From a virus: a stretch of DNA of 32,192 bases. The stretch covers positions 1 to 32,192 of the IMG/VR virus record IMGVR_UViG_3300027754_000287; one strand, written 5' to 3'. Positions 1 through 32,192 of the stretch are shown one piece after another. Below the pieces are notes generated by a model. The model did no database searches. It was given only the letters and a program-made list of their open reading frames with translations, and was not told the origin of the DNA. Each line of letters begins with the position of its first letter. Within the stretch, counting starts at the first letter, position 1. The translations under genes and the position numbers were made by a program.

Positions 1-551
1 ATTTTAGATAGGTCGCTTAGATTAGTTACATTAGGTAATCCCAGACTGCTGGTTAATGCACTGATGTTAATAGAGGCACCGGATATGTTGCTGAGATTGC
101 TGAGTATTCCGCTAAATCCTGCTCCGGATAATCCCTTGGTTAATCCTCCCAGATTGTCAGTAAATCCACCCAGGGCACCTGACACTGACCCTAACATGCC
201 TCCAACACCAAACTGGCTAGTTAATGTGCTCATACCAGTGAGACTGGTTAAGCTACCCAGTGAGCCAGTAAGGCCGCTGATGCTCAGACCTCCGGGTAAT
301 TTTCCCATGAGTCCCGACACCTGACTCAGACCGGGTACACTGCCCAGCAAGTTTGCCGCGCTGGCCAGACCAGCTACTGTGGTTAAGCTGGATAGTGATG
401 ACAGTGACGACAACGATGATATTCCTGGCATACCCAGGGCTTTCACTGAGATCAGTTTGCCTTCGGCAAATGTCTTGAGTGTGGGTTTTTGAGCATTCTT
501 GACATATTTTAAAATTAACGCGATAGCTTCGGGTTTAGTTATGGCTGGCAT
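1..551 (-). CDS. Low-complexity Gly/Ser/Leu-rich virion protein, partial (runs off left edge)
   Basis: This leftward frame is open from an ATG at 551 to the window edge, giving 183 codons with no stop. The first 40 residues are ordinary (starting MPAITKPEAIALILKYVK). The rest is built of Leu, Ser, Gly and Thr in short GL-x-SL or LGS-type repeats, a composition seen in phage structural proteins but not diagnostic of any function. A GATAAATA late-promoter motif sits 8 bases upstream on the same strand, back to back with the late promoter of the tail-tube gene. This supports late expression and a virion role, possibly tail-associated. I do not recognise a family. The C-terminus lies outside the window. 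Confidence 0.75.
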   Translation of the reverse strand, partial: MPAITKPEAIALILKYVKNAQKPTLKTFAEGKLISVKALGMPGISSLSSLSSLSSLTTVAGLASAANLLGSVPGLSQVSGLMGKLPGGLSISGLTGSLGSLTSLTGMSTLTSQFGVGGMLGSVSGALGGFTDNLGGLTKGLSGAGFSGILSNLSNISGASINISALTSSLGLPNVTNLSDLSK

Positions 552-559
552 GTTAACTA

Positions 560-567
560 TATTTATC
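560..567 (-). promoter_or_regulatory. T4-type late promoter motif GATAAATA (leftward)
   Basis: GATAAATA read leftward matches the T4 late consensus TATAAATA in 7 of 8 bases. It ends 8 bases before the start codon at 551. Transcription beginning about 6 bases downstream would leave a leader of only about 3 bases. Confidence 0.55.
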
Positions 568-605
568 TGAGCTGATATTGGGTACCAAAATTACTCACTC
601 AGCGG

Positions 606-613
606 CATAAATA
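606..613 (+). promoter_or_regulatory. T4-type late promoter motif CATAAATA for the tail-tube gene
   Basis: CATAAATA lies 21 bases before the ATG at 635 and is followed by a good ribosome-binding site (GGAG at 622-625). It is divergent from the leftward motif at 560-567, so the roughly 40 bases between them form a bidirectional late control region. Confidence 0.65.
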
Positions 614-634
614 ATAGCAATAGGAGACAACACT

Positions 635-1246
635 ATGGCAATTGCCAGCCTTACAAAATTTACCGTTCCGCTCGGAGTAGGAACAGCAGCCCAGGGCTTG
701 CTGATGCCTAAACTGAAGTATCGTTTTAGAATTACTTTCTTGAATTTCGGTGCCAGTGGCAGCACCACTGAACTTACCAAGCAGGTAGTTGACTTCAATC
801 GTCCCAATGTCACATTTGACGAACAGACGATTGAAATCTACAACAGCAAGATTAAGTATGCTGGCAAGCCCACCTGGGCTGACACCACAGTGAATCTCAG
901 AGATGATGCCAGTGGCCAGGTAAGCAAGCTGGTGGGTGAGCAGGTTCAGAAGCAGTTTGACTTCATGGAACAAGCCAGTGCCCGTAGTGGGATTGACTAC
1001 AAGTTTCAGATGAATTGTGAAATTCTGGATGGCGGCAATGGAGCACTGACTCCTGAAGTGCTGGATACCTGGGAACTGTATGGTTGCTATATCAAAGGAG
1101 CTGATTACCAGCAGGTAGCCTATGGTGACAGCGGTCCAGTTACCATTGCGCTCAGCATTGCTTTCGACAACGCACTACAGACACCTCAGGGCAGTGGTAT
1201 TGGTGCCAGCATTGGCCGTACTCTGGGTTCCGTGATCACAGGTTAA
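635..1246 (+). CDS. 19: Tail tube protein, T4 gp19 family
   Basis: This 203-residue protein is the subunit that stacks into the inner tube of a contractile tail, through which DNA passes into the cell. It matches the gp19 family along its length. There is an N-terminal segment ending KYRFRITFLNFG, then QVVDFNRPNVTFDEQTIEIY, then a segment with the YAGKPTW motif typical of T4-like tube proteins, and a C-terminal segment with the DNALQTP motif. T4 gp19 is about 163 residues, so this form is somewhat longer, with a glycine-rich tail. The start is fixed by GGAGAC 10 bases upstream and by the late promoter at 606. The next gene begins 8 bases after the stop and is also tail-related. No sheath gene (gp18) is visible in the window. 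Confidence 0.9.
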   Translation: MAIASLTKFTVPLGVGTAAQGLLMPKLKYRFRITFLNFGASGSTTELTKQVVDFNRPNVTFDEQTIEIYNSKIKYAGKPTWADTTVNLRDDASGQVSKLVGEQVQKQFDFMEQASARSGIDYKFQMNCEILDGGNGALTPEVLDTWELYGCYIKGADYQQVAYGDSGPVTIALSIAFDNALQTPQGSGIGASIGRTLGSVITG

Positions 1247-1253
1247 TAACCAC

Positions 1254-2486
1254 ATGAGTTTATTGGGTTCAGCAGCCAGATTTCTGGGAGATGTTGTCAA
1301 AGGCGCAGTAACCACAGACAATGTCCGGGATTATCAGCACGCATCGCGGACATTTAAGTCTGGTAACTATGGCTTGTTGCCTAAAACCAAGCGTTGGTGG
1401 CATATTGTATTTGATGTCAGCAGCTTTGCGATTAATAACGTCAATGCTGCTCGTGTGGACATGGGCGGACAATACGGCACTGATGGTACAAATTCTAAAA
1501 GATTTGGTAGTGAAAACTGGACTGATACTGGCCGGGTAAGTGTGCTGGCCAAAACTGTAAAATTACCCAGCTATAAGTTTGAAACCAAAAGATACAATCA
1601 GTATAATCGCCAAACCATTGGCATCAACAAGATCAGTTATGATCCAATTCAGCTAAGTTTTCATGATGATTCTCTCAATGTCATGAGAAATTTCTGGGAT
1701 GCTTATTACACTTATTACATCCAGGATGCTAGATATCGCAGGGTCAATAAGATTTCTAATCAAGGCGTACCCGTCCCCACTGAATGGATACCCAGATTGG
1801 ATGGTGTGGATAGTATGTATACCAATGAGTATGCTCAGCACTGGGGTTTGGACACAGTCAACAGCAATACACAGTCATTGGATAGAATATATCCGTTCTT
1901 TGACAGTATTAAAATTTATCACTTCAGTCGTCCAGTGAATGCCAAAGGTACAGATGAGGACGCATTTCCACACTATGCTGAATACACGCTGGTAAATCCC
2001 ATTATTTCCAGTTTTGATCATGAAAGTCTGGAATATAGCTCATCAGAACACGCAGCGAATAGCATGACTGTGGAATACGAAACGGTGTTGTATGCTCAGG
2101 GACCGTTAGATAGTGCCAGTACTGAAGTGGCTAGCTGGGCAGGGGTCACCAACACCTATTACGATAAAACCAAAAGTCCGCTGGGATCACCACATGCTAG
2201 TGTGCTGGGCCAGGGTGGGTTATTGGATACGGTCACTTCTTTGGGAACTGGCAATGTATTACAGAAGGTTTTGACAGTTGGCAAAACTGTGGCCACCTGG
2301 AAAAGCTCGGGCGGTGTTACTGGCTTGGTTAATAGTTTGGCGCAGGAAGGCAAGGGCATACTCAATACCGCAATGACGGCCACTCAACGAAATATTCAGA
2401 ATGGCAGCAGGGATATTGTGGTTCCCCATGCGGGCGCTGATCTCAGTAACCGAATTAGTAATACTTTGACTCCGCCAGGAAAATAA
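1254..2486 (+). CDS. Tail-tube/baseplate structural protein, gp54-like (possible tail tube initiator)
   Basis: This 410-residue protein lies directly behind gp19 with only 7 bases between the genes. Around residues 97-150 it reads VKLPSYKFETKRYNQYN, then a stretch ending YDPIQLSFHDD, then FWDAYYTYY. This order of motifs (VK-x-P, a YN pair, DP followed by a hydrophobic SF-x-D strand, then an aromatic helix) resembles T4 gp54 and other tail-tube-fold proteins that cap or start the tube at the baseplate. The C-terminal third is Gly/Ser/Thr-rich and less structured. Naming it as the tube initiator is inference from motif order and position; it could be another tube-fold virion protein. It is translated from the same late transcript as gp19. 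Confidence 0.55.
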   Translation: MSLLGSAARFLGDVVKGAVTTDNVRDYQHASRTFKSGNYGLLPKTKRWWHIVFDVSSFAINNVNAARVDMGGQYGTDGTNSKRFGSENWTDTGRVSVLAKTVKLPSYKFETKRYNQYNRQTIGINKISYDPIQLSFHDDSLNVMRNFWDAYYTYYIQDARYRRVNKISNQGVPVPTEWIPRLDGVDSMYTNEYAQHWGLDTVNSNTQSLDRIYPFFDSIKIYHFSRPVNAKGTDEDAFPHYAEYTLVNPIISSFDHESLEYSSSEHAANSMTVEYETVLYAQGPLDSASTEVASWAGVTNTYYDKTKSPLGSPHASVLGQGGLLDTVTSLGTGNVLQKVLTVGKTVATWKSSGGVTGLVNSLAQEGKGILNTAMTATQRNIQNGSRDIVVPHAGADLSNRISNTLTPPGK

Positions 2487-2488
2487 GG

Positions 2489-2496
2489 CATAAATA
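2489..2496 (+). promoter_or_regulatory. T4-type late promoter motif CATAAATA
   Basis: CATAAATA starts just after the stop codon at 2486 and ends 8 bases before the ATG at 2505. No ribosome-binding site lies between the motif and the ATG, so a transcript from here would have a leader of roughly 3 bases. Confidence 0.55.
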
Positions 2497-2504
2497 CCAG
2501 TGCC

Positions 2505-2837
2505 ATGGCACAAATATTTAATTCACAGGGTCAGCTGGGGCCCATAGACACCAGTATTGAAGCCACACAATATGATGTGCTTAAGAACCTGATTGAATCC
2601 AAAGTCAGCGATCCAGCACTGTGGCCTGAATATATTGCAGCTTATGTGATGATTGCTCAGAATCTCAACCTCACAGTGGGCGCATTTGTGGATCTATTGC
2701 GTGCTCAGGGGTCAGACTACGATCAGGACGCTTATCTAGCAGCCTATATGAATCAAAATCGTGTGGCCAATGCGCGTATTGGTATTGCACTGGATCTCAG
2801 TACACCAGATTATATCCGCAGAGAAATCAGAGCCTAA
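2505..2837 (+). CDS. Small late protein of unknown function
   Basis: This 110-residue protein has no domain I recognise. It reads as an ordinary soluble, mostly helical protein with an Asp/Tyr-rich middle (QGSDYDQDAYLAAYMNQN) and a basic C-terminus. It lies between a tail-tube-type gene and the head-completion gene gp4, whose ATG begins 1 base after its stop, so translational coupling with gp4 is likely. The ATG at 2505 lacks a Shine-Dalgarno sequence but sits directly behind a late-promoter motif. Its context suggests a virion or assembly protein, and nothing in the sequence is more specific. Confidence 0.75.
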   Translation: MAQIFNSQGQLGPIDTSIEATQYDVLKNLIESKVSDPALWPEYIAAYVMIAQNLNLTVGAFVDLLRAQGSDYDQDAYLAAYMNQNRVANARIGIALDLSTPDYIRREIRA

Positions 2838-2838
2838 T

Positions 2839-3273
2839 ATGAGCAAGTTTGCACAGGGGAAATTTATTCCGAAAAATCCAGATAAATATATTGGAAAACG
2901 AAACCCCATGTTTCGCAGCAGCTGGGAGCTGGTGTTTATGAACTTCTGTGATCAGCACGCCAGTGTGATCAAGTGGGCCAGTGAAAGCATAGCAGTACCC
3001 TACAGATGTCCATTGACTGGCAAGATGCATCAGTACATTCCGGATTTCTTCATTCAGTACATAGATCGCGCTGGTGTAACACACGCTGAAATCATTGAAA
3101 TCAAACCCTACAAAGAAACTGGTGGCAGCAAGACCCGGGGTCGCAGAGATATATTGGTCAGTGCGCGTAATCAGGCTAAATGGCTCAGTGCTCGTGCCTA
3201 TTGTGAGAAACAGGGAATCGTGTTTCGTGTGCTCACAGAGCAGGACATATTCGCCATGGGAGGCACCCGATGA
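2839..3273 (+). CDS. 4: Head completion protein, T4 gp4 (gp50) family
   Basis: This 144-residue protein is close in length to T4 gp4 (150). In T4, gp4 helps finish filled heads before tails attach. The N-terminal half carries the family signature: KNPDKYIGKRNPMFRSSWE, then FMNFCDQHASVIKWASE, then a GKMHQYIPDFFI segment, followed by EIIEIKP. The pattern RSSWE ... D-F-F ... E-I-K-P is the one shared with TnsA-like and other restriction-endonuclease-fold proteins, so a nuclease-type core is plausible. I chose the ATG at 2839 because it follows the upstream stop by one base and begins the conserved region; an earlier in-frame ATG at 2761 lies inside the previous gene. Its 3' end overlaps the gp16 start by 4 bases (ATGA). 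Confidence 0.85.
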   Translation: MSKFAQGKFIPKNPDKYIGKRNPMFRSSWELVFMNFCDQHASVIKWASESIAVPYRCPLTGKMHQYIPDFFIQYIDRAGVTHAEIIEIKPYKETGGSKTRGRRDILVSARNQAKWLSARAYCEKQGIVFRVLTEQDIFAMGGTR

Positions 3274-3761
3274 ACACCCAATTAGAATCAGTATTTAATC
3301 TGGACCCGCATAAACATCAGGTGGCTGAAACCACTGAATCAGAACCCACCGCACTGGAGCTGATAGAAAACACTGTGGAAAATCTGGACAAGATTGATTC
3401 AGCCTTGCCCATGGTGCTGGGTTTGGAATCCACTGAACGTGAGATGGATGAGATCGCCAAGATGGCCATTGAAGGGTACCAGCAGTTGATGGACCTGGGC
3501 ATGAATGTAGAAATGCGCATGGCAGCAGAAATCTTCGGTGCGGCCAGCACACTTATGGGCCATGCGCTGTCAGCCAAGACTGCTAAAATAAATAAAAAAC
3601 TCAGAATGATCGAGCTACAGCTGAAGAAACGCGGTCTGGATATCAAAGCTGATAATCTCAACAATGCCATGCCCACGACATCTGGTACTGCTACTGTGCT
3701 GGATAGAAATGCGTTGTTGGCGGAGATCCTGGGCAAGAAAATGGTGCTGACGGATAAATAA
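3270..3761 (+). CDS. 16: Terminase small subunit, T4 gp16 family
   Basis: This 163-residue protein is the DNA-recognition and regulatory subunit of the packaging motor that works with gp17. The region from about residue 50 to 120 matches cyanophage-type gp16: TEREMDEIAKMAIEGYQQL, then LMDLGMNVEMRMAAEIF, then a segment with GHALSAKTAKINKKLRMIEL. These form the two long helices typical of small terminases. The N-terminal 45 residues are acidic and less conserved. The start overlaps the gp4 stop (ATGA), implying coupled translation. A late-promoter motif for the next gene overlaps its own stop codon. The large subunit is not adjacent, as it is in T4, but lies 4.5 kb downstream. Confidence 0.75.
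   Translation: MNTQLESVFNLDPHKHQVAETTESEPTALELIENTVENLDKIDSALPMVLGLESTEREMDEIAKMAIEGYQQLMDLGMNVEMRMAAEIFGAASTLMGHALSAKTAKINKKLRMIELQLKKRGLDIKADNLNNAMPTTSGTATVLDRNALLAEILGKKMVLTDK
3753..3760 (+). promoter_or_regulatory. T4-type late promoter motif GATAAATA
   Basis: GATAAATA overlaps the last codons of gp16 and ends 24 bases before the ATG at 3785, which has an AGAGGT ribosome-binding site at 3767-3772. A weak 6-bp inverted repeat (GAGATC 3723-3728 with GGTCTC 3771-3776, one G-U pair) straddles it. Confidence 0.55.
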
Positions 3762-3784
3762 TCACAAAGAGGTCTCAACTGACT

Positions 3785-4375
3785 ATGAAAAACTTTAAAC
3801 ATTATCTGGCAGAAAGTGCTAAGCTCTACGGCTTCAGAATCACTTTCGCTGGCAAGCCCGAGGCTGGCATTGAAAAAACTGTGAAGCAGGCATTGGCTGG
3901 GTACCAGGCAACATCAGTAACTGACCTTAAAAGTCATCCAATTCAGCGCAATCATCCACTGTTTCCCAGTGCTGAGAATCCAGAAATTTATTCACTGGAT
4001 GTGGCCTGTGACTATCCTGCGTCAGCTGACCAGGTGCGTGTGGCACTGACCCAGGGCCGTGTGGACAAGGTCAATGTGGCAGTACAGAATCTGTTGTATG
4101 CTAATGACATGGCAGCCGAGCACGCTGCTGTGGCCGCCAATACTGATAAGACTCCGCTGCTGATGAAAGATTATGATCAGGGCAAGGTGGCCAGTGTGTA
4201 TGGCGACGACTACAACAGCAAGCTGGTAAAGAATTCACTTAGCGGTGCTGGTCAGGTAAAAGTTGCTGGTGGCGCCAAAACTGCGGTCACTACCAATGAT
4301 CTGCCGCAGGGAAAGAAAAGCGCAATGGGCAGTGTTAAAACTAAACTGCCAGATGTAAAGAGTTATAAGAGATAA
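3785..4375 (+). CDS. Probable internal head protein with T4-like capsid-targeting N-terminus
   Basis: This 196-residue protein begins MKNFKHYLAES. That closely resembles the ten-residue capsid-targeting sequence of the T4 internal proteins (form MKTYQEFIAE-A). It ends in a Leu-x-Glu/Ser site that fits the (Leu/Ile)-x-Glu rule of the T4 gp21 prohead protease. By that reasoning it would be packed into the prohead and cleaved after residue 10. The rest has no family I recognise: a soluble middle, then a Gly/Lys/Ala-rich C-terminus (net basic, as expected of a DNA-associated head protein). It follows gp16 on a late promoter of its own and precedes three genes with similar N-termini. Targeting is inferred from sequence only. 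Confidence 0.6.
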   Translation: MKNFKHYLAESAKLYGFRITFAGKPEAGIEKTVKQALAGYQATSVTDLKSHPIQRNHPLFPSAENPEIYSLDVACDYPASADQVRVALTQGRVDKVNVAVQNLLYANDMAAEHAAVAANTDKTPLLMKDYDQGKVASVYGDDYNSKLVKNSLSGAGQVKVAGGAKTAVTTNDLPQGKKSAMGSVKTKLPDVKSYKR

Positions 4376-4386
4376 GGATCACGATC

Positions 4387-5592
4387 ATGGACATGAACAC
4401 TATTCTAGCAGCATTTAACAAAATTACTTCGGAAAGCATGGGCATGGCTGGCGGTTCTCACACAGCAATGGACTCAGGGAAAAAGTGCAGCAGTTGCGGT
4501 AACCGCATTGTTGGCAGTGGCAAAACCACTGAGCAGGGTGATGTGATCTGCGCTGATTGCGACGAACATTATGCCATTGGCGGGCCTGGCGAACATGAAG
4601 TGGCTGAAGCCGCTGGTAAACAAGGAGCCAAGGGCTTTAAATTCCCTGGTAAAGGACGTTATGGCTACAAGTACGGCACTGGGCTTGGTGTTGGTTATGC
4701 TGGTGGCACTGCCGCAGGTACGCCATTGCTGATTTATGACAAGCAAACTGGCGAAACCATTGACATTCCAGACTTCACTTACTTTGATGAAGATCCTGAC
4801 CAGTATGACTTGGCAGAACTGGTTTTTTATTCTGACGAATCTCCAGTAAATTATTCTGTAAACGAAGGTCAATGCAGCAAATGCGGTGCTGATCCATGTG
4901 TTTGTGAAAGCATGAGCGAAGGCTTCCGCCGTGAACTAGGTGATATCCAGCGTTTGGCTGAATGTGGCGAAATGTATATGCCAATGCAAGTTCAGGCACA
5001 GGCCACCAGCGGCATGAATGTTACCACCAATGTGGACAGCAAGACTGGTACCAAGACAGTCACAGTGAGTGCTGACGGTGCTGGTGCTGAAGAACTGATG
5101 AGAGTTCTAGCCAATGCTGGCATTGCCGTGGCGCCCATGATGTCAGACATGCATCAGGGCATGGCAGAAGAGGTTGCTAATCATCCTGCTCCACAGACAC
5201 TGGATACACAGACTGTGATGAATCAGGGTGAAGATCTCAACCGGATCAAATGGCAGGGCAACGTTGACCGTGCTCGCGACAACAGCATGACATTTAATGA
5301 AGATGTGGCCAATTTAGCAAACAGCCTGCGTCGTCAATTCATGGAAAGCAAGAACTCAAACAAATTTGATACTTGGACAATCAAGACAGGTGGTATTACA
5401 TACACACTGAAAGAGCTGAAAAAGATGGGAGCTGACGCCAGTTTTATCCAAGACGACGCAGATGACCCCGATGAATATGCAGAAACCCCATATGTGATGG
5501 ACAAGAAGACCCAGAAGCCATTGATAATAAAGAGTAAAGCCATCAGATGGACCAGCTTTAAAGATCCCAATCCTGAAGAGGATGATGACTAA
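4387..5592 (+). CDS. Zinc-ribbon-containing putative head/structural protein
   Basis: This 401-residue acidic protein of unknown function carries two Cys clusters. C34-x2-C37 with C55-x2-C58 forms a likely four-Cys zinc ribbon. C163-x2-C166-x4-C171-x-C173 forms a second, tighter cluster. Residues 81-110 are Gly/Tyr-rich, 211-228 look like beta strand, and 268-290 hold the segment DTQTVMNQGEDLNRIKWQ, a type of stretch I associate with structural proteins of marine T4-like phages. The C-terminus is a highly acidic tail. The N-terminal helix (MDMNTILAAFNKITSES) may be a capsid-targeting peptide, but its TSE/S site fits the gp21 rule less well than its neighbours do. It lies 11 bases after the previous stop, with AAGGA as ribosome-binding site. 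Confidence 0.6.
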   Translation: MDMNTILAAFNKITSESMGMAGGSHTAMDSGKKCSSCGNRIVGSGKTTEQGDVICADCDEHYAIGGPGEHEVAEAAGKQGAKGFKFPGKGRYGYKYGTGLGVGYAGGTAAGTPLLIYDKQTGETIDIPDFTYFDEDPDQYDLAELVFYSDESPVNYSVNEGQCSKCGADPCVCESMSEGFRRELGDIQRLAECGEMYMPMQVQAQATSGMNVTTNVDSKTGTKTVTVSADGAGAEELMRVLANAGIAVAPMMSDMHQGMAEEVANHPAPQTLDTQTVMNQGEDLNRIKWQGNVDRARDNSMTFNEDVANLANSLRRQFMESKNSNKFDTWTIKTGGITYTLKELKKMGADASFIQDDADDPDEYAETPYVMDKKTQKPLIIKSKAIRWTSFKDPNPEEDDD

Positions 5593-5630
5593 GGACATCG
5601 ATTCGTAACATCAAGTAAAGGAAACTGCGG

Positions 5631-7298
5631 ATGAAATCCACTATTGATCATTTGACTAAATTGGCTGAACAGATAAAACAGATCACCGAAGCTGAAGTAC
5701 ATCGGGGCAGCATCTATGGACCGTCCTTTGACAGAAATGAAAAAGCACAGATGCGTAAAGAGGCTAAAAAGGTCAATGATTGGTACCGACAAGACTCTGA
5801 AAAAGAAAAAGATAAACAGGAAAAGTTGACAACCAAATCCCAGTCCACTCCTGGTGGATTGGCAAAGTATGTGCAAGAAGCTGAACAGCACCAGTATCAG
5901 CCAATGCCAGGTGATACGGTGAGCTTTGACATCAATGAAGAGCTGGAAATCACAGCTGAAGTCACTGACATAGTTGCCGATGGTGTTGTGCTGAATCTAG
6001 ATGAGACGGCATTGCGTTTGCTCGGTGGGTTGACCTTGATTACTGAAGAATATGATCAGAGTCATGGCAGTCCCTACGATCGTGGCAGTGCTGACAGTCA
6101 CTACGGTCGTGATAAAAAGCCGCATCGTTGGTGGGATAAACTGGGTCAGCAACGTGAAGAACTCACTGATCCTGCTGACATTGCTGCTTATCATGCTGGC
6201 TATGATGAAAACCAACGCAGTGGCGATAAGAAGCAATGGGACGAAAGCGACAGTACATCTCACGGTGTGATGGGCCTACATGGCAGGGTAAACGAAGCTG
6301 AATACCATGGTCGTGATGTGGCCCTGGGTAAGCCCATGCGAACCTCGGGTGGTCCTAAAAAATTCAGCGTTTATGTTCGGGATCCCAAGACTGGTAATGT
6401 AAAGAAAGTCAACTTTGGTGACCCTAACATGGAAATCAAGCGTGACGACCCAGCCCGACGTAAAAACTTCCGTGCTCGACATGGCTGCGGTACTGGTCGT
6501 GCCAGTAACCGAACCAAAGCTGCGTATTGGAGTTGTAAAATGTGGAGTAAAAAACCAGTCAGCAAGATCGTCAAAGAAGAGCTGGAATATCAGATTAATG
6601 AAGTATCTGATGAAGGCCTGGCTGCCATGCGCAGAATGGGCTTACAACAGGATCATGAAGGTGAGCTGGCACGAGCCAATTACGCCAGAATAACCGGAAA
6701 GCCCTGGACTGCTCCAGCTGATACTGATAATAGACATTATACTAAAACCAGTGCTGCGCCTGACACTCGTGCTTCATCTAGTGCTGGCACGCAAGCAGAC
6801 TGGGAAGATATTCGTAATACGAAATGGCACGACTACTATCGCGTTGCCAAATTGTATGTTGAGGTGCCTACGCCCAGATCATCAAAGATGTACCTCATCA
6901 GGAACTTTGTGATAACCCCAGAAGACTTCGCCAGGGGCGTGGGTAAGGTTTACATAAAGAAAAATGCACAATCAGATGAATATGAACCCGTAAATCTACA
7001 TGCCTTCAGTGGTTTGTATTTCTATGCAGGGGTGATGCCACTTACTGTTCGTCAAGCATATAATTTATTTCAATTTAAGAAGAAAAGTGGGGTAGCAGAA
7101 TCTGAGCATACTGTGGATGAAGTTCAGGTCAACGAGACCATAGTAAAACGCGGCGATGAATACTGTGTGGTCAGCAAGAGCAAAGACAGCAAAGGTCACC
7201 ATAAAAACCTGGGCTGTTCTGATACCCAAGCTGGTGCTAAACGACGCATGGGACAAGTGGAATACTTCAAGCATCAGGGAGAAGACAGTGCTGATTAA
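5631..7298 (+). CDS. Large modular putative head protein with repeated prohead-protease-like sites
   Basis: This is a 555-residue protein. Its N-terminal helix ends KQITE/AEVH, a good (Ile)-x-Glu/Ala prohead-protease-type site after residue 20. Similar sites or near-sites recur between otherwise distinct segments, near residues 83, 139, 222, 324 and 502. Residues 243-305 form a recognisable phage domain of unknown function with KFSVYVRDPKTGNVKKVNFG, then DPNMEIKRDDPARRKNFRAR, then HGCGTG and YWSCKMW. The last 50 residues (VVSKSKDSKGHHKNLG, then a segment ending QVEYFK) resemble a short module found on other phage structural proteins. Residues 400-480 may be another folded domain. The context is head assembly. 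The exact role is unknown, and scaffold, internal or decoration protein are all possible. The 3' end overlaps the next gene. Confidence 0.6.
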   Translation: MKSTIDHLTKLAEQIKQITEAEVHRGSIYGPSFDRNEKAQMRKEAKKVNDWYRQDSEKEKDKQEKLTTKSQSTPGGLAKYVQEAEQHQYQPMPGDTVSFDINEELEITAEVTDIVADGVVLNLDETALRLLGGLTLITEEYDQSHGSPYDRGSADSHYGRDKKPHRWWDKLGQQREELTDPADIAAYHAGYDENQRSGDKKQWDESDSTSHGVMGLHGRVNEAEYHGRDVALGKPMRTSGGPKKFSVYVRDPKTGNVKKVNFGDPNMEIKRDDPARRKNFRARHGCGTGRASNRTKAAYWSCKMWSKKPVSKIVKEELEYQINEVSDEGLAAMRRMGLQQDHEGELARANYARITGKPWTAPADTDNRHYTKTSAAPDTRASSSAGTQADWEDIRNTKWHDYYRVAKLYVEVPTPRSSKMYLIRNFVITPEDFARGVGKVYIKKNAQSDEYEPVNLHAFSGLYFYAGVMPLTVRQAYNLFQFKKKSGVAESEHTVDEVQVNETIVKRGDEYCVVSKSKDSKGHHKNLGCSDTQAGAKRRMGQVEYFKHQGEDSAD

Positions 7299-7659
7299 AG
7301 AATTATTGGAAGCAACGACCACTGGTAAGATGAATCCTGATCACAATGCAGCTATTCCCAATGCTCAGATGTTGACCAAGATTGATCAGGGTTATGGGCT
7401 ATATAGGTTCGGGTTACACATGGCCAGCAGTCCTGGAAAACCCAACATCAGTACTGTGGGACCCATTGGCACCACGCCATTCTTTGTTCCTTTCTCGCCT
7501 GAAGACGAAAATATCATCAATGTTGCTAGAAAAAATGGCGGATTTGGGCCAATGAAAAAGCTGACTCGTGGGCCCAGTAGGGAAACTGACGACACCCACA
7601 AGATTTCGCCAGTACACAGTGGCGCCAATAAGAAGAAAAAACCACGAAAACCCAGATAA
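7288..7659 (+). CDS. Small basic late protein, GTG start, putative head-associated
   Basis: This 123-residue protein has a proline/lysine-rich basic C-terminus (KKKKPRKPR). I chose the GTG at 7288 because GGGAGAAGACA precedes it and because the earlier in-frame ATG lies deep inside the upstream gene. It overlaps that gene by 11 bases. The N-terminus then reads MLIKELLE/ATTT, again a Leu-x-Glu/Ala site like the presumed capsid-targeting peptides upstream. The central segment (KMNPDHNAAIPNAQMLTKID, then a YGLYRFGLHMAGSP-like stretch, later ETDDTHKISPV) looks like a small conserved phage family without known function that I have a vague memory of. Membership of the head-protein cluster is inference from position and N-terminus. 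Confidence 0.6.
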   Translation: MLIKELLEATTTGKMNPDHNAAIPNAQMLTKIDQGYGLYRFGLHMASSPGKPNISTVGPIGTTPFFVPFSPEDENIINVARKNGGFGPMKKLTRGPSRETDDTHKISPVHSGANKKKKPRKPR

Positions 7660-7682
7660 CTCTGTACCCAGACACGGGGGTA

Positions 7683-8231
7683 TCAGCCCACGATGATTTG
7701 TTTAGCGGCTTTGTTACCCACCCTGAGATAGGGAATCCAGCTTTGATGTGCCACTTGCATGGGCAGTTCCAGTCGCTTAGCAGCTAGACCATAATAATCT
7801 GGGCGATAGGGCTTGTTAATGGGCGTCCATCGGTTATGGCCCTTGCGTAGATTACACCGCTTACAGCAAGTCACACAGTTTTCCCAGGAAGTCTTTCCAC
7901 CTTCACATCTGGGAACCACATGATCAATACTGAGTTCTTTGGGACTGAACAAGTCGTTGCAATAATTACAGCGATATAGGTCACGAATATACATCAGACT
8001 GCGACTAAATCTGATTCGACCCTTTTTAAAGTTAAACTGCTCGGTGGTTACTGCCACAGATGGCAACTGAATGACCATGCTGGGACTGTGTATAAACCGA
8101 TTTTCATACAGATGTACTGGTCGAATCTTGTCCAGAAACATCAGGCGAATACAGTCTTGCCAATCCACTATGCTCAGCGGTAGAAAATCCGCGGGCTCGT
8201 AGTTGGGAGTAAGGATAAGAGTTTCGCTCAT
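7683..8231 (-). CDS. HNH endonuclease (freestanding, leftward)
   Basis: This 182-residue leftward gene lies between the head cluster and the large terminase. The HNH core is at residues 86-132: C88-x2-C91, then IDHVVPRCEGG with catalytic-type D103-H104, WEN (N118), and C123-x2-C126-NLRKG. This is a Zn-stabilised ββα-metal nuclease fold that cuts DNA. The N-terminal 80 residues (a strand ending LILTPNYEPADFLPLS, DWQDCIRLMFLDK, QLPSV) match the bacterial HNH family often found as single genes. It may be a homing-type nuclease inserted among packaging genes, or an HNH protein that assists packaging as in HK97-type phages; the sequence does not decide. An extended -10 (TGC-TATACT) lies upstream on its own strand. 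Confidence 0.85.
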   Translation of the reverse strand: MSETLILTPNYEPADFLPLSIVDWQDCIRLMFLDKIRPVHLYENRFIHSPSMVIQLPSVAVTTEQFNFKKGRIRFSRSLMYIRDLYRCNYCNDLFSPKELSIDHVVPRCEGGKTSWENCVTCCKRCNLRKGHNRWTPINKPYRPDYYGLAAKRLELPMQVAHQSWIPYLRVGNKAAKQIIVG

Positions 8232-8252
8232 GTATGATCACCAATAATACTT

Positions 8253-8258
8253 AGTATA
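8253..8258 (-). promoter_or_regulatory. Extended -10 promoter (TGC-TATACT) for the HNH gene
   Basis: Read leftward, TGC precedes TATACT, the same -10 form as the early promoters further right. The hexamer ends 21 bases before the ATG at 8231. No convincing -35 box is present. Confidence 0.45.
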
Positions 8259-8285
8259 GCACAGCTTTGTCTATAAGTAACTGAT

Positions 8286-9851
8286 ATGAGTAAAGTATTA
8301 GATGTATCGCTGATCAAGAAACCACACCAGCAACTATCCTGGACTGAGCATCAGATTGGTGAAATAGTTCAGTGTGCTGATCACAATACTGGTCCTGAAT
8401 ATTTTTGTTCTAATTTTTTTTATATTCAACATCCCGTGCTGGGGCGAATTAAATATTCACCATATCACTACCAAGTTGGGTTACTATCAGCTTATCATAA
8501 TTATCGATTTGTGTGTGCAATGCTGGGTAGGCAGTTGGGGAAAACCACCACTGCGGCAGGGTATTTATTGTGGTACGCTATGTTTATTCCTGACAGTACT
8601 ATTTTAGTGGCAGCCCACAAGTACACTGGCGCTCAGGAAATCATGCAACGAGTTAGATATGCCTACGAATCTTGTCCTGATTATATCAGGGCAGGAGTAA
8701 CCAGCTACAACAAAGGCAGCATTGAATTTGAAAACGGCAGTCGCATAGTGGCACAGACCACAACTGAAACCACTGGTCGAGGTATGAGTATCAGTTTGTT
8801 GTATTCAGATGAATTTTCATATGTGCGCCCCAGTATTGCTCGAGAATTTTGGACAAGTATAAGTCCCACGCTGAGTACTGGCGGTAAGGCCATACTAACC
8901 AGTACTCCCAACAGTGATGAAGATCAGTTTGCTCACATCTGGAAAGCTGCGACACGGAATATTGATGAATATGGTAACACCACTGAGCTTGGACAAAATG
9001 GATTCAAAGCATTTTCTGCATTATGGCACGATCATCCAGATCGTGATGCTGCATGGGAAATCAGTGAACGCAGCAGAATCGGCAATGAGAGATTTGAACG
9101 TGAGCACAATTGTCGGTTTATCATCAATGATGAAACGCTGGTCAACAGTATGAAATTAGTTGCCCTGGCTGGTCGTGAGCCCAGTCGCCAGCAAGGGCAA
9201 GTCAGGTGGTATAAAGAACCTGAGAAGAACTGTGTGTATCTGGTGGCACTGGATCCCAGTCTGGGTACAGGTGGTGACTATGCAGCTATACAGGTATTTG
9301 AGTCACCCAGCATGACCCAGGTGGCTGAGTGGCAGCACAACCGTACACCAGTGCAGAAACAGATTTCAGTACTGAGAGAAATCACCCGCTACTTGGCTGA
9401 CGTTGTGGGCAATGAAAGTGTGTACTACAGTCTGGAAAACAACACCCTGGGCGAAGCAGCCCTGGTCAGCATCAGTGAAATTGGCGAGGAAAACATTGCT
9501 GGCACATTTCTCAGCGAACCAGCCAAAACTGGCACCACTCGCAGGTATCGCAAAGGATTCACCACCACCAATAAAACCAAACTGGCTGCGTGCAGCAAGC
9601 TCAAGAGCTTAATAGAGTCAGATCGTATGGTGCTGAACAGTGTGAATCTGGTGAGTGAGCTTAAGAACTTCATCAGCAGTGGTGCTGGATTTGCTGCCAA
9701 GAGCGGCGAAACAGATGATCTGGTGATGGCACTGGTGCTGATTATTAGAATGATGCAGACAGTGAAAACCTATCATCCAGATCTGGATCAGTATGTGACT
9801 GACCGCGGTGAAGAGATGTTGGAACCCATGCCCTTTATTGCGGTGTTCTAA
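8286..9851 (+). CDS. 17: Terminase large subunit, T4 gp17 family
   Basis: This 521-residue ATPase-nuclease pumps DNA into the prohead and cuts concatemers. The ATPase domain has Walker A GRQLGKTT (81-88), Walker B LLYSDEF (171-177, with the catalytic Asp-Glu pair) and coupling motif TSTPN (205-209). The C-terminal RNase H-fold nuclease shows the first acidic strand VALDPSLGTGGDYAAIQVFE (320-339), the second acidic position in SLENNTLGE and the final acidic pair in ETDDLVMAL (475-483). Length is near that of cyanophage gp17 and shorter than T4 (610). The ATG at 8286 has only a weak ribosome-binding site. It is separated from gp16 by 4.5 kb, including the leftward HNH gene. Confidence 0.95.
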   Translation: MSKVLDVSLIKKPHQQLSWTEHQIGEIVQCADHNTGPEYFCSNFFYIQHPVLGRIKYSPYHYQVGLLSAYHNYRFVCAMLGRQLGKTTTAAGYLLWYAMFIPDSTILVAAHKYTGAQEIMQRVRYAYESCPDYIRAGVTSYNKGSIEFENGSRIVAQTTTETTGRGMSISLLYSDEFSYVRPSIAREFWTSISPTLSTGGKAILTSTPNSDEDQFAHIWKAATRNIDEYGNTTELGQNGFKAFSALWHDHPDRDAAWEISERSRIGNERFEREHNCRFIINDETLVNSMKLVALAGREPSRQQGQVRWYKEPEKNCVYLVALDPSLGTGGDYAAIQVFESPSMTQVAEWQHNRTPVQKQISVLREITRYLADVVGNESVYYSLENNTLGEAALVSISEIGEENIAGTFLSEPAKTGTTRRYRKGFTTTNKTKLAACSKLKSLIESDRMVLNSVNLVSELKNFISSGAGFAAKSGETDDLVMALVLIIRMMQTVKTYHPDLDQYVTDRGEEMLEPMPFIAVF

Positions 9852-9865
9852 ATCTCATGCTGGAA

Positions 9866-9873
9866 CATAAATA
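9866..9873 (+). promoter_or_regulatory. T4-type late promoter motif CATAAATA
   Basis: The motif ends only 5 bases before the ATG at 9879. If initiation follows T4 spacing, transcription starts at or within a base or so of the start codon. Confidence 0.55.
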
Positions 9874-9878
9874 ACACT

Positions 9879-11606
9879 ATGCCGGATAATAAGATTCATG
9901 AAACCATATGTGCCGATCTCAATGATTGGGTGATGGCAAGATTCAACGCTGGACTGGAAAAAACACTGGATGCTGATGGCAACGACACCAGCGAGAAGAC
10001 CCAGATTACCACTTATGTGATCAATCTGGATCCGGAATCTGATGGCAGCGAGCCAGTGGTGATCAGTCTGGTGGATCATACTGAACAACCCAGTCAGAAC
10101 CGTGACAGTATAAAAGTATCATTTGACCATTCACTAATCCAGAGTCAGAATTCTGAGGTATCAGACAGTCTCAACAAGCTGACCACTGAACTCAAACAGT
10201 GGGCACAAAGCAATCTCATGGGATTTGAAATTCGTGATGTGAGTGTGCAAGCTGGCAAACGCGGTGAACATGGAAACGCCATTGCTGAGAGCAAGTTCTC
10301 AGCACTGACTGGCACAGTAAAAACCAGTGTACAGACACTGGAGAATGCCCGATTGGTCGTGAAGCATACTGACATCATCAATGATGATGTACGTGGAGCC
10401 AGAACACGCAGAATTCACAGAATCTATGTGGAAAACAATTCAGGCGAGCGGTTCCTGATGCCATTCAACAATCTGCGTGGTGCCCGTGCTATGGCGCGCC
10501 ATGTCAACGAGGGTGGCAACCCATATGATCAGCGTGGCCAGAGCATCAGCAATCTGGCAGAGGAAGCAGCTCAGCTGGGTAGATTTATGCGACGCACTCG
10601 CAACAGAACATTTGAAGACACTGTGGCACTGGACATGATTACCTCGGCATCACAACGCTTAACTGAGGTACGGACTTTGCTCACTCGTGTTAGTGGTGAA
10701 CGTGGCTATGCCCGGCATGCTGAGAACCTGGATCAGACTCCGGTAGTGGAATACGATCAGTCAGTCAAGCATCACTTTATCAGAAATCAGTATGACGAGC
10801 AGCTGGACAACAGTTTGCCCTATGCATGGAGAGCATATCAGATGACAAGACTACAGGAAACCGATGAGTTTGAAAGTTGGGCAAATCGCATAGTGAGTGA
10901 ACTGGATGACAATACCCTGGACACCAAACCCAACGCCAAATTGGCCCCCATACAGAAAGCACTGGGTATGAATACACCACAGGCTCAGACCACGGACCCG
11001 CTTACAGTGCAGATGAGTACTAAAAATACGCCAATGATCAGTTATGATCCCAAGGATGCTGACGCTAAGAAAAAGATTGCTGGACTGGTATCTGGCGGCG
11101 CCAAGATGCCAGCTGGTACTACCTTTGCTCCCATGTCAGAAGCTCCCACACAGGCCACACTGCGTGTGGTGTCTGGTAATGGCAAAGAAACTAAAATCAA
11201 TCTGAACCCTGCTAAGCTGGGTGATGACGCGCTGGGTCATAAAATTGAACAAATCAAGCAAGCTCATCCTGATGCCCAGTTCTATTATTCAGAAAATGGC
11301 GGTGCTGAGCAGGATCTACACGAAATGCTGGGTGGCGACAAAGCTGACGATTTGCTGCGGGATGTGTCTTCACCCGGTCAGGAAGCCACCACAGTGGACG
11401 ATCGTGAAAGCTATGATCATGGTCTCGCCGAAGACGACATGGAAGAAGGTAATAAATTCACTGGCGCTCGGGTAAAGGCCATCAAAGCTGGCAAGAACAG
11501 CTTCAACGTGGACGACGAACAGTATTCAGTTACTGGTGACACAGCTGATGAAAAGATTTCCGAAAGCCTGGCTCGTATCCTGCATCTAAGTGGAGTCCGC
11601 AAATAA
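9879..11606 (+). CDS. Conserved structural-type protein of unknown function (575 aa)
   Basis: This 575-residue protein, directly behind gp17, is driven by its own late-promoter motif. Residues 170-220 hold a conserved stretch: RGARTRRIHRIYVENNSGER, then FLMPFNNLRGARAMARHVNE. I associate this with hypothetical proteins of marine T4-like phages. The middle is helical and charged. Residues 360-500 are low in conservation. The C-terminus carries MEEGNKFTGARVKAIKAGK, followed by SFNVDDEQYSVTGDTADEK, a C-terminal module also seen on other phage head-type proteins. No catalytic motif is seen. Position between the terminase and a small zinc protein suggests a virion or assembly role, which is inference only. 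Confidence 0.7.
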   Translation: MPDNKIHETICADLNDWVMARFNAGLEKTLDADGNDTSEKTQITTYVINLDPESDGSEPVVISLVDHTEQPSQNRDSIKVSFDHSLIQSQNSEVSDSLNKLTTELKQWAQSNLMGFEIRDVSVQAGKRGEHGNAIAESKFSALTGTVKTSVQTLENARLVVKHTDIINDDVRGARTRRIHRIYVENNSGERFLMPFNNLRGARAMARHVNEGGNPYDQRGQSISNLAEEAAQLGRFMRRTRNRTFEDTVALDMITSASQRLTEVRTLLTRVSGERGYARHAENLDQTPVVEYDQSVKHHFIRNQYDEQLDNSLPYAWRAYQMTRLQETDEFESWANRIVSELDDNTLDTKPNAKLAPIQKALGMNTPQAQTTDPLTVQMSTKNTPMISYDPKDADAKKKIAGLVSGGAKMPAGTTFAPMSEAPTQATLRVVSGNGKETKINLNPAKLGDDALGHKIEQIKQAHPDAQFYYSENGGAEQDLHEMLGGDKADDLLRDVSSPGQEATTVDDRESYDHGLAEDDMEEGNKFTGARVKAIKAGKNSFNVDDEQYSVTGDTADEKISESLARILHLSGVRK

Positions 11607-11612
11607 CTCAAT

Positions 11613-11867
11613 ATGGCTGATCCAACTCCACAATTGCCCACTGTGACTCACATGTTAAAGAACTTGGCTGCTCAGGCGGTGGCCGTGGCTCAGGACGTAA
11701 TACACAATCGTCCAGTCATGGCCACACCTGAAGTCACAGCTTATCGGTTTAATATCTGCCAGGTTTGTGAATTCTTTGCTGACCCCAGATGTACTAAATG
11801 TGGATGTCACATGCCCAGCAAGACTCAGATTTCATCAGCCACTTGCCCTGAAAATTTCTGGCAATAA
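11613..11867 (+). CDS. Small zinc-binding protein with C-x2-C / C-x2-C-x-C cluster
   Basis: This 84-residue protein starts 6 bases after the previous stop. Residues 46-80 hold the pattern FNICQVCEFF ... CTKCGCHM ... ATCPENFW. The Cys set (C-x2-C, C-x2-C-x-C, C) makes a compact zinc knuckle typical of a small phage family that ends in CP-x-x-x-W. The N-terminal 40 residues are helical. The function is unknown; binding of nucleic acid or protein is possible. It closes the first late block, just before the promoter of the gp32 gene. Confidence 0.75.
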   Translation: MADPTPQLPTVTHMLKNLAAQAVAVAQDVIHNRPVMATPEVTAYRFNICQVCEFFADPRCTKCGCHMPSKTQISSATCPENFWQ

Positions 11868-11892
11868 TTCCTAAATAAATCCTCCATTTTCC

Positions 11893-11921
11893 TTGAACCA
11901 TGCTAAATACTCTGCTATACT
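11893..11921 (+). promoter_or_regulatory. Sigma70-type promoter for gp32
   Basis: The -35 box TTGAAC (11893-11898), a 17-base spacer and an extended -10 TGC-TATACT (-10 at 11916-11921) make a strong promoter. Expected transcription start is near 11928, giving an approximately 83-base leader. The -10 lies inside an inverted repeat, CTATACTTAATAGTATAG (11915-11932), which could be an operator or a start-site hairpin. Confidence 0.8.
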
Positions 11922-11936
11922 TAATAGTATAGTAAT

Positions 11937-11987
11937 TGAGACCATCTCATATACTAAGCATAGATAACCCACTCGGGAGTGAGTGGG
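11937..11987 (+). promoter_or_regulatory. Structured gp32 leader: two hairpins before the ribosome-binding site
   Basis: Two perfect hairpins lie in the gp32 leader. TGAGA/TCTCA (11937-11949) has a 3-base loop. CCCACTC/GAGTGGG (11968-11974 with 11981-11987) has a 6-base loop. The second ends 23 bases before the ATG, just upstream of the AAGGAAAA ribosome-binding site. In T4, gp32 represses its own translation by binding a structured leader, so this is a candidate operator. No pseudoknot partner for the loop was found. Confidence 0.5.
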
Positions 11988-12010
11988 GGACATACAAGGA
12001 AAACTACAAA

Positions 12011-12997
12011 ATGGCATCACTAGCAGAAATTCGAGCACGACTTCAGAGTCAAGAAACACGCAACACCGGCGGGTCCAACATGGACAAGAGCATTTATCCG
12101 CACTGGAACATCCAGGAAGGTGAAAGTTGTTTAATCCGATTCCTTCCCGACGGCAACGACAAAAACACATTCTTCTGGGTAGAACGAGCGATGATTCGCC
12201 TGCCTTTCAGCGGCGTCAAGGGTGGCGAAAACAAGCAGGTCAGTGTACAGGTTCCCTGTGTGGAAATGTGGGGCGAAACTTGCCCAGTGCTGACTGAAGT
12301 TCGTCCCTGGTTCAAAGACGCCAGCCTGGAAGAACTGGGTCGTAAGTACTGGAAGAAACGCAGCTACCTGTTACAGGGCTTTGTGCGTGAAAATCCCGCA
12401 GAAAAAGACGGCGCACCAGAAAATCCTGTTCGCAGGTTTATCCTGAGTCCGCAGTTGTTCAACCTGGTCAAGGGTGCGTTGATGGATCCCGAACTGGAAG
12501 AACTGCCCACGGATTACAATCGTGGACTGGATTTCCGTATCACCAAGACTGCCAAGGGCGGTTATGCTGACTACGGCACCAGCAAGTGGGCTCGCAAGGA
12601 AAGCGCACTGACTCAGATCGAGCGTGACGCTGTTGATAAGCACAGTTTGTTTAATCTCACTGACTTTATGCCCAAGAAACCCACTGCGGTGGAGCTCAAG
12701 GTCATCAAAGAAATGTTTGAAGCCAGTGTGGATGGACAGCCGTATGATCCAGCTCGTTGGGCACAGTATTACAAGCCCGCAGGATTGACTGGTAACTGGG
12801 GAAATGCAGCGCCAGCAGCTGATGCTGATGATGCACCTGCGGTAACTACTCGCAAGGTTACTGCACCAGCTGCAGAAGCTGATGACGACGATACTCCGCC
12901 GTTTGACGTCACCAAGCCCGCGGTGGCTGCACCAGCAGTCAAGAGCCAAAAAGCTGAAGATATTCTGGCCATGATCAGAAATCGTCAGAAAGCCTAA
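12011..12997 (+). CDS. 32: Single-stranded DNA-binding protein, T4 gp32 family
   Basis: This 328-residue protein coats ssDNA during replication and recombination and partners UvsX. The start at 12011 follows AAGGAAAA and gives the short basic N-terminal arm (MASLAEIRARLQSQETRN) used in gp32 for cooperative binding. The core follows: WNIQEGESCLIRFLPDGND, then WVERAMIRLPFSGVKGG, then VQVPCVEMWGETCPVLTEVR with a Cys pair suited to the gp32 zinc site, and KYWKKRSYLLQGFVREN. The last 70 residues are Ala/Asp/Glu-rich and end in a short conserved helix. This corresponds to the acidic gp32 tail that binds other replication proteins. It has its own promoter and structured leader, and a terminator follows directly. 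T4 gp32 is 301 residues. Confidence 0.9.
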   Translation: MASLAEIRARLQSQETRNTGGSNMDKSIYPHWNIQEGESCLIRFLPDGNDKNTFFWVERAMIRLPFSGVKGGENKQVSVQVPCVEMWGETCPVLTEVRPWFKDASLEELGRKYWKKRSYLLQGFVRENPAEKDGAPENPVRRFILSPQLFNLVKGALMDPELEELPTDYNRGLDFRITKTAKGGYADYGTSKWARKESALTQIERDAVDKHSLFNLTDFMPKKPTAVELKVIKEMFEASVDGQPYDPARWAQYYKPAGLTGNWGNAAPAADADDAPAVTTRKVTAPAAEADDDDTPPFDVTKPAVAAPAVKSQKAEDILAMIRNRQKA

Positions 12998-13008
12998 TCA
13001 CTCGGAGG

Positions 13009-13044
13009 AAGTCACGCTTGGGTTCGCCTGGGCGTGACTTTTTT
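13009..13044 (+). terminator. Intrinsic terminator with UUCG tetraloop between gp32 and uvsX
   Basis: A 14-bp stem (13009-13022 with 13027-13040, including G-U pairs) closes a UUCG loop and is followed by six T's (13039-13044). No separate promoter is evident before uvsX, so some read-through is expected. This would give far more gp32 than UvsX mRNA. Confidence 0.9.
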
Positions 13045-13078
13045 CTATTCTAAAATCTCAGAGTACAAGGTAAATTAT

Positions 13079-14155
13079 ATGGGAAAACCGTTCGACATCA
13101 CTAAATTTCGTAAAGAGCTCACAAAAAGTATTGACGGCATGGGCTTTGGCTTTAATGATCCTACCGACTGGATCAGCACTGGCAATTGGGCATTAAACTA
13201 TCGCATCAGTGGTAACTTTGACTGGGGTATCCCGCTGGGCAAAGTAACTGTGTTTGCTGGCGAATCAGGTTCGGGGAAAAGTTTTATTTGTTCAGGAAAC
13301 ATTATAAAGCACGCTCAAGCACAGGGTATTTTCGTTGTGCTGGTAGACACTGAAAATGCTCTGGACGAAGCCTGGCTACAGCGACTGGGCGTGGACACCA
13401 GTGAAAGCAAACTGCTGAAGCTGAATATCAGCATGATTGACGATGTGGCCAAGACCATCAGCATGTTTATGAAGGATTACAAAACTATCCCTGAGGGCGA
13501 AGACAAGCCCAAGGTGTTGTTTGTGATCGACAGCCTGGGCATGATGCTGACTCCCACTGACGTGGATCAGTTTGACAAGGGCGATATGAAGGGTGACATG
13601 GGTCGCAAGCCCAAGGCACTGACCAGCTTGGTACGCAACTGTGTGAATATGTTTGGCAGCCACAATGTGGGATTGGTAGCCACCAATCACACCTATGCGT
13701 CACAGGACATGTTTGACCCTGATGACAAGATCTCAGGCGGCCAAGGTTTTATCTACGCCAGCAGCATTGTGGTGGCCATGCGCAAACTGAAACTCAAAGA
13801 AGATGCTGACGGCAACAAAGTATCAGATGTTCTGGGTATTCGTGCTGCTTGTAAGATTATGAAAACACGCTACGCTAAACCGTTTGAATCAGTACAGATC
13901 AAGATCCCCTATGACACTGGTATGAGCCCACATAGTGGTATGACTGACCTATTGGAAAAGATTGGGTTGCTGACCAAAGATGGCAACCGATTGATCTATA
14001 AACTCAGTGACGGCTCAGAAATCAAATCGTTCCGCAGAGTATTCGAAACCAATGAGAACAGTGTGTGGGAAACCATTATACAAGATCTCAAAGCTAACCC
14101 TGCCAGATTAAATACTTCCAAAGCCACAGAGGTAGAAGACACCAATGCAGATTGA
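13079..14155 (+). CDS. uvsX: UvsX recombinase (RecA family)
   Basis: This 358-residue strand-exchange protein forms filaments on ssDNA for recombination-dependent replication and repair. Walker A is GESGSGKS (61-68), the catalytic Glu region is VDTENALDEAW (89-99), and Walker B is VLFVIDSLG (146-154). The DNA-binding L1/L2 regions lie between about residues 157 and 225, with ATNHTYASQDMFDPDDKISG and GGQGFIYASS. T4 UvsX is 391 residues. I chose the ATG at 13079 because AAGG lies 8 bases upstream and because an earlier in-frame start would fall inside the terminator hairpin. It overlaps the next small gene by 11 bases. Partners in the window are gp32 upstream and UvsW further right. Confidence 0.95.
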   Translation: MGKPFDITKFRKELTKSIDGMGFGFNDPTDWISTGNWALNYRISGNFDWGIPLGKVTVFAGESGSGKSFICSGNIIKHAQAQGIFVVLVDTENALDEAWLQRLGVDTSESKLLKLNISMIDDVAKTISMFMKDYKTIPEGEDKPKVLFVIDSLGMMLTPTDVDQFDKGDMKGDMGRKPKALTSLVRNCVNMFGSHNVGLVATNHTYASQDMFDPDDKISGGQGFIYASSIVVAMRKLKLKEDADGNKVSDVLGIRAACKIMKTRYAKPFESVQIKIPYDTGMSPHSGMTDLLEKIGLLTKDGNRLIYKLSDGSEIKSFRRVFETNENSVWETIIQDLKANPARLNTSKATEVEDTNAD

Positions 14156-14396
14156 AAATGTAGACATAGCCGCTGATATTTGGAAAAACCTGGTGGAGTA
14201 TATTCCCGCCAGGGACCGCGAGGCCGCTGCTGAACAGTTTGTGGTGGCATTGCGCCGATTGGATTTCACTGATGAAGACTTTGCTCAGCTGGCTGAAGTG
14301 GATCACCATATCGATGATGTACTGACCCTGGAAGCCCAAGAGGAAGAAGTTTTCGAACAGGCTGACGATGATGAATATCAAGACACTCGCTACTAA
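14145..14396 (+). CDS. Small acidic protein of unknown function downstream of uvsX
   Basis: This 83-residue protein starts within the last codons of uvsX (11-base overlap) and ends 3 bases before the next gene, so the three are likely translated as one operon. It is strongly acidic, ending QEEEVFEQADDDEYQDTRY. The middle (FVVALRRLDFTDEDFAQLAE) looks helical. I recognise no family. Its tight coupling to uvsX makes a role as an accessory of recombination conceivable, but nothing in the sequence shows it. Confidence 0.7.
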   Translation: MQIENVDIAADIWKNLVEYIPARDREAAAEQFVVALRRLDFTDEDFAQLAEVDHHIDDVLTLEAQEEEVFEQADDDEYQDTRY

Positions 14397-14399
14397 CCC

Positions 14400-14852
14400 A
14401 TGTGGTATACTCGAGTCACACAGGATCTAGGGTTACTGCCGGATTTTCTGGAGCACTTTCGCACAGAACTGGCCCAGTCCAGAGTAGAAACCATTATCAA
14501 AGGCAATATTGAACGGCATCTGGCAGCACTGCCTGGGGTTACTGAGCAAAGGTTTGCTCAACTTCAGGAAATTGAAGCCGTGCTGAACTATCTTAATATT
14601 CAGCTGAGAAAGATTCGCCGTAAGCATTTCCAGGCTTATCTGGAGAAGTACAGCAAAGCACTCAGCAGCCGTGATGCTGAGAAATATGCTGATGGCGAGC
14701 AGGAAGTCATTGATTACGAATGTCTGATCAATGAAGTGGCTCTGATGCGCAATCAGTATCTGGGTGTGATCAAAGCACTGGATGCCAAGAACTGGACGCT
14801 GAGCAATATTGTAAAGCTGAGGGTGGCTGGAATGGACGACGCATCAATTTAG
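14400..14852 (+). CDS. Conserved T4-like hypothetical protein in the uvsX operon
   Basis: This 150-residue, helix-rich protein has a long charged region: RFAQLQEIEAVLNYLNIQL, then RKIRRKHFQAYLEKYSKALS, then SRDAEKYADGEQEVIDYE. It ends WTLSNIVKLRVAGMDDASI. I associate this pattern with a protein conserved in marine T4-like phages and of no known function. UvsY, the T4 recombination mediator, would be expected near uvsX and has a similar size, but I see no UvsY-specific motif, so I do not assign that name. It is the last gene of the uvsX operon, and a strong terminator follows 22 bases after the stop. Confidence 0.7.
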   Translation: MWYTRVTQDLGLLPDFLEHFRTELAQSRVETIIKGNIERHLAALPGVTEQRFAQLQEIEAVLNYLNIQLRKIRRKHFQAYLEKYSKALSSRDAEKYADGEQEVIDYECLINEVALMRNQYLGVIKALDAKNWTLSNIVKLRVAGMDDASI

Positions 14853-14873
14853 AGTTTACGTTGGCAGCGTAAT

Positions 14874-14911
14874 GGGCCCAGACTGACTTCGGTCACTGGG
14901 CCCTGTTTTTT
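14874..14911 (+). terminator. Intrinsic terminator with UUCG loop ending the uvsX operon
   Basis: GGGCCCAG (14874-14881) pairs with CTGGGCCC (14896-14903). Inside it TGAC/GTCA closes a UUCG loop. TG and then six T's (14906-14911) follow. The next promoter begins 5 bases later. Confidence 0.9.
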
Positions 14912-14915
14912 CTGG

Positions 14916-14944
14916 TTGACTCTGGCCAGACCGTTTGCTAAACT
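14916..14944 (+). promoter_or_regulatory. Early promoter, cassette family (start codon at the expected +1)
   Basis: -35 TTGACT (14916-14921), 17-base spacer and -10 TAAACT (14939-14944). The spacer contains AGACCGTTTGC, shared with promoters at 16920, 17746 and 18280. The following bases resemble the shared leader (GAGTAGCAGAAATACAC), but the annotated ATG lies inside it at 14951. Confidence 0.75.
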
Positions 14945-14950
14945 CAGGAT

Positions 14951-15457
14951 ATGAGCAAAGAACACGCATTGATGCGAGACGTGATTGTCAAGTATCATCC
15001 TAAATTCGTTGGTAACCCCATCATGATCGAGAATGCTCTGGCAAACCCTGAGCTGTTCAACATCACTGGGATGATAGAACAATGTCTAGCTAACGCTAGT
15101 GGCGGCCAATACACTTTGGTGGGCGTGACTGGGGCTGTCTCTGATTTCTCTGACAATAGTGATAGTAAAACTGTAACTGTTTCTCGATATCCCACCGGCG
15201 CTATTAGGGGTGCAGTCCAGGGGATCAACACCAAAATAGGTGGTCTCAGAATTGTCATCTACAACAGTGTGGAAGACCGTACTGATTATATGTATATTCC
15301 TGCCGAACATGTGCATAATTTTGCGAATCCATGCTTTGGCAAGCGATCATATGACACTCGACTACGACTGAACTATAACCCACAACATGACAGCTATAAT
15401 AAGTTCGATCGGTTTCGAGTTCCCTCGTTTCTGGTGCTGGCGACAACAATGTACTGA
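14951..15457 (+). CDS. Unknown early protein (168 aa), possibly from a leaderless mRNA
   Basis: This 168-residue protein has no family I recognise. The C-terminal half looks beta-rich and folded: KIGGLRIVIYNSVEDRTDYM, then YIPAEHVHNFANP, then a Tyr/Arg-rich end. The middle (SDFSDNSDSKTVTVSRYPTG) is a polar linker. The ATG at 14951 lies just where transcription should start, and no ribosome-binding site precedes it or the next in-frame ATG at 14972, which would remove 7 residues. The gene stands alone between a terminator upstream and the promoter of the RNA ligase downstream. Confidence 0.7.
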   Translation: MSKEHALMRDVIVKYHPKFVGNPIMIENALANPELFNITGMIEQCLANASGGQYTLVGVTGAVSDFSDNSDSKTVTVSRYPTGAIRGAVQGINTKIGGLRIVIYNSVEDRTDYMYIPAEHVHNFANPCFGKRSYDTRLRLNYNPQHDSYNKFDRFRVPSFLVLATTMY

Positions 15458-15470
15458 CATAAATCAGTGG

Positions 15471-15520
15471 TTGACACTGGCCACCCCAGTTGCTATACTG
15501 ATTGAGTAGCAGAAATACAC
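15471..15520 (+). promoter_or_regulatory. Early promoter cassette with shared leader, upstream of RNA ligase
   Basis: -35 TTGACA (15471-15476), 17-base spacer and extended -10 TGC-TATACT (-10 at 15494-15499), followed by the shared leader GAGTAGCAGAAATACAC (15504-15520). An AAGGA ribosome-binding site precedes the ATG at 15542. Confidence 0.9.
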
Positions 15521-15541
15521 CCTGGACACACAAGGAAACCA

Positions 15542-16549
15542 ATGCGAAAGCTTGCAACAATCCGCCAAGTGGCGGCCATCACAGCAATACCCAATGCCGA
15601 CGCTATCGAATGCGTCACGGTAGACGGCTGGCGAGTAGTTTCCAAGCGGGGCGAGTTTGCTCTGGGCGATCTTTGTGTTTACTTTGAGATTGACAGTGTA
15701 CTGCCAGAACGGCAAGAATTTGAATTCCTGCGTAAAAGCAGCTATGTCAAGAATGAAAAATTTCAGGGTTTCAGGCTGAAAACTATTCGTCTGCGCGGTC
15801 AAATCAGTCAAGGGCTAGTGCTGCCTATGCTGCCTGAGCTGACAACCAGTCAGCTGGGCGATGATGTCACTGAACTGCTGGGTGTGATCAAATGGGAACC
15901 GAGTATTCCAGCTCAGCTCAGTGGCGTGGCAGTGGGTCGTTTTCCCTCGTTTATTCCCCACACTGACCAGGAACGAATTCAGAATCTCACAGCCGAGCTG
16001 GCTGCATGGGGCCAGACACAATCGCAGTGGGAAATCACTGAGAAGTTGGATGGTACCAGCATGACTGTGTTTTACAACCAGGATCATGTGGGTGTGTGTG
16101 GCAGAAACTGGGAACTCAGCGGGGAGGGTGGCAACAGTCTGTGGGCTATGGCTCGTAAGCTGGATCTGCCAGCCAAGCTCACAGCATTGGGGCGAAACAT
16201 TGCGTTGCAGGGCGAGCTGATTGGTCAGGGTATTCAGGGAAATCATTACCAGCTGGTTCAGCCTGAGTTCCGTCTGTTTGACGTCTGGGATATTGACTCT
16301 CAGCAGTATCTCAACAGTTATGATCGTGAGCTGCTGTGTCGGGATCTGGGTGTATTGCACTGCCCTATCCTGTCACAGGGGGTTAGCCTGGATAGCTCCA
16401 TCACTGTGGATCAGCTGCTGGCACGGGCAGAAGGCGGCAGTAATCTCAACCCTGCTCGTACCCGTGAGGGACTGGTTTACAAGTGTATCAATGATCCCAG
16501 TGTCAGCTTCAAAGCCATCAGCAACCAGTTTCTGCTGGGTGAAAAATAG
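15542..16549 (+). CDS. ATP-dependent RNA ligase, DRB0094 (Rnl5)-like
   Basis: This 335-residue nucleotidyltransferase joins RNA ends via an enzyme-adenylate. Motif I is TEKLDGTS (166-173), with K168 the lysine that takes AMP. Motif III is the stretch LQGELIGQGIQGN (222-234) with FRLFDVW (IIIa) after it. Motif IV is REGLVYK (308-314) and motif V SFKAIS (322-327). The N-terminal 110 residues (VDGWRVVSKRGEFALGDLCV and a segment with YFEIDSVLP) form the extra OB-like domain found in the Deinococcus DRB0094-type ligases, unlike T4 Rnl1 or Rnl2. No polynucleotide kinase-phosphatase gene is visible beside it. A likely role is repair of host or phage tRNA or RNA cut during infection. It shares its promoter with the pentapeptide-repeat gene. 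Confidence 0.9.
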   Translation: MRKLATIRQVAAITAIPNADAIECVTVDGWRVVSKRGEFALGDLCVYFEIDSVLPERQEFEFLRKSSYVKNEKFQGFRLKTIRLRGQISQGLVLPMLPELTTSQLGDDVTELLGVIKWEPSIPAQLSGVAVGRFPSFIPHTDQERIQNLTAELAAWGQTQSQWEITEKLDGTSMTVFYNQDHVGVCGRNWELSGEGGNSLWAMARKLDLPAKLTALGRNIALQGELIGQGIQGNHYQLVQPEFRLFDVWDIDSQQYLNSYDRELLCRDLGVLHCPILSQGVSLDSSITVDQLLARAEGGSNLNPARTREGLVYKCINDPSVSFKAISNQFLLGEK

Positions 16550-16554
16550 CTTTT

Positions 16555-16923
16555 ATGGTCCATGGATACATCATCACGCCAGGTGCTGACCTCAGAGGTG
16601 CAGATCTCAGCAATGCTGACCTCGTCTATGCCAACCTCAGATGTGCTGACCTCAGGCGTGCTGACCTCAGGCGTGCTTACCTCGTCTATGCCAACCTCAC
16701 TGGTGCAGACCTCACTGATGCTCTCCTCGGTGGTGCTTACCTCACTGGTGCAGACCTCACTAATGCTCTCCTCACTGGTGCAGATTTCAGTGTTGCTTGG
16801 TTCAGGGAAACCAAGGTCACAGCAGACCAGTTGATGTGGATGACTTTATCTGGGCAGATCACCCCAAATCAGGCTAATCGCTTTCTGTGTGATGTTGAAA
16901 ACACTGGGCAATCAGTTGGTTGA
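16555..16923 (+). CDS. Pentapeptide-repeat protein
   Basis: This 122-residue protein starts 5 bases after the RNA-ligase stop. Residues 11-80 are about 14 consecutive A(D/N/Y)LxX units (ADLRG-ADLSN-ADLVY-ANLRC), which fold into a right-handed quadrilateral beta-helix. The DNA shows this as imperfect 15-base repeats ending with CTCA or CTCG. The C-terminal 40 residues (WMTLSGQITPNQANRF) are not repetitive. Some pentapeptide proteins mimic DNA and inhibit gyrase, but many have no known target, so no function is assigned. The 3' end of the gene, together with the promoter behind it, is duplicated just downstream. Its stop codon overlaps the -35 box of the next promoter. Confidence 0.85.
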   Translation: MVHGYIITPGADLRGADLSNADLVYANLRCADLRRADLRRAYLVYANLTGADLTDALLGGAYLTGADLTNALLTGADFSVAWFRETKVTADQLMWMTLSGQITPNQANRFLCDVENTGQSVG

Positions 16924-17064
16924 CGCGGGATAGACCGTTTGCTATACTAGTTGATGTGGATGACTTTATCTGGGCAGATCACCCCTGATCAAGCTGCTGG
17001 TTGTAAAGTGTTGAAAACACAGGAAAAACCAATGGTTGACACTGACCAAACCGGTTGCTATACT
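16831..17064 (+). repeat. Diverged tandem duplication: end of pentapeptide gene plus promoter
   Basis: Copy 1 (16831-16948) and copy 2 (16949-17064) both begin with the same 37 bases (16831-16867 and 16949-16985, starting AGTTGATGTGGATGAC). Both then carry GTTGAAAACAC and end with a complete early promoter (TTGAC...TATACT). Copy 2 preserves a codon string equivalent to WMTLSGQITP without a start, so it is a gene-end remnant. Confidence 0.85.
16920..16948 (+). promoter_or_regulatory. Early promoter cassette, upstream copy of duplicated pair
   Basis: -35 TTGACG (16920-16925), 17-base spacer and extended -10 TGC-TATACT (-10 at 16943-16948). It overlaps the pentapeptide stop codon. GTTGAAAACACTGG (16894-16907) lies upstream, as before the promoter at 18280. 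The shared leader is missing here; the next copy of the duplication follows instead. Confidence 0.8.
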
Positions 17065-17085
17065 AGTTGAGTAGCAGAAATACAC
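17036..17085 (+). promoter_or_regulatory. Early promoter cassette with shared leader, upstream of the 17102 gene
   Basis: -35 TTGACA (17036-17041), 17-base spacer, extended -10 TGC-TATACT (-10 at 17059-17064) and the shared leader GAGTAGCAGAAATACAC (17069-17085), followed by AAGGA and the ATG at 17102. GTTGAAAACAC (17010-17020) lies upstream. Confidence 0.9.
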
Positions 17086-17101
17086 AAGGATACTACACAC
17101 A

Positions 17102-17467
17102 ATGACCAACTTAAAAAACTTTCGTCCCGTGACCCAGAAGTTTGTGACCAAGATGGATACGCTGTTGAAAGCCAATGGCTATATCATGACAATCACCGAG
17201 GTTGGACGCGGTGTTGAGTGGAACAAAGGCAATCCTTGCGAAGGGAAAACCAAACAATTCTACTTCACTGACTTTGACTCTACGTTCGTCGAGGACGACG
17301 ATATGTTTTTCAGCATGACCAACTTCACGGGTTGGACGGAGGGCGGTACTCAAGCAGATTTTGACTTTCTTTATGAATCCGTGACGGCAGTGCTGATCAA
17401 TCGCAAATCGGGTCGCAGTGTACGGGAACAGAACCCAGCTCGCTTGAGCAATCGCAAGGTTTGCTAA
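17102..17467 (+). CDS. Unknown early protein (121 aa)
   Basis: This 121-residue protein has no family I recognise. It has a basic N-terminus (MTNLKNFRPVTQKFVTKMD), a central stretch rich in Phe, Asp and Thr (KQFYFTDFDSTFVEDDDMFF) and a basic C-terminus (NRKSGRSVREQNPARLSNRK). It stands alone, with its own promoter cassette 17 bases upstream and a long structured non-coding stretch behind. Small early T4-type proteins in such accessory regions often target host functions, but nothing here shows a target. The start is set by AAGGATACTACACACA before the ATG. Confidence 0.7.
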   Translation: MTNLKNFRPVTQKFVTKMDTLLKANGYIMTITEVGRGVEWNKGNPCEGKTKQFYFTDFDSTFVEDDDMFFSMTNFTGWTEGGTQADFDFLYESVTAVLINRKSGRSVREQNPARLSNRKVC

Positions 17468-17745
17468 ACTCAACGGAATCAACAACTTAGCAACATCAAT
17501 GGAATCAACAACTTAGCGAAATCCAGCTCTGTCGCGTGTTGAAAACCCCAGTATGGGGTACTGATACCCCAACCCAGTGGTGAATGCGTTCCTGGGCGTT
17601 TCTAGAGCTGTCACAGAGCTGAGATTGTACTGTGACACAGTGAATTCGCCCAGTTCCTGCTCAGCTAAACTCAACGAAATCAACAGGTTAGCTAAGTTGT
17701 TGATAGCAAAGCAGTTAGATTCTTAAACTTTTTTACCGTATTTGG
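17468..17745 (+). other. Non-coding stretch with repeats and several hairpins (possible structured RNA)
   Basis: No gene is seen here. The stretch opens with two near-copies of GGAATCAACAACTTAGC (17475-17491 and 17501-17517). A related copy, with GCTAA and TTAGC at its ends, lies at 17664-17692. Hairpins: GGGGTA/TACCCC (17555-17570); CTGGGCG/CGCCCAG (17592-17598 with 17647-17653) enclosing TGTCACAG/CTGTGACA (17609-17616 with 17630-17637); and ATCAACA/TGTTGAT (17679-17685 with 17698-17704). GTTGAAAAC occurs at 17538. Six T's lie at 17729-17734 but not directly after a stem. A small RNA, or the 3' end of the upstream mRNA, is possible. Confidence 0.5.
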
Positions 17746-17795
17746 TAGACACTGAGTAGACCGTTTGCTATACTTATGGAGTAGCAGAAATACAC
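17746..17795 (+). promoter_or_regulatory. Early promoter cassette with shared leader, upstream of the 17813 gene
   Basis: -35 TAGACA (17746-17751), 17-base spacer containing AGACCGTTTGC, -10 TATACT (17769-17774) and the shared leader GAGTAGCAGAAATACAC (17779-17795). Confidence 0.85.
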
Positions 17796-17812
17796 ACCAC
17801 ACCGAGGACACA

Positions 17813-18250
17813 ATGACAACTAACGATCTAGTATTGACAACTATGCTAGTAAAAGAAGCGATGGGGTTCAACAGTCCCATTGTCAGCCTGGGTTATAACA
17901 AGGCTGGACAGGTTGTGATACGCAAGGCCAAATATGCAGTTCCCGAGGGTTATACGCCCAGCCCGCTACCCGCAGGTCACCGCCTTCTCCATACCCCTTC
18001 TGCCGCATTAACCCGGTTACGGTCTACGATTGTGCCTGGATACACTGCTGAGCAATTTGTTGAGGATTTGATGACCAATTTTGCAGAACACGCTGCCCTA
18101 ATCCCGCGTCACGCGATCAATGTTGAAGTTGTGGAATCCGGACTGACCCTCAAAACTCGTACTGATACCACTCCGCTGGACCCACGATCCCCTTCTTTTG
18201 TATACAAGTCCCCTGGGCAGCTTAACCACTGGTATGCGATTTTGGCGTAA
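17813..18250 (+). CDS. Unknown early protein (145 aa)
   Basis: This 145-residue protein is not a family I recognise. The ATG at 17813 is chosen because the frame extends upstream only into the promoter, and because it lies about 30 bases after the expected transcription start, behind GAGGACACA. It has a hydrophobic, possibly folded N-terminal half (LVLTTMLVKEAMGFNSPIVS, then VVIRKAKYAVPEGY), a Pro/Leu-rich linker and a C-terminal segment with FVYKSPGQLNHWYAIL. No Cys, membrane segment or signal peptide is seen. The next promoter cassette begins almost at once after the stop. Confidence 0.7.
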   Translation: MTTNDLVLTTMLVKEAMGFNSPIVSLGYNKAGQVVIRKAKYAVPEGYTPSPLPAGHRLLHTPSAALTRLRSTIVPGYTAEQFVEDLMTNFAEHAALIPRHAINVEVVESGLTLKTRTDTTPLDPRSPSFVYKSPGQLNHWYAILA

Positions 18251-18279
18251 CTTGTTGAAAACACTGGCCAATCTTTTAG

Positions 18280-18329
18280 TTGACGCGGTATAGACCGTTT
18301 GCTATACTTAATGAGTAGCAGAAATACAC
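18280..18329 (+). promoter_or_regulatory. Early promoter cassette with shared leader, upstream of the AAA+ ATPase
   Basis: -35 TTGACG (18280-18285), 17-base spacer with AGACCGTTTGC, -10 TATACT (18303-18308) and shared leader (18313-18329). GTTGAAAACACTGG at 18254-18267 matches the element upstream of the promoter at 16920. Confidence 0.9.
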
Positions 18330-18353
18330 ACTACACAAAGGACACACTACACA

Positions 18354-19361
18354 ATGGCAATGAAACTTCAAGTTCGAGTAATCCGTGGACAGTACAAAGA
18401 CGAGACGGTGGCGAACAAGCTGTTCACGATGTTTGAAGATTGCAGTGAAAATGGCTACATCGTAGTGGACGGCAAGAGCTGGGGTAAAGGCAAGGTTCGT
18501 GTTAAGCTCAACGCTGGTGACTTTGATGTGCTGAGCACTGGTCCTGCTGTGGATGATGAGTACGAGTTTGTGGCAGCTGAGCCGGCGGTGACCGAGACGG
18601 ACGAAGAAATCATGGCCCGCATTGGCGCCCGCTTCGAGATCCTGGATGAAATGACCCGCGCCACCATCGCCGGCGACATCCGCGCAATGATCGTTCAGGG
18701 CCCTCCGGGCGTGGGCAAGAGCTATGGTGTCACCACCCAGCTGGAGCAGGCCAACTTGTTTCAGGACATCGCGGGTCGTGCTCCTAAATATGAAGTGATC
18801 AAAGGCGCTCTTACCCCGCTGGGGTTATACGCGACATTGTATAAACACAGTGACCCGGGTCACGTGTTGGTGTTTGATGATTGCGACATGTTGTTTTATG
18901 ATGATCTCAGCTTGAACATTCTCAAGGCGGCACTGGACAGCGGTAAGAAACGCAGGATCTGCTGGAATGCTGACAGTCATATGTTACGTCGTGAAGGCGT
19001 GCCGGACAGCTTCGACTTCAAGGGTTCGGTAATCTTCATCACCAACTTGGACTTTGCTCACATCCGGAGCAGCAAATTGCAAGATCATTTGGCCGCCCTG
19101 CAGAGCCGTTGCCACTTTATTGACCTGTCGGTTAATTCACGCCGTGACAAGATCCTGCGCATTGAGCAGGTGATTGATGCTGGTATGTTGAATGAGTACG
19201 GCTTCAGTGAAGTTGAGAAGAAAGAACTGGTACAGTTTGTAAAAACTCATGCTGATCGTATGCGTGAGATCAGCTTGCGGTTGATCATTAAGATAGCTGA
19301 TCTTAAGAAAATCATGCCGCTGACATGGAAAAGGACGGCAGAAGTTACCCTGATGAAGTAG
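18354..19361 (+). CDS. AAA+ ATPase
   Basis: This 335-residue protein has one AAA+ module. Walker A is GPPGVGKS (116-123), Walker B VLVFDDCD (171-178) and sensor 1 FITN (228-231). A likely arginine-finger region follows in SSKLQDHLAALQSR (239-252). The N-terminal 75 residues are a separate small, beta-looking domain. This is not the clamp loader gp44 or helicase gp41; it resembles stand-alone phage or plasmid AAA+ proteins that remodel protein or nucleic acid, and its partner is unknown. From about 18580 to 18780 the DNA is clearly richer in G+C, with many GCC and CGC codons, than its neighbours, which suggests separate ancestry. It is followed by a long hairpin. Confidence 0.85.
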   Translation: MAMKLQVRVIRGQYKDETVANKLFTMFEDCSENGYIVVDGKSWGKGKVRVKLNAGDFDVLSTGPAVDDEYEFVAAEPAVTETDEEIMARIGARFEILDEMTRATIAGDIRAMIVQGPPGVGKSYGVTTQLEQANLFQDIAGRAPKYEVIKGALTPLGLYATLYKHSDPGHVLVFDDCDMLFYDDLSLNILKAALDSGKKRRICWNADSHMLRREGVPDSFDFKGSVIFITNLDFAHIRSSKLQDHLAALQSRCHFIDLSVNSRRDKILRIEQVIDAGMLNEYGFSEVEKKELVQFVKTHADRMREISLRLIIKIADLKKIMPLTWKRTAEVTLMK

Positions 19362-19365
19362 GTCA

Positions 19366-19400
19366 CTGGTCGCACACGGCGATCCGCCGTGTGCGACTGG
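19366..19400 (+). other. Long perfect hairpin without T-run after the AAA+ gene
   Basis: GTCGCACACGGCG (19369-19381) pairs perfectly with CGCCGTGTGCGAC (19385-19397) around a 3-base loop. The stem can extend by 3 more pairs including wobbles. No T-run follows, so it is not a classic intrinsic terminator. It could protect the 3' end or weaken read-through into the next promoter. Confidence 0.6.
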
Positions 19401-19409
19401 GACTGTTGA

Positions 19410-19439
19410 TTGACATCAGAAACACAACAGTGCTATACT
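19410..19439 (+). promoter_or_regulatory. Sigma70-type promoter upstream of the 19457 gene
   Basis: Consensus -35 TTGACA (19410-19415), 18-base spacer and extended -10 TGC-TATACT (-10 at 19434-19439). Unlike the cassette family, the spacer is unrelated and the shared leader is absent. It leads into an operon with uvsW. Confidence 0.8.
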
Positions 19440-19456
19440 AACATGGGGGCCGGCGG

Positions 19457-20605
19457 ATGGCAGTAGTTTCAATGGAACAAACAGTTGATTTCTTGGTCAC
19501 TAATCCTGGGTGCCGCAGTGTTGTGGACAAAAAAGACCTCAACAAACTCCATGACCTCAGGAAGCGTATTTGGCTGAGTGGAAGTGAAATCACCCAACGC
19601 CAGCAGGAGTTGATTCAGAGCATAGTGAGCAAATATCTTTTGCTGCTTCAGCAGCAAGGTTGGTCAGTGCAGGATCTACTCACCCCCACGTGGAGCACAC
19701 CAGTGCGGCATTATGTGCCAGTGACGGTATGGTCCATAACACTGGAAGATGATCAGTGGATTGTAAAATTTCCCTATCATGGCCCCACAGTGTATCGTCT
19801 CAGAGAAGTAGCTGAGCACCACAGTATGTATGACCTTATTGAATGGATACCAGCTGACCTCAGCTGGCGCATCCACAATGGTCCACAGGGACGCAAGCTG
19901 GTTCAGCAACTGCTGTCGCAAAATACACACTGGCAATGCAGCCAGGAACATCGACATGGATTGAGAACTGACCAGGTAATGCAACCTGTGATCACTTATC
20001 TCAACGGTGCCTGGCAACACTCACATGCATCAGATACACTGGGGCCCTTACTGGATCGGGTAATAGCACAGAATCTGCCACAGTTACAGACTGTGCTGAC
20101 ATTGGCTGATTATGCGGTTGAGTTTGATCACCGAGCCAGAAACTATCTGAAGAATTGGTTAACGCCCAGCCAGGTACAGATGCTGTGTGATTCAGATCCC
20201 ATCATTGAAATCAGCCAAGTGCCGGAACTGCGTGATCTACTGGACCTGGTGAATTGCTGGCCTGTGGTACTGGTGCAGAATCGCTGGGATCCAGATAATC
20301 AAATACAGCTAAACCTCGCTGGCGTTCCAGTACATCGACACTGGACATATTCTCAGGATGCACATACCTTTGCTTATCAGATGGATGTGCGGGGATTCAG
20401 TCAGTTGGTGAGCCTTCCTGAACCAGCCATACTGGAGTTTTCACTGGGATATCCGCCTGAACTACAGTTACCGCAATCATTGCGCGTGCCCTGGTTGGTG
20501 CGTTGCCCCAGCATGGTAGACCAATATACCTTACAATCTGCTGACCACTATGTGCGCCATAACTACAATCGGCACATTCGTGTAGTACCGGACTCAATAT
20601 CATGA
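19457..20605 (+). CDS. Unknown protein (382 aa) in operon with uvsW
   Basis: This 382-residue protein is not a family I recognise. It is rich in Gln, Trp, His and Val. The N-terminal 70 residues look helical (KKDLNKLHDLRKRIW, then QRQQELIQSIVSKYLLLLQQ). Residues 85-130 look like beta strands (PVTVWSITLEDDQWIVKFPY). The C-terminal 100 residues again alternate strands and loops. No nucleotide-binding motif is seen. Its stop overlaps the uvsW start by 4 bases (ATGA), so the two are probably translated together, which suggests that it works with the helicase. The start codon could also be the ATG at 19472. Confidence 0.75.
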   Translation: MAVVSMEQTVDFLVTNPGCRSVVDKKDLNKLHDLRKRIWLSGSEITQRQQELIQSIVSKYLLLLQQQGWSVQDLLTPTWSTPVRHYVPVTVWSITLEDDQWIVKFPYHGPTVYRLREVAEHHSMYDLIEWIPADLSWRIHNGPQGRKLVQQLLSQNTHWQCSQEHRHGLRTDQVMQPVITYLNGAWQHSHASDTLGPLLDRVIAQNLPQLQTVLTLADYAVEFDHRARNYLKNWLTPSQVQMLCDSDPIIEISQVPELRDLLDLVNCWPVVLVQNRWDPDNQIQLNLAGVPVHRHWTYSQDAHTFAYQMDVRGFSQLVSLPEPAILEFSLGYPPELQLPQSLRVPWLVRCPSMVDQYTLQSADHYVRHNYNRHIRVVPDSIS

Positions 20606-22056
20606 CATGCACTATAACCGTTCTCGACGAAGTCAATTGTAAACTGGAGGGATTGGATGCAGCTTTTAGGCGGCGTCTATGTAACCAGTTTAAAAAAGAG
20701 ATACCAGGTGCCAGGTATATGCCAGCAGTCAGACTGGGTAGATGGGATGGCAAGAAAGCCTTTGTCAGCTTAGCTGGCGCAACCTATGTGAATCTGTTAC
20801 CAGAAATCCTGCCCCTTATTGAAGCTGCTGGCTATGACATTGATCTAGTGGATCAGCGAGATTATCAGACTCACTTTGAGTTTGAGTCGGTTAATGCTGA
20901 CAGCTTTGCTCATTGCATGTGGCCACCAGAACACCTCGCAGCAGGCCAGCCCATTATGCTCAGAGACCATCAGGTCTCTGTGGTGAACCAGTTCTTACAG
21001 AATCCCCAGAGTCTACAAGAAGTAGCAACAGGCGCAGGCAAAACGATGGTTGCCACGGCATTGAGTCATAGGTGTGAGCCACATGGTAGGACCATCGTGA
21101 TTGTGCCCAACAAGAGTCTGGTGGTACAAACCGAACGAGACTACAAGTTGCTGGGGATGGATGTGGGTGTTTGGTTTGGTGATCGTAAAGATCTGGGCAA
21201 GACACACACAATCTGTACCTGGCAAAGTCTGAATGTTCTGCTGAAGAATACTCATACTGATTCCGCACAAGTGAGCATCGCTGAATTCCTAGATGGTGTG
21301 GTAGCAGTAATCAATGACGAATGTCACCAGGTAAAATCAGAAGTTCTGACCACATTACTCACAGGAGTTATGAGCCGTATACCCATCAGATGGGGACTCA
21401 CTGGTACCGTGCCCAAAGCTGAACACGATATGCTGAGCCTATTGGTCAGTGTGGGCCCAGTTATAGCTAGATTGGCTGCGGTGGACTTGCAGGAACTGGG
21501 CATTCTCAGCAACTGTCACATTAACATCCAGCAGTTACTGGATCATGGTGAATACAAAAACTACCAGGATGAGCTGAGATATCTAGTGGACAATGCTGAC
21601 CGCATGACACATATCGCTGGCATGATTGATAAGATATCTCAGTCTGGCAATACCCTGGTGCTGGTGGACCGGCTCAGTGCTGGTGCCCATATCTGCGCGG
21701 CATTACCAGATGCAGTGTTTATCAGCGGCAAGGACAAGTTGAAAGACCGCAAGTCTGAATATGACCAGATGGCCACTAGTGATGGACGAATAACTGTGGC
21801 AACTTATGGTGTGGCAGCAGTGGGTATTGATATTCCCAGATTGTTCAATGTGGTACTGATTGAGCCTGGCAAAAGTTTTGTTAGAACCATTCAGAGCATT
21901 GGTCGCGGTCTTAGACGAGCCAGCGATAAAGACTTTGTCAACATCTGGGACATTACTTCAACCATGAAGTTCAGCAAACGGCACCTGCTTCAGCGCAAGA
22001 AGTTCTATTCTGAAGCTGAGTACCCTCATACTACCACAAAGGTCGTCTGGCCCTAA
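20602..22056 (+). CDS. uvsW: UvsW helicase (SF2)
   Basis: This 484-residue superfamily 2 helicase unwinds R-loops, D-loops and stalled forks in T4 recombination-dependent replication. Residues 1-100 are the small substrate-recognition domain. Motif I is EVATGAGKT (140-148), motif II DECH (239-242), motif III GLTGT (265-269), and motif VI QSIGRGLRR (431-439). Motif V is in ATYGVAAVGIDIP (400-412). T4 UvsW is about 500 residues and its DExH-box motif plan is the same. The protein starts inside the preceding gene's stop and shares its promoter at 19410. With gp32 and UvsX it completes much of the T4 recombination set in this window. Confidence 0.9.
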   Translation: MTCTITVLDEVNCKLEGLDAAFRRRLCNQFKKEIPGARYMPAVRLGRWDGKKAFVSLAGATYVNLLPEILPLIEAAGYDIDLVDQRDYQTHFEFESVNADSFAHCMWPPEHLAAGQPIMLRDHQVSVVNQFLQNPQSLQEVATGAGKTMVATALSHRCEPHGRTIVIVPNKSLVVQTERDYKLLGMDVGVWFGDRKDLGKTHTICTWQSLNVLLKNTHTDSAQVSIAEFLDGVVAVINDECHQVKSEVLTTLLTGVMSRIPIRWGLTGTVPKAEHDMLSLLVSVGPVIARLAAVDLQELGILSNCHINIQQLLDHGEYKNYQDELRYLVDNADRMTHIAGMIDKISQSGNTLVLVDRLSAGAHICAALPDAVFISGKDKLKDRKSEYDQMATSDGRITVATYGVAAVGIDIPRLFNVVLIEPGKSFVRTIQSIGRGLRRASDKDFVNIWDITSTMKFSKRHLLQRKKFYSEAEYPHTTTKVVWP

Positions 22057-22064
22057 CCGTCTGT

Positions 22065-22070
22065 TATACT
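22065..22070 (+). promoter_or_regulatory. Possible extended -10 (TGT-TATACT) before the 22084 gene
   Basis: The -10 hexamer is TATACT preceded by TGT, but no -35 box is visible at the right distance. The GGAG ribosome-binding site (22071-22074) would lie upstream of the expected start, so the two readings compete. Confidence 0.3.
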
Positions 22071-22083
22071 GGAGATAACAACA

Positions 22084-22584
22084 ATGAGAATCTTAACGAA
22101 CGACAACCGTAGCTTTGACATAGTGAACCTTCCCGAAGAAGTAGATGACCTCAGGTTTTGTGTGTTTGACAATTCAGACCCTGTGGAATCTGACTACTAC
22201 TTTGTACCACTGATTTTCCTGGAGAGCTTCATGAGCCCAGCACTGGTATTAAAAATTGGCGACCAGCAGATCACTATGCCAGTGGACTGGCAACTGCTGA
22301 TCGGTGAACCTGATCACGGTGACCTGGAAGTAGTGCCACTGACCAGCATCAATGATCGTGGGTTCAAGGCCTTTGGTTTTAATCCACTCAGCAGCTTCAG
22401 GCCTGAGTTTTTGCCAGTGGAAATACTGGATGTATTCACTGAGAATCGCTGGTTCTTCCCCAAGATGAAGAATGGGCAGATGCTGTGTGTGCCACTGAGT
22501 TCTGGTGACAAGCCCATGTGTGTGTATTTCGTGAAAGATATTAGCCGCAGCAGCGAACTAGTGAAATACAGTCGGGCTTGGTGA
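22084..22584 (+). CDS. Conserved T4-like hypothetical protein (166 aa)
   Basis: This 166-residue protein has a clear folded pattern: ALVLKIGDQQITMPVDWQLL, then GEPDHGDLEVVPLTSINDRG, then FKAFGFNPLSSFRPEF, then WFFPKMKNGQMLCVPLSSG, and finally CVYFVKDISRSSE. I associate this with a strongly conserved hypothetical of marine T4-like phages, next to replication genes. No catalytic motif is evident and no function is known to me. It follows uvsW by 27 bases, with GGAG 9 bases before the ATG, and is probably in the same operon. Confidence 0.75.
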   Translation: MRILTNDNRSFDIVNLPEEVDDLRFCVFDNSDPVESDYYFVPLIFLESFMSPALVLKIGDQQITMPVDWQLLIGEPDHGDLEVVPLTSINDRGFKAFGFNPLSSFRPEFLPVEILDVFTENRWFFPKMKNGQMLCVPLSSGDKPMCVYFVKDISRSSELVKYSRAW

Positions 22585-22585
22585 T

Positions 22586-22831
22586 ATGAACACAAATCAA
22601 CTCAGGCAGGCGTCTCAGTGGCATCCAGTGTTTACGTGGAAACCACTACACTTTACTCGCAGTGGTAAAACCACCCGAGTCTGGCTAAAGATTGTATATC
22701 GCAGAGCAATACTGGGATTGGGCTCAGGTAGAGTCCCCCAAATACAGGGCTGGGAATATTGCTTGGATCTGCGGGAATTACTAACACAAACCTGGAAACA
22801 TATGGAAACAGATGATGATCTGGACAGTTAA
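22586..22831 (+). CDS. Small Trp-rich protein, paralogue 1 of 3
   Basis: This 81-residue protein starts 1 base after the preceding stop. Its core is QWHPVFTW, then TRVWLKIVYRRAILG, then GWEYCLDLRELL. The same skeleton (WH...F/W, x-VW-x-x-(I/V)(F/Y)RR, W(E/Q)YC-x-x-EfelL) recurs in the next two genes, so the three arose by tandem duplication. A similar small-protein pattern occurs in many unrelated phages without a known function. The acidic tail ends METDDDLDS. It overlaps the next gene by 20 bases. Confidence 0.75.
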   Translation: MNTNQLRQASQWHPVFTWKPLHFTRSGKTTRVWLKIVYRRAILGLGSGRVPQIQGWEYCLDLRELLTQTWKHMETDDDLDS

Positions 22832-23108
22832 AAGCAAAGAAACTCGGCGTAAAGAGTATTTGACGCGAGTCAGTGAATGGCATAAAAAGTTTCTGTGGCT
22901 ACCCGAGGAAATATCTAGCCAAGACGGTATGCGTACCTGGGTATGGTTTCAAACAGTGTTTCGTCGAGCAGTATTAGGAGACTTCTCCATCTCGGATCAC
23001 AGATGGGAATACTGTACTGATGAGTTTGAAATGCTAAAACGTTCAAGCCAACCCAGCAAACCACGTTATTTAGGCCTCAATGGTTGGGATAATAAACCTG
23101 GATCATAA
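22812..23108 (+). CDS. Small Trp-rich protein, paralogue 2 of 3
   Basis: This 98-residue member of the triplet has its core at residues 22-75: EWHKKFLWLP, then TWVWFQTVFRRAVLG, then RWEYCTDEFEML. The N-terminal 20 residues are basic and charged, and the C-terminus is Pro/Ser/Lys-rich. The start at 22812 (or ATG 22815) lies inside the first paralogue and its end lies inside the third. This overlap of about 20-30 bases on each side is unusual for a tandem duplication and implies tightly coupled translation. Confidence 0.75.
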   Translation: MMIWTVKSKETRRKEYLTRVSEWHKKFLWLPEEISSQDGMRTWVWFQTVFRRAVLGDFSISDHRWEYCTDEFEMLKRSSQPSKPRYLGLNGWDNKPGS

Positions 23109-23361
23109 TACCCAACATTCCCAGAACTGGCACGCATGGTGGGCTTGGCATCCAGTGTTTGTGCCCAATCCAGATTCCGCATCTCGCTGGGGGTATTGGG
23201 TCTGGTGTGAGAAGATTTTCCGTCGTATTGAAATTTCCCCAGACGGCACGTTTCAAGGCTCTGGGCATTGGCAATATTGCTTAAACGAGTTTGAATTATT
23301 ACGTCTGGCAGCATATCAGGTCAAACGTGGCGATATCTCCCACGGAGGTTATATAATATAG
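23080..23361 (+). CDS. Small Trp-rich protein, paralogue 3 of 3
   Basis: This 93-residue third member has the core NWHAWWAWHPVFVP, then GYWVWCEKIFRRIE, then HWQYCLNEFELLR. It keeps the WHPVF form of the first copy and the EFELL ending of the second. It overlaps the second paralogue by 29 bases. The region just upstream of its ATG has no clear ribosome-binding site, so re-initiation after the second gene is likely. The function is unknown. Confidence 0.7.
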   Translation: MVGIINLDHNTQHSQNWHAWWAWHPVFVPNPDSASRWGYWVWCEKIFRRIEISPDGTFQGSGHWQYCLNEFELLRLAAYQVKRGDISHGGYII

Positions 23362-23365
23362 AGAC

Positions 23366-23854
23366 ATGGCGAAGAAACTCAGTACTACAACATCAGTAAA
23401 ACCAGTCCTGGCAGATGAACTTCGTGCGCTGGATCGCAAAGATCGCAAGTTTCGTCAGGCCATGGAACCCGAGATGCAAAAGAAGTTTAGTACATATCTG
23501 ATGCTGAGATATGCGGCCAGTGTGGAAGGCAATGCTGACATGGCAGCTTATTACCTAATGGCTGCTAATGAGCGGGTCAACAAGAACTTCTTTGACCTCA
23601 GCAAACATCCAGAACTACAGTGGCTGAGCTGTACCACAGTTAGTCCTGGCATGGGCTCACAACGACATTATTGGATTGGTGCAGCCAAGAAGTCTGATGT
23701 GGAAAAGAATCAATCAGCTCTGCGCAAACAGGTACAAGACTTATGTCCTACTTGGAAGTCTGATGAGATTGATCTGTGGATGACCGTGAATTCAGTTGAG
23801 GCGGTGTCTGAATGGATTCAGCAACACGGTATTGAGGTGAAGTCAAAAAAATGA
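23366..23854 (+). CDS. Possible clamp-loader small subunit, gp62-like
   Basis: This 162-residue protein. Residues 41-76 (FSTYLMLRYAASVEGNADM, AAYYLMAANERVNKNFFDLS, KHPELQWLS) resemble the conserved middle of T4-type gp62, where a similar 'N-R-x-L-S, N-x-x-N, HL-x-K-x-x-Q-x' pattern occurs; gp62 joins gp44 to load the gp45 sliding clamp. The C-terminal half has LRKQVQDLCPTWKSDEID and ends EWIQQHGIEVK. The match is by pattern only and gp44 and gp45 are not in the window, so the name is tentative; a general replication accessory role is safer. It follows the paralogue triplet by 4 bases and overlaps the next gene by 4 (ATGA). Confidence 0.4.
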   Translation: MAKKLSTTTSVKPVLADELRALDRKDRKFRQAMEPEMQKKFSTYLMLRYAASVEGNADMAAYYLMAANERVNKNFFDLSKHPELQWLSCTTVSPGMGSQRHYWIGAAKKSDVEKNQSALRKQVQDLCPTWKSDEIDLWMTVNSVEAVSEWIQQHGIEVKSKK

Positions 23855-24522
23855 CATTTTCTTGTGAGCACTGTGCTAAGAGTTTTCGGAAAGAAAATTC
23901 ACTGGTAGCTCATGCCTGTGAACCCAGACGCCGCTGGAATGATCGTAACACTGTGGTTGTTAAACTGGCGTTGCAGACTTATCAGCTGTTCTACCAGAGA
24001 ATTCAACCAAGTAGTAAACCCAAAGACTGGGCAGAATTTGCCAGCAGCAGGTATTACATTGCCTTTAAGAAGTTTGCACAGTACACCATAGATGTCCGGT
24101 GTGTGAATACTCAGGAGTTTATAAATTACATATTAAAGCAGCAGACTCCGCTGGATCGTTGGTGTTCAGATTCGGTATACGAAGAGTTTATGCTGAGTTG
24201 GATTCAGACTGAGCCAGCATGGGACGCAGTACAACGCAGTCTGCTCACAGCAACCGACTGGGCAGATCAGCAGACCAGCGAGGCTGCTCACTACTTCAAA
24301 TATGCCACAGACAGCCGTATTGTTAGTGACATTGTCAAAGGTCGCATCAGTGCATGGCTGATTTACGCAAGTGCCGATGGCGTTGGCTGGCTGAGCCGGC
24401 TGATGCCAGATCAGCAGCAACTGATTTATCGCTGGATTAATCCCGAAGTCTGGCAAAGTAAATTGCACCAGGAATCTGAGTTTGTTGAGATCCAGCATCT
24501 GATAGCTCAGTTGGGGATGTAA
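23851..24522 (+). CDS. Zinc-finger N-terminal conserved phage protein (223 aa)
   Basis: This 223-residue protein begins with a C-x2-C-x12-H-x-C finger (FSCEHCAKSFRKENSLVAH, then ACE) of the classical C2H2-like type. It is followed by RRRWN, which I associate with a conserved hypothetical of marine T4-like phages. The rest is helical and Trp/Tyr-rich: FASSRYYIAFKKFAQYTID, then DRWCSDSVYEEFMLSWIQTE. A DNA- or RNA-binding role is suggested by the finger only. It overlaps the preceding gene by 4 bases and lies 86 bases before the DnaE-like gene. Between them is only a short non-coding stretch. Confidence 0.75.
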   Translation: MTFSCEHCAKSFRKENSLVAHACEPRRRWNDRNTVVVKLALQTYQLFYQRIQPSSKPKDWAEFASSRYYIAFKKFAQYTIDVRCVNTQEFINYILKQQTPLDRWCSDSVYEEFMLSWIQTEPAWDAVQRSLLTATDWADQQTSEAAHYFKYATDSRIVSDIVKGRISAWLIYASADGVGWLSRLMPDQQQLIYRWINPEVWQSKLHQESEFVEIQHLIAQLGM

Positions 24523-24608
24523 TATGCTTCCACTGGCTCAGCACGATGAGGGAATGCGACAGATGTTGTCAGACGCACTGGTATATTACATATTACGGAG
24601 TCCTGCAT

Positions 24609-25181
24609 ATGAACAAAAACTTTGATATCGATCTGGATTTTGCTGATAGATCACAGGCGCTGAATCTGATTCAGTACACATCTGCGATGCAGCAGCCTGA
24701 GGGAAAACCAGTACGACATAATACTGGTGTATATGTGAATCCAGTGCCAGTGGATTCACTGACTGGCTTGTGTAGTCTAGATTACAAGCTGGCTGAAGAA
24801 CTGGGTTATATCAAGCTGGATTTTCTCAACAACAGTGTATATACTCTGGTGCAAAGTCCAGCACATCTGGACCAGTTGTTGGCCACTGAGCCGCCCTGGC
24901 ATAGATTAACTGATCACAGCTTTGTTCAGCAAGTGGTTCACATCAACGCTCACTGGGATTTATTACAACGGATGCCAGAGCCGGTGGACAGTTTAGCCAG
25001 ACTGGCTATGTTTCTGGCAGTGATAAGGCCAGCTAAACGACATCTGGCTGGAAAACGCTGGGCTGAAGTGGCTAAAACAGTGTGGGACAAATCCACAGAT
25101 GGACAATATGGATTCAAAAAAGCTCACGCCTGTTCCTATTCGTACTTGGTGGCAATTCACATGGTGTTGCTGAATCAGTGA
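24609..25181 (+). CDS. Miniature C-family (DnaE/PolIII-alpha)-like protein
   Basis: This 190-residue protein carries, in the DnaE order, short versions of the landmark motifs of bacterial PolIII alpha. These are FDIDLDFADR (residues 5-14, the Asp-x-Asp palm motif), RHNTGVYV (36-43, cf. HAAGVVI), GYIKLDFLNN (66-75, cf. KFDFLGL with the third catalytic Asp), SLARLAMFLAVIRPAKR (128-144, cf. ALYRPGP) and YGFKKAHACSYSYL (167-180, cf. FNKSHAAAYA). The three palm acidic residues are thus present, but DnaE itself exceeds 1000 residues, so most fingers, thumb, PHP and beta-binding parts are missing. It might be a small polymerase, a decoy or an accessory. Start: GGAG at 24597-24600 precedes the ATG by 8 bases. 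T4-like phages usually replicate with the B-family gp43. Confidence 0.65.
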   Translation: MNKNFDIDLDFADRSQALNLIQYTSAMQQPEGKPVRHNTGVYVNPVPVDSLTGLCSLDYKLAEELGYIKLDFLNNSVYTLVQSPAHLDQLLATEPPWHRLTDHSFVQQVVHINAHWDLLQRMPEPVDSLARLAMFLAVIRPAKRHLAGKRWAEVAKTVWDKSTDGQYGFKKAHACSYSYLVAIHMVLLNQ

Positions 25182-25555
25182 TTGATCTTGCGAATCAGTG
25201 TGATGCTGCGACGTTTACTTTTCTTCTGAGCTAATTCGGCCAAGCTGACCACAGGACCATGTAATACTACAACATCTTTGCTGTTGAAGGTTCTGAGATA
25301 AACCCTGAAGACACCCCATTCCTCTCTGAGAAAAATATTGATGGGGATCTGTCTATTACTTTCCCACCACCATTGCTCGCCTAGGTCCAAAAACTGACGG
25401 CGAGTATCACTATCTGTGATGGCTGCGAGGTCGTAAAAATTAGTTACCACAGTGTCACGATTCTGTACTATTCCGATGTATTCATTATCGCCATAGCCGA
25501 TCACTGTGATGAAGGGGTATCTATCTGTTAACTTCTGAAAAAGATTTTGGCTCAA
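25175..25555 (-). CDS. Conserved T4-like hypothetical protein (126 aa, leftward)
   Basis: This 126-residue protein is on the opposite strand and overlaps the DnaE-like gene by 7 bases at their 3' ends. It reads FQKLTDRYPFITVIGYGDNE, then YIGIVQNRDTVVTNFYDLAA, then FLDLGEQWWWESNRQIPINI, and ends with a basic KKSKRRSITLIRK. I associate the WWWESNR-IPINIFLR pattern with a conserved hypothetical in marine T4-like phages. The function is unknown. It is the only leftward gene in the right half, and its start lies 61 bases from the divergent late gene at 25617. Confidence 0.8.
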   Translation of the reverse strand: MSQNLFQKLTDRYPFITVIGYGDNEYIGIVQNRDTVVTNFYDLAAITDSDTRRQFLDLGEQWWWESNRQIPINIFLREEWGVFRVYLRTFNSKDVVVLHGPVVSLAELAQKKSKRRSITLIRKINH

Positions 25556-25600
25556 TATGTAGTCCCATTCCAGTTACTTATACATATGGCCACTGGATGG

Positions 25601-25608
25601 TATAAATA
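25601..25608 (+). promoter_or_regulatory. T4-type late promoter, perfect TATAAATA
   Basis: This is the only perfect TATAAATA among the late motifs listed here. It ends 8 bases before the ATG at 25617, so the expected mRNA leader is about 3 bases. It opens the fibre region. Confidence 0.8.
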
Positions 25609-25616
25609 CCAGGACA

Positions 25617-26138
25617 ATGCAGACCATTAAAATTTATCTGTATGACCAGACTATTCAGTTGCAGATTTCTGGTGACAGTGCCCTGACTGTGGAGGACAGA
25701 ATCGTGTACACTAAACCACTGGTGCTTTTCAAGGGCATCGATAATCCCATTAAGATACAGGTTAAAAATTCTGATCAGAAAGCAGTAAATATCACTAGTT
25801 TAACCTTCTATGCTGAGCTGGTCAGAACCCCACAGCGGGATTTTGTAAGCTCATTCACAGCCACAGTGATCTCAGCCAGCACTGGCCTAGCACAGATAAT
25901 GATTCCAGCCACAGTGCTGAACCCAGCGCCTGTGGGCTATTATTATTTGCTGATCAAATATACCTCGGGATCAGACACACTGCCTGCCTATTCGGATGAT
26001 AATTTCAGTGTGGCTATTCCGGTAAATCTACAGCTGGGTTATCGTGTCAGCGGAGATCTCTATGAACTGGGAGAGAATCTGGATCTGGGAAGCATACCAG
26101 AGTTGGCGTACGAAAACAGAGATCTAGGAGCTTTATAA
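25617..26138 (+). CDS. Virion protein, baseplate/tail adaptor-like (BppU-type pattern)
   Basis: This 173-residue beta-rich protein heads the fibre region under a perfect late promoter. The middle has the pattern of phage upper-baseplate domains: KPLVLFKGIDNPIKIQVKNS, then VNITSLTFYAELVR, then TGLAQIMIPATVLNPAPVGY, and YYYLLIKYTSGSD. That is a strand order like the BppU/upper-baseplate beta sandwich, which holds fibres in other phages. The C-terminal 30 residues are acidic. The pattern is clear, but the family name is inference. It lies 1 base upstream of the large fibre gene, fitting an adaptor role. Confidence 0.55.
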   Translation: MQTIKIYLYDQTIQLQISGDSALTVEDRIVYTKPLVLFKGIDNPIKIQVKNSDQKAVNITSLTFYAELVRTPQRDFVSSFTATVISASTGLAQIMIPATVLNPAPVGYYYLLIKYTSGSDTLPAYSDDNFSVAIPVNLQLGYRVSGDLYELGENLDLGSIPELAYENRDLGAL

Positions 26139-26139
26139 T

Positions 26140-29055
26140 ATGTCTAAGAGATTACAACTACGCGGTGGTACCACTAGTCAAAACAATGCGTTCACTGGCG
26201 CAGCCCGTGAGATTGCGGTGGATACAGATACCTGGAGCCTGCGACTTCATGACGGCACCACACTGGGTGGTCACTTGGTATCTCCTGGACCAGTGGGTGC
26301 CACAGGCGTAAGGGGCGCCACAGGCGTCACTGGTGCCACTGGTGCAGGTGCCACAGGTGCCACAGGCGTAAGGGGCGCCACAGGCGTCACTGGTGCCACT
26401 GGTGCCACAGCGACCAACGGGACAATTGGCCAGGTGCTGACGAGCAATGGCTCGGGCGGATTTGGCACTGCGGTGACGCTTGCCACCGTGGCAACATCTG
26501 GCAGCGCGTCTGACCTCACAACGGGAACATTGGCGGCGGCACGAATGCCAGCCCTTACTGGAGACGTTACCACCACGGTTGGCACTGTAGCAACGACCGT
26601 CAGTAAGATCAACGGCACGACGCTTTCTGGGCTGGCGACAGGACTGCTTAAAAACACCACAGCAACCGGCGTGCCATCCATCGCGGTAGCTGGTACCGAC
26701 TTCATCGGAGGCGTGGGCAACCTGACCACTGTTGGCTCAGTGCCTTATGTTTCGGCCTCTGGCACACTCACTCAGTCGCCGACGGTGGATCTCTTTTGGG
26801 ACGCCACGAACAACAGGCTGGGGATTGGGACAACGAATCCGAGCCGTAAATTAGACGTTATGTCCACAGACGTAGTCGGTGCATTTAGATACAATACAGA
26901 ATTGCCGGCTACTACAAATGAAATATTTGTAATGCATTCTTTAACAAGTAGCACAATGGCTGATGGATTCGGCGGACAATTTACATTTAGAACAGGTGGT
27001 GTTGGGTTTGATGGATATCTAGCAGGACGTATTTACACGAAAAGAAATGGCAGTGATTCAACTCATGATTTATATATGGAACCAAGTGGTTCATCTGGCA
27101 TCGTTGTTAAATACACAGGTAATGTGGGCATTGGCAACGCCAATCCATTGAATACCCTGAGTGTTACTGGTAGCATGTATGTAAGTGGCAATGCCAATGT
27201 GGGTAATATTGGCACCAGTGGTGGATCAATCTCTGGTAATTTGTATGTGGGTAGAATTGGAACCACCAGTGGCGCAGCTTATGCGTTACCCACTGGCGAT
27301 GGCAGCAATGGTTCTGTATTAGCTACCTATGGAAATAGCCAGACATACTGGACTTCAGTAGCGACCAACGGGACAATCGGACAAGCTTTAACGAGCAACG
27401 GCACAGGCGGATTTTCGACGGCGCTGACTCTTGCAACGGTGGCGACATCCGGCAGCGCGGCTGATCTCAGCTCTGGAACATTGGCAGCGGCTAGAATGCC
27501 AGCGTTGACTGGAGACGTCACCACAACGGTTGGCACGGTAGCAACGACCGTCAGTAAGATCAACGGGACCACATTGTCTGGGCTGGCAACTGGACTGCTA
27601 AAAAACACCACAGCGACCGGCGTCCCGTCAATCGCCGTGGCCGGTACCGACCTGATCGGAGGCGTTGGCAACCTGACGACTGTTGGCTCGGTGCCGTATG
27701 TTTCGGCCTCTGGCACACTCGATCAGGACGCTGGCCAGTTCTTTTGGGATGCGGCAAACAACAGGTTGGGCATCGGGACGGCAACGCCTGCTCAAAAACT
27801 TGAAGTGGCTGGCATTGGGCGATTTACTGGGACAGGTGGGTTCTCGGTAGGCGATGAGGCGGGGGCTGTCAGGATCACGTCAAACAATGCAAGCACACAA
27901 TTATTTGGACTGTTTAACAGCAGCAACAACTACACGGGACTAAGGCTGGGATCGCTGTCTGTTGGGCAGACTTACGCGGCATCTGATGCTCCAGTATCGG
28001 GAATGATTGTGCAGGGCAACGTCGGCATCGGGACGACAACACCTGTATCAAAACTAGATATTTCTGACACGTCAAATGCGAATCTTCCCATAGTGTCGAT
28101 TCGTAATACGTCCGTAAATGGTTATTCGCCGCAGCTCAATTTTGACACATACGGCTATAGCGGCACTCCGGCGGCGCTGTTTAGTGTGCTGAATATAACA
28201 GCAAGTTACGGAGGAGTAGGTGGGGGGGCAGTAACATTCAACACTAAACTTCAACCGCAATCCGCTGCGGTAGCGGCGATGACTATCTTGGGAGGTGGCA
28301 ACGTCGGCATCGGGGTGGGCACTCCTGTAAATAAACTAACAGTTTTTGGAAGTAGTGCCGCGATTAGGATCACCGGGACAAATGACACTAGTGCTGCATT
28401 CTTCCAATTCAACTCTTTATCATCTAACGCACTTGGATATGTTGGAGTCGAAGGAAGCACTCCGGGTGCCACCTTAACTGGTACGTTGGCCTATGCCACT
28501 TTCTTAGCTGCTGGTTCCAGTGGTTCAGCTCTACAGTTAGGGACTCCGGGCGGAATTAGAGCGACGATTCTGGCAAACGGCAACGTCGGCATCGGGACGA
28601 CAACGCCGGGTTACACTCTCGACGCTTCCGGTACGATCAACGCAAGCACAGCATACAGAATCAGCGGTAACCTACTATCTGATGCTTCCCGGAACTTGCT
28701 GATTGCGTCTATCTATGACACCGGTTTAACAAATCAGCTAATGACGTTTGGGGGGGCATCTGTAACCGTAAACAACGGTATTTCTTTCACCGTTGGCGGA
28801 ACAGCGACATTCTACAATTCGACTGCAACGACAGGCGCGACTCGTGTCGTTATCACTCGTGGAGCAGCGGACACAAGCTCTACACAGGTGTTTGAAATCG
28901 GCGGGCTCATGAAATTCAGCGGCCTCAATTCTACCGGAGCTGGGACTGCGCTGCTGGGTACAAACTCCCCTGCTACCACGAACGCAGCGCCGTATACGTG
29001 GCTGAAGGTGCTGACTTCGGACGGTTCTACTGGCTACATTCCAGTATGGAAATAA
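26140..29055 (+). CDS. Large mosaic tail fibre protein with collagen-like and GIGT repeats
   Basis: This 971-residue fibre probably contacts the host surface. Residues 1-50 are an Mtd-like N-terminal attachment domain (QLRGGTTSQNNAFTGAAREI, then a segment ending HDGTTLGG). Residues 50-92 are G-x-x collagen-like (GATGVRGATG). About 93-211 and 409-527 are a duplicated pair, NGTIGQ... to ...VSASGTL, with only about nine amino-acid changes but many synonymous base changes. The rest carries repeats of the type FWDA-x-NNRLGIGT-x-xP and NVGIGTTTP. It ends WLKVLTSDGSTGYIPVWK, a typical short fibre C-terminus; no S74 chaperone domain is seen. Base composition changes along the gene (AT-rich near 26890-27120), indicating several sources. 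Confidence 0.9.
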   Translation: MSKRLQLRGGTTSQNNAFTGAAREIAVDTDTWSLRLHDGTTLGGHLVSPGPVGATGVRGATGVTGATGAGATGATGVRGATGVTGATGATATNGTIGQVLTSNGSGGFGTAVTLATVATSGSASDLTTGTLAAARMPALTGDVTTTVGTVATTVSKINGTTLSGLATGLLKNTTATGVPSIAVAGTDFIGGVGNLTTVGSVPYVSASGTLTQSPTVDLFWDATNNRLGIGTTNPSRKLDVMSTDVVGAFRYNTELPATTNEIFVMHSLTSSTMADGFGGQFTFRTGGVGFDGYLAGRIYTKRNGSDSTHDLYMEPSGSSGIVVKYTGNVGIGNANPLNTLSVTGSMYVSGNANVGNIGTSGGSISGNLYVGRIGTTSGAAYALPTGDGSNGSVLATYGNSQTYWTSVATNGTIGQALTSNGTGGFSTALTLATVATSGSAADLSSGTLAAARMPALTGDVTTTVGTVATTVSKINGTTLSGLATGLLKNTTATGVPSIAVAGTDLIGGVGNLTTVGSVPYVSASGTLDQDAGQFFWDAANNRLGIGTATPAQKLEVAGIGRFTGTGGFSVGDEAGAVRITSNNASTQLFGLFNSSNNYTGLRLGSLSVGQTYAASDAPVSGMIVQGNVGIGTTTPVSKLDISDTSNANLPIVSIRNTSVNGYSPQLNFDTYGYSGTPAALFSVLNITASYGGVGGGAVTFNTKLQPQSAAVAAMTILGGGNVGIGVGTPVNKLTVFGSSAAIRITGTNDTSAAFFQFNSLSSNALGYVGVEGSTPGATLTGTLAYATFLAAGSSGSALQLGTPGGIRATILANGNVGIGTTTPGYTLDASGTINASTAYRISGNLLSDASRNLLIASIYDTGLTNQLMTFGGASVTVNNGISFTVGGTATFYNSTATTGATRVVITRGAADTSSTQVFEIGGLMKFSGLNSTGAGTALLGTNSPATTNAAPYTWLKVLTSDGSTGYIPVWK
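26297..26406 (+). repeat. 60-base tandem repeat in the collagen-like part of the fibre gene
   Basis: Bases 26297-26346 recur exactly at 26357-26406, a 60-base period encoding 20 residues of the GATGVRGATGVTGATG type. Such repeats let the fibre shaft change length by slippage or recombination. Confidence 0.85.
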
Positions 29056-29067
29056 GACAAAGACATT

Positions 29068-29127
29068 ATGAAAATCACCATTGAAGCTGACAACACGACC
29101 GTAGAAGCCACCGGACTACATCACTGA
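29068..29127 (+). pseudogene. Possible truncated gene remnant after the large fibre
   Basis: A 20-codon frame (MKITIEADNTTVEATGLHH, then stop) follows the fibre stop by 12 bases. The N-terminus looks like a real protein start, and the DNA resembles the imported fibre rather than the phage. It may be the broken remains of a neighbour carried in with the fibre, or chance. No ribosome-binding site is clear. Confidence 0.3.
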
Positions 29128-29179
29128 AATTGCTACCGGTTATTTAGATGTTTATGCTAAATATTCACTGAGATACCAC

Positions 29180-29695
29180 ATGAGATTTAAAGACTTTGAA
29201 ATAACAATACATGGTGACTTTGAATCCGGCGATGACGAGCAGGATTTGCGCAGTGCCATCGCTCGCAAGCTGGGCGGGCTCAGCGCCAAGACATCAGATG
29301 CTGAAGCACAGACTGTGGCAAAAATTGACGATGGTGATGCTCGCTGGAGTCCACCATTACAGCAACATCTGGATGTACTAAAGCAAAGTCTGGAAAGTGC
29401 TGACAACAAGTCTGATGTTGGCAACCAGATTTTGGATTTAGAAGCAGCCAAGAGGTATTACGAAAAATTCCACGAAAGCACACATCGCAGCAGCCGATTG
29501 CTGGAGTATCAAGTTAGAACTGAACTTAATATGTGCGCATTCTGTGGTCGTTTGATGCTGGGTGAATCACTGAGGCTCAGGCTAACTGAAACAGTGTGTC
29601 AGAATATCCAGCGTGCTTGGGATCAGCTTATACAGCGGTATTCCGCACCAGCGCAGAGCTGTGAACAAAAAAGCCATAGTTGCCATGCCCGGTAA
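29180..29695 (+). CDS. Unknown protein (171 aa) between fibre genes
   Basis: This 171-residue protein has no family I recognise. It begins MRFKDFEITIHGDFESGDDE. It is charged and helical in the middle (LQQHLDVLKQSLESADNK, then LDLEAAKRYYEKFHESTHRS), and contains C-x2-C in MCAFCGRL near residue 118. Its last 20 residues are Cys/His/Ser-rich (SCEQKSHSCHAR). No ribosome-binding site or late motif is obvious immediately before it, so it may be read from upstream transcripts. Its last bases overlap the left arm of the inverted repeat that controls the next fibre gene. Confidence 0.6.
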   Translation: MRFKDFEITIHGDFESGDDEQDLRSAIARKLGGLSAKTSDAEAQTVAKIDDGDARWSPPLQQHLDVLKQSLESADNKSDVGNQILDLEAAKRYYEKFHESTHRSSRLLEYQVRTELNMCAFCGRLMLGESLRLRLTETVCQNIQRAWDQLIQRYSAPAQSCEQKSHSCHAR

Positions 29696-29727
29696 CTCCC
29701 ATCCATAAATAACAGATACGGGAGTTA
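29693..29727 (+). promoter_or_regulatory. Late promoter inside an inverted repeat that can hide the RBS
   Basis: TAACTCCC (29693-29700) pairs perfectly with GGGAGTTA (29720-29727), which contains the GGAG ribosome-binding site of the gene at 29730. The late motif CATAAATA (29704-29711) lies in the loop. RNA started at this promoter (about 29717) lacks the left arm and keeps the site open; longer read-through RNA can fold and hide it. This mirrors the known design of T4 gene e and soc. Confidence 0.7.
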
Positions 29728-29729
29728 TC

Positions 29730-30596
29730 ATGGGATTTTTTCGCAAAATCAAAGCCAGTCTAGTACCCGCGCCTGTCACTGAGTATATTGGTGAGCGGGG
29801 TAATATCTTCTTTGATATTGACACTGGTGAACTCAGACTCAGCAATGGCATAACTCCTGGCGGGGTACCCATACTGGGTGGTGGCACTGGTGCTGTACAA
29901 GTTCGGGATAACGGATCATTACAGGGCACAGCAGCCACACTGAATTTCGGTAACAATGTAACAGTCACCGTGGCCACTGGTGTTGCTGGTGTGGAAGTGG
30001 TCCCGGTTAAAATTTTTGAAACTGCACCCACAGATGCGGCTGTGGGAGATTTATGGTATCAGCACAGCACTGGTCAACTGCGTATCTATTACTCAGCATC
30101 CTGGCAGACACTGGTCACCAACGGCGGCATTGGCAACCAGGGTGCTCAGGGCGCTCAGGGCGCTCAGGGTGCTCAGGGCGCTCAGGGCGCATCAGGCACG
30201 GCTGGTATAGATGGCCTTAGGGGGGCAACTGGTGTTCAGGGATCACAGGGTATTCAGGGATTTCGCGGCTGGACTGGCTCCCAGGGTACACAGGGATATC
30301 AGGGAACTATTGGCGCAACTGGCGTTCAGGGCACACAAGGAAATCAGGGAACTTTTGGCGCAACTGGCGTTCAGGGCTCTCAGGGATATCAGGGAACTAT
30401 TGGCGCAACTGGCGTGCAGGGCACTCAGGGAAATATTGGCGTAACTGGAGCCACGGGGTCAGGTGCTACTGGCGCAACTGGCGTTCAGGGCACACAGGGA
30501 ATTCCTGGGGTGGCTGGAATTATTAATTTTGACGGAGGTTACCCTAGTATATCCCATGTGGGTGGACCAGCATTTGATTGTGGTGGCGTGGTTTAG
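29730..30596 (+). CDS. Collagen-like fibre protein
   Basis: This 288-residue virion fibre. Residues 1-45 (ending TGELRLSNGITPGG) are a short Mtd-like attachment domain. Residues 90-125 carry the motif AVGDLWYQHSTGQLRIYYSA, which is common on phage fibre and collar proteins. Residues 130-255 are G-x-x collagen-like, first (GAQ)n, then repeats of GVQGTQG, GYQGTIGAT and so on, seen in the DNA as imperfect repeats. The C-terminal 25 residues (INFDGGYPSISHVGGPAFDC) form a short tip. The late promoter and hairpin-controlled ribosome-binding site lie directly upstream. Confidence 0.85.
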   Translation: MGFFRKIKASLVPAPVTEYIGERGNIFFDIDTGELRLSNGITPGGVPILGGGTGAVQVRDNGSLQGTAATLNFGNNVTVTVATGVAGVEVVPVKIFETAPTDAAVGDLWYQHSTGQLRIYYSASWQTLVTNGGIGNQGAQGAQGAQGAQGAQGASGTAGIDGLRGATGVQGSQGIQGFRGWTGSQGTQGYQGTIGATGVQGTQGNQGTFGATGVQGSQGYQGTIGATGVQGTQGNIGVTGATGSGATGATGVQGTQGIPGVAGIINFDGGYPSISHVGGPAFDCGGVV

Positions 30597-30604
30597 AATA
30601 AATA
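30597..30604 (+). promoter_or_regulatory. Late promoter-like motif AATAAATA
   Basis: AATAAATA, one base from consensus, spans the end of the fibre gene (stop at 30596) and is followed by GGAG (30611-30614) and the ATG at 30625. Confidence 0.45.
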
Positions 30605-30624
30605 AACAATGGAGCTTACTGTAG

Positions 30625-31488
30625 ATGCCTTATATTCAATTTCAGTTTAGACGAGGATTGGCGAGTGAATGGACTTCAGCAAATCCTGTCTTGGCTGATG
30701 GCGAAATGGGTATTGAAACTGATACTCGTAAAGTCAAAATAGGAGATGGCACCACTAATTGGCGCCCGCTGCCCTATGGTTTATTTTCGCCGGATCTTCA
30801 AGTAATCACCACGGCGGGCTCCACCACTAACATAGCACTCAGTATTACCAATACCACTGTTAGCTCCAACACAGTCACTGGCGCACTCACGGTATCCGGC
30901 GGAGTGGGCGTGGGTGGCAACTTAAACCTGGGCGGTAATGCCAGTGTCACTGGTAAAACCACAGTGGGTGACATCATTTACCCCACCAGTAACAACACTA
31001 TTAATATCGGTACACCCACTGCTAGGTTTGGTACTATCTTTGCCAGCGGCAACAGCTTGGATCTGGGCGGCACAGTGCTGTCAGCCAATCTGGGTAATCT
31101 GTATGTGAATAATGTGCTGGTGATCAGTGGTAACAACATCGGTGTTACCACTGGAAATTTCAGCACCAGTGTCAGCACACCCACTGTGCTGAGTAATTCA
31201 GCAGCGGTGGCGGTGGGCACTTCAGCCACCACAGTGGATCAGTTTGCGGTGGGTACTTACACCACAGCCAAGTATATTATTCAGACCACCAATGGCAGCA
31301 ACTACCACAGCACTGAGGCTTTTCTGGTCAACGACGGCACCAATGCTTATCTCACGGTGTATGCCAGTGTGACCAACAACATAAAACTGATTAATCTGGA
31401 CGCAGATATATCCGGTGGTAATGTGCGTCTCAGAGCCACTGGCACAGGCGCTGGCAACAGCGTCAAAGTATTTTCTACTAAGATTTAA
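30625..31488 (+). CDS. Fibre-type virion protein with Mtd-like N-terminus
   Basis: This 287-residue protein. Residues 1-50 are the clearest Mtd/attachment-type domain of the region (FQFRRGLASEWTSANPVLAD, then a segment with GEMGIETDTRKVKIGDGTTN). Residues 55-120 are Thr/Ser/Gly-rich strands with SGGVGVGGNLNLGGNASVTG, a repeat type of fibre shafts. The middle (SNNTINIGTPTARFGTIFAS) is a typical beta-helical shaft segment. The C-terminal 90 residues are also strand-rich. It sits 28 bases after the collagen-like gene with its own late-type motif and GGAG. Probably a further fibre or short-fibre subunit; its partner is unknown. Confidence 0.8.
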   Translation: MPYIQFQFRRGLASEWTSANPVLADGEMGIETDTRKVKIGDGTTNWRPLPYGLFSPDLQVITTAGSTTNIALSITNTTVSSNTVTGALTVSGGVGVGGNLNLGGNASVTGKTTVGDIIYPTSNNTINIGTPTARFGTIFASGNSLDLGGTVLSANLGNLYVNNVLVISGNNIGVTTGNFSTSVSTPTVLSNSAAVAVGTSATTVDQFAVGTYTTAKYIIQTTNGSNYHSTEAFLVNDGTNAYLTVYASVTNNIKLINLDADISGGNVRLRATGTGAGNSVKVFSTKI

Positions 31489-31511
31489 CCATGTAAATCA
31501 GCAGTAATTGC

Positions 31512-31519
31512 CATAAATA
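31512..31519 (+). promoter_or_regulatory. Late promoter motif CATAAATA for the last fibre gene
   Basis: CATAAATA lies 33 bases before the ATG at 31553, which has AGGAG at 31541-31545. An imperfect inverted repeat (31502-31514 with 31553-31564) overlaps the promoter on its left arm and the start codon on its right. Confidence 0.65.
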
Positions 31520-31552
31520 ACTTGTAACAAGCATACCACCAGGAGATCAGCA

Positions 31553-32192
31553 ATGGCGTTACAGAATTTTACCATAGAATACGGGGTCACTATCGGAAAT
31601 GCCAACATCACTGGCAGCAGTGGAAATGTCAATACCAGTGGGTATGTGAATGCCAACTTCATCACGGTGGGTAATACCATCAGTGTTACTGGCAACGCTA
31701 ATGTGGGTAATTTGGGTGCTACCAATGCTAATGTAACAGCAATTACGGTCACAGGCAATGCCAATGTGGGAAATATTGGTGCTACAGCCGCGGTGATCAC
31801 AGGCAATGCCAATGTGGGCAATATTGGTGCTACAGCCGCGGTGATCACAGCCAATGCTACATTTGGTAATATTAACAGTGTAAGTGGTATACTCAGTGTC
31901 ACAGGCAATGCCAATGTGGGAAATATTGGTGCTACAAATGCTAATGTAACAGCAATTACTGTCACAGGCAACGCCAATGTGGGTAATATCGGTGCCGGCA
32001 ATGCAGTGATCACAGCCAATGCTACATTTGGTAATATTAACAGTGTAAGTGGTATACTCAGTGTTACTGGCAACATCACTGGTGGAAACGTTATCGGACC
32101 ACTGGCCAATGGCACCAGCAACATCACCATCACGTCCAGTGGAAATGTCAGTATTACATCAGCTGGTAACGCCAATGTGCTGGTAGTCACTG
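31553..32192 (+). CDS. Repeat-rich fibre protein, partial (runs off right edge)
   Basis: This frame is open from the ATG to the window edge (213 codons, no stop). After a short start (MALQNFTIEYGVTIGNANIT) it is built of a repeated unit, TGNANVGNIGA(T)-x-x-(A)VI, and a second unit, ANATFGNINSVSGILSVTGN, the beta-helical type of shaft repeat. The same TGNANVGNIG unit occurs once in the large fibre at about 27175-27220. The DNA repeats are near-exact, so the gene can change by recombination. Opposite-strand frames here are artefacts of the repeats. Late expression from 31512 is likely. Confidence 0.85.
   Translation, partial: MALQNFTIEYGVTIGNANITGSSGNVNTSGYVNANFITVGNTISVTGNANVGNLGATNANVTAITVTGNANVGNIGATAAVITGNANVGNIGATAAVITANATFGNINSVSGILSVTGNANVGNIGATNANVTAITVTGNANVGNIGAGNAVITANATFGNINSVSGILSVTGNITGGNVIGPLANGTSNITITSSGNVSITSAGNANVLVVT
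31841..32064 (+). repeat. Exact 59-base direct repeat plus 48-base units in the last fibre gene
   Basis: Bases 31841-31899 recur exactly at 32006-32064. Between and before them lie 48-base units with ACAGGCAATGCCAATGTGGG (starting at 31751 and 31799). Confidence 0.85.

Follow-up and report, generated by a model that had tools for sequence, protein, structure and literature searches.

The window analysed here, a 32,192-base stretch of an IMG/VR record, has T4-like gene content, with genes for terminase, UvsX, UvsY, RNA ligase, an AAA+ ATPase and a UvsW-like helicase. Its terminase is ~55% identical to that of the PA5oct-group Pseudomonas phages, the nearest isolates by this protein; a megablast search against isolated phages returned no match to the region at the DNA level. 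All genomes compared with the window are metagenome contigs, among them its relatives G006 (contig 3300043409_002455) and G001 (contig 3300021519_000184, from a different metagenome). Six near-copies of a predicted σ70-type extended −10 promoter lie within 14916–18308, in the segment from uvsY to the AAA gene, and are numbered here as cassettes 1 to 6 (−35 starts at 14916, 15471, 16920, 17036, 17746 and 18280; Table 1). The cassettes are restricted to this segment: scanning the remaining 28 kb of the window with a profile built from the six turned up no additional copy. At 19410 lies a looser relative of the promoter that lacks the leader, and the cassette promoter was not found in the 44 kb of PA5oct-group isolates examined.

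Table 1 Features of the uvsY–AAA segment and flanking genes (window positions).
Positions	Strand	Feature	Family or basis
13079–14155		UvsX gene	
14400–14852		UvsY gene	phrog_231
14874–14911	+	Intrinsic terminator, GGGCCCAG..UUCG..CTGGGCCC and T-run, ending the uvsY transcript 5′ of cassette 1	Sequence; fold z −2.69
14916–14944	+	Cassette 1: TTGACT-CTGGCCAGACCGTT-TGC-TAAACT, without leader	
14951–15457	+	Cassette-1 gene, 168 aa; orthologue in L123	No family
15471–15520	+	Cassette 2: promoter and leader (15504–15520), predicted +1 at 15506	
15542–16549	+	RNA ligase gene, 3′ of cassette 2	phrog_968, PF09414
16555–16923	+	Pentapeptide-repeat protein gene; stop codon overlaps the −35 of cassette 3	
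16894–16948	+	Cassette 3: GTTGAAAACAC and promoter (16920–16948), leader lost; G001 indel breakpoint	
16946–17061	+	Diverged second copy of the pentapeptide-gene tail, fused to another cassette; junction AGTTGA	Repeat D15
17010–17085	+	Cassette 4: GTTGAAAACAC, promoter (17036) and leader (17069–17085), predicted +1 at 17071	
17102–17467	+	Cassette-4 gene, 121 aa	No family
17470–17634	+	Hairpin-rich intergenic block; partial element GTTGAAAAC at 17538	
17746–17795	+	Cassette 5: promoter (−35 TAGACA) and leader (17779–17795), predicted +1 at 17781	
17813–18250	+	Accessory gene, 145 aa; in the window and G001, missing from G006	No family
18254–18329	+	Cassette 6: GTTGAAAACAC, promoter (18280) and leader (18313–18329), predicted +1 at 18315	
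18354–19361	+	AAA+ ATPase gene behind cassette 6, conserved across T4-like phages	phrog_1250
20602		UvsW-like helicase	

All six promoters have a 17-nt spacing and an extended −10 (TGC), and they match the σ70 consensus at 9–11 of 12 bases, with the TG in every case. The −10 reads TATACT in five (TAAACT at 14916), and the −35 at 17746 is TAGACA. The full −35/spacer/−10 pattern is matched five times in the window and not once in 100 shuffles. The first-pass annotation had listed these six promoters with their boxes, a string common to most spacers, a leader shared by four cassettes and an element upstream of three. Its coordinates proved correct throughout, and the spacer string AGACCGTTTGC is exact in four of the six, the deviating spacers being those at 15471 (ACCCCAGTTGC) and 17036 (AAACCGGTTGC). 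The leader, a 17-mer (GAGTAGCAGAAATACAC), is exact at 15504, 17069, 17779 and 18313 and nowhere else in the window, far beyond the 0.08 occurrences expected by chance with three mismatches allowed. The upstream element GTTGAAAACAC, that is GTTGAAAAC(AC), is likewise present at 16894, 17010 and 18254, which places GTTGAAAAC exactly 26 nt 5′ of the −35 in these three cassettes, and a further, partial copy lies at 17538. By position, the predicted +1 is the third base of GAGTAG, 7 nt past the −10, and the ATG of the gene follows the −10 by 37–45 nt in the four leadered promoters. Cassette 1 is predicted to be leaderless, its ATG at 14951 being the expected +1, and the start codon of its gene aligns with that of the L123 orthologue; cassette 3 has lost both its own gene and its leader. 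From these sequence features we infer promoter activity for the cassettes and, by analogy, early timing.

The terminator preceding cassette 1 is conserved in G001 and G006, with a similar hairpin in L123, and is the sole clear stem-loop adjoining any of the six cassettes. A Pfam search gave nothing for the accessory genes of no known family. The hairpin-rich block between cassettes 4 and 5 is 83–88% conserved and inverted in G002 and G003, with similar motifs at the orthologous L123 site; it matched no Rfam family and showed no significant fold. Simple tandem duplication was rejected as the whole origin of cassettes 3 and 4, as the second pentapeptide tail stands at 88% to G007/L012 vs 77% to the first copy. 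Action of the neighbouring RNA ligase on the leader was considered and dropped, as no evidence for it was found.

Beyond the window, the exact leader occurs in eight stretches on seven other viral contigs, and the longer promoter-leader pattern in 28 viral stretches. The reading of the first-pass annotation would have failed had the cassettes been unrelated outside their −35 and −10 boxes, or had the same strings been common in host promoters. Neither was the case: the cassettes are related well past the boxes, and a search of 84,980 bacterial and archaeal species genomes with the promoter-leader pattern gave two isolated matches, from which the rest of the leader is absent. Judged by its occurrence, the promoter-leader string is a phage string rather than a host string within that collection.

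Comparison with sister phages revealed whole genes present or absent between cassettes. G006 is 98.7% identical to the window over 7554–17812 and then resumes at window position 18275; it lacks the gene at 17813–18250, and its junction is a hybrid of the upstream half of cassette 5 (17746) and the downstream half of cassette 6 (18280), with the crossover within 20 shared bp, TAGACCGTTTGCTATACTTA. Because the more distant G001 has this gene, it is simpler to assume that G006 lost it. G001 itself parallels the window up to 16948, the last base of the cassette-3 −10, and rejoins it near 17009, at the start of the cassette-4 element. Between these breakpoints it carries a leader, a gene of 59 aa and then another full cassette, the extra gene being flanked by complete cassettes on both sides. 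In addition, the G001 orthologue of gene 17102 bears a leader of the 18280 type with its SD and ATGGC, a combination that in the window belongs to gene 18354; from this shared leader-to-ATG run it follows that a leader moved between genes. In an independent lineage, L134 and L135 (99.6% identical) differ in the presence of a single gene, and their junction is a hybrid cassette with ~8 bp shared; in L026/L029, a gene loss has one of its ends inside a leader. Each hybrid junction comes from a single assembly of metagenomic fragments, and the shared runs (20 bp and ~8 bp) are short for assembly collapse. Over the 11 kb compared, both whole-gene indels have both ends in cassettes; the other indels above 50 bp, one of 72 bp near 10980 and the intein of the G001 uvsX gene, do not involve whole genes. 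This mini-intein (C...HN/S; L094 5192–5614, window insertion point 13271) lies in UvsX at the Walker A region and is found in neither the window nor G006.

In other T4-like phages, too, the AAA gene is surrounded by similar arrays, of up to 11 copies, with a spacer and leader private to each lineage, as in L018 (TTGACACTTTCTCAATAACTGCTATACT then ACACCCATAGACGCAAACAGCTGGAG). Spacer identity was 0.49 within genomes vs 0.28 between them, and leader identity 0.49 vs 0.35, values that none of 2000 label shuffles reached. For 36 of 70 leadered cassettes the nearest neighbour was another cassette of the same genome, compared with a shuffled mean of 4.3 and maximum of 14; the label shuffles ignore the genome tree, and some genomes are related, a relatedness that works against the within-genome effect. 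The AAA-gene cassette was closer to the other cassettes of its own genome than to AAA cassettes elsewhere in four of five genomes, while L038 is an exception, without the within-genome effect. As far as these sequence comparisons reach, likeness within lineages combined with divergence between them is concerted evolution. The string GAGTAGCAG is kept in phages with diverged spacers (L123, L135 and L128, at loci found by the GAGTAG pattern), and copying alone is for that reason insufficient to explain its persistence; alternatively, leader homogeneity could be maintained by selection. In L018, positions 1372–7278 hold 11 cassettes, several of them before paralogous repeat proteins (GKLHREDGPAIE-type) with the same starting residues, and on account of these shared residues the genes may perhaps have been duplicated together with their cassettes.

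The positions of the conserved parts suggest what they may do. Of the 16 upstream occurrences of TGTTGAAAAC, 9 start exactly 27 nt 5′ of the −35, and GTTGAAAAC lies within 60 nt upstream of 12 of 30 profile matches (19 copies in total, on both strands, in 139 kb of cassette-bearing contigs that include some close relatives). Because the A-tract of GTTGAAAAC sits where the distal UP subsite is expected, we prefer to read it as a putative contact for the alpha-CTD; an operator for a phage regulator is a possible alternative. Among 94 leadered promoters, a purine occupies +1 in 73, T stands at +2 in 64 and A at +3 in 60. Their leaders are 44% A, fold more weakly than shuffles and contain an SD-like run in 63 of the 94, usually 5–8 nt before the ATG. 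GAGTAG after the same promoter also precedes tRNA genes (L115 1557 and L116 17033), so the first bases of the leader belong to initiation and not to translation; the rest of it reads as a probable open, unstructured, A-rich and SD-bearing 5′ UTR. The features conserved across lineages are the extended −10, an A-tract ~56 nt upstream of +1 and RTA at +1 to +3, a set that fits RNA polymerase itself.

Three further observations concern what follows these promoters or shares their contigs. In L116, a tRNA with a CTA anticodon (amber-reading) lies directly behind the same promoter core (17033–17154). The cassette-bearing phage contig L110 (3300009181_000297) has an Rfam permuted tmRNA at 15317–15508 (88.6 bits), where ARAGORN reports none. 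A predicted leaderless class comprises 27 of 194 distinct promoter matches (window 14916–14951 and 26 sites in relatives), counted where an ATG with at least 50 open codons stands at the expected +1, exactly 6 nt past the −10; 0.9 would be expected per offset, and offsets 5 and 7 have two each. A second mode of ATG offsets spans 22–45 nt past the −10.

Cassette identity, hybrid junctions, gene presence or absence bounded by cassettes and homogeneity within lineages are all seen directly. The explanation we consider highly probable is that the cassettes are modular early-promoter/leader units, acting both as host-σ70 switches and as homology blocks for gene exchange, and kept alike by that exchange. 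Each would supply a strong host-σ70 promoter with a ready-made 5′ UTR and ribosome site, and would place short homology at gene borders, where whole genes could be added, deleted or swapped behind a working promoter. Exchange would proceed through the phage's own recombination system (UvsX/UvsY, whose genes lie just upstream) or through template switching during replication or repair, the enzymes being presumed; together with gene conversion among copies, it would keep spacers and leaders alike within a lineage while lineages drift apart. The first-pass annotation had weighed recent copying, which gives each accessory gene its own switch, against a factor that reads the spacer or leader. The recombination products in sister phages and the lineage-wise concerted evolution support the former, and the latter is unneeded.

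Such a factor, of phage or host (a sigma-appropriating activator, an RNA-binding protein or a nuclease), under which selection would keep the copies identical, seems improbable to us. An exact leader in four copies, the retention of GAGTAGCAG in L123, L135 and L128 despite different spacers, and the fixed distance of the upstream element all speak for it, but spacers vary freely between relatives, other lineages have other sequences in place of the leader at orthologous genes, and the same core serves leaderless (ATG at +1) and tRNA genes; co-divergence would moreover be needed in each lineage. Hybrid cassettes and gene indels at cassettes are hard to reconcile with exchange-free convergence towards an optimal strong promoter and 5′ UTR. 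Although all copies fit the σ70 extended −10 consensus, and lineages unrelated to one another show RTA at +1 to +3 and A-rich leaders, the identity extends to positions that RNA polymerase does not need, and the early leaders of T4 average 0.33 identity (six promoters), so we regard convergence as very unlikely. We give scarcely any credence to an assembly artefact in which mis-joins at repeats mimic gene loss and gain: the genomes are metagenome contigs with junctions within repeats, yet the shared runs are short, the L134/L135 hybrid rests on ~8 bp, and G001, assembled from a different metagenome, has full cassettes on both sides of its extra gene.

The closest known system is that of the PeSL (promoter-early stem-loop) cassettes of T4-type phages, reported as composites of promoter and stem-loop that have been shown to act in gene shuffling (PMC4503421, citing Arbiol et al. 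2010, doi 10.1093/gbe/evq006, and Comeau et al. 2014, doi 10.1093/gbe/evu129); the title of Comeau et al. likewise pairs promoter and terminator. In T4, ~50 bp of homology suffices for recombination (PMC4177764). Like PeSLs, the cassettes repeat an early-type promoter at the borders of genes, within a variable region of a T4-like genome (uvsY to the AAA gene), and they mark the points at which close relatives have gained or lost genes (G006, G001, L134/L135). Unlike PeSLs, five of the six have no stem-loop or terminator, their five upstream regions folding no better than shuffles, and the repeated block, lineage-specific in sequence, starts at the upstream A-tract element, spans the spacer and reaches into the 5′ UTR. 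A stricter terminator scan (loops of up to 8, which misses the 14874 hairpin) gave 5 hits at 121 promoters vs 3 in 400 random windows. Because a stem-loop was found only at cassette 1, we place the cassettes as a variant of PeSL and not as members, though they resemble PeSLs in their working.

The cassettes also resemble T4 early promoters, which are strong UP/−35/TGn/−10 promoters for the unmodified host polymerase (PMC2988021), the UP element here being assigned by the position of TGTTGAAAAC. They differ from them in that the T4 leaders in the stretch examined are not mutual copies (0.33 identity) and the T4 −35 there is of the TTTAC type. With the SAS/ESAS of cluster K mycobacteriophages (PMC3203893) they share repeats before many small genes and a consensus that may differ between genomes, whereas SAS are tied to translation initiation sites and the present repeat begins upstream of the −35, with a full promoter in the unit.

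We tentatively raise the possibility that many uncultured T4-like phages keep a private promoter-leader of up to ~12 copies, alike by exchange, as a recombination address. If so, genes would move freely and ready for expression among phages that share an address, and phages with other addresses would be partly isolated. The natural recombination products indicate how a T4-like phage can gain or drop single genes with expression intact, and they extend the PeSL idea to uncultured T4-like lineages, with a homology block made of promoter and 5′ UTR and not of promoter and terminator. The lineage-specific sequences offer a simple tag for linking contigs and for predicting early genes and exchange partners.
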